Source: Bolinopsis microptera (taxonomy: Eukaryota; Ctenophora; Tentaculata; Lobata; Bolinopsidae). From it: a DNA stretch of 64,000 bases. Of this stretch, positions 1-64,000 are shown piece after piece. Location: contig NC_087083.1 of assembly GCF_026151205.1 (NCBI RefSeq), positions 9,235,460-9,299,459 on the forward strand, written 5' to 3'. The notes beneath the pieces were generated by a model. The model did no database searches. It was not told the DNA's origin and saw only the letters and a list, made by a program, of their open reading frames with translations. The translations under genes and the position numbers were made by a program. Position 1 is the stretch's first letter, and each line of letters starts with the position of its first letter.

Positions 1-300
1 CCAGAAGAATATAAAATTTAAAATATACATGCTTCTTATACTGATGATAGTTTTGACCTTCGCTTTATCATTTTATTAGCGACACAACAAATAGGACGAA
101 TCGCCAGGAAGCAGGAGAACTGTCATTTTATTATCTATCTATTTTATTATCTATCTACTATCTATCTTTTCACTCGATTACAGTCTTCCGCCAGGAAGCC
201 GTAGTTTACTGAACAGGGGTTTAACCTCAGTCCAATCGGGACTTCCTGGGCCTCTAGCTCTACTAACGTTAGGAATCAATCAGTCGCTTTGATAGTTTAA
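1..300. other. No gene recognised
   Basis: This is AT-rich flank of the TIR element that begins at 301. A short run of TATC repeats lies near 133-167. No convincing exon was seen on either strand. Confidence 0.5.
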
Positions 301-2995
301 GGACACGTTCATTGAAGTTTGAGGAAATTGGTAAATTTCTAAAACAGCGTTTTTGACGATAGTGGTTTAATTTTAACATATATTAATCTAGCGTGTTCAT
401 AAGTTCTGAACATTAGCCACGTGACCCATACTCCCATATGCACTGCTCAAAAATAAAATGTATTGTTTTTAGGCACTATTATGTAAAAAATGTCACATTT
501 TTGTGACATTGTTTACCATAGCTGCCCAATTAGCATTTTTTGGTCTAAAATATAGTAGATTAGGTCAATCTAACAATTATGATACAATGTAGGCCTAAAG
601 GGCAGTGATCGAACGGCTTTAAGGCAACATTTCGTAAACTTTGTCACACTCAGAATACGAGTCCTCTTTTCTACTGTGAGGTGTCCTCAAAACCCTTTCA
701 ACTCATTATTTGATAGTTCTTCTACCAATCATAGCCCTAAAATATGTTGTTTTTTTAAAAGTTAACAAATACATGCACTTGGCTATTGGGAAATGATGTA
801 AATTCTGTCACATTATATGGAATTTGAAATTCTGGGTGAATTTCCGAAATCATTTATATCTGATTTTGGTTTGGAAGGCGGGAAAACTCTATATAAGGAC
901 GAAACACGGATACAGTTGATTGAAGTATAGGGCAGTTGATGTAAACATCGTCACAAAATGATACGAAATCGTAAATGGACACGTTCATGTTGAAGTTTAA
1001 GGATATTGGTAAACCAAAAAAAAATAGCGTGTTCAGAAGTTCTGGACATTAGCCACGTGACCCATACTTCCATATACACGGCTCAGAAATACAATTTATT
1101 GTTTTTAGGCACTATAATGTAAAAAATGTCACATTTTTGTGACTGCCCAATTAGCATTTTTTGGTTTAAAATATAGTAGATTAGGTCATTCTAAAAATTA
1201 TGATACAACATTTGGCTAACGGGCAGGGATCGAACGGTTTTAAGGCAATATTTCGTAAACTTTGTCACACTCAGAATACGATACCTCTTTTCTACTGTGA
1301 GGTGTCCTCAAAACCCTTTCAACTCATTATTTGATGGTTTTTCTACCAATCATAGCCCTAAAATATGTTGTTTTGAAAAGTAAGCAAATACATGCACTTA
1401 TTGGGAAATGATGTAAATTCTGTCACATTATATGGAATTTAAAATTTTGGGTGAATTGCCGAAATCATTTATATCTGATTTTGGTTTGGAAGGCGGGAAA
1501 ACTGTATAATGGACGATGCACGGATAGAGCTGATTCAAGTTAAGGGCAGTTGATGTAAAAATTGTCACAATAATAATAAGGGCAGTTGATATGAAAGAAA
1601 ATCTATCTAACTAATGCAATGGCTGATGTGACGAAATTTACATTTCTTGACCTTATTTTGAAGAAACATGCCTCGATTAGAATTCAATATTCTTCCAGGA
1701 ATTATTAGTAGGTTATTATTCAGCAAATCAGAACTCAAGTTTAACAATTCTGAGTTTAATTTTACTAAGTTACCGAAATGTGACGAAATTCACTTTTCCT
1801 GCCCCAACAGTATAATTTCAATGTGATTAAAAATGGGCATGGGTTTCTATATTTCCTTATCTCTGAATTAATCATTTCAAACTATAATTAGGACTGTTGA
1901 TGTGAAAGAAAGTGAATCTAAATTTTACAATGACGTATGTGACAAAATTTACATTTCTTGACCCTATTTTGAAGAACCATACCCCGATTAAAATTCAATA
2001 TTCCTCCAGGAATTATTAGTAGGTTTCTATATTTCCTGTATAAATCCATTCCAACTATTATAATAAGGGCAGTTGATATGAAAGAAAATCTATCTAACTA
2101 ATGCAATGGCTGATGTGACGAAATTTACATTTCTTGCCCCTATTTTGAAGAATCATACCTCAATTAGTATATAATGTTACTTTATCACCATCACTATGTC
2201 GATAAATTAGTTATTTTGCCAACACGGAGCAAATAAAGTTATAATTTTTTTTTTTGTGACGAAATTTACAAATTTGTACCCTGTTCAGGTGTTGAAATTT
2301 ATCCAATGTTAACATATCACTGCCATATAATAATTTATATGACCGGCGTATGGTTGAAATATTGTTAATTGATCCATAGTACGTAATATAGGGTGTTTAA
2401 GTTGGTATACTAATATTTACTCAATTTCACACATGTGTTGAGATATCATACAAATTTATGTGACTAAATTTACCTATTTCTGCCTTCTGTATTTGTATTT
2501 GCCTATAACAATGAAATATGTGAACAATTTCAAACACATTCAGCTCACAAAATAATGCTAGACTATTCGGTATTTCTTGTCAGGATGTCATAAACATCCC
2601 TCATAAAAATTTCTTAAATGTGTGACGGAGTTTACATGGTGCTACCATTTAAGGAAAAAAGTCGCTAAATATGTAGATAATAGTCATATACAGCTATTCT
2701 ATGAATTGGAAATTCGAAAATTTGGTCAAACACGGCAACAAGGGGTCCATATAAACTCCGTCACGTTTTTATAGTGTGACAAAGTTTACAACTCACTGCC
2801 GGCCGCATATTTAAGCGATATCTTATCGTCTGATAAAGATATCGTTATGCGACAAAGTTTATCTAGAGGATGAAACGATTATCTTAGGGTTAGAGGGTTT
2901 ATATAGTTTCATAGTGTGACACATTTTACATCATCGTGCCATTCAGTAGGGTCACTAATATTTACCAATATCCTCAAACTTCAATGAACGTGTCC
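301..2995. mobile_element. Large TIR element with arrays of a GTAAA/GTCACA motif
   Basis: The ends form an inverted repeat of 35 bp with one mismatch (301-335 against 2961-2995), beginning GGACACGTTCATTGAAG. No long ORF lies inside, so it is non-autonomous. The left part carries a diverged tandem duplication: a second copy of the left end begins at 977. The interior holds many copies of a motif of the form GTAAA-N4/5-GTCACA. In the left half it reads in this orientation (for example near 483, 633, 797, 941, 1258 and 1410). From about 1627 rightwards it mostly reads as the reverse complement, TGTGAC-N-TTTACA (near 1627, 1936, 2113, 2254, 2619, 2775 and 2915). I see no clear target-site duplication. 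The superfamily is unassigned. Confidence 0.75.
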
Positions 2996-3384
2996 ATAAA
3001 TGTTTCACTTCAATAAACGAGGAAATACTAACGTTACAAAATGGGACCTCGAACCAGATTTTATATCCAGATCAAATGTGTAATTATGATAAGAGTAACG
3101 AGAGGCGAAAACTAGTAAATAAACTGTGTAAAATGTTGTTTGTATATTTTACACGTTTTTAACATTTTTAACAATACTAAAATATTGGAGGGTTTCAAAC
3201 TTAGGTAAACTTCCGAGCGGAAGATTGTACAGTATGTATATATTGTACAGTATATATTGTAGAGTATATGTATAATGTATATATACAGTATATGTGTATA
3301 ATTTTATTGCCTAGTATAATACTAATACTTCATGTTTTATTCCCGGACAGCTCCAGCTAAACTGGAGCTCATGAATGAGCCCTC
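2996..3384. other. No gene recognised; TA-rich simple repeat
   Basis: AT-rich DNA with a degenerate GTACAGTATATAT repeat at about 3228-3301. No exon signal was recognised. Confidence 0.45.
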
Positions 3385-3484
3385 NNNNNNNNNNNNNNNN
3401 NNNNNNNNNNNNNNNNNNNNNNNNNNNNNNNNNNNNNNNNNNNNNNNNNNNNNNNNNNNNNNNNNNNNNNNNNNNNNNNNNNNN
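3385..3484. other. Assembly gap of 100 N
   Basis: Exactly 100 N bases. The round length suggests a scaffold gap of unknown true size. Confidence 0.99.
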
Positions 3485-4215
3485 CTTTAATTAAGTCAGC
3501 TGGTTATTTATTTTTAAATTTAACGGTTGTCAAAATCAGCCTACGATTAAAAAAGTCAACGAATTAGATACATCTATTTTATGATGGATGATGTTATTCT
3601 AAAATGTTGACCATGACTTTAATGTAAGGATCCTCTAAATTCTATATTAATTTCAATCTTCCTTTAAAGATAGTTAAATGACTTATAATAAGGCTTATAA
3701 TAGTTAACAACCATTTCCATAGAAGACATATAGTAAATTTGTTAATGGTAGAATTATACCAGAAATGGAATATACGTTGACCTTTAATTAACAAAACTCT
3801 GGGACTCGGGGAAATTCAGGGAGATATAACGGAAAACGATCGAAGGAGCGATATCTTTCTCGGGTCAGTGCAGTCTATAAGTTTGTTTCAATGTTTCAGA
3901 GCAGTGCTGATAAACAAAGTCTAATAAGCCGGTTCCGCCCGGATGCTTTAATCTTTCCAGTCATAAGTATTCCAGTAAGTTCCTCGCCTTAATTTAATAT
4001 GAGCCTTTCAAATTAGTATTTTGTTTCTTATAAAGACTATTTACCCCCCTCCCGTCAGCCAGCGAGGGGGTTTAGAAGTGCTGACGAGTGACGGGTGTAG
4101 GCAGGGAAAATTAGTATGCGACTGATATAAACAGTTGGTCAACAGAGTTAAGTTCATTGAAGTACAAATATTAATGAAATTAGCGAAGTTTTATTGTTAA
4201 TAAAATTGATTTGAA
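3485..4215. other. No gene recognised
   Basis: AT-rich DNA without a convincing ORF, exon or repeat. It runs up to the MITE at 4216. Confidence 0.4.
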
Positions 4216-4666
4216 CCATAGTTGGTTCGTGCGCACTTAACGTACTTTTAAAACATAACGCACTTAACGTACGAAAAAACGTAAAACGCACTTTTACCTA
4301 CACTCGCTGGGCCATTTTCGATTTTTTCATTTTTGAATACACAGTTCAAAACATCAGACAGTGTTATTTCCAAGATTTCACATAAACTGTCATTGGTGAG
4401 CCTTACAGTAGCTATTTTTGGAATGCCAGTGTGCGTGTGCAGTGTTGCGGGCGTTGCCTCTGGACTGAGTGTAAACTGTAACGTGATATAAGAGCGAATT
4501 TTCCAGAACGTGTAAGATCTGTTCACTACACTGCTGCAGTCTACAGAAAATGCTGGTGAATTCAACGGTAAAACTAAACGTACTTAAACGCACTTTTAAC
4601 GCACTAAATAATTCAAACGCACTTTACGTACTTTTCCCGAAAAATTGACGCACGAACCAACTATGG
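4216..4666. mobile_element. 451-bp MITE with subterminal CGCACTT/ACGTAC motifs
   Basis: The ends are an 18-bp perfect inverted repeat, CCATAGTTGGTTCGTGCG at 4216-4233 and its reverse complement at 4649-4666. Each end is followed by several copies of a motif like ACGCACTTTTAACGTAC (4233-4297 on the left, 4575-4635 on the right). The middle is less AT-rich and has short minus-strand ORFs with no recognisable product. A target-site duplication is not obvious. Confidence 0.75.
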
Positions 4667-5132
4667 GTAAATATGTTACGTTTTTTTGCTTTTACTAAGC
4701 TATGTTGATATTTCTACTTCATAATTATAATTATTAGAAATCCTAATTAGTGGTGCAGCATGTATTTATATTGTATAGGCATCATAGGCATTTGAAACGT
4801 ATCGTTTTAAATTACAAACCGGTAAATATCAGTATTCTTCTTATCATATAAAAGACAAAATCAAAGCTTTGGGGTGCGAGTAAAAAACATAAAATACTCT
4901 AGAAGGTAAGTGAAATCGAGTATGCAGTTTGGTGTCTACAATTTTTTCTAGGCACAGGGTCCTTTGAAAGGACAAAAGGAAATCGCGGCATGTGCGGAAT
5001 CGCGATTCGTTCAGTTATCCGCGACAAATCGCGCATTCTCCTTCAAATCTTAGGGTCAATTAACACATTCTCGCTTACAAACAATCTCTATTGCTTCTCC
5101 TGGGAGAATTAAGAGATTAACTCAAACGATTT

Positions 5133-5300
5133 TTTTGCGATAGTCTAAACGCGCTAACTAGCTTTACGTATCGACAGCTAGCGCAATCTAGCACTATGTG
5201 GCGCTAATAAGCGCAACGTCATAGTTAGCGCTGTAAGTGCTAACTATATTGATATGTAATGTTAGTTAGCGCTTACCATCGCGTTTAGACTATTGCAAAA
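5133..5300. mobile_element. 168-bp MITE with GCGCTAA motifs
   Basis: Inverted ends of 21 bp with one mismatch, TTTTGCGATAGTCTAAACGC at 5133 and its complement ending at 5300. The interior repeats GCGCTAA/TTAGCGC in both orientations (5151, 5210, 5227, 5268). It is too short to code for anything. Confidence 0.65.
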
Positions 5301-5954
5301 TAACCACTCAAGCTGATTCCACCGTCAAAGCTCTTATTGCAAAATAGTGAAATAATATCACAATTCGGTCTGATAAAAACGGGCGTGCCAGTAACACGAG
5401 TATTAGTAAGTCTTTCTGTTTTCTTCATTTTTTCTAGATGAGGAGACGCCAAATTTTCACACATAATTTCGATAACCGAAAACATAGTCAAGGAGATGGT
5501 CCGCAGATTGGGTGATGACAGTTAAGATGCCTACTTCTAAACTTATCAATAGGTTCACTAGGTTTAGGCTAATTATGTTTTGAATTAGGGCACTGTAAAT
5601 CCATCCACAACGTATTATCCGAGCCGGAGTGTCAGTGCTTTTATTCGAGATCTTTACCGAAGTTTGATTCAGCCAATATAAGATTCCCTAGGGTTGCAAC
5701 TTTTCTCCGTGTAGTTTTAGTTTTACGAAAGTTTCTGTACGCGCTTACAATTTTTGAACACGTCAACGTTCACCTATTATTTATCAAATGTTTCTGTATG
5801 ATCTGAGATTTAAAGCATCTTCAGATCCGTTATGATTCAGAAGCTTTTTTCCCTTTAAACAGTACGTTCACAAAATTGAGTGATGATAAATATTGAAAAC
5901 TAAGAAATTTTCTGTAAAATTCAACCTTGAAGGAAGAATAATCAGCTTCTTCTA

Positions 5955-6866
5955 ATGGCCGCTCCAGTAAACATGATACTTGGATTTATGCTCTTATTAG
6001 CTTCAGTATCAAGTACTAACAACTCGCCCAGAAATAACATCATAGTAAGTTAGATATTAAACTTATTATGGTTTCTTTACTAGTAGTTCCAAATATAAAA
6101 GCGAGTTCTTCGTCTAATAGCTAATATCTCGTATTCTTTTTAATACCCTGGTCACCAACAAGTTCTTCAAATCTAACCATGAATTTCTTCTAAAACCTTG
6201 TTTATCCTAGTCAAATTTCAGGACGAAGACGATGTGGCTGACCTCAAGGATTTACTCCACTCATCAATGCAGAGCATAATCTTACTGAACGACCTGGTTA
6301 CCAAGCTCACGGAAAAAGTTGCTGATCTGACCATATCATTTGCTGATACCAAAGCCGATATGCGAAACCTGAAGACCACAGTTGAGGAAGAGAGGGCGAA
6401 CCTGAAGACTTCCGTTGAGGAAAAGATGACGAACCTGATGACCACAGTTGATAGTGAAATGGCAAACCTGAAGACCTCAGTTGAGGAAGATATGGCGGAC
6501 CTAAAAGCTAGCCCTAGGGAGGTGATGATAGTGAGTGGGGAGGAAGAAGCAGGTGAGGCTGGATGTGCTAGAGTATGTTCTGGAACCACTGGTCGAGGCA
6601 CCACAAATTGGATTGATTTTTCTTCTACCGGTGTCAATTTGAGTGTGGACATTAGCGACTGCGGGTTTGTCAAGGTACCAACTGTCACCATCTCGGTTGA
6701 GGGAAACTTTTATCTTTGGAAAAGTACCGGTCTTGCTGCAGTCCACGACACAACCACAACATCTTTTAGTATATATGTAGATGGACCAAAGTACGATCCT
6801 CAGGATGGAAACGCTGAGTCCTGGGGTTGGAATGTAGAATGGATATCTGTTGGATACATCTGCTAA
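5955..6866 (+). CDS. Secreted coiled-coil protein with a beta-rich C-terminal domain (two exons)
   Basis: Exon 1 (5955-6044) encodes MAAPVNMILGFMLLLASVSS, a typical signal peptide, and ends at a GTAAGT donor in phase 0. Exon 2 (6222-6866) follows a TTTCAG acceptor, also phase 0, and runs to TAA, giving about 244 aa. After the signal peptide comes an acidic, heptad-rich stretch with imperfect 12-residue repeats of the type xxANLKTSVEEx (roughly residues 75-125), so a coiled-coil oligomerisation stalk is likely. The last ~95 residues are beta-rich with paired Cys (GCARVCSGTTGRGTTNW, DCGF, final GYIC) and resemble a secreted animal domain carrying a W..F..G...VD.S.CGF pattern. I do not know a formal name for it. 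A trimeric or multimeric extracellular recognition protein is a reasonable inference; ligand and function are unknown. Confidence 0.75.
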
Positions 6867-7470
6867 TTCAAACTGAAAAGAACAAACTAGACTTCTTCTG
6901 GTGGGACTGTTTGATTATTGACTTGGCGAATATTCTGATAAAAAGGGTTTTTGATCGTGTTTCTTTCTTGCATGATATAATCTATGGGGCTATGACCTAT
7001 CTTCTTGTATATCTTATACTATAACTATTGCTAGATAAAAGTAATTACTGGCCAAGTCGTCACGTTAAATTCTTTGTCATCGCCTTCATTGTTTTAGGAG
7101 TATCATGTTTTTATTTTACGGTTGATAATTTGTTGATATTTTAGCTAGGAGAAAGCACAACGCACTTTTAGAGCCGATGTTAAGCATTTAAAGTGAATTC
7201 TACTGGAAGTTTATTCATACGAATAAGTTTAACAGGCGATGGTTCCAGCGCTAATCAATTAAATTCTGTTAGTCATCTAGTTAAAGTGGTTTTATTGTGT
7301 TATCCGTTATTGTACAAGTTTGAAGATTTGCAATCCGATGACTTGATCAGAAAAAGTGAAGTGAAGAGTATGTTAAGAGAGTGGTAAGTGGTAGTACCAG
7401 TGGTTAAAAGAGTTGAAGGATAGGTTGAAAACTATATCCTGAATAGAAGAGACGGATAATATCTGAATCT
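6867..7470. other. 3' flank, no gene recognised
   Basis: AT-rich sequence after the stop codon. It contains short ORFs on both strands with no recognisable content. Confidence 0.4.
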
Positions 7471-7725
7471 ACCTGGCTTATAACTTCTAATGTGTAGATT
7501 TGTGGAGTTCTCGACAGTCCCAACTGCACAGTTACTGGCTGAAAACAAAACCATAAAATTACATACATGGAACTGAAACTGGAAATCAATCTAACCTTCG
7601 AAATTTGTAAATTTATTTCTGAATTTGGGTCCACTAACTTAGGAAAGTGCAAGGTTTCCAAACAAATTAGATGTAAACTCACGTAAACACCGCGGTAGTT
7701 GCTAAAAGAACGTGTTCTTAGTAAC

Positions 7726-7856
7726 ACATGTGAGGTGGTAAGAGTGGGAGGGGTAATAGTCTCGGTCACACGACACCCTGACCCTATCTCCTGGTTCCAC
7801 GCTAGTTCCTGGCATTACCGTTCCGTGGTCCACGTGCTGACCAGGACATGGCTGGG
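7726..7856 (-). pseudogene. Possible CCP/sushi half-module exon
   Basis: On the minus strand an ATTATCCAG acceptor precedes a frame that reads like the first half of a CCP module: CPGQHVDHGTVMPG, then a V.VSCD..Y pattern and a third Cys in HLTC. The acceptor phase (two bases before the first codon) matches the phase-1 introns usual for CCP modules. The frame hits a stop soon after the third Cys and the W..P.C end is missing, so this is either a fragment or an exon whose partner I could not find. Possible small downstream exons near 7585-7625 and 7481-7541 have plausible splice sites but no recognisable domain. Confidence 0.35.
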
Positions 7857-8248
7857 CTGGATAATTATAATTTCAATGAAATATAACTTTTGTTTTTGAA
7901 TTTCCAACTAATTTCATCCTGCCGCCAACAACAGAACGACATCAACCCAAACAAACATAACTTAAAACAAGAGTTTGACGTTAATTTTATATTTCTATAG
8001 TGTCTATTCCCGTTTCCAATATCCATTTAAATTCTATACGACACACTGAAAGTAAATTCTATCCAGGTTGATCCGACCCGACACATCGTGTAGTTTCCCG
8101 GGCAGTCTCCAATTCCATAATCTAAAGAACCGTGACTAAGTAAGTGTAAACTGGTTAGCAGAATATACATTGTAAAACATCCCATTGATTAATATTTCAC
8201 TTGTTTTAGATAAAATATCCTTCATAATTGCTTTATGTTTTACCATAT
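7857..8248. other. No gene recognised
   Basis: AT-rich spacer before the 36-bp minisatellite. No exon was supported. Confidence 0.4.
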
Positions 8249-10268
8249 TGGTTCTTTCTTAGTTGTGCATATGTTAATTGGTTCCTAAACTTTCTTAGTT
8301 GTGCATATGGTAATTGGTTCCTAAACTTTCTTAGTTATGCATATGTTAATTGGTTCCTAAACTTTCTTAGTTGTGCATATGTTAATTGGTTCCTAAACTT
8401 TCTTAGTTGTGCATATTTTAATTGGTTCCTAAACTTTCTTAGTTGTGCATATGTTAATTGGTTCCTAAACTTTCTTAGTTGTGCATATGTTAATTGGTTC
8501 CTAAACTATCTTAGTTGTGCATATGTTAATTTGTTCCTAAACTTTCTTAGTTGTGCATATGTTAATTGGTTCCTAAACTTTCTTAGTTGTGCATATGTTA
8601 ATTGGTCCCTAAACTGTCTTAGTTGTGCATATGTTAATTGGTTCCTAAACTGTCTTAGTTGTGCGTATGTTAATTGGTTCCTAAACTTTCTTAGTTGTGC
8701 GTATGTTAATTGGTTCCTAAACTTTCTTAGTTGTGCGTATGTTAATTGGTTCCTAAACTTTCTTAGTTGTGCATATGTTAATTGGTTCCTAAACTGTCTT
8801 AGTTGTGCATATGTTAATTGGTTCCTAAACTTTTTTAGTTGTGCATATGTTAATTTGTTCCTAAACTTTCTTAGTTGTGCATATGTTAATTGGTTCCTAA
8901 ACTTTCTTAGTTGTGCATATGTTAATTGGTTCCTAAACTTTCTTAGTTGTGCATATGTTAATTGGTTCCTAAACTTTCTTAGTTGTGCATATGTTAATTG
9001 GTTCCTAAACTTTCTTAGTTGTGCATATGTTAATTGGTTCCTAAACTTTCTTAGTTGTGCATATGTTAATTGGTTCCTAAACTTTCTTAGTTGTGCATAT
9101 GTTAATTGGTTCCTAAACTTTCTTAGTTGTGCATATGTTAATTGGTTCCTAAACTTTCTTAGCTGTGCATATGTTAATTTGTTCCTAAACTTTCTTAGTT
9201 GTGCATATGTTAATTGGTTCCTAAACTTTCTTAGTTGTGCATATGTTAATTGGTTCCTAAACTGTCTTAGTTGTGCATATGTTAATTGGTTCCTAAACTT
9301 TTTTAGTTGTGCATATGTTAATTGGTTCCTAAACTTTCTTAGTTGTGCATATGTTAATTGGTTCCTAAACTTTCTTAGTTGTGCATATGTTAATTGGTTC
9401 CTAAACTTTCTTAGTTGTGCATATGTTAATTGGTTCCTAAACTTTCTTAGTTGTGCATATGTTAATTGGTTCCTAAACTTTCTTAGTTGTGCATATGTTA
9501 ATTGGTTCCTAAACTTTCTTAGTTGTGCATATGTTAATTGGTTCCTAAACTTTCTTAGTTGTGCATATGTTAATTGGTTCCTAAACTTTCTTAGTTGTGC
9601 ATATGTTAATTGGTTCCTAAACTTTCTTAGTTGTGCATATGTTAATTGGTTCCTAAACTTTCTTAGCTGTGCATATGTTAATTTGTTCCTAAACTTTCTT
9701 AGTTGTGCATATGTTAATTGGTTCCTAAACTTTCTTAGTTGTGCATATGTTAATTGGTTCCTAAACTTTCTTAGTTGTGCATATGTTAATTGGTTCCTAA
9801 ACTTTCTTAGTTGTGCATATGTTAATTGGTTCCTAAACTTTCTTAGTTGTGCATATGTTAATTGGTTCCTAAACTTTCTTAGTTTTGCATATGTTAATTG
9901 GTTCCTAAACTTTCTTAGTTGTGCATATGTTAATTGGTTCCTAAACTTTCTTAGTTGTGCATATGTTAATTGGTTCCTAAACTGTCTTAGTTGTGCATAT
10001 GTTAATTGGTTCCTAAACTTTCTTAGTTGTGCATATGTTAATTGGTTCCTAAACTTTCTTAGTTGTGCATATGTTAATTTGTTCCTAAACTTTCTTAGTT
10101 GTGCATATGTTAATTGGTTCCTAAACTTTCTTAGTTGTGCATATGTTAATTGGTTCCTAAACTGTCTTAGTTGTGCATATGTTAATTGGTTCCTAAACTT
10201 TTTTAGTTGTGCATATGTTAATTGGTTCCTAAACTTTCTTAATTGTGCATATGTTAATTAGTTCCTAA
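8249..10268 (+). repeat. 36-bp minisatellite, about 56 copies
   Basis: The unit CTTTCTTAGTTGTGCATATG plus 16 further bases repeats about 56 times with few substitutions. Because 36 is a multiple of 3 and one frame lacks stops, it forms a 677-codon ORF with a 12-residue period (NWFLNFLSCAYV); this is almost certainly not a gene. Variant units recur in order: the series around 9178-9310 reappears exactly 900 bp (25 units) later at 10078-10210, and a C variant at 9163 recurs 504 bp (14 units) later. This shows expansion by duplication of multi-unit blocks. Confidence 0.97.
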
Positions 10269-10327
10269 ATGTCAAAAATATCAAATAACGGAGTAGTTCG
10301 CTGTTTATTAGTCTCATGATTGAAATA

Positions 10328-10476
10328 CTGATATCTGGATATTATCCGGTTGGAAGAGACAAGGCTCAAATTATTTGTTATATAGTAGTGTTGAAAGTAT
10401 TAAAACAGTATTAATACTTTCAACACTACTATATAACACAAAACTATATAACAACCGGATAATATCCAGATATCAG
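10328..10476. mobile_element. Foldback MITE, about 150 bp
   Basis: Perfect 25-bp inverted arms (10328-10352 and 10452-10476, CTGATATCTGGATATTATCC...) enclose a second palindrome built of GTTATATAGTAGTGTTGAAA and its complement. The inner sequence recurs at 29425-29530 and 49944-49997. Confidence 0.75.
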
Positions 10477-10479
10477 AAT

Positions 10480-11074
10480 GTCAAAAATACTTTAACTTCC
10501 CACGATAGCTTGCACGTTAATCAATAATCATCTCTTAATGACGTATATGGTGGTCAGATCGCTGAGTCCCCGAGTATATGAATAAGGAATAGTAGTAGCT
10601 AGTAACCATGGTAACTAATAAGGAATAGGACGATCCCTTATAAGTTGGAAAAAGGTAAGTTTCTAGAAAGTAAAACGGATTTTTCTGCTTTTGAAAGATT
10701 TTAAAGATATGGATTCGACAATATTTGCCATTTTTGATTGCCTACAAATTGTTAAATCCTTTTCAATAAATAAAAATCAAAATATGCAGCGATTTTGTGC
10801 ATTTCAATCCCAAAGAAAAAGGTATAGTGACAGAACCAATCACAAAACAATATAAAATGAAATAAGAGTTCAATCCACCAAGTCTCTGCGTATTCCTGTT
10901 GAATTTCACCACAAATGTCATATTGCAAATTCCTTTCCTCAAAAATGGCTCCCCCCACCCCCACCCAAAGTGAAAGCGTATCTTTGTAATCTGTAAAGCA
11001 TACCAAAACCAAATGGATCAAATGTGAATGGATGCATAGATCAAATGAGATCGCAGAGGACTCATCCCACTTAA
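10480..11074 (-). other. Probable 3' UTR and flank of the receptor gene
   Basis: This lies directly downstream (minus strand) of the receptor stop at 11075. ORFs here contain no domain. I could not choose a poly(A) site. Confidence 0.4.
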
Positions 11075-14000
11075 TTAAACATCAGATATGTCTTTGGTGC
11101 GTTTACCCGGAGTCTGTTTACTTTCTTCGGCAATACCCTGGAAGTTTTTACATGCCCTTCGAGCCATCTCCATATTATTCGGTTTATTTGAAGGGCCTGG
11201 GAGCTCCTCTGCTGTGATGCAACCAGCATTTGGTACTTTTTCATCATTATCTACTTTTTTTAAGTTAAGCGATGTAAGTGTTGCCCAAGATTTTCCAGAT
11301 CGTGACACACTTTTCACACTAGCAGAGACTTTTGTTGTCAAGGTGTTGTCGTACAGCAGGGGGTTTATCACTGAATTGATTGGCAGCACCAAAATTGAAA
11401 ACAGAGCATACCATGGGCTGGCGTCTATAACACCAATAGTGTGCAGAGCACACGTACCAATAAAAGGTATCCAACAGCAAAAGTCAGTGAAGATGATGAT
11501 TGCTACTTTGCGGTTCATTTTCCGGTTTCTGTGCCTGACCATAGTGTTTGATTTGTTCTTTGTAAGACTTTTGGAAGATCTGGTTGATGTCACAGCAATA
11601 ACAATGTATGACAGTGATATCACCATGAAGCAAACGCAGTTGATCATCAATATAGCCCAAACATACCGTTTTTGCGGATCATCAGCTCCAACGAAGTATT
11701 TAAAAAGGCAGACACCGTCGTTGCCATAGAAACCGGCTTCTGTATGAGTAAGTCCACCATAATTCGACGTAAACATACTGTTCATTAGATCGATTATCAC
11801 TTTCCAAGAAAGATCCCGATCTTTCATTCTCCCATAGTAAGCCTTAAGCACACTTTTGTGTTTATTTTTGTCAGGAAAGCCAGCAAAAAGCGGAATATTA
11901 GTGCTGTATGATAAGCCATTCACAAAGTAGTCACCCAAGGAAGGGTGGAGCGGAATCATTGCTATTGCAAAAGATGCAATAATAACTGTGAGGATGATGA
12001 CAATGTTTTTGAGCACGCCAATCTTTGACAAGTGACCACCCAATTTCATTGCATTCTTGATTCCGTACATTCTAGCAATGCTCAGTATAGTCATCGAGAA
12101 GAGAGAGAACTGGGAACCAACAGTGCTGACAACACCTAGCACCGAGCAAGATGTGCTTGTCAACCAGGCCTTTTGAGTTTGGCAATACTGGTCACCCTTG
12201 ACATGATCAACAACAGAAATTGTTAGCAGGTATCCTCCGACTAGGAAATCCCCCAGGCTTATAAGCATGATGAGGAGTTTATTGAGCAATGACATAGCTG
12301 TAGAACACTTTTTAAAGGCAGTTATGCTTTGAATCAAAACTACACAGTTTAGAATGACTGCCAAGATTCCAATCGCCCATGAAACCCCCTTAAGAATTTT
12401 ATCTTCGATAATGTTTTTGCCACAGCGTTCATTACACTCATCAGAAAGGTCCATGCAGTCAAATACTCCATCACACTGCTGCGTCATTGCGATCAGGCTA
12501 GCTTTACTATCTTTACATCGAAAATGATTCGTGCACAATATTTCATCACTTCCATCTCCACAGTCATCAACTAGGTCACAGACTTTGTCAAAGGTCACAC
12601 AACGATTGTTTTCACATACGAATATATCACTGCTGTACGATTCTTCAGTGTTTATCAAAAATGTCAGTTGATCATTATCGACTACCGTATAAACTCGATC
12701 GGGAAACTGTCCCGGACAGGAATCATGACTGACTGGCTTTACCAGTGGACATTTGGCATCATTACTGCATTTCCCTTCACAACTCATGTAAATGTACAGT
12801 TCTCCATGCAAATATTCGCAGTTGAATATACTTTTGGGCAGAAATAACTTTTTTCTTTCCGTCAACCCAAAAACATTCCCCTTTGGATAGTTAAAATTCC
12901 TTGGATTACATTTTGAGGCGAGCTTTTCCAATGTCGTTAGTCCTTTAAGACAATAAGATATTTGGACGGTATCTGTTGATGACATCGTAGCATGCATTCC
13001 ATGAACATCAGGCTTGTCTCGCGATAGTTTGCATACAGCATTTTCATTTCCACATGTATCTACTCCGTCACAGAATTCATCCATTCCGATGAACTTTTTG
13101 TCTCCATGTAAGCAGATGTAGTCATCTGTACAAGATTTTATATCGCTATGGGTCACAAAACGAACAGTTTCGCCCATTCCACAAGTTGGCCATTCGTTCA
13201 GTTCGTCTTCCCCATCTTTACAATCTTTTACGCCATCTTTTAACCAGGCAAGTGGTATTTTCAAATCTTTGTCACCAACTCGTCGACGACAAGTATCCTC
13301 AGTGAGTAGCGAGCAGATGATGTTTTCTTCATCACTTTCATCATAACAGTCTGAAGTATTGTCACACATTTTATGTTTGTGTATATTGCTACATGTGGAT
13401 GAAAGATCAACGCACACATTTTCTATTCCATCACTACATAGGCTCATATCTTTTATTCCATGACACAACATTTGTTCCGAAACGGTCGCCTGATATCCAT
13501 TGACTCTGCAAGATAAACCAACTTTGGAGGGGTCGGAACAGTTTGTTTGATCTAGATAGTCTTCACAATATGGACTGTATGTTTGATTTAACCAGAAAGC
13601 TTTGTCAATAGCTGCTTGTGTATACTTGAAGGGGCTGCATCTGGTGTAGTTCAGAATAGGGACTGGGAGTGGGGATTCATCTTCCAGCCCGATGACATCC
13701 GAAATCGAGTATGGTTTGAGAAAGTGATTGCAACTATGAATGGTAAGATTAGTTTCAAATATTTCCCTAAATGCGCCAAAAGTTGTCATATTCTTTGTCA
13801 ATGAAGCGGTATTCTGATGATCCTCCAGTCCCACCAGATTAGGAGGACAATAGTGATCTCCGCAGTTTATTCCATAGCGGTATCCATTGCATTCTAATTC
13901 ATCCTCACAGTATTCTATGTCACAATATCCATCACATATTTTTGATCGAGTTAAATTTGTCCCACTGTATTGCGTGCAGTTAGCTTCGTCCAAGTCAGTG

Positions 14001-14322
14001 TTAACACACTCGCTCTCCTTGTTGCACGAGTAAGAAATGTCAGCCTTGTATCCACTGGTGAATATTCCATTCTTCTCTTGGCAGATATAGTACCCGCAAA
14101 AGAAGTTGTCATCGGACTTCAGCTCTTCATTGTGTCCTGCACCACATGTTTGATAGAACTTAGGATCATTTTCACACAACTCACTAAACTTACTCCATCC
14201 AGGCAAAGCTGCTTCGATACTGTAAAACGTCTCAGACTCCAGACATTGGAAGTATTTATTTCCATTGTAGTCTGTGCAGATGTTTTTCAAGAAGCTGTTG
14301 TGTTGTGAAATCTTACAGGTAT
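11075..14322 (-). CDS. Receptor exon 11: Cys-rich/LDLa ectodomain, seven-helix domain and tail
   Basis: One 3248-nt exon. The ectodomain has many Cys and at least three clear LDLa repeats: CDNTSDCYDESDEENIIC, CDLVDDCGDGSDEILC and CDGVFDCMDLSDEC, plus weaker ones (CDGYCDIEYC, FCDGVDTCGNENAVC). The Asp/Glu cages should bind calcium. Seven hydrophobic segments follow: TM1 near plus-strand 12395, TM7 near 11350. The DRY motif at the end of TM3 is replaced by ARM, TM6 has FTDFCCWIPF, and TM7 has NSVINPLLY. The tail is Ser/Lys-rich. The open frame continues upstream to an ATG at 14341, but the spliced frame enters at 14322 after a TTTCCAG acceptor. Confidence 0.9.
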
Positions 14323-17300
14323 CTGGAAAGTTCGTGTGCATTCAAATAAATTAAGGTGTCAAAAGAAACGATTTAAAAGTTTTTTAAAATATTTTTAATC
14401 GAATTTTTGTGGAATATAGATACCTTTATTTAGCCTTAAAGGTCGAAATTTGAATATGCTTCAATGCCTACCTTTGTTTGAAAAGCAAGTCAGGAATACG
14501 TCTTGATGATGATTGCAAACAGATGCGTTCAGGGTTTTATAAGCACATTCTCTGAACGTTTCGTTATCTTCGTCACAAACCACTTCAGACAACATTGTTT
14601 CGTAATGTTTTTGTACGTTCCAATTTTGACCTATTGTCCAGTTTTCAGCTCCTCTGTATCCCATTTCTTGACAAATCAGATTAGCTGATTTGTCATTGAA
14701 GTTCTGTCCGCAAACTACTCCAGCCTGAGTGTTGAAACATTAACCTGGTAACCTGGTAACCTGGTAACCCGGTAACCAGGTAACCAGGTAACCAAGTTAC
14801 CAGGCAGACTAGCTGATTTGTCATTGACGTTCTGTCCACAAACTACTCCTGACTGAGTTGAAAAAATAAAATATCAGCTGTTATCAATAAATTACTGTTT
14901 GAAGTGCTTATATTAGGTTCGGGCGTTGACGAATTCAAAATTTAATTTTACAATACAGCTATTTTTATAATAGTCCCTTTTAATGGGAAAATTTTCAGAT
15001 TATCCTTCACCGTTGGTTGGCAAACATATATTTTAGGCAATGTTAAACTTGTGAAGTACATTTTAGTATTGGTGGAAATTATTAGATCTATAGTCATTCA
15101 GCAACTTACCTTGGAGTATCCAGCTCGGTTTGCAACAAGAAGACCGGCATTTTGTCCTAATCTTATATTTTTATTGTGCTTATCTATTAAGCTGAATAGA
15201 AATCCCCCTGATTGAAGATTTTCCATTATTGTTGAAAATAATGTACTGAACGTTTAAACGTCAAAAAATCTAACTATCTTATTAAATACTGATTATAACT
15301 CACAATCAAGGGATTATATGGAATTTCGATTAATTTGAAGAAACGGTTGAGTTTATTTATTTTAGACAAAATATAGCAAAGGTGCTTTAAATTAATGCAA
15401 TACAAAATAAAAACAAAATTACCTCCGTTTGTCATGTAACTTCTATTTGTAAGAATATGCATGCACTTTCCATAGTATTTTATCATCATCCCTTTGTATT
15501 TTCGTAATCTATTCAGGTCGACCTTAAATTTCTGCTCTATCTCTTTTCTGTTGATAGTCAGTACATAATACTTTTCAGTTACCAGCACATATATCTCGTT
15601 TTCTCTCGTTAAATCAGGCAAGTTTGCTTCAAATCCTTCTGCCCATTGATATTTGCTTATTTTCGAAGATACAATTAGCTTTCTGTATCTGTTTTTATTG
15701 TGAAGTCGAAAGTCGAGATGATACATGCTGTAGTCATCGTTGTCCACAAGGTTAAATGTGAATCCACATCCTTTTCCATAATCTCCAGTGAATAGAGCAT
15801 GAATGTAGAAGGTCGAGGAAACTTCCAACACCATATCAGTTGTAAAGATTTGCTTTCTATGAATGTCCGAATAGTTGTATTCCTTTAATTCAAAATTGGC
15901 AAACTTTTCGCGGCGCTCTGAAATCATTCAAAAGTATTAAATTAAGAGGCCAAAATATGAATATAAGATGTATCAAATAACACATATTATCACACTTTCG
16001 AGCCAAATTTGGCAGGAAAGCAGAATTGATATTACATGCCCCGATGGGGAGCACTGGCTCTCACCCGGGGGCATGAAATATCAATCAGTTGCTCAGAGAG
16101 ATCCCGACATTCCCATAGGAACAAGGAGCCCACACTCAACAACTGTTCTACTACTGTGAGGTACTGATTTAAATAAAGATTTAAATCAACAACCTGAAGT
16201 AGTCTATGACCGTAAATGCAATGATCAGATTAACTTTCCAGTATTAGGAAAAATATGTAAATATAGTTAGTTTTTAAAACATTTCCTTGCGTTTGAGATG
16301 TGTTAAGCGAAATAAAATTTTTTGTTGTAATACTTTTTCAAGCTGTTGCTTTTTTACTGCACTTCATAGTTCAAAGCCTAATTAGGCTTCGGATGATGAA
16401 ACAAAGTAAAAACTCCTTGGCTTGTACGAGCTTTAAGTGACTTAAGATTACTGAAAACGAGATCAAAGTTTACAAGCAGACTTGAAAGTTGCACAAAGTT
16501 TTGGTACTTGTCAGCGATACAATCAATCAGGCTAATTGATTTCCTTAATCGCTTACTTGAAATTAAAAAGGAAGTGTCAGAACAAACTACAGTCGCCCTC
16601 ACAAAAAATAGTAAACACTAAACGATGTTTGATTAATTCGAACGAAGAAAACACACAAAACAAGAATCTATTAAGTCAAGAGTTACTTTCATAAACAATA
16701 CTAAAGAGTACGGATGTCTGCTCTTGATATTAAAACAATCTAGAGTTGTATTGAAGAGATACATTATATTAGTACGGCTGTTCTGATAATTTCTAGTGAA
16801 GCAAATAATGGCAAGATGAATATAAGCAGACTATTATAATACTCGATAAAATTCAATAAAAGTCAATGATTACAAGTTCCAGTGATAAATCATTCTGAAA
16901 TAACAGACAATCAAGACGGACGATAATATTGTTGATATATGTATTAGGGCTTGTAGTACGAGTACAACATGAACAGTTGAAAATTTGGACTTATGAATAG
17001 ACAATCATGGCGCCACAGCCCAATTCAAATATAACAACCAGGAAATACTATCACCTTATCGCAGATTAGTATTACATGATAAGGACTAGGATGTAATCAA
17101 CACTAAAACAGATGTTCTATACATTATACATCTTCAGTTTTAATGACTCAAAATATATCTAATAGAAATAAAGTATAAGAATCACCTCACATCGATTGAT
17201 ATGCAGGAAATAATTTATAATTAAAATACGCGCTCGTGGTGGAATATTCTAGAATGCAATAAGTACAAGACCCATAGGCGTGAATATATTGATATTCGAT

Positions 17301-20300
17301 GCACTACGTACCAATAGAAAGCAAATTGGGCGCGGCATACAGCATTCACTGTGTCATAAATGTGGGAACGTGAGATCCTAATTTTACATATTGTATCTTC
17401 GATATCTGAAATACTAACTCATCGAGATCTATATAATATATAAATATATAGCTTAGACATTATAAACATAAATAAGTTCGGCATGTCTAGTTTGCTTTGG
17501 TGAGATTTATAACTAACGTTTGATCAAATTCTGCTTCTTATGAATAGACAATTATGGCGCCACAGCCCAATTCAAATATAACAACCAGGAAATACTATCA
17601 CCTTATCGCAGATTAGTATTACATGATAAGGACTAGGATGTAATCAACACTAAAACAGATGTTCTATACATTATACATCTTCAGTTTTAATGACTCAAAA
17701 TATATCTAATAGAAATAAAGTATAAGAATCACCTCACATCGATTGATATGCAGGAAATAATTTATAATTAAAATACGCGCTCGTGGTGGAATATTCTAGA
17801 ATGCAATAAGTACAAGACCCATAGGCGTGAATATATTGATATTCGATGCACTACGTACCAATAGAAAGCAAATTGGGCGCGGCATACAGCATTCACTGTG
17901 TCATAAATGTGGGAACGTGAGATCCTAATTTTACATATTGTATCTTCGATATCTGAAATACTAACTCATCGAGATCTATATAATATATAAATATATAGCT
18001 TAGACATTATAAACATAAATAAGTTCGGCATGTCTAGTTTGCTTTGGTGAGATTTATAACTAACGTTTGATCAAATTCTGCTTCTTATGAATAGACAATT
18101 ATGGCGCCACAGCCCAATTCAAATATAACAACCAGGAAATACTATCACCTTATCGCAGATTAGTATTACATGATAAGGACTAGGATGTAATCAACACTAA
18201 AACAGATGTTCTATACATTATACATCTTCAGTTTTAATGACTCAAAATATATCTAATAGAAATAAAGTGTAAGAATCACCTCACATCGATTGATATGCAC
18301 GAAATAATTTATGATTAAAATACGCGCTCGTGGTGGAATATTCTAGAATGCAATAAGTACAAGACCCATAGGCGTGAATATATTGATATTCGATGCACTA
18401 CGTACCAATTATAGAAAGCAAATTGGGCGCGGCATACAGCATTCACTGTGTCATAAATGTGGGAACGTGAGATCCTAATTTTACGTATTGTATCTTCGAT
18501 ATCTGAAATACTAACTCATCGAGAGCTATAAGTATATATAGCTTGGAAATTATAAACATAAATAAGTTCGACATGTCTAGTTTGCTTTGGTGAGATTTAT
18601 AACTAACGTTTGATCAAATTCTGCTTCTTATGAATAGACAATCATGGCGCCACAGCCCAATTCAAATATAACAACCAGGAAATACTATCACCTTATCGCA
18701 GATTAGTATTACATGATAAGGACTAGGATGTAATCAACACTAAAACAGCTGTTCTATACATTATACATCTTCAGTTTTATGACTCAAAATATATCTAATA
18801 GAAATAAAGTATAAGAATCACCTCACATCGATTGATATGCAGGAAATAATTTATGATTAAAATACGCGCTCGTGGTGGAATATTCTAGAATGCAATAAGT
18901 ACAAGACCCATAGGCGTGAATATATTGATATTCGATGCACTACGTACCAATTATAGAAAGCAAATTGGGCGCGGCATACAGCATTCACTGTGTCATAAAT
19001 GTGGGAACGTGAGATCCTAATTTTACATATTGTATCTTCGATATCTGAAATACTAACTCATCAAGAGCTATATATAGCTTGGAAATTATAAACATAAATA
19101 AGTTCGACACGTCTAGTTTGCTTTGGTGAGATTTATAAGTTCTAACGTTTGATCAAATTCTGCTTTCCCGGCCAAATTTGGCTCCAAAGAAAGTGTGATA
19201 AAACATTAATCACATGCCTTCTCATGCGATATCAACATTTTCAAAACTCGGCAAGCCTCGTGATTGAAAATGTCGATATAACCCTCGGCAAGCCTCGGGA
19301 AATATCGAAACTTTCGCTAACTCGGCAAGCCTCGTGGGCGAAAGTTTTGATATCGCATGAGAAGGCATGTGATAAATGTATAATATGTTATATCAAATAT
19401 TCATCTGACAGGTAGAATATTTGATATATTTATCTAATTTTATGTAATTCTTCTATATGAAATACTTTTATATTAAAGTAAATATTAACCAGTGTACCAA
19501 AGGCAAAAGCTGGTGCACAAACAACAAGTATCAAAGGTTTTTATTTTGAATATGATCATACCCTGTGAAGTTTTACAATTCTGTCTATATAGATGTCAAA
19601 CAGAGGCACATATTAGGTGCGGTAAAAAAATCGAAATTATGCGGTACCGCACCCGACTATAAAGGTAAAATGTGCGGTAAGTTGCGGTAAATTTTTACCA
19701 ATTATGCGGCAAATGTGCGGCGATTTTTTCGAAATTTGTGCGGGAATTGTGCAGTTTTCTTTTGCATTTTCTCAAGGACTTTGGAAATTCTAAACGTATA
19801 ACCGCCGCTCTTATCAAAAATAGGTCTGTTTATGTGTTACTGAGGGTGTAGTTCTTTACTAAGACCATGATTGAACCTATATTGAGATTCAGTTATCTGA
19901 GAACAGTGACGTGGTGAAGTTACGAATGATAACTGATAAACTATAATCAAAGTATGGTAACGACGAGGGTTTCATAACGGCCTGGGTCACGGTCCCGAAA
20001 GGGCCTGGGTCACGGTCCGAAAGGGCCTGGATCACGGTCCCGAAAGGGCCTGGGTAACGGTCCCGAAAGGGCCTGGGTCACGGTCCCAAAAGGGCCTGGG
20101 TAACGGTCCCGAAAGGGCCTGGGTCACGGTCCCGAAAGGGCCTGGGTCAGGGTCCCGAAAGGGCCTGTGTCACGTGGTAACTGGGTCACGTGGCCTAGGC
20201 ACGAGTTCCAAAAGGGCCTGGGTCACGGTCCCGAAAGGGCCTGGGTCAGGGTCCCGAAAGGGCCTGTGTCACGAGGTAACTGGGTCACGTGGCCTAGGTA

Positions 20301-23300
20301 TGAGTTCCAAAAGGGCCTGGGTCACGGTCCCGAAAGGGCCTGAATCACGGTCCTAAAAGGGCCTGGGTCAGGGTCCCGAAAGGGCCTGAGTCACGGTCCT
20401 AAAAGGGCCTGGGTCAGGGTCCCGAAAGGGCCTGAGACACGGTCCTAAAAGGGCCCGACTATAACATATTTTGGTTTTTACACTCGAAAATCTTAACGCG
20501 AAAATTTCAAAATTATGCGAAATCACGCGGAAAATGCTAGATTATGCGGAAATATGCAGAAAATTACAAAATGTGCGGACATGTGCGGAAAACAATAAAT
20601 TATGCGGACATGTGCGGAAAACGGTAAATTGTGCGATCCCGCACCCATCGCACCTAATATGTGCCTCTGATGTCAAAAGGTATTCATGGTATTATTTTAG
20701 TATTACCTTTTGTAATTTGGATGCATGTTGTCGACGAATCTATTTTGTGACTGTAAACAGCTGACTCCGTGCATTTAGCAGTGGTATTTGATTCTGAATC
20801 AAGTCTGTATCCTACATCACAGAATATCGTGACTGAAACTCCTGCGGGGACTTCACCACCCGGACTTAGAAATCCATGTTCCACTGAGAGTGGAGGACAA
20901 TACACTGAAAGTGAAATTTAAAAATGTTAGAGTATGAGTTTTAAGCACTTGAAGGAATCAAATAATCGGCATGTTTTGACCAGGTATTTGACAAACATTG
21001 CAAACTGGAGGTACCAAAAGTGACAAAAAGAACTCCCAAACTTAACCCATGGATTACAGACAGTATCATCCAGTCTGTAGAAAGAAAGCATGAACTGCGT
21101 AAGGAGTGGTCTGACACCGTTACTAATAAGAACCCTGGTGGTAATATCTTGCTCTACCAAGTATTTAGTGATTATCGTAGGATGCTTAAAGCTATCATTA
21201 AAGCTGCCAAACGTTGGCATTACTGTAACGAAATCCTAAACAACTGTGAAAATAGCAAGAAAACCTGGCAAATTATTAACGAACTCAGGGGCAAAAAGAA
21301 GAGGCAAACCAAGCCCCCATTTATCATTGACAACCAAAGAATAGTTGATAGAAGAGCTATTGCTAATGGATTCAATACTTGGTTTGTCTCTATTGCACCA
21401 AAGCTGAATGAGACACTGAATAATCTATCTTATGGTCTGCCTATATTACCCATGAAAACTTTCTATGACTTCCTGAACCCAAGAAATGAAAAAAATATTA
21501 GGCTAGAAGATTGCTCCTCGAACGAAATATTGAAAATCATAAGCGAGTTCGAAAATGGTAAAGCCAGTGACATTCCCATAAGTGTAGTAAAAAAGTCATC
21601 TCATGTAATTGCACCTGTATTATCGAATTACTTCAATATCCTTATGACCAAAGGTATATTTCCAGATGTCCTGAAGACTGGTAAAATAACTCCTGTATAT
21701 AAGAAAGGTAACCCAGAAGAAATCGAGAACTACCGTCCTATCTCCACACTGTCCGTCTTCGGTAAGATCTTTGAAAAGCTCATATATTCTAGAATATACG
21801 GATTTGTTAGCTCCCAGGGAGTTATATCGAAGACACAGTTTGAATTTAGGAAATCTCACTCAACATCTCATGCAGTCAATTACTCTGTAAATTTGATTAC
21901 GAAATCTCTTAAACTTAAGAATCATGTTTTAGGAATATTCATTGACCTAAGCAAAGCTTTTGACACTATCGACCATTCAACACTTCTTATAAAATTAGAG
22001 GGATGTGGAGTGAGAGGAGTTGCAAATAACCTCATCAAAAGCTACTTGACAAACAGGCAACAATACACCGAAGTTGTAGGAGAAAAATCAGATACCCTAT
22101 CTATCCAATTTGGTGTCCCACAGGGTTCAATTCTTGGACCTCTCCTATTTCTTCTTTATATGAACGACATCACAAACAATTCTAAACTAGGATCATTTGT
22201 TACCTTTGCTGATGATACCAATATATTTGTTGTCGGCAAAACAAAACGTGAGGCATATGAACGAGGAAATGAGCTTTTGTCATCATTGAAGTCTTATATG
22301 AGAGCGAATAAGTTACATATAAACATGTCCAAGTGCTGCTACATACACTTCAAACCCACCATGGCAGGTTCTAAGTCAGAGACTTTATCACACCCTGAAG
22401 TTGCATTAACTATAGACAACTTTCCAATCAAAAAGGTTTCATCCGCAAAATTTCTGGGTGTTATAATTGACGAGAACCTATCATGGGATGATCACATCAA
22501 AGCACTTAAGCGAACTCTAAATCATTCCACATCCACTTTATGTAGACTTCGCTGCTCCCTTCCAGAATTTCTACACCAACAATTATATTATACCCTGTTC
22601 GAATCACATCTTTCCTACTGTATATCTGTATGGGGTGGGGCAGCGAAACAACGTATAAGCTCATTATTTACTGCTCAGAAGTACTGTCTCAGAGTACTAT
22701 TTGGTGACAGGCTGGCGTACCTTGATAAGTTCAAGACTTGTGCACGTACTAGGCCCATAGGACACCAGAAACTTGACCAAAAATTTTTCATAAAAGAGCA
22801 CACCAAACCGATATTTAAGCATAATAATATTCTATCTATACAAAATCTCTATACATACCACAGTTACCTCGAGCTCTACAAGATAATGAAATTCCGTGCT
22901 CCAATATCCCTACATGAGGGTTACACATGTTCCTCAAGGAAACCCTGTCTTCTAATCTGTCAGGCAGACCCACCTGACAATCACAACACTAGATCAACCA
23001 AAATTTTTAACATTTTAACCCCAAAGTTCAGAATGACTGACTTTACTACTAGTGTAATGTGCTTGCGAGGTAAGTTAAAACGTGCGCTATTAGCTAATCA
23101 ACATAATCACGCCCTGCTTGATTGGACCGTCAAAGATTTTGACTGCACAAATGTTATTGTCCAAACATAACTGGCTGGTCACACACATCTCAATTAAAAT
23201 TACGCTAGGCCACTGTTTTCCAAGTCTTGTCCTGTGAGTAAAGTATGTGTGAGAAAGTTTTAATAAAATCATTGTATATTTATTTTTGAATTTAAAAAAT

Positions 23301-26300
23301 CTAATTTGAGAATGAAGGTTAAAGAAATTTTTAATTAGCACTGTATAGTTTAAGATATTTATAGCTTATTATAACAATTGATACAAAGGCCATAATCTTT
23401 CACCAGCTCTCCAATATCCACCTTGAAGCTGCATTTTATATCCTAAATATAAACTAAATCATGTTTTAGTGTAGACTTTTTGTCACAACAAGACTGCAAC
23501 CTATAGTAACAATTATAAACAGAACCTCTAATGTCTGCTAACAATTTTTCTTCTAGTCCTAATCTGAGCCTTGTCTCTAAAAACTTAACTGAACTAGCGT
23601 TTCGGTGTGTGCAAAAGCTTCCAGGCACGCGCATTCCTTGCCCCGTTAGTTACCTGTCCTTCATAAACCAAACTAGCAGTCAGGACAAAAAGTCATACAC
23701 CAAATGGGCATTATATTTTATGAATTATTTTACATCTTTTTATTCTGTAAAAATGTGCTAAAATTAAATTTCTTGTTTCATTGAAAAATTTCTTGTTTCA
23801 TTGATTGAATAATCGCAAATAATGCAATATAAAGCTATTTGGTGGACGTGAAAATTGAAATGTATATATTATGCTACGAAATATTGTATTTAGTAACAAC
23901 CCCAACCTCCCCAGTCCCTGAACAATATTCAGATCAAATTTATGGGAGAAGTTCTCCCATAAATTTGATCTGAATTATAATTGCGTTCTCCCGGGGAAAC
24001 GCAATTATAATTCTCAAAACAGAACTGTACCTTTTGTGCAAATATTGCAGCTTCTTTTACAGTTCTCTTTCATGTACAGAATGTAATCTCCTGTTGGATG
24101 ATTTATAGTTATCGCATTGGATATAATTTTGAATCATGTGTAAAATGTGTTCCTGTTCCTCCTTGTATTACTACTTAACTTAACACATTTGGATAATTCC
24201 AACAGATTCCCCGAAGAGATATAACCTGAATACAATCAATGTCTTTTTTATTGTGTTTTCTCAGTGTAAAATGGGAAATTATACAAACCTGTGTCACAAT
24301 GCCCCAAAGAAGCCCATTGAATGCAATCAGCAGCATCGTCGTGACAATCACTTTCAACTGAAACGAAAAAAATATTAATTCATATCTTTATTTCAAAATT
24401 TGACTGCACTTAGGATCAAAAGAAGAAAAAAGAAAAAACAATTTTTTGTGAACAACCCCTAAGTGAAGTAACTGCACCCACACGCAACCTTTAAAATTTC
24501 GGAACTGAGAGTATAGACACACGCCACACATGATTTCAGCTATAATATTATGAGTATTTATGATTTAGCTTTAAGATCAAAATACTTACCACTGCATGTA
24601 GGTATATCACAATACTCCCATCGAGGCACAGTTCCCTCAGCATTATAACACCAGGCGCCTGATTCACTGAGGAAAATGATGACACATGTTATAATGAAGA
24701 ATTTATTATGGAACAATGATTATGGAACACTGCCAGATACCAGATATCAGATATTGAAGACTTACCCGTCTGGATTTCTGCAATAGTTCTCTTGCAGTCC
24801 TGAATCAGAGTATCTGAAAATGTTTTTGTAATAAGCTATTGTCCTAAAGTAGGTAGTTTTGTGAATCGTAACTAACAATTTGGATTCTTCCGAGAGCCCT
24901 TTTAGAAACATTTCGAAGAATAAATCTAAATCTGGATTATGCCGTATTGTTGCCGCCTGTGGGTGAGACTAGCTTATACCTGTTGTGCCTTAGAAGCACC
25001 AAGAAAACTTACCTCTCAGCAGTTCTGCTGTGTTTATTAGGTGATTGAGAGTCCCATCTCTGGCAGACGTGTCCTGATACTGTGACAGATACAGTTCCCC
25101 TGTAGTCTGATCCATCCGCTTTACCAACACACTCGTCTGGAGCTGGAGTTAACCCATTTGTTAATCTTTTTAGAAACGTTAATAATGAATAAAAGTAGTT
25201 TCTTGATAAACGATGGCTTGATAGTGAGGTAAATTGGGGTTTACGGTAAATCTGCGTTTGCGGTAAATTGGAGCGCAGTAAATCTGCATTTGCGGTAAAT
25301 TGGAACGAAGTAAATCGGAATTTGTAAACAAGGCCAGGGCGAGGTTAATCGGACATCTGTGAATCGGAGCGCGCGGAGAATGTCGTATATGATCTACAAA
25401 GGCTGTAAGACCTCTGGAGTCGATGCAAACATTTTCAGACCTCTAGTTCATTAAAGGACTAGGAGGGCGTGGCAGCCTCATGATGATTAAAAAACATATT
25501 TTCCAATATCTGGCATTCTGGCTCATTATTGTTTATACGAAGTGGAAAACATACGATGTCAAGTTTAGAAACAATCACTAAGGTATTCTACTCTAAACTT
25601 AAGTTTTAATAATATGCAAAAATATTTTAACTTTATTATCATCACTCGATGGACGATGACGTCATCAAGTTAAGCGTTTTTAAAGCTTGATTGAGTATTT
25701 TTTCCTGTCGGGTCATCCTTTGGGATGTGGAGCTAAGTCTGGTTTGTATACTTAGGGGTTTCTCACATATTACGAAATAAATATTTTGGCAATTTTTAAC
25801 CCCCTCCCCTCCTCAATAATCAACCGTAATCAAGACCCCCCCCCCCCCCCCCCCCCCCCCCTTTTTGCCTTTTTTCTCATTTTTCCCTGGAAACACTTTT
25901 TAGTACGTTTGATGCTACCCTGATCATAATCAGGCGAAATTATTGTTATGATATCCGGCCAAACATCTTTCAAACTACTTTAGTTATCTTAAACAATAAT
26001 CTCAGAATGTGTGTGTGTGTGTGTGTGTTCTGTTTGTGTGTCTGCGTGTAATTTCCGAGCGGCTTCATCAAGAAAACGGTAAAAGTTACGGGGCTGGTTT
26101 TTTCGGTATAGTGCCGACAAAACTACGAGGAAGTCAAATGGTAAAGGGTTTTTAAATCGGTCGGTGGTAAGTGGTTTGATTGATGGTTTTTGTACCACAA
26201 ATGTTACATAAAATGGCTTGAGCAGCTTAATCAAGAAATCGGTAAGAGTTACAGGGCTTGCTCTCTTTCCCATTACTGCATAATATTATGTATCGTTGGT

Positions 26301-28083
26301 ACATATATCATTATTACACTGTCATGGATACTTTAAACTTATTTATAGGGGAGTGAGCGCCTATAGCGGTCTGTTTGAACTGTAGAGATAGTTCATACTT
26401 TCATACTTTTATACGACAATGTAATGCATGTTTTCAAATATGCGGGTGTGGTGCGGAGTTAATAAAGTTTAAGATACTATTGGATACGTGAGGGCACTCC
26501 GAATAGAATTGTTCAGATAATGCGGGTTTTGACTCAGTAGGTAAATTTAAATACTCCTACCCTTTTTAACTGCGGCAGTGAAATCCCGGCCGAAGGCCGG
26601 GTTACACTAGTAGTAGTTATATACCTTATCGGACCTTATTTGGACGGACATTACTTGAACGGACATAATTATGAACGGACATTAATATGAACGCTAGAAG
26701 GCAATCAAAACCATCAAAAATCCGAATTTTTTTCATCTTTTTTAAAACTTTTTTTAAATTTTAGCAAATAATTTTCAAACCCATTTTTCATACAGTAAGC
26801 AAAAAAAGCAGTTTTTAATCAGTAAACATGTTAAAATATGTGTACATGATTATTGTCTTCTATCACATATCATATTCATCAAATGGGTTTTCGTGCATTA
26901 AATATTCCATGCTTAAAGCATCAGTAATACCCGCTTTTTGGAAACCTTTTTTTTAATCAAACTACCTCGGTCCTACATTTCAGTGTAAACTTTTATAACT
27001 ATAAGTATAAGCAATTCGGCGTGAAGTGGTTTTATTTAAGACAACTTTAGGTTAACCTTAACATCACGTGGAGCTTTCAATTTCCCAACACTTATCTGTT
27101 TCATTACCTCCCCTGAGTAATATGAACTATAATAACGTCGGACAATGTTCTTGGCAACACGATTTAACGTAATATCTAGAGGCTGAAATGTGAAACAAGT
27201 GTGTGATGTTGGCGGGGACTAGCTCATGAACTATGTTGTTGAGTGCCATAATTTCGTTGAATTTTTCCGTCCCTTGAAGTGATCCTTGAAAACATCATAT
27301 ACTAGAAAAGTTTTCTGTGCCTCCGGCAGACCAAGGAGAACTTTTCGTCGTTAACATACGGCACTATATGATGTTCTCGATAAAATGTATTGTTGTAGAT
27401 TCATTTGCCCAATGTTTTTCGTTAAAAATAACCTCAAAGTCTTTCGGAAAGAAATGTAGATCAAGATATTGATAATGCCATAATGTGACATTTACAATTT
27501 AGATCGTTAAAATTTTACAATAACTAGTTTTCATTGATTCAACGATATAGTTTAGTTTAATGATACTGATAGCTATTGAAATTGACTGAAATTAAAAGTT
27601 GTCATATTCTGGACAAAAAGTTCGAAATGGAAACATTTTCGAAAAAAATTCAACGGACTTTAACTTGGACGGACATTAAATGAACGGACTTTATTTGAAC
27701 GGACATTAAGATGAACGCTAGGGCCTCCAGCGTTCAAGTAATGTCCGTCCAAATAAGGTTCGATAAGGTAGTCGGATATCTGATCAATTTCTAAATTTTA
27801 TCACTATCACTATCAGAGTGAAATTGAGTGGAAATTGAATTAAAATATTGTCAAATTGTTATTATTGTAGAAGGTAAAAAAGAACATTTTGATAACTTAA
27901 TCAACGACCAAATGATATCCAATAAGGTATATTCAATCATAATCGAAGCTGTTCTTATTAATTGATAAATTTTAGTATCAGTATCAATTATGCATAGTCC
28001 ATACCTTTTATTTGTTCAGCATCAGCAGGTCCGATTAACGTCACGAAAACCAAAGCCATCAACACAAGCCTTGGATACATCAT
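11075..28083 (-). CDS. Chimeric adhesion-type GPCR: kringle-ShKT-CCP-galectin-SRCR-LDLa-7TM (11 exons)
   Basis: Exons, 5' to 3' on the minus strand: 28083-28005, 25136-25013, 24813-24766, 24666-24590, 24357-24289, 24090-24031, 20904-20707, 15917-15423, 15207-15110, 14724-14472, 14322-11075. All junctions have GT..AG and compatible phases; the sum is 4749 nt, 1582 aa plus stop, with no internal stop. Approximate residues: signal peptide 1-23; kringle 27-109; ShKT 110-152; CCP 153-218; galectin-like 220-383; SRCR 395-500; Cys-rich with LDLa repeats 500-1130; seven helices 1140-1495; cytoplasmic tail to 1582. The helices carry FTDFCCW in TM6 and NSVINPLLY in TM7, the signature of the LGR/relaxin-receptor branch of rhodopsin-type GPCRs. 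No leucine-rich repeats are present. Most module borders are phase-1 introns, the class used in exon shuffling. It probably sits in the plasma membrane and senses an extracellular glycan, protein or microbial ligand; the ligand is unknown. Introns hold several transposons. Confidence 0.85.
14472..14724 (-). CDS. Receptor exon 10: SRCR domain, body
   Basis: Encodes AGVVCGQNFNDKSANLICQE then MGYRG, and later SEVVCDEDNETFRECAYKTL and a final Cys pair, the scavenger-receptor cysteine-rich pattern V.C...F....A...C...GY...C...E..L..C. Acceptor CACTCAG, donor AAAG/GTAGGC, phase 1. The beginning of this exon, with its acceptor, is copied at 14806-14863. Confidence 0.85.
14740..14804. repeat. GGTTACC palindromic repeat
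   Basis: Three to four copies of AACCTGG/GGTAACC switch to the complementary orientation at about 14772, forming a long potential hairpin. It lies in the intron between SRCR exons, exactly between exon 10 and its partial copy. Confidence 0.85.
14806..14863 (-). pseudogene. Partial duplicate of the SRCR exon start with its acceptor
   Basis: 58 bp nearly identical to 14680-14737, including the first codons of exon 10 and an ACTCAG acceptor. The copy runs into the palindrome instead of the rest of the exon, so it cannot encode a full SRCR. It could act as a decoy acceptor. Confidence 0.75.
15110..15207 (-). CDS. Receptor exon 9: SRCR domain, start
   Basis: A 98-nt exon encoding the first strands of the SRCR domain (IRLGQNAGLLVANRAGYSK). 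Acceptor CAATCAG, donor AAG/GTAAGT, phase 0. It joins exon 10 to give the usual hydrophobic-V-V-C sequence. Confidence 0.8.
15423..15917 (-). CDS. Receptor exon 8: galectin-like domain
   Basis: A 495-nt exon with a ~130-residue beta-sandwich. It shows a galectin-style F.IH....G..G..F.FN start, a W.E pair (KYQWAEGFE) and an ENEIYVLVTEKYYVLTI strand pair, so a carbohydrate-binding fold is likely. The canonical H.NPR motif is replaced by HLDFR, so sugar binding is not certain. Acceptor GATTTCAG, donor GGAG/GTAATT; it joins the CCP exon and the SRCR exon in frame. Confidence 0.7.
15988..19200. mobile_element. TIR element containing a satellite array
   Basis: Sequence around GAGCCAAATTTGGC and AGGAAAGCAGAATTGAT at 15988-16030 is repeated inverted at 19150-19200. 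Between them lie about 1 kb of sequence without a recognised gene (16160-16990; a 74-codon minus-strand ORF at 16378-16602 has no recognisable domain) and the ~545-bp tandem array. It occupies the intron between the CCP and galectin exons of the receptor. Similarity may extend outwards to about 15965 and 19410, interrupted on the right by the foldback element at 19203. Confidence 0.6.
16995..19166. repeat. Satellite, four copies of a ~545-bp unit
   Basis: Units begin GAATAGACAATYATGGCGCC at 16995, 17542, 18089 and 18632 (spacing 547, 547, 543). The copies differ by only a few percent, mostly short indels around an AT-rich TATATAT stretch. The end of each unit (GTTTGATCAAATTCTGCTT) matches the inner part of the flanking inverted repeat. 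Confidence 0.97.
19203..19375. mobile_element. Foldback element with CTCGGCAAGCCTCG repeats
   Basis: Arms ATCACATGCCTTCTCATGCG and its complement enclose three copies of CTCGGCAAGCCTCG, each inside a smaller hairpin (for example AACATTTTCAAAA...TTGAAAATGT). It seems inserted in or beside the right end of the preceding TIR element. Confidence 0.7.
19601..20669. mobile_element. Non-autonomous hAT-type element with 8-bp TSD
   Basis: Perfect 21-bp inverted ends CAGAGGCACATATTAGGTGC... (19601) and complement (to 20669) are flanked by the 8-bp direct repeat ATGTCAAA (19593-19600 and 20670-20677). A CAGAG-type end with an 8-bp duplication is the hallmark of hAT transposons. Both subterminal regions are rich in TGCGG. 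The centre is a GC-rich minisatellite and no transposase remains. It lies in a receptor intron. Confidence 0.9.
19978..20457. repeat. GC-rich minisatellite of ~23-24 bp inside the hAT element
   Basis: About 20 units of GGGCCTGGGTCACGGTCCCG-AAA type with variants (GTAACGG, GTCAGGG, a GTCACGTGG insertion). GC content is far above the surrounding DNA. It is bounded by the TGCGG-rich subterminal parts of the element. Confidence 0.95.
20707..20904 (-). CDS. Receptor exon 7: CCP/sushi module
   Basis: One 198-nt phase-1 exon encodes a complete CCP: YCPPLSVEHGFLSPGG, a G..V...CD.GY segment, AKCTES and a final Cys in TTCIQ. The Trp usual before the last Cys is not present. The acceptor is TTTCAG and the donor AAAAG/GTAATA. 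The intron upstream carries a LINE in the opposite orientation. Confidence 0.85.
20963..23300 (+). mobile_element. 5'-truncated LINE (Jockey/CR1-group type)
   Basis: Homology starts abruptly within coding sequence near 20963-20972 and runs through the RT ORF into an AT-rich 3' UTR with AATAAAA near 23263. It sits in the receptor intron in opposite orientation. The 3' boundary and target duplication could not be fixed. Confidence 0.75.
20972..23170 (+). CDS. LINE reverse transcriptase (C-terminal ~730 residues of ORF2)
   Basis: Copies LINE RNA into DNA at the insertion site. RT motifs are complete: GKITPVYKKGNPEEIENYRP, FIDLSKAFDTIDHSTLL with catalytic Asp, GVPQGSILGPLLF, and the catalytic FADD in TFADDTNIFV, then the FLGVIID segment. 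After RT comes the C-terminal region with LDKFKTCARTR. The apurinic-type endonuclease is missing, as expected of a 5'-truncated copy; coding sequence is open from 20972 although the first ATG is later. The frame is intact for more than 700 codons, so the insertion is young. It cannot be autonomous. Confidence 0.92.
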   Translation, partial: CFDQVFDKHCKLEVPKVTKRTPKLNPWITDSIIQSVERKHELRKEWSDTVTNKNPGGNILLYQVFSDYRRMLKAIIKAAKRWHYCNEILNNCENSKKTWQIINELRGKKKRQTKPPFIIDNQRIVDRRAIANGFNTWFVSIAPKLNETLNNLSYGLPILPMKTFYDFLNPRNEKNIRLEDCSSNEILKIISEFENGKASDIPISVVKKSSHVIAPVLSNYFNILMTKGIFPDVLKTGKITPVYKKGNPEEIENYRPISTLSVFGKIFEKLIYSRIYGFVSSQGVISKTQFEFRKSHSTSHAVNYSVNLITKSLKLKNHVLGIFIDLSKAFDTIDHSTLLIKLEGCGVRGVANNLIKSYLTNRQQYTEVVGEKSDTLSIQFGVPQGSILGPLLFLLYMNDITNNSKLGSFVTFADDTNIFVVGKTKREAYERGNELLSSLKSYMRANKLHINMSKCCYIHFKPTMAGSKSETLSHPEVALTIDNFPIKKVSSAKFLGVIIDENLSWDDHIKALKRTLNHSTSTLCRLRCSLPEFLHQQLYYTLFESHLSYCISVWGGAAKQRISSLFTAQKYCLRVLFGDRLAYLDKFKTCARTRPIGHQKLDQKFFIKEHTKPIFKHNNILSIQNLYTYHSYLELYKIMKFRAPISLHEGYTCSSRKPCLLICQADPPDNHNTRSTKIFNILTPKFRMTDFTTSVMCLRGKLKRALLANQHNHALLDWTVKDFDCTNVIVQT
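23929..24012. repeat. Two adjacent perfect hairpins
   Basis: A 22-bp perfect palindrome with a one-base loop (23929-23973, TCAGATCAAATTTATGGGAG...) is followed directly by a second one with a CCCGGGG centre and ATTATAATTGCGTT arms. It lies just downstream of ShKT exon 6 in the intron and could form a cruciform or RNA hairpin. It is probably a small foldback element. Confidence 0.85.
24031..24090 (-). CDS. Receptor exon 6: ShKT domain, second half
   Basis: A 60-nt exon encoding DYILYMKENCKRSCNICTK, the YM...C..SC..C end of ShKT. It restores the six cysteines and keeps the frame (60 is divisible by 3). Acceptor CAACAG, donor GTACAG. An alternative reading at 24170-24230 was rejected because it lacks the last cysteines. 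Confidence 0.85.
24289..24357 (-). CDS. Receptor exon 5: ShKT domain, first half
   Basis: Encodes ESDCHDDAADCIQWASLGHC, matching C.D....C..WA..G.C of the ShKT fold. This is an extracellular six-Cys module common in animal proteases and receptors, not by itself evidence of toxin activity. Acceptor TTTCAG, donor GTTTGT, phase 1. Confidence 0.85.
24590..24666 (-). CDS. Receptor exon 4: kringle, C-terminal part
   Basis: A 77-nt exon encoding ESGAWCYNAEGTVPRWEYCD and IPTC, the kringle end with WCY, RWE.C.IP.C and Cys 4 to 6. All six kringle cysteines are present over exons 2 to 4, so the module should fold. The donor is GTAAGT, phase 1. Confidence 0.9.
24766..24813 (-). CDS. Receptor exon 3: kringle, middle
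   Basis: A 48-nt exon encoding YSDSGLQENYCRNPDG, the highly conserved kringle NYCRNPDG segment with the third Cys. It has a TTTCAG acceptor and GTAAGT donor, too short to be seen as an ORF. Confidence 0.9.
25013..25136 (-). CDS. Receptor exon 2: kringle, N-terminal part
   Basis: Flanked by CTCCAG and GTAAGT. It encodes DECVGKADGSDYRGTVSVTV and SGHVCQRWDSQSP, the classic kringle start with the first two Cys and the YRGT..VT.SG..CQ.W motif. It joins exon 1 in phase 1 and exon 3 in phase 2. Confidence 0.9.
25836..25861. repeat. Poly(C) tract, 26 bases
   Basis: An uninterrupted run of C in an AT-rich intron. Comparable G or C runs occur at 31028-31048, 32263-32281, 36254-36283, 37309-37332, 39090-39111, 39507-39523, 40831-40844, 46231-46241, 46513-46534 and 63675-63686. 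Confidence 0.95.
26000..26610 (+). mobile_element. Probable non-autonomous Helitron
   Basis: The right end has the Helitron signature: a GC hairpin CCCGGCCGAAGGCCGGG (26585-26601) followed by TTACA and CTAG, with T after it. A candidate left end is TC at 26000, preceded by A, starting TCTCAGAATG and a (GT)n run, which is common near Helitron 5' ends. No Rep/helicase is present. The left end is less certain than the right. Confidence 0.55.
26624..27768. mobile_element. TA-flanked TIR element with TGAACGGACATTA motifs
   Basis: Inverted ends of 38 bp with one mismatch (CCTTATCGGACCTTATTTGG...) are flanked by TA on both sides, as in Tc1/mariner-like insertions. Three to five copies of TGAACGGACATTA-type motifs follow each end (26650-26695 and 27655-27715). 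The AT-rich middle has no ORF. It lies in the first receptor intron, 14 bp after the probable Helitron end. Confidence 0.85.
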
Positions 28084-28087
28084 GATT
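28005..28087 (-). CDS. Receptor exon 1: signal peptide
   Basis: Two consecutive ATG codons (28083 and 28080) begin MMYPRLVLMALVFVTLIGPA, followed by DAEQIK, a good signal peptide. The donor is AAAAG/GTATGG, phase 1. A TTTTTTTTTAG acceptor sits four bases before the ATG (28088 onwards), so a non-coding 5' exon should lie further upstream. I use the first ATG; the second would remove one residue. Confidence 0.8.
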
Positions 28088-28696
28088 CTAAAAAAAAGTA
28101 AAATTGCTTAATCAAGATAAAATAACACAGTTTTATGTTAACACTAAAAGTAAATTACTACACCGTGGTTACAGGCACGTATCAAGAAGGATTTCTATGG
28201 ATTCGTGAACCCCCATTTGATTTATTAAGCTGCAAACTATTAAATAGTATAAAGGTTTAAACAAGGACATAATTATATTTTCTGAGTGCTGACTTACCTA
28301 CGTCAAACTAGTAATTATAAACTCACAAAAGAAGAAAAGACGAACGACCGATTCAATATCCTCATTATTATAATTAACAATATATCAATATATGTATCTT
28401 GATCTTAATGTATTAGCTCGTCACGAACGGAAGTCTATAAAACTGTATGTTCATTGTTCCTTCGGGTAACTAACAATACGTTAAAGAGCCCTATATTTTA
28501 CGTTGTCCAGGTCACTTATATTGGTCACTGAATAGCAGAAAGTAAATTATATGTCAAGTCTTAACTCTGTTAAACGGACGAGAGTGTAATTGCTAAATGT
28601 GGACCAACTATGGGGCTTACTGCGTAGGCTATCAGTAGGCAATCTATATTCTGTGGTTGCACCACGTACTATACTCCAGTAGCAGAGAGGGGTCGA

Positions 28697-28784
28697 GTGT
28701 GCACTCCCTGCTACTGGAGTGTGCACTCCCTGCTACTGGAGTGTGCACTCCCTGCTACTGGAGTGTGCACTCCCTGCTACTGGA
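28697..28784. repeat. 22-bp tandem repeat, four copies
   Basis: GTGTGCACTCCCTGCTACTG plus GA, four perfect or nearly perfect units, upstream of the receptor start. Confidence 0.95.
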
Positions 28785-28982
28785 GTATTAGTCGTGTCCA
28801 TTCAAATAAATCAAGACTTTGCACTAGTAAATAAAACCATGTCTGCAAAAGTAGTCAAACAGTTTTTAAACTGATCAGATAAGGATGTTGTCCCAGCTGT
28901 TTTTACTAAAGTACTAACGACCTTTACTGCTTAATTTACTACTTTACTACCTTACTTCTTTATCTAATACTCCCCTACAAAA

Positions 28983-29125
28983 AATCTAAGACGGCTAGCG
29001 CGCATTAGCTGTCTTAGGCCGCACTTTTTAAGACAGCTAAAAATGAGGGTTGCTGCGCGCTAGCTGTCGTAGGTAGCTGTCTTAAAAAACTGAGCTAGCT
29101 AAGACAGCTAATAATGACAGTTTAA
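28983..29125. repeat. Cluster of TAAGACAGCTA motifs in both orientations
   Basis: At least six copies of TAAGACAGCTA/TAGCTGTCTTA in 140 bp, mixed with CTAGCGCGC. It looks like the remains of a short foldback element. Confidence 0.6.
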
Positions 29126-29424
29126 CCCTCATTCTAATGGGAGTTTCCAAAACTTTGCGTCGCGCGATATTCATCACGTATATTTGTGTCCATAAAACAT
29201 TTACTTATAAAATACAGGTTTGGTTTCCGCGCGCGCGGTAAAGTTAACCGTGGATTCCAAAAAAAAATAAGGACCCCCAACCCATGTAGCTGAACACCTC
29301 ACACTCTTGCTTGTGAACGGTGAATCAACTACCCGCCGAAGCGGTGGGTTGGGAGTCCCTCCGGAGATCATTTCGTCCGACGTAACGGAAAAAGTTAGGA
29401 ATATAGGCAAATTTTCAGTGTCAA

Positions 29425-29530
29425 CGCCATCTTCAGGCTCAAATTATTTGTTATATAACAAATGATTTGACCTAGTATATATAGTAATGTTGAAAGTATT
29501 AAAACTTTAATACTTTCAACACTACTTTAA
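29425..29530. mobile_element. Foldback MITE copy (same family as 10328-10476)
   Basis: CTCAAATTATTTGTTATATA followed by a palindrome of GTTGAAAGTATTAAAAC and its complement. The core matches 10365-10440 and 49944-49997 (reverse orientation). Confidence 0.7.
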
Positions 29531-29924
29531 TACCTGAAAGCCTAAATTCTGGTTTAACCTATGTATTTTGTAGTACATTGTTTCTAAAAACTCACTTTTC
29601 TCTATTGATCAGCTACTCTCAACTGCTGTGTAGTTTGTCGAACTTTCTTGCTTTGATACCGGAAAACCCTCAGCAGGCTTCAGCTGCAGTTGGTCAAACT
29701 CACTGGTTGATTACTCGCCATCCAGGTGATCAGATATCTAATAAAACAAAAGTTAATAAAACTTGTATAAAGTTAATAAATGCATGTATTACCGATTATT
29801 CAACCAATACCATATCATAAATTCTAATATTGGAAACACTGCATAGAATGGATGTCTAAAACTGTAATTATAAAATTGAGAGGATTGCTCTATTAAAGAC
29901 CTAGGCTTATAAATTATAATATTG

Positions 29925-30200
29925 TTCACCAATCTAGAGCCGGTAGAGAATGTGGTGTCGCTATTGCCTTTAAGAAAGATCTTAGCTTCAATAAACGCCC
30001 TAAAAAGACCCATAACTCCTTTGAACAACGACCTTCTTCGTTTTTGCTGTGTCTATCGATCTTGTACAGCTAAAATGTCCAAAATGTCAGACTTTTTACG
30101 GGAATTTGATGAATATCTTGACAGTCTAACTCACCTTCCAGGTAGACTGATCATTGCCTGAGACTTTAATGTAGACCTCGCCGATCGCGATCCTGATACG
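29925..30200 (+). pseudogene. LINE endonuclease (AP-EN) remnant
   Basis: Frame-broken plus-strand coding remnant. CGVAIAFKKDLSFNKRPKK and later EFDEYLDSLTHLPGRLIIA then a stop followed by DFNVDLADRDPD. The last piece is the conserved endonuclease G-D-F-N-hydrophobic motif with the Gly codon changed to TGA. It belongs to the endonuclease half that the LINE at 20963 lacks; whether it is the same family is unknown. Confidence 0.75.
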
Positions 30201-30580
30201 ATCTAATGACCCTTCCGGCATGGCACCACGGAAGAACTCGACAAAGTAACGAAAAAGTAACTGTTGGTATCTTCAGGGTAACTCCGATCCTAACGATACA
30301 ATTATTCATCATTTGCGATACAATTATTCATGACGGCAAATCTTAATTAATAAATACCCAAATTTGACAAAATGTAGAAATTACATCCAGTAGAGCAGTA
30401 GTTATTGTAATGATTGTAGGTTAGTCTAGACAAATATGTTTATACAACACAATAATTGTTCTCCGCTATTACTTTGACAATCAAGTACAATAGCAGGGTT
30501 ACCAAGTTCTGAAACTATCGAATTTTGAACCGATTATGTGGAATTGTGTTATTTGAATAAAATAACATTATAAAATTTAC

Positions 30581-30672
30581 CGATATTCTGCAATCTTCAC
30601 GTCCGCCGTCCATGCATCTTAGTAGTTGATATGTGTTCTATATGTCACCGCACCAGTCTCTTGTTGGGTGGT
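30581..30672 (-). other. Candidate non-coding 5' exon of the receptor gene
   Basis: A 92-nt minus-strand segment bounded by ATTTCAG and a GTAAAT donor, lying upstream of coding exon 1, which itself begins with an acceptor. The evidence is only these splice-like sites. Confidence 0.2.
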
Positions 30673-31320
30673 CTGAAATATAGCGAAAAATAGCATCCAT
30701 GATCGTAAATCACATTATTTTGACTTATGCAAATCTATAATCTTTAACTGGAATGACCACTTTTAATTTTATACTTACTAAAATTCAAGATGTCATGATA
30801 CAATCAATTAAACAGATTCGACCTTGAACTGCGTGAAGTTTGGGCATTACTCACCTATTCAGCTAAGTTGAGTTTTGTCAAAGCAATTGACAGAGCAATC
30901 ACCTTCTGACCACCTCACAGCGAAGTAAAGTTTCACTCCTTCACTCCACCAGCTTAGACACAGCCCAGAGTTTGTATTGTGAAGAGTACGAACTTTGATA
31001 GCTTATCTTTGATGTTTGAATTATACAGGGGGGGGGGGGGGGGGGGGGCAAAAGTCAGTACCCATACGTTGGGCCTTATACAACCGCCGTGTTTTTTATT
31101 TGCAGGTTGTTGCTTTGCAGATGGCATACTGTACTTAGGCCTACTTTTTCAAGGATTCTGTCAATAAAGTTCGATTTTAAGGGGCCACACCCAATCAACA
31201 TTGAAGTGCTTATACCCGTGTTTGTGAACATGTTAGAGGCTCTGTTGTAACATATTGCAATAGGTTATTTAATCCGGAATATAATCTGAATTAAAAAGAT
31301 AGTGCAAAACGGATTTAAAT
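30673..31320. other. No gene recognised; poly(G) at 31028-31048
   Basis: AT-rich sequence with a 21-base G run. No exon was supported. Confidence 0.4.
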
Positions 31321-31450
31321 AAATAAATAAATACTAACATTTATTACACGCTTCGACATTAAAATATACCCAACAAAGATGTACATTCATTAAACGAGTG
31401 TTGAAATGTCAAGATTATGGACTTTTTATCAGTTCAGATTTTATGGACAA
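31320..31450. repeat. Dispersed repeat, copy 1 (ATTT-tailed)
   Basis: Begins with AAATAAATAAAT and continues ACTAACATTTATTACACGCT-TCGACATTA. The same sequence after the same microsatellite occurs at 32405-32565 and, for about 45 bp, at 49168-49215. This fits 3' ends of a LINE or SINE family inserted on the minus strand with an (ATTT)n tail. Confidence 0.75.
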
Positions 31451-32404
31451 ATAATTGTATGAAGTGACCAGAATAATGCACACTTTCATATCAGCTTAGA
31501 CATTATGGACAGATACTAGAAATATTATCAAAAGCTAGGTGGAAATAAAACGTCTTTATGGTATTTTTAAAACATTCTACAGATGATAATTATCTCACTG
31601 AGTAAATGACGAAGTTATCAAGCAATTTGTTTATCTCCTTAGCAAAATTGATTGGGTACTTAATGATTACCCAATTAAGACACCGTAATTGGGCTTTCTG
31701 CACGATTCACATAATGCGAATCTTGCCTCACCCCAATCACCTGATCACACATAATGAATAACCTCGTTAAGCTTTTTATCTCGCGTCGGTCATCTGAGAA
31801 GTTATAACTCTCATTTTTTCAGGACAAACGTAATTTAAATGGCCAAACACAATTCAATAAAATTTGGCTCGATCCAACTATCCAAACTATCAAATAAATG
31901 CCAAAATGAACCTTCATTTGAAAAATATGAACACAGATTTATGCTTCGATTTGACAAATTGCTTGAACCAGTGGTGGTAGTAAGTCATACCAGAAAGAAT
32001 TATTAAGAGTTATTACAATTGTGTACACAGTGACTGAGCTATCAAGGCCAACGTATTAAATTTTAGATGCGGGTCAGTCACGACTCACGATTCGGTGACT
32101 CAAAATTAAAGCGTAATGTAGGATTATGCCCCTGCTAAAATAGGTGCCTCTGCTCCGACTGATAAGGAGTAACTAATACCTTGATGAAGGCCTGCGCTTC
32201 GCTTCAGTTAAAAAATCTCAAATCGTGCAGGTAAATGTGCATAACTGACTGTACTATTGGATGGGGGGGGGGGGGGGGGGGTCAACCTCATTTACCTCGT
32301 CCAAATTTTGCCTTTTTAGGCTACCCGAATGAGGTAAAATTACACTATTTGCTGTGGAACTTGTTCAAGTTCTGCTTAATAATACTTTATTTATATCGAC
32401 TGGT
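31451..32404. other. No gene recognised; poly(G) at 32263-32281
   Basis: AT-rich sequence between two copies of the ATTT-tailed repeat. The short ORFs are not convincing. Confidence 0.4.
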
Positions 32405-32565
32405 TTGTCTTATATAAATATATAAATTCTAACATTTATTACACGCTTCGACATTAAAATATACCCAATAACGATGTAAATGTAAGTCATTCAAGCGAGA
32501 CTTAGTGTTGAAATACCAAGATTATGGACTTTTTTATCAGTTCAGATTTTATGAACAAATAAAGT
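32405..32565. repeat. Dispersed repeat, copy 2 (ATTT-tailed)
   Basis: Closely matches 31320-31450, including GATTATGGACTTTTTATCAG and CAGATTTTATGRACAAATAA, with a small insertion after GATGTAAATG. Confidence 0.75.
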
Positions 32566-32945
32566 AAAATTATTTATCTGAGTAAAAGGACAGTATTTGA
32601 CGGTCGAAAGGCAAAGTTTAGCCTATAGACATTTGATCACATGTTCAAACTTCTATAGTTACCGCCTCCCGGGTGGACTGCCACTAGTGCAAGCCCGGAC
32701 CCATTTGCCTTTTATAAAAACAGCTAATTTTCCTATTAATAGTTGTTAATAGAACGATGAGCTGTTTTTAATTTAAGAAAAATCAGAGATTCAAAATTAC
32801 AGTGTAAAATTTATCTTTGATTTGACTTACATGTCACTGGTAAATTTCTGTTAGTATAATGTTGACAAATATCAAGCTAGCAGAAATCCACCGACGACAT
32901 TAAGGGAAGCATAAAAAATACTGGTTACGTTGCTCATACAGAGAA

Positions 32946-33262
32946 GCCATGTTATCCACACAGGATTATAGAGATTTCTCACACAGAGAAAACCATGTTA
33001 TCCACACAGGATTGTTGAGATTTCTCACACAGAGAAAACTATGTTATCCACACAGGATTGTTGAGATTTCTCACACAGAGAAAACCATGTTATCCACACA
33101 GGATTGTCGAGATTTCTCACACAGAGAAAACCATGTTATCCACACAGGACTGTTGAGATTTCTCACACAGAGAAAACCATGTTATCCACACAGGATTGTT
33201 GAGATTTCTCACACAGAGAAAACCATGTTATCCACACAGGGTTGTTGAGTTTTATCACACAG
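32946..33262. repeat. 46-bp tandem repeat, seven copies
   Basis: GTTATCCACACAGGATTGTT-based unit starting at 32950, 32996, 33042, 33088, 33134, 33180 and 33226. It ends 37 bp from the stop codon of the gene at 33299, so it may be transcribed in that gene's 3' UTR. The 99-codon ORF across it is an artefact. Confidence 0.95.
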
Positions 33263-33298
33263 CCTAGTCACCCACATAGGGTAGCCAATCATTTTGAT

Positions 33299-36254
33299 TT
33301 AGTAGTTACTTTCTGCTGAACCGACGGCTGCTGTTGTCGTATGCTGGTCTTCTTCGTCATAATTGTAGTTCTGCATAGGTATAGGATGCATTCTGGGGAC
33401 GAATTGATTAACCTGCGCAGCAGATGTCGGAGTGATATTGATCGACTGGTTAATGGCATCTCTGCGTGACATCTCTGCAAGCTTATCTCCATTTTTCTGC
33501 CTGCTGTTGTCCAAAAAATTCATCAGTAATCTCCTCGCACTTCTTACATCCTCAAAAGTATTAGGTAGGTGATCCATTGCTACCCTAATCAATGCAACTA
33601 CTACATCCCAGGTCATGTATTTCCAGTCATTTTCTGTATATTCTTTAACTTTTTCTTTCCTTGCTCCATTTATTGGCGGCAACTTTAAGGAATTAATTGC
33701 GTTGGGATTTCTTTTGTACTTATGATTAATGAGTAGCCTCCATACAGTGGTATGAGTCTTTTTTGAGGCTGGTAAGGCATTCAAAAGGACAAGTTTAAAC
33801 TCTTCCTCTAACTTTCCCCCGTCGGTATAAGCAGGGAGCAGAAGGTCTGATTTCTTGCTTTTCTCGCTACTCGAACACAATCTCTTGGCAGGAGGGCCAG
33901 GGGGAGTCTGATAGGCTGCATCCTCCACAGGCGTTTGTAGGTCATCAATAGTCCTTTTTAACCCCCGCACAGTGTGTTTCATCTCGACAAGGTAATCGGA
34001 CACGACCTTCTGCTCATCCTTCAAGGTTTCTACGGTTCTTTTGAGGATTTTTTTTTCCATCTCCGAGTTTTCAAATTTCTCCATTAATCCATTTAGAGCT
34101 TCTTTTAGTTCCTGAAAAATGTGTTCATAATCGAAATGCTTCAGTATATTAATTCATTCCTGTCAACCGTCTATAAATTTCTTAAAAATTATTTTACAAT
34201 TAAATCATGTTACTAGAACGATTAAAACTTTTAAAAACCTTGATTCAAATCCTCATTTGTACCATAGTGGTGCTATAGATCGAAAGGGATGGAGAAATGT
34301 TACCCTTCGACTTATAATCTAACATAAGAACCGAACTTAACTGTCATAATATATTTTGACGGTGCAAATTCATGCAATTGCCGATTTAGGGATGAAGCAA
34401 GTGTGTTTTCAGGGCTCTGAAAGTGTCATACTCTAATAGAAATTGTGGAAAATGGTTAATTTTAGTCCCATGTTTCTATGATTTAAAATGAAAGATTTTT
34501 GTGTATTTTTCGAAATTTCAGTAAAATTAAGAGCGTAAATTCCATTTATTTCGAAAAATAAAGCCCCAATTTTACCGCCTACATTGAGATCTCAAGACCT
34601 TCGGGAGCCAAATAACCAATTTTATGGGTGGGGCGTATACGTATGGGTTCCTGAAAGATGACCTTTGATACGAATTTTTCACAGAAATATTAAGTCTTGC
34701 CGTAACTATTATGGCTGTACGCATAAGGTAAGATAAAAATTAGTTTAATATAGTTTCATCTTTTTGGTCTAAAATTATTAAGGGCCTTTCAGTTGTAAAT
34801 AATGTGCTATTTTAAGTTCCCCTCAAATTCAAATTAAACATACAGTTTTGGCAAAATTCCGGAGGTACCCGGGTATAAAGTTGTTAACTGTTAAGGGTTA
34901 ATAACCCTAGAATGTCATGTGATTGAAGAGACACTTGTTTTAATTTAGTCACAAAATCCCTTTTGTACCAGGCTTTTTAATGAGTCCACTGACCATTCCC
35001 TTCTACAGCATCCCCTTTTTTAGGTGAACTTTTCCGATAAGTTCTCATGGATATCGTCTGACCCCAGCTTAGCTCCAGGATATTATAATTGTGCCCCTTT
35101 GGAGGGATACATTACAGTCTCGAATTATAGTGCAATGACTTCGAATTAATCGATGTTGCCTCTTATCTCAAAAAGTCTGAAAACTAGATTAATTTGCCTC
35201 GTTCTGCCTCTTCCTAATTTTGCTGATTTTAAATACCCCAAATGAGGCTAAATGAGGTTGGAAATGAATTTAAGGTTTTTAAGTGCGAAAGTTTGGAAAA
35301 ACGTAATGCAATAAAGTTCAAATTCAAGGTTTTTTAAAGGTTTTCCGCTTCAGAAATTGCAATCAGATCTACAGGGGGAAGGTATAATTTCAGAAAAACC
35401 CAATCAGATCTATACAGAGCTAGGTACAATTTCAGAAAGTCGGATCAGATCTACACCGAGCTAGGTATAATATCAGAATATCCAATCAGATCTATACCGA
35501 GCTAAGTACAAAATTTCAGAAAACTTATCAGATCTACATCAAGCTAGGTATAATTTCAGAAAATGTTATTAATCCGGAAAATCTAGTTAGATCAAGCTAA
35601 GTATAATTAAGTATGAAACCTTAAAGAACCTTAAAAACCCGAAAATTTGCCCGTTTTTCACGTATTTTTCAAGGTTTTTTGCCCAAAATTGTATAATTGC
35701 CAATTATAAGGTTTTTAAGGTTTTTAAGGTCCCCTGGTAACCCTGTATACGATAGACCAATAGGATATCAATACAGAAGGTTCAAAGTAGTCGATTAGAC
35801 ACTAGGTAATAATTTGGATTCAAAATATTGGACAAATTAAAAATAAAGATTGCGCGAATTTTAATTTATTTCGAATATCTCCAGTTAAGTCTGAGTGGCA
35901 GTAAGGTTGAGCATACGCTATTTGGTACTGGATCGTGATGTCCCATGATCATGATTTTGATATTCTGAACCTCAGTCCTTTCCCATATTAATCTGCCTCT
36001 CATATATCTCTCTTGAGCCTCATCGATTCCCACCCGACCATGAAGGATTGGCTACCTAGATATAGCGACAGCCAACTCATGGAAATATATTATATGCACA
36101 AGGCATTTGTATCGGCCTAATTAGTTCAAAGGCACTATATTCGTTCACAATAAAACTTGTGTTTGATGTCATTAAATCTTTTTTACGTTGCAAAAATATT
36201 TTGTTGCTGTAGAAGGCAATTTTCAAAAAAATTCTAGGTCAACATTTCAAAAAG

Positions 36255-36287
<33 letters not shown>

Positions 36288-39200
36288 TGCAAATAGTCAG
36301 GCGTCCAGGAATTTAACACCTAGTCAAAATTTGTTGATAACTGGTAAAAAAAGATTCTTGTAGGGTACTGCTTCAAAAATATATCCTTGCGTTTCAAATG
36401 AATCAAAGAATTCTCAGATATTTTTTATTTAATTTCAAAATTTACAATTGCATATTCATCCGGTAATCTTACTATATATAAAGCGAGACGATATATATAT
36501 AATATGGATCCGTGCCATTTTACTGACACCATGGAATCAACTTTATCGCGACTTTCTGCAAAAACCGTAAAAGACCCCGACATACAACTGAATTTTTTTT
36601 ACTGGGGCAAATGCTTTGATGGCCTTCAGATCAGCATGAAAAAATAAAAAATTGGCCAAGGAATAAGAATTTTAGTGCCAAAATTTGGACTCCCAAGTGG
36701 TGTCAAAAACGCGAATTAAATAGGTAATAATTATTTTAGTCTCTTGAGTCTTGACATAAGTATCGAAAGCAGGCATTGGCTCAACCTCCGAGGCGGGGTA
36801 TCCGTGAGGACCCTGGTTGTAATCAGCTCTGCACTGCTCGAGTGTATCCTGATTCCTGAAATCTCGGACACTGCCTACGTACGGGGTAGACAGCCACGGA
36901 TGATTTTGTCTGTGAGCTTTTCAGCCAGACCTCAGCTGGATCTCCTTTTCCTTTTTCTTTACTTCCTGTTCAGTCTACCTCTTCATCATCAGTTTGAGTT
37001 GCGTCGCCTTGCATTCGAACTTTGCCTCCACATGCACAGTTCACCACGGCACCTCTTTTGGATGCCTCTTGCCGGGCAACACTAGCTCTCAGACACTGGC
37101 TAACTTACTGCGCACGGTTTAGTTTCTGTGTCTTTTCTGTGGCCGTGTATTCCGTTTTATGCCACCCTCTCTGCCATTCTCGCGCTTGCGCTCACCCACT
37201 CCTCAGCCCCTATCAAGATTCTAAAAAAAGTGCGATGAGATTGGATTTTGAGACTAAAAGTGCGATTTTCACGTGTCACGTGCAGTGGCGAAATGTACTC
37301 CCCACCAACCCCCCCCCCCCCCCCCCCCCCCCAGCCTGCAAGATTTCTTGCCCCACAAATTATTTTCTATTTAAAAAGATTTCGCGAGTCCCTTCGTAAG
37401 CGAAATTGTAAGTAAGTTGCTTTATGTCGCTCGATGTTTATTTCTCAGAATTGTAAGTATGTCGCTGTTATATTATTGGATCCATAAATAACGAAAAATT
37501 TACGTGCATATTTTTATGAATTATATTATGTTACATATTGTAAATGGGATAAGACTTTCGTAGCACGATGGTTTAGGGCGCGATCGTTATGCAGTTGTCT
37601 CGGGTTCGAGTCTCGTTGACAGTCATTTTTTTGGCAATTATTAATTATTTTACTAAAATTATCATCAGAGCACCTTGTAATTTACGTTATCCGATAGATT
37701 ATACTGTTTGTACTTCAGCTAGAGAAGACTGGCATTTAAGGATTTGTCCGGGGAAGGCCTCGTTCGCACTAGAACACGTCAATTGTCAAATTATGGTAAA
37801 CGGAGTTATCTGGTAATGTTTGCTTTGTTTATGGCTAGAATTTAGAATGAAATCAATGTGATGAGGATCCAGAGTTAATTACTTGCTAGGATTAATAAGT
37901 CAGTTCTCCAGTTGAAGAGACCCTTTCTCAAACTTTTAATAAAGAAACATTCACTATGCCTATGGCAGTATCAAGTATATTCTGAGAAAGATGGAGTCGA
38001 CTGTAGCCAGGAATAGTACCTTGAGATTTCGACCGTTACCGGACCTCCTTTAATGGTAACCATGGTAACTATAGTAACCACTGTAAATCTTGATCTTATA
38101 AACCGATTAGTATCAACAACAACTAGTATCTTTTAAGACTTAGACACTAACAGTACAGAAAAGTAAGCCGTCAGACTAACACAAGTCACAACCAGTAATA
38201 ATTCAAAACAATCAATACCAAAAGTTCATTGACCATGAAAAGTCGGCTTGATGATAAAGACGAAAAGGCCAGTAAGATGAGGAATTGTATTATGGGGCCG
38301 TTGCATCACTTGCATTGTAAATAAACTAAGAATAAACACGCTGAAAAGCGATGAAAATGCAAGCGCGCGACCGAATATGTAGTGCTGAAAGAGGGTGCCG
38401 AAATCTCGCGGATAATCTCACGATATCGTGAGCCTAGCTATGAGATTTAAACGAAACTCGCAAAAATCTGGCACAAATCTCGCTCGCGTTACGTCGAAGT
38501 TTTCACGTTATAAACAAGTGATAAAATACACGTTAAGAGTATAAAATACATGTTAAGTTGAAAGTTCCTAATTCCCTCAACTTTTAAGTTAAACTTTTTC
38601 TGTTTCCTCATTTATTTACAAATTTTGTGCGATGAGTCTGGCTCGCAATATCGCATAAATCTTGACCTGGGCTCCTCAGTGGGCTGTTCATTTGACTGAG
38701 TTACTGGCTGGCACTCCCATCATCTTCTCACTCACCATCACTGCCCAATCAAATTTATGCAATCAAAATCACTATACACCCATAATAATATAATGATCAA
38801 AACACAAAGCTTTGAAATATACTTTTTTCTGTTTGAGATTTGAATAACGTTACTGTAATGTTCCAAATTATATTTTAAATGTTCAAAAATGTTCAATGAC
38901 ACCGCTTTAGGGTTAGACGGATCCTGCTAGTTATTCTACTGGATACGATAACTATTTCAAAATAATCTTGGCCTGGGACAAGAGCTGACCAGTGACCAGT
39001 CAAATGTATAGCCTTTTTTTCTTCCCAAACTTGATTCCTAGTCATATTTAAAATTTATTCCACTGGGGGGAGGGCGACCGCCCTGTTTGCCCCCCCCCCC
39101 CCCCCCCCCCCTGCGCAAGCCCCTTGGAATTCCCCATTAAATGACAATAACATACCTCTAAATCCTTACGGAGGATGTCTTCTGTAGGACTTGGCTTATC

Positions 39201-39711
39201 TTGGTTTACATGAACAGATTGTCCTAATGTCTCCCCTGAAGCTGACTGCACTGGTCTTACAACTTCACTGGTCGGAGCCACTGCAACTGGTCTTACATCT
39301 ACACTGGGCGGAGCCGGAGCCACTGGTCTTGCAACTGCAGGTTTTCTAATAGATATTTATTTTAGAGAAGATAGAGGAAATACACCTAGACTTGTAATGG
39401 CAACAAATGTTCCTTATACGATAGCAGGTTTCATACAGTAAAACCACGATTCACCACGCCCGATTTACCGGAAACCCTGGCCTGATATGATATACCGATA
39501 CCCCCTCCCCCCCCCCCCCCCCCAACCGTTGTCCCATTTATAACAACTTATATTTTTAAACTGGGCGTTTTACTGTACATTACTGTATTCAGTACTTACA
39601 ATATCACCAGAACTTCTTTTATGGCTTTCTCCTTAGCATCAAAGAAAGACAATTTTTTTTTATGAAAAATTTCTGCGATTTCTTTGTGAGGCTTTTTGGC
39701 TCTATCCATTT
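33299..39711 (-). CDS. Unrecognised coiled-coil protein, about 364 aa, three coding exons
   Basis: Exons on the minus strand: 39711-39600 (ATG at 39709; MDRAKKPHKEIAEIFHKKKL), 39327-39156 (Pro/Val-rich, with a repeated VRPV.VAP.S unit) and 34111-33299. Donors GTAAGT and GTATGT and the acceptor TTTTTCAG are good; the second acceptor is best placed at TTGCAAG/ACC to keep frame. A likely 5' UTR exon ends at a GTAAGT near 39767. The third exon starts with an acidic, heptad-like coiled coil (about 60 residues), then a PPGPPAKRLC stretch that looks like a basic/nuclear-type linker, then a ~120-residue helical domain with TTVWRLLINHKYKRNP and WKYMTWDVVVALIRVAMDHL, and an Asn/Gln-rich tail. I recognise no family. 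It could be a host nuclear or cytoplasmic protein or an accessory protein of a transposon. Confidence 0.65.
34112..35349. other. Intron of the gene at 33299-39711; no other gene recognised
   Basis: AT-rich intronic DNA. Sequences near 32281-32340 and 35190-35260 share CCTCATTT/AATGAGGTAAA words, perhaps remnants of one repeat. Confidence 0.4.
35350..35620. repeat. ~42-bp tandem repeat, about six diverged copies
   Basis: Units of the form AATCAGATCTACACCGAGCT-AGGTATAATTTCAGAAAA, decaying to the right. Flanked by TTAAGGTTTTTAAGG words at 35265 and 35710-35735. Confidence 0.85.
36254..36283. repeat. Poly(G) tract, 30 bases
   Basis: The longest homopolymer of the window. It is G on this strand, inside an AT-rich intron, and could form a quadruplex or be a sequencing-fragile site. 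Confidence 0.95.
36740..37410. other. GC-richer segment, no supported gene
   Basis: Overlapping plus-strand ORFs of 113 and 125 codons lack domains. On the minus strand, two frames carry short Cys-containing pieces (KRGAVVNCACGG and an acidic QTDDEEVD end) that resemble decayed transposon coding sequence, but no frame is continuous. Confidence 0.3.
37554..37624 (+). repeat. tRNA-like sequence, probably a SINE head or tRNA pseudogene
   Basis: A-box-like ATGGTTTAGGGC and a perfect B-box-like GGTTCGAGTCT. The outer seven bases can pair as an acceptor stem with one mismatch, and the T arm forms. The anticodon/variable region is about five bases too short for a functional tRNA. A T run follows at 37625, as in Pol III terminators. 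Confidence 0.5.
37625..39089. other. No other gene recognised (intron of the 33299-39711 gene)
   Basis: AT-rich DNA with GGTAACCATGGTAAC words near 38055. Nothing else was identified. Confidence 0.4.
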
Positions 39712-40980
39712 CTGAAAACAGAGTTTTGTTGGTTTTTTAGTAGATCAGATAATCATAAAAACTTACCTGTTGGTCAGAAAAATCCTGTGTCAGCAGGTAT
39801 CAACGACTTGGAAGAAATTGGAGGACTTATGTCGGATAGAGTTCAGCTAGATGCTGAAGTCGCATTAAGTCAAATCACACTAAATCACGACTAAATTAAT
39901 AAAAAATTTGACGATTAACTTTGTGTAGCTTTAATTTATTTATCTATATTATCTTTTATCCCTTATCATCCATAGGGAATGTTTATTAGCCAAGTTTATT
40001 ATAGTTTATAATGGTAATTATAAATAAATGAAAATTCCAATTTTATGTGAAAACAAACAAACCCGTAGTGCAGTGGATTAATGCTGCAATCCAAACGTTC
40101 CTCCCACATGCCCACGTGCACAGATCTCCTCTTACAAACAACTTCCCGTTTGAAAGCTTCTTACTCTTATTTTTTGTATTCTTTTCACAGTACGAACTCA
40201 AAAACTAAAAGAAATTAGTCTTTTGTTAGTAAAATCCTACAACCCGTTTTAAGGCCAGTTGGGGAATCTATAATTTAGAGTTAACATTTGCTGACCGAAA
40301 TGACAAAAAATTGTGTGTAATAACATCTTAAACTTGATTTTATTAGCTTCAATGTTGTTTAGTCAATTTTGTAAGAATTGGTTAACCTCATTATTATTTA
40401 TAAAAAAAGTTGAGCAGTTACAAATATGTGCATGGCCTTAAGATATGGCAATTTAATTTTATCTTATATCATCGATATTCATTTTATTACCCTACTTTGT
40501 TGATGCGTAGATAGCACCACTTGCTTATTGAAAATTCGGAATACACTTTTAAGTTTATCTTCGATCAAGTTACCTTTGTCTCGATAATCTCTATTGGTGA
40601 TGAGTTTAAGTTCGGTACCTTCCATTCAACGATGGAGTAGTCTTTAATTATCGACTTTGTGTGACTCATTCTCTATAAGATAAAAGTTATGAGCTAAAAT
40701 GTTTACTAAAATCGATTTAAAATCGCTTGTGCAATACAATTACACGTATAAAACACTGACTTTTAACCCGCAATAATGTTGGCTAGGAACAATATTTTTT
40801 CATGGGACCAAAAGCATCTGATAGGTATTACCCCCCCCCCCCCCGGCCCCCCCTCTAGTCTATCAGCAACAACTATAAGTCAATTTCAAAAGAATTTTGA
40901 TGAGACCCCCTAGCGTCAAGTTCGAGATTCCAGCTTTTTGGTCGTTATCAGTCAATATAAATTAGTGAAACACGTAAATA
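39712..40980. other. Upstream region of the 364-aa gene; possible 5' UTR exon, no other gene
   Basis: A GTAAGT donor near 39767 (minus strand) suggests a non-coding first exon. A poly(C)/GG tract lies at 40831-40852. No ORF of note. Confidence 0.35.
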
Positions 40981-41013
40981 TTCTTTTTTTTCTTCTTCTT
41001 TTTTTCGTCACAG

Positions 41014-41196
41014 ACGACTGGGACAAACGAAACTGACGTTTCATCGACCACATTGCACTCTTGTGGTGAAGTTTATGCCTGCAAAAACTCTCATGCAGTC
41101 TTTGGAGATTTATTTCTATCGGGAGGTGTACATATGTCGGGAACGTGTAGCCTATTCTGCTGTCATGCTGTGTATAGTTTCTCTGAAACCTTATAG
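41014..41196 (+). other. Possible Cys-rich terminal exon
   Basis: A strong polypyrimidine tract and CAG precede a 60-codon open frame ending in TAG, with LHSCGEVYACKNS and MSGTCSLFCCHAV. It shows five cysteines but no known domain, and I found no upstream partner exon. It may be a chance frame. Confidence 0.22.
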
Positions 41197-42307
41197 GCTT
41201 CGTGAAATGACATGTTGCGTGTGTTCTGTGAATTCATAGCTGGAAGAGATATAATGATTGGGTGAGACAGTAAATTGAGTGATAAATTGATTGAATAATT
41301 GAGTGATAAATTGATGAATTAATTAATTTATAAATTATAATAAATTTTCGAAAACCTGCCCATTATGTAGGAGGTAAGAGGCACTAGATAGACTCCAGGC
41401 ACTTTGATTTTTACGTGGTACCATTATAATAGACCATGCTAAAGCCGATAGTTTGACCTAGCCTCGATCTTTCACACGGTCAAATTTTACCCCTCAAGTG
41501 GTTTTGAGCTCAAATATCTTCTCGCTGGTTTTAGCTATGCTGATGAACCCTAGTCTCAAGCATAAAATTCCCTACTTGTTGACGTATGGACACCAGTCAG
41601 ACCGAAATACTTCTTCTCTACGATAGCAAAATATAGCGTTTAGTCAATATTATACATATTTTCAAATTTGCTCATGACTTCCCATTTTTGGGTCTTATCT
41701 CTGATCTTAGGGGCTTTGACAACTTTCAGACAACAAACATTTAGTCATGTGACTGCCCTGGAAATATAACCGAGAGTACAGCCAAAACAGATCTGGGATC
41801 TTGGTAGGGTGCCGGTTATGTGGCTCACCAGCAGTTCCTACTGGGTCATTTTCGAAAGTGCCATAATACAGGATGGCCTTTTTGTCTCTGTATTTCTGGC
41901 TACAGACCTCTGCTGCTAAAATCGCTTTAGGATGCGATAGATAGGAAGTTTAGGCATACTCTCCGCTAAAATGTTTTTATGGAAGCTTTAACTACCTGTG
42001 AGGCGATTTTTGCGAACAGTGCTTTACTGCACAATTTTTTTTATAGGACCCCTCCCCTTGTTCGAGACCATTATCGGGGACAAAGATCAACCAATTTGAT
42101 CAAATGGGGGCGGAAACTGTTCGAGTATCGTTGAGGGTAAAGTTGGTGGTTGTGGTAGGTGGAAGCTGAGGGCTTAAAAGAAGGGAGTCTCATTTTTTAT
42201 TCATCACCGTACCCGTTGGTCAACAGCAAAATCAAGGAAGATCTTTTCGGTTAATTTTTAGGAGTTAACATCAGGAAATAATCTTAAATTCACACAGGAA
42301 ATAATAA
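41197..42307. other. No gene recognised
   Basis: AT-rich DNA. A segment near 41690-41750 (CTTATCTCTGATCTT...GACAACTTTC) is repeated near 43912-43940, on the other side of the TIR element at 42308. Confidence 0.4.
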
Positions 42308-43833
42308 GGTCAAGTTCGGAGACAACCTGTACATAAAATCAGTCACTAATTACACTCATTTCACTGCCATAAACGGTAAAATTAATTATAATTCCTCTGA
42401 AAGTCCAAGGGGTACAGGCTCTTCAGATATTATACTCCAAACCTTTCTATAATGATATCTGGGTTCAAAATTTAAATAACTCAACCTTGGTGGAGACAGT
42501 GGCCACCTGAAAATTACAAAAATAAAGGAGCTGTAAATCACTTATGAAAAAAATATGTACTCCAAATTTCACAATTTAAAGTAAGACAGGTGGGTACTCA
42601 AAAAGTGCCGGTTGAGCAGGTTTGTCTGCTCAACACAGGTGGAGCAGCTCACTGACTACATGAGCTAATATAAGTGACTAGAACTAACCCTCTCATGCTT
42701 TTTAATTGCTCCAAAGTCCTAATATTTAATATTATGGGTTATACCAATCATATTTCATAGAATAGGATCCTCAGAATCGGCTCAACCGAGGTGGAGACAG
42801 CATAACATGCAGTTCAAAATCTGTTATTCTGTAGTTTAGGAGCTGTAGAGTGACTGTGGCAGTCCATTTGCAATACCAATGATTCTAAATCATCTACCAA
42901 CTCATATTACAAGGCATCCTTGCTGAAAAGTACACTCAACATAGGTGGAGACTCAAATTTGGCAAATTTTGGCGTAAATTTGACCTCAGAAGTCAAGGTT
43001 CTCCACCGCGGTTGAGTGGTTGATGGCTAGTTTGATGAGTTGTATACATGCTAAAGGGTCACCCAATGTTATTTCTTCCAAAAATCAACTGCCAAAGCTC
43101 AACTCAACCCAGTGGGGCCAGTTTTAATGCATTTTTTAATGTTTTAATGTTTAATCAACAATTTCTCCACCTTGTTGAGTACCTTTTCACAACTTTGATA
43201 ATTTTTTCATTTGCTAGAACACTTTGCTTTAAGACAGAAGGGGTAACAGTTTTATGATCCCCTACAGTAGCAGTTAACAGAGCAGATTAGAATTAGTGAT
43301 AAAACCAATGAATTTAGGCATGTTTGACAGGCTTTTTACTGTTTCCTAATGAAAGATCTCCACCCTGTTGAGCGTCAATGGAAAAAACAAAATTTAACGG
43401 GAAGTAGAAAAGGCCGAGACGCAACTTTCTAGCTAACCTAGAACTCTCTAAACCTTTCTCCACCCCCGGTTGAGCAGCTTTGAAAAGTGCATTTAATTTC
43501 TCCACCTCGGTTGAGCACTTAAATAAAATATTGATAAAACTATCAGATTGCAAATTTGATGTAGTTTGTGTTACCAATAACCTTTTCCACCTTAATCAAA
43601 AGTTTCTTCAACCAGAGCCAGTCTCCACCTTAAATCTCCACCTTTTAAGGGTTTGTTTAATACCACCTGTATCTGCTCAACCGTTCAACCTTTTAATTTT
43701 TTTTTTACTCAGAGAAAGTCCTGAAAAATGTCTTGTCAGCCATATAATCAAGGAGTTTCAGTCTGTGTTGAGCTGGCTCCACCACACACTTCTAAAAAAG
43801 TAAAAAATGTACAGGTTGTCTCCGAACTTGACC
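42308..43833. mobile_element. 1.5-kb TIR element with arrays of CTCAACC/GGTGGAGA
   Basis: Perfect 27-bp inverted ends (42308-42334 and 43807-43833, GGTCAAGTTCGGAGACAACC...). About a dozen copies of a paired motif lie inside. In the left half it reads CTCAACC-N-RGGTGGAGA (42635, 42780, 42936). From about 43001 it reads TCTCCACC-N-GGTTGAG (43001, 43160, 43356, 43456, 43498). The polarity switch is near 43000. ORFs inside are short and formed partly by the motif. No transposase and no certain target duplication. Confidence 0.8.
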
Positions 43834-44930
43834 ATAACACAGCAGCAACAATTCATATTGATCTTGCCCTGGCCCTGGGCCTCGTCCCAACAACAACTTG
43901 TTGTTCAAGTCTTATCTCTGATCTTGACAACTTTCGGATGACAACATTCGGATTCGGGTCTTGAAACTGTGCATGTGGGTAGGGTAATGGGTAGGGTGGT
44001 GTTGATTTTGTGCTTTGGTGTTGGTGTTGATTTTGTGGTGTTGACTTTGTGCTTTGTGATTTCTGAAAATAAGGCTGGGTGTTAGAATTATGTAGGTGAA
44101 TGTGTAGTCAGTGTGGCTTATGTTACAGCCCCACACCTAGTCATGAACATGCTATCGTATCTACCTCTGCTCTCCTCTGCTCTGTGATCACCTCTTCTCA
44201 GGGTGCAAAATGAATATATATATATAATAGGCTTATTAGTTTTTTAGAAATTTAAAAGTTCTATAAAAAATGTATATATGGATTATAAATATTTTGTTCG
44301 TGTGTTTTGTGTTATGCATCTTTATAGCTTTTTAAGAAAAGATTTTATAGAATGTTAGAGGTCAATAGGATCAGTTCCAGACGAATTGAGCATCAATAAC
44401 AACATAACATGTCTGAAGTGGTTTGTAAATGAGCCATTGTTAGCCCCAAGCGGTTTGGTTCCTTATTCCTGGCACTCCTATTTTATTTATGATTAAAGTG
44501 TGCGAAATAAAACTTATTGTTTCACGCAAAACTTATTGTTTCATTGAATTATCTCTTGTAACTTTAATTTTAGTTTCCCGTTGTGGCTTAGTTTGCTTTT
44601 GTGTGTATTTTTTCATTACTATACAAGTACTTAGTACAATATGGAAGAATGGACTGAATTTCCCCTATCTCGGGGAACAATTGTGAGTTCCAATATGATG
44701 AACAGGAAGATGTGGAGGGCTTGGTTTCTGTGTGGTTCATTGAGAATAGAAACAAACTGAAAAAGCATAGAGACGATGGCATTGACGGAACTATGGACAG
44801 ATAAAAATCAGGGCGAAGCGCATCCGTCTGTTTATTAAAAGACTATCGTATGCAGTAGACCTTGATGAGCATTATGATGGAGATCATAGAGTGCTTCAGG
44901 ACAGAAGCGCTAACTTACAGACGAGGAAAA
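43834..44930. other. No gene recognised
   Basis: GT-rich repeats near 43975-44060 and a short (TA)n at 44215. Parts from 44880 onward grade into a decayed LINE ORF1. Confidence 0.4.
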
Positions 44931-44939
44931 AGTGTTCAT

Positions 44940-46080
44940 ACAGCAGGGCCAGCTGATGGTGCAGAAAGACGAACTACAGTTACTTAAGATGTCAGTTGAA
45001 GAGACAGTACAAACAATAGTATGGTGGAGTCAGGGATAAAGAGCTAGGGTGCAACTGCAGCTGTACACGCTATGTGACAGTAAAATTCTAAAATTCTGAA
45101 AAACGTGATGAAGAAAGAGTGTTGCTGCAAAAGAGGACAGGAGCAAGAATCTGATTGTGTTTGGGCTGAAAGAAGAGGATGAAGAACAGCTTCCAGCTCT
45201 GGTAACCGCAATTTTGGAGGAGATCTGGGACAAAGCTCATTTCCAAGCTACTTGAGTTGGCTGGAAGGAACAAATTTCGCTTGGGTAGACTTCCTGAATA
45301 TGGGCAGTTTTGCGCAATTGAGCGTACAATTAAGCATGCCCTTTTTTTGCGATATGTAAACCTACATAATATCTCCACTTCTGATTGGAGAAAGGAGATC
45401 AACTTGAGTATCAAAATGATCAGAATCATCACATTTAGGCATGGTATTAAAGTCTACAGACTTGGTATTAAAGTCTTGTTGAGTTATGTGACCACGCCCT
45501 TCTTCGCTCTTCCGAGTAACGATTATCACACTTATTTCATGATATCTCAGCTTCTGGTGTGAGCTAAGGGCTCATTGCATCTTGAGCATAAAAATGGCAT
45601 CATCACATCGAGCGTTTAGCATGGTTTTAAATACAAATGACTTCAGCTCAGGTTCAGAACCTATTTTTACGCTGATTGCAAGCCGAAATCTATGTACTTA
45701 TTATAAGATATCTCAGCTTTTGGCATGATGGGAGCTAAAGGTTAAGGGCTCGTCTTGGGCATAAACATGGCCAGAATTATCACATTAAGTGGGGTAGATC
45801 ATGGTTTCATAGTCTACAGACTAGTCTAGACTTCAGGTTGTTGCTTTATTAGGTCATACCCTATTTTTGGCCTCAGATCTACCAACTACAGCTACAGGTA
45901 GTACAGCAGCTATCCGACCAGTCAAGATTGCCGTCCCAAGCTCAACAGCAGTTCATGAGATGAAAACAGGGAGACTGAGGCTAGTCGAGACCTACAACGA
46001 TGTGTGGATCTGTCCAGATAGATCCAGCAAAGAACAAGCAACAAGGAAGCATCTGGTTGCTGGCCTTCAAGAGGGCTGAA
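44940..46080 (+). pseudogene. LINE ORF1-like remnant split by an insertion
   Basis: Pieces related to the ORF at 50396: 44940-45030 (coiled-coil-like, EETVQ), 45122-45250 (KEDRSKNLIVFGLKEEDEEQ, the RRM-like start) and 45880-46075 (IRPVKIAVPS, VWICPDRSSKEQATR). Between them, 45260-45870 holds repeats of the ATCTCAGCTTCTG type also found at 47670-49019. Stops and frame changes show it is dead. Confidence 0.7.
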
Positions 46081-46230
46081 CAGACTCATCTCGACAACGA
46101 TATCATATCCGGTACGGGAAGGTCTGTAGCTGTGTTAAGAAGCCACATTGAAGCAATTCATGTCCCTAAGTGTGATAATCGTATCTCGAGAGTTTTTGAA
46201 CGTTATCTGTATTTGAGAGACAATTATATA

Positions 46231-46534
46231 GGGGGGGGGGGTCCAAGGGGAACTTTGGGGAACTTTTTTTTGGGGACCTTCAGGAAACCTGGGGGACTCC
46301 CAAAATCCCCCAAAAAAATTATCATGCCAAAAAAATTATCATGCTGCAAGTATCAAACAAGTAAGTTAAGATTCATAAAATAACATACATGTTAACATTA
46401 ATGGGTATTAATGTATATTAGAGAAATTTCGAATAATTTTGGGGAATTTTGGGGAACTTTTTTTTTGTGGAACTTCAGAAATCTTTGGGACTTTCCCAAA
46501 GTTCCCCTTGGACCCCCCCCCCCCCCCCCCCCCC
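46231..46534. mobile_element. MITE whose ends are poly(G)/poly(C)
   Basis: Left end TATATA-G11-TCCAAGGGGAACTTTGGG; right end is the inverse, CCCAAAGTTCCCCTTGGA-C22-TATATA. Inverted repeats extend about 40 bp inwards with GGGGAACTTTTTTT. The flanking TATATA may include a TA target duplication. Two short overlapping ORFs are artefacts of the C run. Confidence 0.75.
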
Positions 46535-47669
46535 TATATACATTATACATACACTATTTTTCAGTGTTTCACCATTTCATAACTTTAATATTATATGTGG
46601 AGATTATTTAGACTTTGGGTGGGCCCTAAAACTCCTGTTTTGAAAGGTTTCCTTTGTACTTATTTCACTGACACACGCTTTTTAGCACTTATAAGTCGGT
46701 CGGCTGCACATTTGTGTATATTTTGCTATTTTCAAATAAAAAATCATCTATCTTGTTGGTTGTTAGAAAATCACCAATTTGAGATATGGGCTATGGCACC
46801 TCTAATAGTGCAAGTGAAACCTCTAACATGCACCATGATATGCCTTCACTAAGCTTAAGCACTGTAACTGCAAAAAAAACTGCAAACAAAAATTGATAAG
46901 TTTCCAATTCGTACTAAAGAATGAACCTGTGGTGTTGGGGTTGTTGGGGATGTCCGGTCGCGGTGGGGGGATCGTGACCTGAAGTTATGCATGTTATTAA
47001 GGTTCCAATGAAAATATGGGCGCTCTAATGGAATGGTTTGTTGTCGTGGAGTCAAAAAATACAAAATTTGCCTTATTATAGCATATTGAAATATAAAAGT
47101 TTACAATTTATAGTTTTATTAGAAAATTCAATTAATTATTATATATGCATAAATCAAGCAAGAAATAACAAGAAATGAAACATATCGTAAATAATTATAA
47201 ATGTTTTGCTCCGTCACAATGCACAAGAAAGTTAGGGGAGTCAAGCGGACAGGAAATCGGACAGACATAATTATAACTAGCAAAAAACACATTTCTGGAA
47301 AGACTGTATCGGCAGCCCAGAGGTACTTGATCAGTTTGGCATTAAAAATAGCTATCCACTAAGAAATCCACTGATGAAATTACAGAATTGGAAGCTTCAA
47401 CGAAAGAATCGAGATGTGAGAGATATTTATTTTGAGACAATATTTACCTAGAATAGGTTCTTTCACTTTCGTTACCCCTTTGTCGACTTCGACCTGTGGA
47501 TGATTTTGTTAATCACACAATTTTTAACTAAAAATGTTGTCTGGAAAATAATGATTTGTGGCATGAAAGGTCAAAAAGCAGTTAATGATTTGGGGGAACG
47601 TCAACTTCATAAATATCCATACCTAAATCAGAAGGAATAATAGGTATTTATATGGTACATGGTACAGAC
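46535..47669. other. No gene recognised
   Basis: AT-rich DNA without a supported exon or RNA gene. Confidence 0.4.
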
Positions 47670-49019
47670 CTCAGACACGAACCAAAATTGGCCTGAGATG
47701 CATGTTTATATTAGTGCTATGAACATATTTAAGGCCTAGGAGACTCTCACGAGTATAGATTTATGCACTTATTTCAAGATGTCTCAGCTTCTGATTGGAG
47801 CTAAGTGTTCCTATTGGGCATTGAAATAGTCAGAATCATCACATTGTGTGGGGGTAAAGCTAAAGTATGGTTTTAAAGTCTTCAGACTTCAGGTTGTTGG
47901 GTTATAGTAAGGTCAGATCCAATTTTTAAGCTCTTGCAAGTAGCGATTTATGCACTTATTTCAAGATATCTCAGCTTCTGATTGGAGCTAAGAGTTCATG
48001 CTTGGCATAAGATGGGCAGAATCATCTCATTGAGTGTAATAGAGCATGGTTTTAAAGTCTTCCTGAGGTTTTTAAGACTTCCGGAGGTTGTTGAATAAGT
48101 AGGTCAGAACCCATTATTACGCTCTTGCAAGTATGGTTACTGCAATGCAATGCAATGGTGAAAATATTTTTTGAATGGACCTTCATTAATCGCTAGGAAA
48201 AAGTTGTTTTGCTAAGATCAGTAAAATTCACTAAAACCTCTGCTCTTGTAACATGTTTCAAACCGCTGAATGTGATTATTCTGACCAATTCAATGCCCAG
48301 CATAGACTCTTAGCTCCGATCAGAAACTGAGATATCTCGAAATAAGTGCATATAAGTCGCTACTTGCGAGAACGTGAAAATGCGATCTGACCTAATAACT
48401 CGACAACATGAAGCTGAAGTCTGAAGACTTTAAAACCATGCTCTACTCCATTTTAAAACCATGCTCTACCATACACAATCTGACCATTTTTAAGCCCAAA
48501 TTGAACTCTTAGCTCCAATCAGAAACTGGGATATCTTTAAATAAGTGCATTAATCAGTACTTGCGAGAGCGTAAAAATGGGATCTGACCTAATAACTCAA
48601 CAACCTGAAGCTGATGTCTGAAGACTTTAAAACCATGCTCTACCCCACACAATATGATGAGCGCTTAGCTTCAGTCAGAAGCTGAGATATCTTGAAATAA
48701 GTGTAATAATTGTTACTCGTGAGATTGCTAGTATTATAGTTGACAGCGTGTATTATTGTAAATAAATATTATAAATAATAAAATTGTCTTTTCTCAAAAA
48801 CAATTCTCTTCTCAGTAAAATCAAAAACTATGTCCCCTAAGCCTTAAATATGTTCATAGCACATATAAACATGCATCTTAGGCAAACAAACTTTGGTTCA
48901 TGTCTGAGGATATTTTCTCAGTAAAATCAAAAACTAAGTCTCCTAAGCCTTAACTATTTACTATGTTGATAGCACTAATATAATCATGCATCTTAGGCAA
49001 ACTTTGGTTCATGTCTGAG
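47670..49019. mobile_element. Large foldback region with inverted arrays of a ~180-200-bp unit
   Basis: The left end (47670-47743, with GAACCAAAATTGGCC and GCATGTTTATATTAGTGC) reappears inverted twice on the right (48842-48908 and 48950-49019). Inside, units containing ATATCTCAGCTTCTGATTGG and TTAAAGTCTTCAGACTTC run forward at 47780 and 47967 and inverted at 48310, 48515 and 48665, with the centre near 48150. No coding sequence. Confidence 0.75.
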
Positions 49020-49167
49020 ATCTGTATCTCAATCAGAAGCTGAGATAATTTATAGTGGGGTTCTTAGTGGGGTTCTTAATTGTTTCACTTAATATGGGTG
49101 CGGTAAAAAAGGGTGTGATTCCGAAATGCCCCACTGGTGAAAAAGTGTACCCGAGTAGTTAGTGTTA

Positions 49168-49215
49168 TTTAAATAAATAAATAATTCTAACATTTATTAC
49201 ACGCTTCGACATTTA
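49168..49215. repeat. Dispersed repeat, copy 3 (ATTT-tailed, short)
   Basis: AAATAAATAAATAATTCTAA then CATTTATTACACGCTTCGAC, matching 31320 and 32405 and then diverging, as a strongly truncated copy would. Confidence 0.7.
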
Positions 49216-49469
49216 GGACCATATAATGTCGGATTACATCGAGAAACTTAGCGGATGTGCTGGACTTTTGCCAGGATTAATGCCATTATCCAGCTTTAAA
49301 TGATTTATTGTTCTAGGTGTATAAAATTTGCTTGTAAGCAGTGTTATGTTGACCTTCTATAATTAACTTAAAACTGGTACGTACCGTTCCTGCATGTCTT
49401 GGCCAAGTGGCCTCGTGATCCACATCTGAAAATATTACATTAAATGAATGGAAGTTTCAATCAAGTTTC

Positions 49470-49616
49470 CTATCATTCAGCTTAGTAGACTGATGAGATC
49501 GCATAGATCCAATGGATCCTTAGCCACTTGCACTCCCTAGACTAAGTGACACTGGGATTTGAACTCTGGACCTTCTGCGCGGAAGGCTGATGCTTTAACC
49601 ACAAGGCCACCTAGCT
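49470..49616 (-). mobile_element. tRNA(Arg)-like SINE or tRNA pseudogene
   Basis: On the minus strand from 49616 the sequence resembles a tRNA-Arg gene: TGGCCTTGTGGTTAAAGCAT (A box), CAGCCTTCCGCGCAGAAGG (anticodon arm) and GAGTTCAAATCCCAG (B box). The acceptor stem is not intact. A non-tRNA body of about 70 bp follows, so a SINE is more likely than a gene. Confidence 0.6.
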
Positions 49617-49619
49617 AAT

Positions 49620-50340
49620 TTCTATAAATTAAAAGAAGAGAAATCTTACGAGTAGCATGTTCTTTGGAAGATTTTTTTCTTGTTTTTTGCGTTAACCTTT
49701 CCCCTAAAAATGAGAAGTTAGAACATTTGACTTTTGGAGCACATTATTGGAAAAAATAGAGATGCTATGATATGGTAAACAATCAAATTAGAATTGCTCA
49801 TGCTCTTAACATTATGAATCAAACAGCTTACTTGGATCCGTCTATAATCTTTATAGTTACATTCATCATCTAGTTGTATATAAAATTTAGTGTCAATAAA
49901 GTGGCATAAATGTATTTAATAATATATATTATATATAAATGTGTTATATTAATATAGTTTTAATACTTTCAACAATACTATATAACAAATAATTTGAGAT
50001 AACGATGTATATTACTACCATTCAAAAATTAATAAAAATATTTGTGTCAAAGTTGTTGTACAGTGTGTACAAAGAGACGAAGATATTTGTCAGAGAAGCT
50101 GTCAAAATAAAGGATTATTATAATTAAATCTAAAATAGCTAATAATTGAATAAATTATTAACAGGCCCCTTAACGTGGGCAATAATGTACGCTTTATAAA
50201 TTATATAAAAAAATTGAAGTCTATTTTTCCAATGTTGTTAAGTGTCTCTTTAGATCTGTTTTGGTCTTTCGTGGGAGTTCCCACATCTGCTGGTTGAGAA
50301 TGCTCAACATAACATACATGAAGCTTGACTGATATATCGA
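49620..50340. other. No gene recognised; MITE-family copy at 49944-49997
   Basis: AT-rich sequence. GTTTTAATACTTTCAACAAT then ACTATATAACAAATAATTTG is the reverse complement of the core at 10365 and 29425. Confidence 0.55.
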
Positions 50341-50395
50341 CCCGGACAGGCACCGAAGGAAGATGTGGAGGAGTTGAAGAGGAGTTGAAGAGGAG

Positions 50396-50989
50396 TTGAA
50401 GAGCTCTCTTATTCGGTCACAAAACTCGGTTATCAAACTGCAGAGTGAACTTCTTGAGGGCAAATCTGAGCAGTTGGAATCTGTTCAGACCACAGTCAAA
50501 TCTGCCGTTCAGGAAACTGTACAAGCTGAAATCAGGTCATACAGTAAAGCTGTTTTAAAGGACCCGCCGGAAACTGCACTGACCAAACAGGGCTTGAAAA
50601 AGGCAGTTCAGAGTGCTGTATCGAAGGAGGACCGCAGTAAAATCGTGTTTGGTTTAATGGAGACAGATGATGAAAAACTATCCGATAAAGTAGACGAACT
50701 GTTTGAACAGATCGAAGTGAAACCACGGTATGAAGCTGTCAGGATTGGAAGGAGATCAGCCGACAAGACCAGACCTATCAAAATATCGGTCACAAATTCC
50801 AATAATGTCCACGAGATATTATTGAAATCGAAGAACCTGAGACGGAGTCAGCACCACAAAACAGTTTACACTTCTCCAGATTGGTCACCTGAAGAGCAAG
50901 CCAGACAACATCTGCTCGTTTTGGAGATGAAAGAGAAGGCAAAGAAGGACTTGAAGAGACGATATTATATCAGTATTATCTTCAAATAA
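50396..50989 (+). CDS. LINE ORF1-like protein (coiled coil plus RRM-like region)
   Basis: An open frame of about 197 codons. The start is an alternate codon, so the frame is probably 5'-truncated; coding similarity begins near 50350. The first ~75 residues form an amphipathic coiled coil (SEQLESVQTTVKSAVQETVQ). Then come KEDRSKIVFGLMETDDEKL, RIGRRSADKTRPIKI and YTSPDWSPEEQARQ, the pattern of the nucleic-acid chaperone ORF1 of CR1/Jockey-group LINEs. It should coat LINE RNA. No ORF2 follows. A related dead copy is at 44940-46080. Confidence 0.75.
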   Translation: MKSSLIRSQNSVIKLQSELLEGKSEQLESVQTTVKSAVQETVQAEIRSYSKAVLKDPPETALTKQGLKKAVQSAVSKEDRSKIVFGLMETDDEKLSDKVDELFEQIEVKPRYEAVRIGRRSADKTRPIKISVTNSNNVHEILLKSKNLRRSQHHKTVYTSPDWSPEEQARQHLLVLEMKEKAKKDLKRRYYISIIFK

Positions 50990-51194
50990 ACATAGTCCAA
51001 TAACACTATACTACACTTCAATATGCTTGGTATTTAATCCTTGATCATAATAGTAGCAAAATTAACAAAATTAAATGCTATAATAAATCCTTATCTTTTC
51101 GTTAGATTTATCTTTCGCTTATACAGAGGAAACGGAAATTGTCCACTGCTGCCAATATTATTTCATATAAAAGCTGGCCAGTAAGATAGAGTAC

Positions 51195-51362
51195 CACACT
51201 GGCCAGAGGTACTCAGACGCTGTAGGATACATTAGAAAGCGCCTTCGCTTTGAAATCCTTAGAACAACAGTGATTTCACTCCGTGGAGACAGAGGTGCAA
51301 GAAAAAACATCGTTGATATAAACAGTCTAGATCTTAACTTGGAGCCACAAGGCCAAGGGTAA
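51195..51362 (+). pseudogene. Fragment of a mobile-element protein C-terminus
   Basis: A 55-codon frame with SDAVGYIRKRLRFEILRTTV and SLRGDRGARK ending in stop. The Y.R.RLRF.LLR...I..RG pattern is one I associate with C-termini of mobile-element proteins in invertebrate genomes. The family is not certain. Confidence 0.4.
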
Positions 51363-51422
51363 TTTTTGATTGTTAAGGGAATTTTTTAAATTCTTAGAGG
51401 GTTGATTTCATATAGGGTCATT

Positions 51423-51595
51423 TTAGATTAAATTAGATTAGATTAAGAATAATGACATAAACATCATCACTAGTTTTAAACATTCTTTCTGATTTCCTCA
51501 TTATCAGAACTGTGAACATTTCACAGCCTTCGTCATTAAAAAACAAACAAATTCTATAACTAACATAATTGTCATAATTTATTTACATATTAAAG
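51423..51595 (-). mobile_element. Short 3' fragment of the LINE family seen at 55788
   Basis: About 165 bp nearly identical to 55790-55955, beginning with the TTAGATTAGATTAAG tail and ending near TTATTTACATAT where homology stops. This is a heavily 5'-truncated insertion on the minus strand. Confidence 0.9.
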
Positions 51596-52190
51596 TAGAA
51601 ATTATTGCTATATTATGTGTATATTGTTTGAATAATTTTATATTATATTTGATCTTAAAATCGTCAACACTTCAGAATACTAGGCTAGATGTTCATAGAA
51701 CGAAATATTTGACTTTACTATTACCAGTTAAATATACAATTACGGAAGACCACTGCTTCTCGATGGTTGCTAAAACAAATTGAAAGCAATTCAAATATAC
51801 TTTCCTGTGACTTAACAGTTCAGACAGGAAAACTTACACCCTTGTTGGGGGTCAACCTCATGAACAGGTAAGTGAAACAAATTTTTTAGTGAAACAAATT
51901 TAAAATTTTATCCTTTATTTTACAATCATAATATAATAATATTTATAAGCCTCCGTTTTGAAAGTTTTAAATTTTGATATAATATTCACATCTCTATTAT
52001 ATTTAAAATTCAATTTTACTTTTAGATCGTAATATAAAGCCTGAGAGTATTATTTAAGTTACCCATAAACGAAATATGAAGTTCCAGCAAAAAAAACTTC
52101 ACAAAGCGAGAGATGATACTTATAGGCTAAGGTTAGGATAAAAGGATACAACAAGGATACAAAAGTGGAAGTTATTTTATTGAGTACAGT
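51596..52190. other. No gene recognised
   Basis: AT-rich DNA without supported features. Confidence 0.4.
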
Positions 52191-52194
52191 GTAT

Positions 52195-52260
52195 TCTAAA
52201 CGACCCAAACATTTATTTGGCTCTTGCTATCTGATGGTTCAGCCGAATTAATTATAATCA
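52195..52260. repeat. Dispersed repeat shared with the end of the window
   Basis: TGGCTCTTGCTATCTGATGG then TTCAGCCGAATTAATTA matches 63964-64000 with two or three differences. Confidence 0.75.
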
Positions 52261-52744
52261 ATTTTTTTTGTTTTGTTTTCAAATTAGTTGTCATCCGGCC
52301 ACACATTGAACAATTTATATTGTACTACCATCAATTAGTGTATCAAAATATTTAATTGTAATTTTGCATAGCTCAAATGTAACGCTTGATTTGTGTATAT
52401 AATAATTAATTGAATTTAATCAAATCGAATAAAATATAGTACAATGTATTGATTGGAGGACTTTGCCGTTTCGACGCGCCGCGCGAACTGTCATTGTTGC
52501 TGCGCATCGAAGTCAACCCATTATTGAAATCAACCCATCAATAATCGTAAGCTTTGATTTTAATTGGGTGACATTGTTAATCAATGTATTGATAGCAAAA
52601 AAAGAATACAATTTTTATTAATTTTCATTTATTGGGAGAATTTTAAAATGATTTTTTAAATTTGCCATATATAAACAACCAGGACATGTTATTTTATATT
52701 TATACATAAATAAAATGTTGCAATTCAACGAAATACTCAGCCTG

Positions 52745-53030
52745 TCGCAAGCAATACAGATTCAAGGGCAGGTCACTTCCGAACGTTGGGATGGCCTGAG
52801 GTGCCTATCTCCTTTTCAGAAACCCTAAGCCACTCTTATCTGTGCCGGGCACTTTACTAACTGTAAAGGATTAGTACTGCGAGCCAGAGAGTGTGTATCA
52901 ACAGCCAAAACTGTATTAAATCACAGCTTGGCCGACTTGTATCCGACCGGATTGGAACATGGGTGTTCTGCTTGGGAGGCAATTATGTTACCACCACATC
53001 ACCCGGCCTTCGCAAACGCCTCCACAAATA
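52745..53030 (-). mobile_element. tRNA(Gly)-like SINE candidate
   Basis: On the minus strand from 53007 the sequence resembles tRNA-Gly(CCC): GGTGATGTGGTGGTAACA (A box), TTGCCTCCCAAGCAG (anticodon arm) and TGTTCCAATCCGG (B box with one change). A GC-richer body of about 200 bp continues to about 52745. The stems are imperfect, so this is not a working tRNA. Confidence 0.5.
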
Positions 53031-53065
53031 AGCGCCGCGCAGGGTCTATTAGTACAGGAAAGAAG

Positions 53066-53150
53066 AGTAAAATAAATTTTATGACATAACATCATTTCAC
53101 ATTTTTATAAAGTATCATCGAACTTTGTAAAAAGGCAATCAGCCAACGCG
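53066..53150 (-). mobile_element. LINE 3'-end fragment (AAAGT-tailed family), copy 1
   Basis: AGTAAAATAAATTTTATGAC-ATAACATCA...TATCATCGAACTTTGTAAAAA is clearly related to 54585-54650, which has a (AAAGT)n tail. Confidence 0.55.
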
Positions 53151-53639
53151 CGGCTTTTTATGGTTATCTATGATATCTATATATACACATATATTTAATA
53201 TGTTTTGTTGGTCTCTATTATTGATTATATATCTTACATTTCAAAAACAAGTTTGTAAAAAAATTATTCTCATCGGCATGATTTTTTGAAAGTTTTATTT
53301 TGAATTTATTAGTTTAGGTTTGTATGCATTATATTACCTCACGTTCCCCTTAGACGTTTTACTACTTTCACTAAGTTAGTGCGAGGCCGCGCAGCAGGCT
53401 TGCAACGTATGACAAGTTTAAGCTAATTATAAATGGATGAGCACCGAGCTGATATCAACTTGAAGGTGCCGCGCATTTACAAAACCTTGCACACTAGAAT
53501 CATTATATTACCGATTACTTATAATTGGCTTGAGCCCTTTACTGAAAAAGCATTAACTGTACCACTGTTCTTCTTTTGGCACGAAGGGGTTTTCGTACCC
53601 ACTCTTTCAGCAAGGCTAATCTTCTAGGAGTAGTCAAGA
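53151..53639. other. No gene recognised
   Basis: A 64-codon ORF at 53433-53627 overlaps the end of the LINE remnant in another frame and has no domain. Confidence 0.4.
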
Positions 53640-54485
53640 AACTTAAGTTTAGGTAAAATTGTGCTCCAAATTTTGGTGGATCTTGATACAAGGTCATTAG
53701 TTGGGAGTTGTGAAATGAAAGTGGTTTTATTTCTAGAAGATTTCTGATAATGCTGTTGCAGTGATACTGGGCACCTTAATTTTAGTATTTCGAAAACTTC
53801 CATAATTGTGTGATATGTATATACATTTTTTGAAAGCCAGGATGTTTTGTTGCTTGAAAAGTGGTTTAAAGTGCTCTAGTTGGAAGAATGTGTATGGTCA
53901 AGTGCCTGGTTGTCAAGTTCTCTTGTTCTTGCACATGTTAGAAACTTGTTTAGATGATGGGGCCTTCAGCTAACACTAATTCAATAACAGTTCCTCCATT
54001 TGATACAGATAATGAAAAGCAAGGGATCATACTGCATATTCGGAAAACAACAATTACAGGAAAGTTGACTGCATATTAATTTATTTGCAGTCCCTCGTAT
54101 CCCAAAATCATTCAGTTTATTATGCAGTTTATCGTGACAGTTTCTAAAGTAACACTGATTTTTTAGGTCTTCTGGAAAAAACTCCCTGTTGGATAGATTC
54201 GTTGTACAATACAGATATTAGTGGGTTAATCAGGCCTGATACTGCCTTTACTACATGTACTGGTATGTTGATTTGATTCGAAACTTTTACAAATAGTACA
54301 TTATACAATACAGCAAAGAGAATTAAAAATATACGAACCTTGCCATTTTGAAGTTCTGATGAGCAGTCATGTAGATATATATTAGCTATGTTCGATTTAT
54401 GTAAGTAGTTGTAGAAACTTCGATTTATTTGAATCCCTCTAATTAAGGTTAGATACCAGGGATACAGAACACCTATTGAATTCAT
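53640..54485 (-). pseudogene. Decayed LINE reverse transcriptase, related to 20972-23170
   Basis: Minus-strand pieces in two frames match the intact LINE in order: ISVLYNESIQQGVF (RT finger), LNDFGIRGTANKLICS, FLTCARTRELDNQAL (compare FKTCARTRPIGHQKL), HFKPLFKQQNILAF (compare HTKPIFKHNNILSI) and RSTKIWSTILPKL. The catalytic FADD region is deleted and stops are frequent. Confidence 0.75.
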
Positions 54486-54561
54486 TCGCTATAACTCTCT
54501 GATTAGGTATCTTTTCATTGTCTTCAGTAAATATAGGTCTGATGTCACGTTTCTGTTTGCC

Positions 54562-54650
54562 AAAGTAAAGTAAAGTAAAGTAAAGTAAAATTTATGACAT
54601 CACATCACCACACATGTCTACAAACTATCATCGCACTGTGTGAAAAAACA
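54562..54650 (-). mobile_element. LINE 3'-end fragment with (AAAGT)n tail, copy 2
   Basis: Six tandem AAAGT units (54562-54590) then ATTTATGACATCACATCACC and TATCATCGCACTGTGTGAAA, as in copy 1. The tandem pentamer is the 3' tail of a minus-strand insertion. Confidence 0.65.
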
Positions 54651-55732
54651 TATAATAAATATTTCCCCACCAACATTAATTAATTATCAAATACAATATT
54701 TAAAAACAATTTCATCAAAAACATTATCCTATTTTAAAAACTTCCCAGTGGAATAAAGATTTATAAAACGCTTCTTTGCCACATAAGGATGGAACCAAAG
54801 ATAATTGTTATGTTTCTCTTTATTACTTATGTTTCTCTTTATTACGAATTTTATTTATCAGTTCCCAGGTTTTCTTGGAATTTCCCTGAGTTTCAAGAAA
54901 TTCTTATAGGCTCTTGCCTGTTTGTTTTATTCGACTTAGCTCCTATTAGTGTTATATAGTAGAGGCTCTTACGGGCATTGTCTGCTCGATACGCTAGGGA
55001 CCCCAGATACACTTTACTAGACGTATTTTTGACCGTAGAATCGATTAAAGGTGGTTTAAAGATGATTGGACTGAGTTAGTGCGGTTAAAATTGCAAAAAA
55101 CCGATTTTGTGGCCAAAAATAGGCTAAAAAACCATGTTTTTTGATAATTTGAGCTAGTTAATTTTGTTGGCATGTCGGCAAAACTTGCATGAAGATAGTT
55201 AAAAGACAGCCGCACAAGATGGTATAAAAATAAAACAAATCCCTCTATTTATGCGCAGGTAAAAATCTAAAAAAGTGGTAAAAATTTTGACTTTTTTGCT
55301 TGAAGTTTGAATAATTTTTTGCAGTTGTATCAAATAAACCCAAAAATAGTCACATCGTGTTTGCCTTAATTTTTCCTTTCCGAGAAGTACCCACTTCATA
55401 TACTTTATCGAAGTTTGAAAATTGTCACTCCGCAAGCGTTTTTGCCAAATTTTCGATGCGCACTACGCGCAAAAGCATTTAGTTGGTATCAATTGGCACC
55501 CGCGCGTTCATCATAAATTTCAAACAGCTATAACTCAGCAAGATTATGTCCGTTCTAGCTGATCCTTAGACATCATACTATTGTGTCCAATTAGCGGTTA
55601 GGTCTCTAAACTCATAGCAGAAAACACGTCTTTTTGCCCGTAAGAGCCTCTACTAATAATTTTTGCTTCATTTTGCGATTGACTCTATATATATATAATT
55701 TATCCCATATATAACGTATATACAGGGTGGCC
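54651..55732. other. No gene recognised
   Basis: AT-rich DNA up to the palindromic MITE. A 78-codon minus-strand ORF at 55199 has no domain. Confidence 0.4.
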
Positions 55733-55787
55733 CATAAAACACTACCCATCCTTATCTCTTAAAATTGTTACAGCTCGCTGAGATCTT

Positions 55788-57714
55788 AGATTAGATTAGA
55801 TTAGATTAAGAATAATGACATAAACATCATCACTAGTTTTAAACATTCTTTCTGATTTCCTCATTATCAGAACTGTGAACATTTCACAGCCTTCGTCATT
55901 AAAAAACAAACAAATTCTATAACTAACATAATTGTCATAATTTATTTACATATAAAAAAGTTTAAAAAGTTAAAAACCGTTAATTTAAAAAATAAATAAA
56001 AATAAATTCATGAGATATTTATTCCCTTTCTCTTGGCAACACGAGGGTTTTTATATAAATATTGGACTTGTTGCTTCTTCTTTTCGATATAATTTACACC
56101 CTCTATTTTTGCTAAAACTATATTTGACACTTCCCAAAAGTTGCCTGTGTCTACTAAATTATTAGTCTTTTTAAATTCTTCTAGATTAATTTTAAAATCA
56201 ATAACAGACACTGAATTTCTAACAAAAGATGGCAATTTATTCCAAAAGCTGATAACACGCTCTGATAAAAAATTATTAGACAAGGTTTTAATATTTCTAT
56301 CAATATTGTTAGATTTAGTGCTAACAATTTTATCTCCCGATCTACTTAAATTGAAAATATCTTTTCCATACTCAACCAATCCATTTAAAATTTTGTAGGC
56401 TTCAATCAAATCTCCTCTAACCCGTCTCTCTGCGAGTGTTGTAATCTGTAAGGCATCCAACCTTTCACTGTAAGGAAGTGTTCCAATATCATCAATAAGG
56501 CGTGTGAACCTTCTCTGGACATTTTCCAGTTCAATGATAGAAGCCCAATTCCCATGGCAGGCAGGTGGAGACCACAACTGAGCACAATACTCCAAGTGGG
56601 GTCTTATTATAGTTTTATAAACATTTCTCATAACATTAATTTCTCTTATAATGAGATTCCTTGTAACCCATGCAATCATACTGTTTGCTTTACTAATACA
56701 ACTTTTAATATGTTTCGACCATTTCAAATCTGAAGAAGTTAAAACTCCAAGATCTTTCTCTGCTTCAATACATTCAAGTGTAACACCACTAAATACATAT
56801 TCTTGAAGGGGATTTTCATTAAATGGAACATGCATTATTTTGCATTTGCTAGGATTAAACTTTAACAGCCACACATTTTGCCAGTTTTGCAAGCTTTCTA
56901 ACATATTGAAAGTGCTTTCAGTGTCATTGGCATCCATAATAACTTTAAGATCATCTGCAAACAGTTTTGATATACCATTAACACAATCAGGCAAGTCATT
57001 GATAAAAATGACAAACAATAAAGGACCTAAAACAGACCCTTGTGGGACGCCTGATAAAACATCACGAAGGTAGGAATATGCTCCACCAACAAATGTCTTA
57101 AATCTTCTTCCAGATAAAAAGTCTTTCACAATATCTAAGGTGTTACCACTTATACCCAAATTTCTCATTTTTGTAAGTAGTCTATGATGTGGAACACTAT
57201 CAAATGCTTTACAAAAATCTAAGTAAAACACATCTACGGGTGCACCATCTTCTAATAGTTCAATGATACATTCTACACTCTCTAATAGATTAGATAAACA
57301 AGATTTACCTTCTACAAATCCATGCTGGTTTGGATTTATCTTCTTACTAACAAAACTCATAATATGCCTCCTTACTAATTTTTCATATAATTTACATAAA
57401 ATGCATGTAAGTGACACTGGCCTGTAATTTAGGGCATCTTTCCGACTACCCTTTTTATAAAGAGATGTAACATTTGCTGTCTTCCACTGTTCTGGAATTT
57501 TTCCACTTGAAGCACATGTTTGAAATAATTTAGTCACAGCAGAAACAAAACTTGAATTATGTTCAAGTTCTTTTAATAATTTAGGATGAATGCCATCTGG
57601 CCCTTTACTTTTACTAATATTAATTCTTTTCAGTTCTCTGCCAACATCATCCATTGTTATCTCAATATTTTCAATGTGTAACTCATCCGCAATAAAATAA
57701 CATTCTCTGTTCAA
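55788..57714 (-). mobile_element. 5'-truncated LINE with ATCTT target duplication
   Basis: Bounded by ATCTT at 55783-55787 and 57715-57719. The 3' end (left) carries (TTAGA)n, that is TAATC repeats in sense orientation. The 5' end breaks off inside the RT gene. Other copies of this 3' end are at 51423-51595 and 58498-58552. Confidence 0.9.
56008..57711 (-). CDS. LINE reverse transcriptase (CR1-like ORF2, N-terminally truncated)
   Basis: About 567 codons, open to the 5' truncation point, so the start is artificial. RT motifs: SKSKGPDGIHPKLLKEL, VTSLYKKGSRKDALNYRPVS, FYLDFCKAFDSVPHHRLL (motif A), GVPQGSVLGPLLFVIFINDL (motif B) and KLFADDLKVIM (catalytic Asp pair). The thumb and a tail with RVRGDLIEAYKILNGL and FSLR-like segments follow, typical of CR1-like elements. 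Endonuclease is missing. Without internal stops, the copy is young, but it cannot move alone. Confidence 0.92.
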   Translation of the reverse strand, partial: NRECYFIADELHIENIEITMDDVGRELKRINISKSKGPDGIHPKLLKELEHNSSFVSAVTKLFQTCASSGKIPEQWKTANVTSLYKKGSRKDALNYRPVSLTCILCKLYEKLVRRHIMSFVSKKINPNQHGFVEGKSCLSNLLESVECIIELLEDGAPVDVFYLDFCKAFDSVPHHRLLTKMRNLGISGNTLDIVKDFLSGRRFKTFVGGAYSYLRDVLSGVPQGSVLGPLLFVIFINDLPDCVNGISKLFADDLKVIMDANDTESTFNMLESLQNWQNVWLLKFNPSKCKIMHVPFNENPLQEYVFSGVTLECIEAEKDLGVLTSSDLKWSKHIKSCISKANSMIAWVTRNLIIREINVMRNVYKTIIRPHLEYCAQLWSPPACHGNWASIIELENVQRRFTRLIDDIGTLPYSERLDALQITTLAERRVRGDLIEAYKILNGLVEYGKDIFNLSRSGDKIVSTKSNNIDRNIKTLSNNFLSERVISFWNKLPSFVRNSVSVIDFKINLEEFKKTNNLVDTGNFWEVSNIVLAKIEGVNYIEKKKQQVQYLYKNPRVAKRKGINIS

Positions 57715-58497
57715 ATCTTGCTATTTATTTTATTTCAGAATGGAAAAGCGCCACAACTTACGTTCTGATTAATATTTTTGCTTCAAATTTTTAGAGAATG
57801 TCGATCATAATTAGACACAACTTCGTGCTAAGTTTTGTGTGAGTCTGAGATTGTCCGACAATGTTAGCTCCTGAGCGTGCTAGCTTTAATTTCTCACCCA
57901 GAATTGTTTACATTGGTTAATAGGAACCACCAAAAAAACTCCTGGGTAAAAAAATTAAAAAACCACCGATTTATTTATGTTTTACCAATTCTATTCATCA
58001 TGATCCATCGCACATTCCATGTGAGAAGAACAGTATAAACAAGCAGGAAGAATCATCTGTGATAGTCCTTATCAGTTAAAATATAGAGAGAATGGAATGT
58101 GCGATGGATCATGGTGAATAGAATTGGTAAAACGTGAATAAATCGCTGGTTTTTTGATTTATTTACCCAGGATTTTTTTGGTGGTTTCTATTAACCAATG
58201 TAAACAGTTCTGGGTGAGAAATTCAAGCTAGCTCGCTCAGGGGCTAAATTGGTCAAATAAGCTCATCGAAGCTCTCACTCACACGAAACTTGCCACAAAG
58301 GTTTAGCTACTTGTTATTAACATTCTGTGAAATTAAGAAGCAAAAATATTTATCAAAACATAAGTATGCCACTTTTTGTTTTTAAAATAATTAGCAAAAT
58401 CTCAGCGAGCTGTTACAATTTTAAGAGATAAGGATGGGTAGTGTTTTATGGGCCATCCTGTATAACGTATTATTATTATATCAAAAATTTTCACAAG

Positions 58498-58552
58498 ATA
58501 ACACTAGTGATGATGTTTATGTCATTATTCTTAATCTAATCAAATCTAATCT
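58498..58552 (+). mobile_element. Very short 3' fragment of the same LINE, opposite orientation
   Basis: ACTAGTGATGATGTTTATGT-CATTATTCTTAATCTAATC is the complement of 55795-55840. About 50 bp, lying just outside the MITE and inside a 104-codon ORF of no evident meaning. Confidence 0.8.
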
Positions 58553-59596
58553 AACACATTCTTGTTTTGTTAATCCAATGTTAATTGAAAATAAGTTATT
58601 TAAACTTTCAAATTATTTCTACTTCACCAATTTTATTTCACTTGGACAAATTAATATTTTGTCGATAGATGTCAAGCAAAAAGAGATTGCGGGATGTTTC
58701 ACAGAATATGCAACAAAGTCTATCTGTCGAAAAAGGTTTGTGAATTAAACAATTTACACGATTTTTTACACGATTAGAAAATTTATTTTTTATACTGGAA
58801 TAATAACAATTTCAAAATATAAAATAAATTACCCTCTGAAGTAGAACAGATGATGAGAGAGCTTCAAACATGGCGATGTGATTTTTGAATCCATGTCTAA
58901 GCTTATATAACATATTGAAGGTCTTTGAGCGATAATTTTTGATCTGGGTGCTTAAACTGAAGAAAGAATATTCAAACAATATACACATAATATAGCAATG
59001 GCCAATTGGCTGACTATGAGGTCATGGCCTGAACAAACAATTTTTTTAAATAGTCAGGGGATGCTAAAGCAGAGCACAAATGTGTAATAAGTTAATAGAT
59101 TTAAAAAAAACTGATTCATGTGATGCATTACGCAGAGCACAGATAAAAATACAGATTCAGTGATTAAAATTATAGCTGTGAGTGTCAATAAATTACTGTG
59201 TCATAAAAAAGGAACGATGTACACGTGATCTGAGATACCAATATCTCAATATCAAAAGGATAGTGTCTAGAAACATTCATAGTCCTTAAATGATTCAAAA
59301 ATCACATAAATCGAGCTACCAAATATGTGATTCTCTTTAAAGTGTGACAATTGAATCATATGTAATGTTCAAGTTGTAATGACATTTTGAAAGGAAAGGT
59401 AATGAATCGATAATCACATTTCAAAAATTCAATTAAGTATTATACAATACTGATTGATTCATTTGTCACATTATGGAGACAAAATTATCATGGCTTGAGT
59501 TGTAAAAGTACTTGCCTAGTTTACTCAGTTTAAAATCAGTGTTTTGTGATTATTGATTCCACTATTACTCTAATAACGAACTTCTCCATGACCTTA
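58553..59596. other. Region with repeated TGTGATT...TGAATCA words, no gene
   Basis: Many copies of AATCACAT/ATGTGATT next to TTCAATT or GATTCA words, for example near 58878, 59110, 59290, 59322, 59405 and 59452. They continue beyond the LINE (62390-62770), so the LINE seems to have inserted into a motif-rich element. Confidence 0.5.
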
Positions 59597-59610
59597 GTTT
59601 TGTAGGCAAG

Positions 59611-62040
59611 TTGATAAAAAGAGTAGTGCTCAGGCGTCTAAATGAACATCTAGAAAACAACAACCTGAACATCCCACAGCAGTCTGGATACAAATCAAAA
59701 CACAGCACCGAGACTCTGCTTGTGAGAGTTGTTAACGATCTGCTCATTGCATCTACAGAAAGCAAGGCAACTGTTGTTCTTCTCCTAGATCTCAGCGCAG
59801 CTTTTGATACAGTTGACCACTGCAAACTACTGAACATCCTCAGAAATGAGTTGGGAATAACAGGGACAGCTTGGAAATGGTTCAGCAGCTTCCTCACAGG
59901 TAGATGTCAAACGATTAAAGTTGGAAATGAGGAATCTTATGAGATAGTGATTAAGTTCGGAGTCCCACAGGGCTCTGTGCTGGGTCCGGTCCTGTTCAAC
60001 ATCTACATTCGCTCTTTGTACTCAGCAGCACATGATTTGAACTTCTCCATCCAGGGTTACGCCGACGATCATCAGCTGTATAAAAGTTTCAAGCCAAACG
60101 AGGAGCCCACCGTCCTTATCAACGATGTTCCCAAATGTTTCCAAGAAATTAATGACTGGATGAAAAAACATTATCTACAGCTCAATGCAGGAAAAACTGA
60201 GATTCTTGTTTTTGGGACACCGCTTGTTCTCCAGCAGCTGTCTATAGGGGGCGTGTTTGTTAACTCTGAGACGTGTGTCAGGCTGTCATCTGTTGCAAAG
60301 AACCTCGGATTTCGTCTCGACTCTCAACTAAACTTTGGTGAGCAAATCAAGCAACTTAAAACATCGTGTTTTCTGAAACTAAGAGACCTTGCTAAGATGA
60401 AAACATTCCTCACAACCAAACAGATGGGAACACTGACTCAAGCAATTGTAATCTCATCGCTTGACTACTGCAATGCGCTTTACTATGGTTGTAGTCAAGC
60501 CTCAATTACGCAGCTGCAGAACATTCAGAATTGAACCGAGCATGCCGTCTGGTTTTTGGATTCAACATCTACATTCGCTCTTTGTACTCAGCAGCACATG
60601 ATTTGAACTTCTCCATCCAGGGTTACGCCGACGATCATCAGCTGTATAAAAGTTTCAAGCCAAACGAGGAGCCCACCGTCCTTATCAACGATGTTCCCAA
60701 ATGTTTCCAAGAAATTAATGACTGGATGAAAAAACATTATCTACAGCTCAATGCAGGAAAAACTGAGATTCTTGTTTTTGGGACACCGCTTGTTCTCCAG
60801 CAGCTGTCTATAGGGGGCGTGTTTGTTAACTCTGAGACGTGTGTCAGGCTGTCATCTGTTGCAAAGAACCTCGGATTTCGTCTCGACTCTCAACTAAACT
60901 TTGGTGAGCAAATCAAGCAACTTAAAACATCGTGTTTTCTGAAACTAAGAGACCTTGCTAAGATGAAAACATTCCTCACAACCAAACAGATGGGAACACT
61001 GACTCAAGCAATTGTAATCTCATCGCTTGACTACTGCAATGCGCTTTACTATGGTTGTAGTCAAGCCTCAATTACGCAGCTGCAGAACATTCAGAATTGA
61101 ACCGAGCATGCCGTCTGGTTTTTGGATTCAACATCTACATTCGCTCTTTGTACTCAGCAGCACATGATTTGAACTTCTCCATCCAGGGTTACGCCGACGA
61201 TCATCAGCTGTATAAAAGTTTCAAGCCAAACGAGGAGCCCACCGTCCTTATCAACGATGTTCCCAAATGTTTCCAAGAAATTAATGACTGGATGAAAAAA
61301 CATTATCTACAGCTCAATGCAGGAAAAACTGAGATTCTTGTTTTTGGGACACCGCTTGTTCTCCAGCAGCTGTCTATAGGGGGCGTGTTTGTTAACTCTG
61401 AGACGTGTGTCAGGCTGTCATCTGTTGCAAAGAACCTCGGATTTCGTCTCGACTCTCAACTAAACTTTGGTGAGCAAATCAAGCAACTTAAAACATCGTG
61501 TTTTCTGAAACTAAGAGACCTTGCTAAGATGAAAACATTCCTCACAACCAAACAGATGGGAACACTGACTCAAGCAATTGTAATCTCATCGCTTGACTAC
61601 TGCAATGCGCTTTACTATGGTTGTAGTCAAGCCTCAATTACGCAGCTGCAGAACATTCAGAATTGAACCGAGCATGCCGTCTGGTTTTTGGATTAAAGAA
61701 GAGAGACTCAGTCGAGGAGAAGCTCAAATCCCTTCATTGGCTCAAGGTGAAGGAAAGGATTGAGTTTAAGTTATGTTTACTGATTTTCAAAGCAGTCAAT
61801 GGTGTTGCTCCTGCATATCTGTGTGATCTAGTAACATTTGTTAGTTCGAGTAGCAGAAGAACTTCCTCCTTACACCTACCTGTCGGATCTACAAGATCGC
61901 ACCCAAGAGCGTTTCAGACTGTTGCTCCGAAAATCTGGAACCAACTACCAATTGAAATTAAGACTTGTTCTGATGTTGATCTGTTCAAAACATTATTAAA
62001 AACTCACCTGTTTAAGAAAAGTTATGGCATAAGCGATTAA
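59611..62040 (+). pseudogene. LINE reverse transcriptase, frame-broken by triplication
   Basis: 59611-60534 has RT motifs LLLDLSAAFDTVDHCKLL (A), FGVPQGSVLGPVLFNIYIR (B) and GYADDHQLYKSF (catalytic Asp pair). A shift follows the words LQNIQN, and the next frame (60531) begins NRACRLVFG, continuous in meaning. The block from FNIYIR to VFG then repeats (60531-61100, 61097-61666) before the true C-terminal part, RLVFGLKKRDSVEEKLKSLH to FKKSYGISD (stop 62040). The frame shift is identical in all copies. Only motif C, not A and B, is present in the extra copies, so the product would not be functional. Confidence 0.9.
59995..61692 (+). repeat. 566-bp tandem triplication inside the LINE
   Basis: Equivalent bases lie at 60001, 60567 and 61133. 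The copies appear identical by eye. Junctions join TTTTTGGATT to CAACATCTACATTCGC with at most two or three bases of shared sequence. Confidence 0.97.
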
Positions 62041-62285
62041 TTGACAAAATAACTTTATGTTATTTGCTTAAACTGTTTAGGATGCAACCTAATGTCTTGA
62101 TCTTTTTGAACTTATTAGCAATTAGACTGTTAGCTCGCTTCATAAGCATGTCATCTTCGTTCCAAAACTTTTTATGTCCTATGCATACACTCCTTGATAG
62201 TCATCTTGATCTAGTATCTTTGTTTCACACAATAGAGCATAGGTTTTGTGGTTTATCACCAAATTTTATTATTATTATTTATTAT

Positions 62286-63680
62286 AAACAAGTGTCACAA
62301 CAAATCACTGCAGATTTACTATGAATACCAACCTGATATAGAGCCAAAAAGTGATACATTCCCCTGATACAGCATCATTTCAATACATGCTCATTAATGT
62401 GATTTTTGACTCATTATGGCACTTTATCTAAATTCTCTAAATATTAGTTAGCATGCTATAATTGTGATCGATAGAGTTCATTATTACAATCATTCCGTTG
62501 ATATTCATATCACATTCATCATTTTAAAACAATTAGTCAGAATTAACCCTGTGTGTGATAATTGCATCGTAACTCCACATTTAACCGGTGATTCTTTGCA
62601 CTTTTAACACTCAAAAAGGTTCAATAATCACATTGAGAAGCAGGACTAACCCACAGAATGTTAATTCATCATTAGAGGTGCAAGAAATGAATATTTTGTG
62701 ATTTCTGGCTCATATCTGCACAATTAACAGATATAAAGAGATGAATGACTTAATTATGTGACATTTCAATCTTTTTGGACCACATATTACAATTTGGTTA
62801 ACTTTCATATCATACTCCTTGAGAAACAAGTATTTCAAAATGCTTCACACAATTTTGGCAGTGAAAAATCAATATCTAGTGCCACCTTTTTATGAAAACC
62901 AAACCAAAACCAAACCTTTTTTTTTTTTACCTTTTTATCCAAATGCATAATTGACTCGAAGTTCATGCATTCCGATCAATGTGCAGCTAAGGTGGTTAAA
63001 ATGTCTAGAAAATACCATATATTTGCATAATTTGCACTAATTAACCATTTTTAGAGCACATATTAGCTTTGTAAATAATGCTGCATTATCTAGATATATT
63101 ACTACCATCTCATTTATATGCACAGAAACATTGCTGAGTCCTTTGTTGCGTCCATGGTTAATAAAGGTCTAAAATTGACCTAAATCAGTGTTTTTGGTCG
63201 TTTTAACCGCCATACGGCCACACATTTTGTTGCATTTTCTTTAAAATCACTTATTATCCTTCAGCTATCTCTCATAATCAAATATCAAAACAAATAAGGC
63301 ACCAAAAGTTCGGTGGTTGCTGAATAATGGTTAATTTGTGATGGCTTCTGTTGACCGAAGGTCCAAAATAAACATGTTTTAACCACATTGAGGCCACATC
63401 TAAGGTTTTATGGTATTGAGACCATAGCCAAAAGTTGTGGGCACCTGAATGCTTTTGGAATTATGGTGATATCTCGATGCTGTGCCATACCAGGTGGTTA
63501 AGTACGCCCACGCGTACTAACATGGTTTTTTTGATATACCACAGTTGCTGGTTAACTGTTCTAGATCAGACCTTCACTAAAAGTATTGGGCACCATGGTG
63601 GTGCCATAATATGTAAAGAAATTAAGCTTAAACTAAATATGTTGGCCTACTGATGGTTAAGTTCGCGGAGGGGAGGGGGG
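62286..63680. other. Motif-rich non-coding region
   Basis: The first part (62390-62770) continues the ATCACAT words of 58840-59560. From 62990 to 63660 GTGGTTAA/TTAACCAT words recur (62993, 63045, 63157, 63205, 63332, 63379, 63495, 63550, 63655). No exon recognised. Confidence 0.5.
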
Positions 63681-63685
63681 GGGGG

Positions 63686-63808
63686 GTAGATGAAGTGAGA
63701 TTCCTTGGTGTTATCATAGACCATGAACTATCCTGGGAACCCCAACTAGATAACATAAAATGTAAAGTAACTACAAGTAAAGCTATGAGTATTACTGAAA
63801 GCACAGTG
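63686..63808 (+). pseudogene. Reverse-transcriptase fragment
   Basis: A 41-codon frame with VDEVRFLGVIIDHELSWEPQ, the FLGV.ID..L.W segment C-terminal to the RT catalytic core, as in the LINE at 20972. It starts directly after a poly(G) run and ends in a stop. Confidence 0.75.
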
Positions 63809-63954
63809 TAAGGCCTACACGGACCGCCTCTAACTAGCCAATCCCTGTTTACATGCCGTGTAGCAGGGGACTAGATAGAGCTAAACTAGTAAGCGGGGCA
63901 TATCCAATACACTGTATTATGACGGCCCCAAGTATAGCTATTATGACGGCCCCA

Positions 63955-64000
63955 ACGTTAATGTGGCTCTTGCTATGTGTTGGTTCAGCCGAATTAATTA
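63955..64000. repeat. Dispersed repeat, second copy, cut by the window edge
   Basis: TGGCTCTTGCTATGTGTTGG then TTCAGCCGAATTAATTA, matching 52219-52258. The two imperfect GACGGCCCCAA words just before it may belong to it. Confidence 0.7.

Follow-up and report, generated by a model that had tools for sequence, protein, structure and literature searches.

A predicted comb-jelly gene joining kringle, ShKT, CCP, galectin-like, SRCR and LDLa modules to an LGR-type seven-helix core, within a large exon-shuffled receptor family

Several described receptors combine extracellular modules with a seven-helix (7TM) G-protein-coupled core. GRL101-type receptors, which occur in bilaterians and cnidarians, are described as LGRs with multiple LDLa domains (PMC4079206), and activation of the relaxin receptors RXFP1 and RXFP2 is reported to require the LDLa module (PMC5468325). 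Amphioxus Adhesion GPCRs bearing kringle, SRCR, LDLa and C-type lectin domains were published in 2008 (PMC2246102), and a table from 2025 gives Kringle as one of the extra domains of Adhesion receptors and names LRR and LDLa for the Rhodopsin class (PMC12716839). A sequence-only reading of the locus studied here knew of no GPCR with kringle, ShKT, galectin and SRCR modules together. Kringle-bearing GPCRs are in fact known, from amphioxus and oysters. The open-licence PMC literature searched yielded no description of this receptor architecture or of the cassette family reported below; the retrieved passages of PMC8242945 mention diverse sponge GPCRs and SRCR genes, with nothing that could be matched to the cassette family.

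The DNA analysed, referred to as the window, is a stretch of 64,000 nucleotides from the ctenophore Bolinopsis microptera, and all positions are given within it. The predicted receptor gene comprises 11 exons on the minus strand (11075-28083), separated by ten introns that are GT-AG throughout and with every phase matching. The eleven-exon frame, the good splice sites and the matching phases proposed earlier were all rebuilt, while the length was corrected from 1582 to 1584 residues for the spliced open frame. Exon 1 (28005-28083) provides the start codon and the signal peptide (MMYPRLVLMALVFVTLIGPADAEQIK), as judged from frame and donor. The kringle is distributed over exon 2 (25013-25142, first part), exon 3 (24766-24813, middle part) and exon 4 (24590-24666, last part), all recognised by Pfam. 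The ShKT module occupies exon 5 (24289-24357, first half), with an 87% identical exon in a paralogue at C5:5.99 Mb, and exon 6 (24031-24090, second half), whose protein is 100% identical in that paralogue. Exon 7 (20707-20904) encodes a CCP (Sushi) module with a 91% identical exon there, and exon 8 (15423-15917), open over 165 residues, a module tentatively labelled galectin-like. The SRCR module is divided between exon 9 (15110-15207, first part) and exon 10 (14472-14724, second part), the latter supported by Pfam and by an SRCR search of the same genome. The beginning of exon 10 is duplicated at about 14858-14805; this duplicate was weighed as an alternative exon but discarded, as the frame from its acceptor runs into a stop within exon 10.

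Exon 11 (11075-14322) is a cassette with a cysteine-rich core, LDLa repeats, 7TM, cytoplasmic tail and stop; its open frame has 1088 codons, and core, LDLa and 7TM all lie within this one exon. The best-scoring LDLa repeat (residues 1068-1099) was placed from the exon map at 12533-12628 and the LGR-type 7TM region, for which AlphaFold predicts helices at 641-1009 in the exon-11 protein, at 11294-12400, both on the minus strand and with coordinates worked out by hand. Introns 1-2, 6-7 and 7-8 measure 2.9-4.8 kb. The introns of the gene hold a mobile element and satellites; a reverse-transcriptase element lies in the 6-7 intron.

In the Pfam scan the kringle scored 85.8 bits (E 2.5e-24) against a curated cut-off of 34.3, SRCR 46.1 bits (E 6.5e-12) against 26.1 and ShK 28.6 bits (E 2.2e-6) against 20.9, and LDLa (Ldl_recept_a, E 1e-6) was found above its curated cut-off in four stretches. 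Neither the full-length scan nor that of the kringle-to-CCP piece detected the Sushi module, which was recognised when exon 7 was scanned alone (E 1.7e-5, 25.6 bits, cut-off 20.7). From the list of modules first proposed, kringle, ShKT, SRCR, LDLa and 7TM passed their cut-offs and the CCP did so with exon 7 by itself; the galectin is left unconfirmed. No leucine-rich repeat family was returned for the receptor protein among Pfam hits up to E 5, nor for six annotated relatives up to E 1.

The galectin label of exon 8 is tentative. Pfam matched no galectin family either in the full-length protein or in the exon scanned by itself, and the Mnemiopsis counterpart of the exon gave Gal-bind_lectin at E 0.12, below cut-off. 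Profile-profile comparison (hhalign) with five galectins returned a probability of 3.3 of 100, and of 0.14 with the receptor's exon 8 alone; the alignment placed H..R and W positions on the galectin motif, and 1 of 200 column shuffles scored as high. A single-sequence AlphaFold model of the exon had a pLDDT of 39.5 and was not used, and a sequence comparison with the PDB gave no match. A two-sequence profile of exon 8 matched only two repeat proteins (v31Bagel8 and a cell surface protein), which were read as chance hits. A protein-database search with residues 221-420 found nothing, and is uninformative as it also missed the known positive P0014, the Mnemiopsis protein described below; a search of the same genome with exon 8 did find relatives. 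What survives of the proposed galectin is a weak likeness.

Sequence and predicted structure both place the 7TM region among rhodopsin-type GPCRs, in their LGR branch. Pfam recognised 7tm_1 above its curated cut-off (E 1.9e-12) and listed neither GPS nor 7tm_2 for the receptor protein up to E 5. The best sequence matches among solved structures (PDB) were LHCGR, TSHR, FSHR, RXFP1, a nematode receptor and LGR4, and in a Foldseek search with the predicted structure ranks 1-28 among the matches listed were all LGRs. The designation LGR-type accordingly holds for the 7TM and does not extend to the ectodomain, where no leucine-rich repeat was found. The receptor protein was aligned with 57 of the 120 relatives listed, picked by hand (alignment A4, 58 sequences). 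Among the signalling motifs, D2.50, C3.25, R3.50 and the ECL2 cysteine are present in 58/58 members, W6.48 and P6.50 in 57/57 and Y7.53 in 50/58. None of the 58 has the acidic residue expected in the DRY-type motif, and therefore coupling may be unusual.

Two annotated proteins and one paralogue bear on whether the eleven exons form one gene. The Mnemiopsis leidyi protein P0014 (ACHWQZ_G010191) runs CCP, galectin-like module, SRCR, core, LDLa and 7TM. It repeats four joins of the receptor, namely CCP/galectin-like, galectin-like/SRCR, SRCR/core and the one inside the SRCR, and its domains are 38-56% identical to those of the receptor, with 49% for exon 8. The domain order looked for in other animals is thus found from CCP to 7TM; the P0014 model, unlike the receptor, is without kringle and ShKT and has a different N-terminal stretch to which Pfam gave no name. 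The Bolinopsis microptera protein P0188 (LOC134822838), whose residues 167-1238 match this genome at 100%, has a kringle ahead of a core, LDLa and 7TM of the receptor's kind; its kringle is 85% identical to that of the receptor over the whole module and its core and 7TM 41%, whereas the Pfam scan returned no ShK, Sushi, galectin or SRCR family for it. The compact paralogue at C5:5.99 Mb carries signal, ShKT, ShKT, CCP, galectin-like module, SRCR and cassette in about 7 kb. Its splice sites and order repeat those of the receptor, and its cassette exon is 93% identical and its galectin-like exon 92%, but it has a second ShKT and no kringle.

The sequence-only reading had set its proposal of one gene against separate genes for the module exons and the 7TM exon, that is, an upstream secreted modular protein beside an intronless 7TM gene. 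The single-exon structure of the cassette would suit two genes, as would the 80 of 121 relatives that start within 40 residues of the cassette beginning, most of these 80 being unspliced open-frame predictions that are blind to upstream exons. However, P0014, P0188, P0098 and P0092 are each annotated as a single protein with modules and cassette, exon 11 has a good acceptor with entry in phase 1, and the P0014 match spans the SRCR/core join. The two-gene arrangement is contradicted by P0014, P0188 and the compact paralogue, was rejected on these grounds and is considered very improbable.

A narrower question concerns the kringle-to-ShKT-to-CCP joins, which have no counterpart in any outside protein model. 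The kringle (exons 2-4), with or without the ShKT, could belong to another transcript or to an alternative set of first exons, so that the receptor would start nearer the CCP. P0014, with its CCP-to-7TM run and different N-terminus, the absence of a kringle from the compact paralogue, and the three long introns, one of them with the reverse-transcriptase element, are compatible with this arrangement. Against it, the counterparts of exons 1, 5 and 6 directly precede the CCP in the compact paralogue, where the exon 1 counterpart (88% identical) adjoins the ShKT exons, and because of this position the signal and the ShKT are assigned to the receptor. The kringle exons themselves are in phase and share the strand of exons 1 and 5, which flank them, and kringles precede the cassette both in P0188 and in a C13 paralogue, which has two of them before its galectin-like module, SRCR and cassette. 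A P0014-type N-terminus was sought by tblastn in the 64-kb window, and the best candidate (E 0.079, with stop codons) was rejected. We regard an unjoined kringle as unlikely and keep the eleven-exon gene.

The receptor locus lies at C12:9.25 Mb. A copy of its region at C5:5.67 Mb is 99.85% identical, and in that copy about 19.6 kb interrupt the galectin-like exon. Because such a near-identical copy exists, one of the two could be an assembly duplicate, and the receptor copy studied here might be that duplicate or a decaying one instead of a working gene; the mobile element and satellites in its introns would fit. Set against this are the 11 of 11 exons that are open with good splice sites, and a dN/dS of 0.35 over 1482 codons in the comparison with the 93% paralogue at C5:5.99 Mb (the kringle, which the paralogue lacks, was left out), a ratio that reflects the whole time since the two split. 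Calculated on these predicted exons, the ratio shows the shared ones to be under purifying selection, and a non-working receptor copy appears quite improbable.

Judging from the genome, the receptor belongs to a large LGR-like family shaped by exon shuffling, in which a minority of cassettes have other module exons upstream. Relatives of exon 11 (core, LDLa and 7TM) were found at 172 places or more; these counts are minimum values, and some of the matches may be fragments or pseudogenes. The searches gave 43 long matches among 43 scored candidates (43 of 756 scored) and 150 by the TM6-7 piece (150 of 445 scored), and a further search had 37 of 876 candidates scored. The cysteines of the single-exon cassettes are conserved in the alignment of 58. 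Of 30 cassettes examined, 8 had recognised modules within 1.5 kb in the 5' direction, and none of the 30 had any in the 3' direction or in antisense; the other 22 had no recognised module within this distance, and five of the eight belong to the receptor's clade. The profiles used were seeded with the modules of the receptor, P0014, P0063, P0092, P0098, P0129, P0188 and the CCP of L007 and L039, so that matches in the receptor gene (L001) and the CCP of L007 arise by construction. Own-genome searches were scored for 150 of 344 SRCR and 150 of 343 kringle candidates. Within 20 kb of the 150 cassettes found by the TM6-7 piece, 14 of all 150 SRCR rows lay on the 5' side (at 8 cassettes, the receptor's included), two lay 3', in both cases between two C7 cassettes, and none lay on the opposite strand. 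For the kringle, 5 of 46 rows lay 5' (at 4 cassettes by position) and none 3' or on the opposite strand, the 46 being exon-2-type rows hand-picked from those listed, to the exclusion of full-length kringle rows and rows beyond those listed. Modules of the F5/8C, SRCR, CCP and galectin-like kinds recur upstream of several cassettes.

The outer modules of the receptor gene are each flanked by phase-1 introns and exon 11 is itself entered in phase 1; therefore the gain, loss or exchange of a module leaves the frame intact. Module sets do differ between paralogues, the one at C5:5.99 Mb having no kringle and the C13 one two kringles, and the receptor gene is among the most elaborate members of the cassette family found here.

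The best explanation, which we favour with moderate confidence, is that this one gene encodes a cell-surface receptor reading signal peptide, kringle, ShKT, CCP, galectin-like module, SRCR, core with LDLa, LGR-type 7TM and tail. The outer modules would most likely bind something on a surface, be it a glycan, a protein, a microbe, prey or another comb jelly. The LDLa-bearing core would relay this binding to the seven helices, as we infer by analogy with relaxin receptors, and the helices may then signal through a G protein. Surface-ligand binding, coupling and any recognition role, including the immune or self-recognition one proposed in the sequence-only reading, are likewise putative.

The shuffled outer domains suggest a repertoire for sensing surfaces or microbes. 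In its broadest form, hundreds of single-exon LGR-like cassettes would take up phase-1 lectin, scavenger and kringle modules as a ctenophore recognition repertoire, and microbial, prey or self/non-self surfaces would be read out directly through G proteins; this is put forward tentatively, as a possible reading. In PMC11797021, 8 of 12 differentially expressed SRCR genes are reported to have risen after a second bacterial exposure and candidate immune genes to have been unchanged after the first; in the legend passages retrieved, a 7TM symbol appears for the C-type-lectin panel, not for the SRCR panel. The modules might instead be structural or adhesive, the receptor being of a peptide-hormone or chemosensory type (relaxin- or glycoprotein-hormone-like) and the family expansion sensory and not related to immune or self recognition. 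The 7TM is closest to hormone-type LGRs, and P0112, an annotated Mnemiopsis member, has just 22 residues ahead of the core. Ctenophore GPCR clades have been described as radiating independently, a sensory function is discussed for them and 79 GPCRs fall within top-10% selection windows (PMC13231562), and a Beroe gene whose top match is RXFP1 is listed among comb-row/aboral-organ genes (PMC11184263). A plain hormone receptor, however, would not need the recurrent SRCR, CCP, F5/8C and galectin-like modules, and we judge a purely hormonal or sensory role somewhat unlikely.

Comb jellies are frequently regarded as the sister group of all other animals. If the surface-receptor explanation is true, a GPCR scaffold with exchangeable outer domains would serve them in the place that Toll-like, scavenger or immunoglobulin receptors have in other animals, and the family would clearly exemplify the shuffling of exons into GPCRs of the rhodopsin type. 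Recognition modules on a G-protein-coupled core would also make the sensing of microbes, prey and one another by comb jellies directly testable.

Compared with known systems, the receptor resembles the LGRs (glycoprotein-hormone receptors, RXFP1/2, LGR4) in 7TM sequence and predicted fold, and shares LDLa repeats with RXFP1/2. It differs from them in having no detected leucine-rich repeats, in its kringle, ShKT, CCP, galectin-like and SRCR modules and cysteine-rich core, and in the missing DRY-type acidic residue. GRL101-type receptors likewise have several LDLa repeats ahead of an LGR-type 7TM, but are described as LGRs, i.e. with leucine-rich repeats, none of which was found here. Oyster proteins such as P0151 and P0178 unite kringles, LDLa and 7tm_1 in one predicted protein, as the receptor does; they have leucine-rich repeats and, by our own reading of the sequence, several kringles, whereas SRCR, ShK and Sushi are absent from their listed domains. 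As these animals are bivalves, their kringle-LRR-LDLa-7tm_1 combination is probably independent of the ctenophore one. The amphioxus receptors, finally, also place recognition-type modules including kringle and SRCR before a GPCR, but they belong to the Adhesion class, whereas the ctenophore receptor is of the 7tm_1 type.

The receptor gene was rebuilt as eleven minus-strand exons separated by ten introns, all GT-AG, with a phase match at every join. A signal exon (exon 1, 28005-28083) is followed by the kringle block (exons 2-4; 25013-25142, 24766-24813 and 24590-24666), the ShKT block (exons 5-6; 24289-24357 and, for the second half, 24031-24090), the CCP exon (exon 7, 20707-20904), the galectin-like exon (exon 8, 15423-15917), the SRCR block (exons 9-10; 15110-15207 and 14472-14724) and the cassette (exon 11, 11075-14322), which holds the cysteine-rich core, the LDLa repeats and the seven-helix domain (7TM). 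Eleven phase-matched exons in one frame of 1582 residues had been proposed by the sequence-only reading; exons, phases and frame were reproduced, while the protein length was corrected to 1584 residues. The ectodomain ahead of the first helix contains 77 cysteines and 14 N-glycosylation sequons. Phase 1 was found at the exon-1 donor, at the exon-11 entry and at both edges of the kringle, ShKT, CCP, galectin-like and SRCR blocks, so that each module is a symmetric 1-1 unit that could be inserted or lost with the frame kept. A partial copy of the exon-10 acceptor and start (57% over 30 columns) at approximately 14805-14858 on the minus strand, followed by a short repeat, was rejected as a decoy; its frame stops inside exon 10.

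That the 7TM and the module exons belong to one gene is supported by two annotated proteins and a compact paralogue. The Mnemiopsis leidyi protein P0014 continues from CCP to 7TM, with identities of 38% in the CCP, 49% in the galectin-like, 56% in the SRCR, 54% in the core/LDLa and 55% in the 7TM segment. P0188, from Bolinopsis microptera, joins a kringle 85% identical to that of the receptor gene to the same kind of core; its residues 167-1238 match this genome at 100%, with kringle exons upstream of its cassette on C11. The paralogue at C5:5.99 Mb spans about 7 kb and presents, in order, a signal exon (88%), an additional ShKT (45%), ShKT (87% and 100%), CCP (91%), galectin-like (92%) and SRCR exons (76% and 79%) and a cassette 93% identical to exon 11, with splice acceptors and donors present, including the donors of the CCP exon and the exon-5 counterpart. 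The interval from its signal exon to its ShKT exons, which in the receptor gene houses the kringle, yielded no kringle exon, nor did one stand nearby among the genome-search matches listed. A more distant paralogue on C13 has two kringles followed by galectin-like, SRCR and cassette exons, and neither a CCP nor a ShKT exon was recognised in between. A degenerate locus at C5:7.13 Mb retains a kringle exon and pieces of CCP and galectin-like exons, with stops, and by our own reading also appears to carry a P0014-type N-terminal stretch.

Pfam analysis of the spliced protein returned Kringle (2.5e-24), 7tm_1 (1.9e-12), SRCR (6.5e-12), Ldl_recept_a (1e-6, four stretches) and ShK (2.2e-6), all above the curated cut-offs, and exon 7 scanned alone matched Sushi (1.7e-5, above cut-off). 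The modules originally claimed were thus recovered except the galectin, as exon 8 did not match the galectin family in Pfam; its Mnemiopsis counterpart reached Gal-bind_lectin at E 0.12, below cut-off. When an exon 8 profile was compared with five human galectins, the H..R and W positions aligned with the galectin motif at a probability of 3.3 out of 100, a score equalled by 1 of 200 column shuffles, and exon 8 by itself gave 0.14 out of 100. We therefore use the name galectin-like tentatively.

The assignment of the 7TM to the LGR type was borne out by sequence and by structure. The best solved relatives were LHCGR (1.2e-16), TSHR, FSHR, RXFP1, a nematode receptor and LGR4. An AlphaFold model of exon 11, calculated from 58 aligned sequences (this protein and 57 of 120 listed relatives), showed a helical bundle at residues 641-1009 (mean pLDDT 65.5, pTM 0.45), and LGRs made up all of the first 28 Foldseek matches among those listed. 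Leucine-rich repeats (LRR) were not found by Pfam in the receptor or in six annotated relatives. Every one of the 58 aligned sequences has D2.50, C3.25, R3.50 and the cysteine of the second loop; W6.48 and P6.50 are present in 57 of 57, and Y7.53 occurs in 50 of 58 (F in seven, L in one). In none of the 58 does position 3.49, beside the invariant R3.50, hold its customary acidic residue, T, V, A, I, G or L standing there instead; the change possibly alters basal activity. Coupling to G proteins would be plausible.

The cassette belongs to a large family. In searches covering 264.65 Mb in 232 contigs, exon 11 gave at least 50 matches, 43 of them long (43 scored of 756 candidates), the TM6-7 piece had 445 candidates, of which the 150 that were scored all matched, and P0188 matched at least 37 places, 22 of them new. 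Together these amount to at least 172 places, spread over every one of the 13 large contigs and four small contigs; 48 have a neighbour less than 50 kb away. The counts are minimum figures, and some of the places may be fragments or pseudogenes. A protein-database search with residues 620-1000 from the exon-11 protein matched 1117 proteins at E <= 1e-5; among the best 120, the five named by organism are from Mnemiopsis (four) and Bolinopsis (one).

Module content varies among relatives. By Pfam, P0092 has two stretches of F5/8C type, P0098 has SRCR-TSP1-SRCR, P0188 has a kringle, P0025 has an additional LDLa at its N-terminus (with a weak F5/8C match, 0.079, below cut-off) and P0112 has LDLa and 7TM only, while F5/8C is among the domains listed for the database match P0063; a CCP also seems present in P0063 and P0092 by our own reading rather than a Pfam match. 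For a set of exactly 30 cassettes, scanned 1.5 kb each side with profiles partly seeded with this gene's own modules, a recognised module lay 5' in eight and 3' or antisense in none, the remaining 22 having none within that distance. Five of the eight form the receptor gene's own close clade, and the other three carry F5/8C and CCP (L006, L007) or SRCR (L029). Genome-wide, 14 of 150 scored SRCR hits lay within 20 kb of a cassette on its 5' side, two on the 3' side and none on the opposite strand; the figures for 46 hand-picked exon-2-type kringle hits were five, none and none. Given this 5' bias and the small fractions, a minority of the examined SRCR and kringle exons is associated with cassettes, but one-sidedly.

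Comparison of the receptor gene with the C5:5.99 Mb paralogue over 1482 codons gave dN 0.043 and dS 0.125 (ratio 0.35). dS rose to 0.41-0.59 in SRCR exons 9-10 (14472-15207), against 0.06-0.17 in exons 1, 7, 8 and 11, exons 5 and 6 being too short for judgement; this difference suggests gene conversion or a mosaic history of exons 9-10. The window lies on contig C12 (C12:9235460-9299459); a near-identical copy of the receptor region is on a different chromosome, at C5:5673437-5723448 (99.85% identity over 5151 bases; 6 differences from exon 11 in 3248 bases), and may be either a second locus arisen by duplication or a haplotype placed wrongly in the assembly. Its galectin-like exon is interrupted by about 19.6 kb with 7 bases common to both flanks, as would be seen after an insertion. 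At 8254-10269, immediately past the downstream end of the receptor gene, a 36-base unit is repeated in tandem (56 copies, 97% matches); this repeat also adjoins the C5 copy.

The introns and surroundings of the gene hold further elements. Intron 6-7 contains a mobile element with a 734-codon open frame (20966-23170, plus strand; RVT_1 2.4e-36), and in intron 7-8 a unit of about 547 bases was read as present four times, head to tail, at approximately 17000-19130. A CCP-like fragment on the minus strand at 7756-7848 (42% identity to exon 7 over 31 residues, E 0.003) is possibly a remnant of another receptor. A 227-codon plus-strand frame at 6183-6866, in which a 33-base tandem repeat codes a coiled-coil-like stretch and the C-terminal part bears cysteines, gave only Pfam matches below cut-off. 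A reverse-transcriptase-like frame lies at 56008-57720 (minus strand; RVT_1 2.2e-30), the one covered by the RVT_1 scan, and another, assigned by reading, at 59557-62040 (plus strand) with repeated blocks of about 566 bases.

Domains of the types seen among the outer modules bind proteins, glycans or microbial surfaces. We infer that ligand binding by the outer modules would change the LDLa-bearing core, which would in turn activate the helices; the LDLa module is reported to be needed for relaxin receptor activation (PMC5468325). The receptor may have an immune, prey-sensing or self-recognition role. A microbial role is indirectly supported by Mnemiopsis data in which, of 12 SRCR genes with differential expression, 8 rose on bacterial re-exposure and the first exposure changed none of the candidate genes (PMC11797021); these SRCR genes may or may not be receptors of the cassette family. 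A sensory role is indirectly supported by the independent radiation of ctenophore GPCR clades and by a GPCR heading the copy-number differences that separate two Mnemiopsis species (PMC13231562).

Finally, the sequence-only reading knew of no GPCR with kringle, ShKT, galectin and SRCR in its ectodomain. Some of these modules have precedents on GPCRs: kringle and SRCR modules are reported on amphioxus Adhesion receptors (PMC2246102), and six oyster proteins (P0151, P0160, P0166, P0175, P0178 and P0189) are predicted to combine kringle, LRR, LDLa and a rhodopsin-type 7TM (7tm_1), possibly as an independent parallel. No description of the ctenophore family, with its modules and without LRR, was found in the accessible portions of the open-licence literature searched, and the Mnemiopsis LGR of 2014, with 20 leucine-rich repeats (PMC4079206), has a different architecture. 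The receptor is classed here as an LGR-like GPCR.
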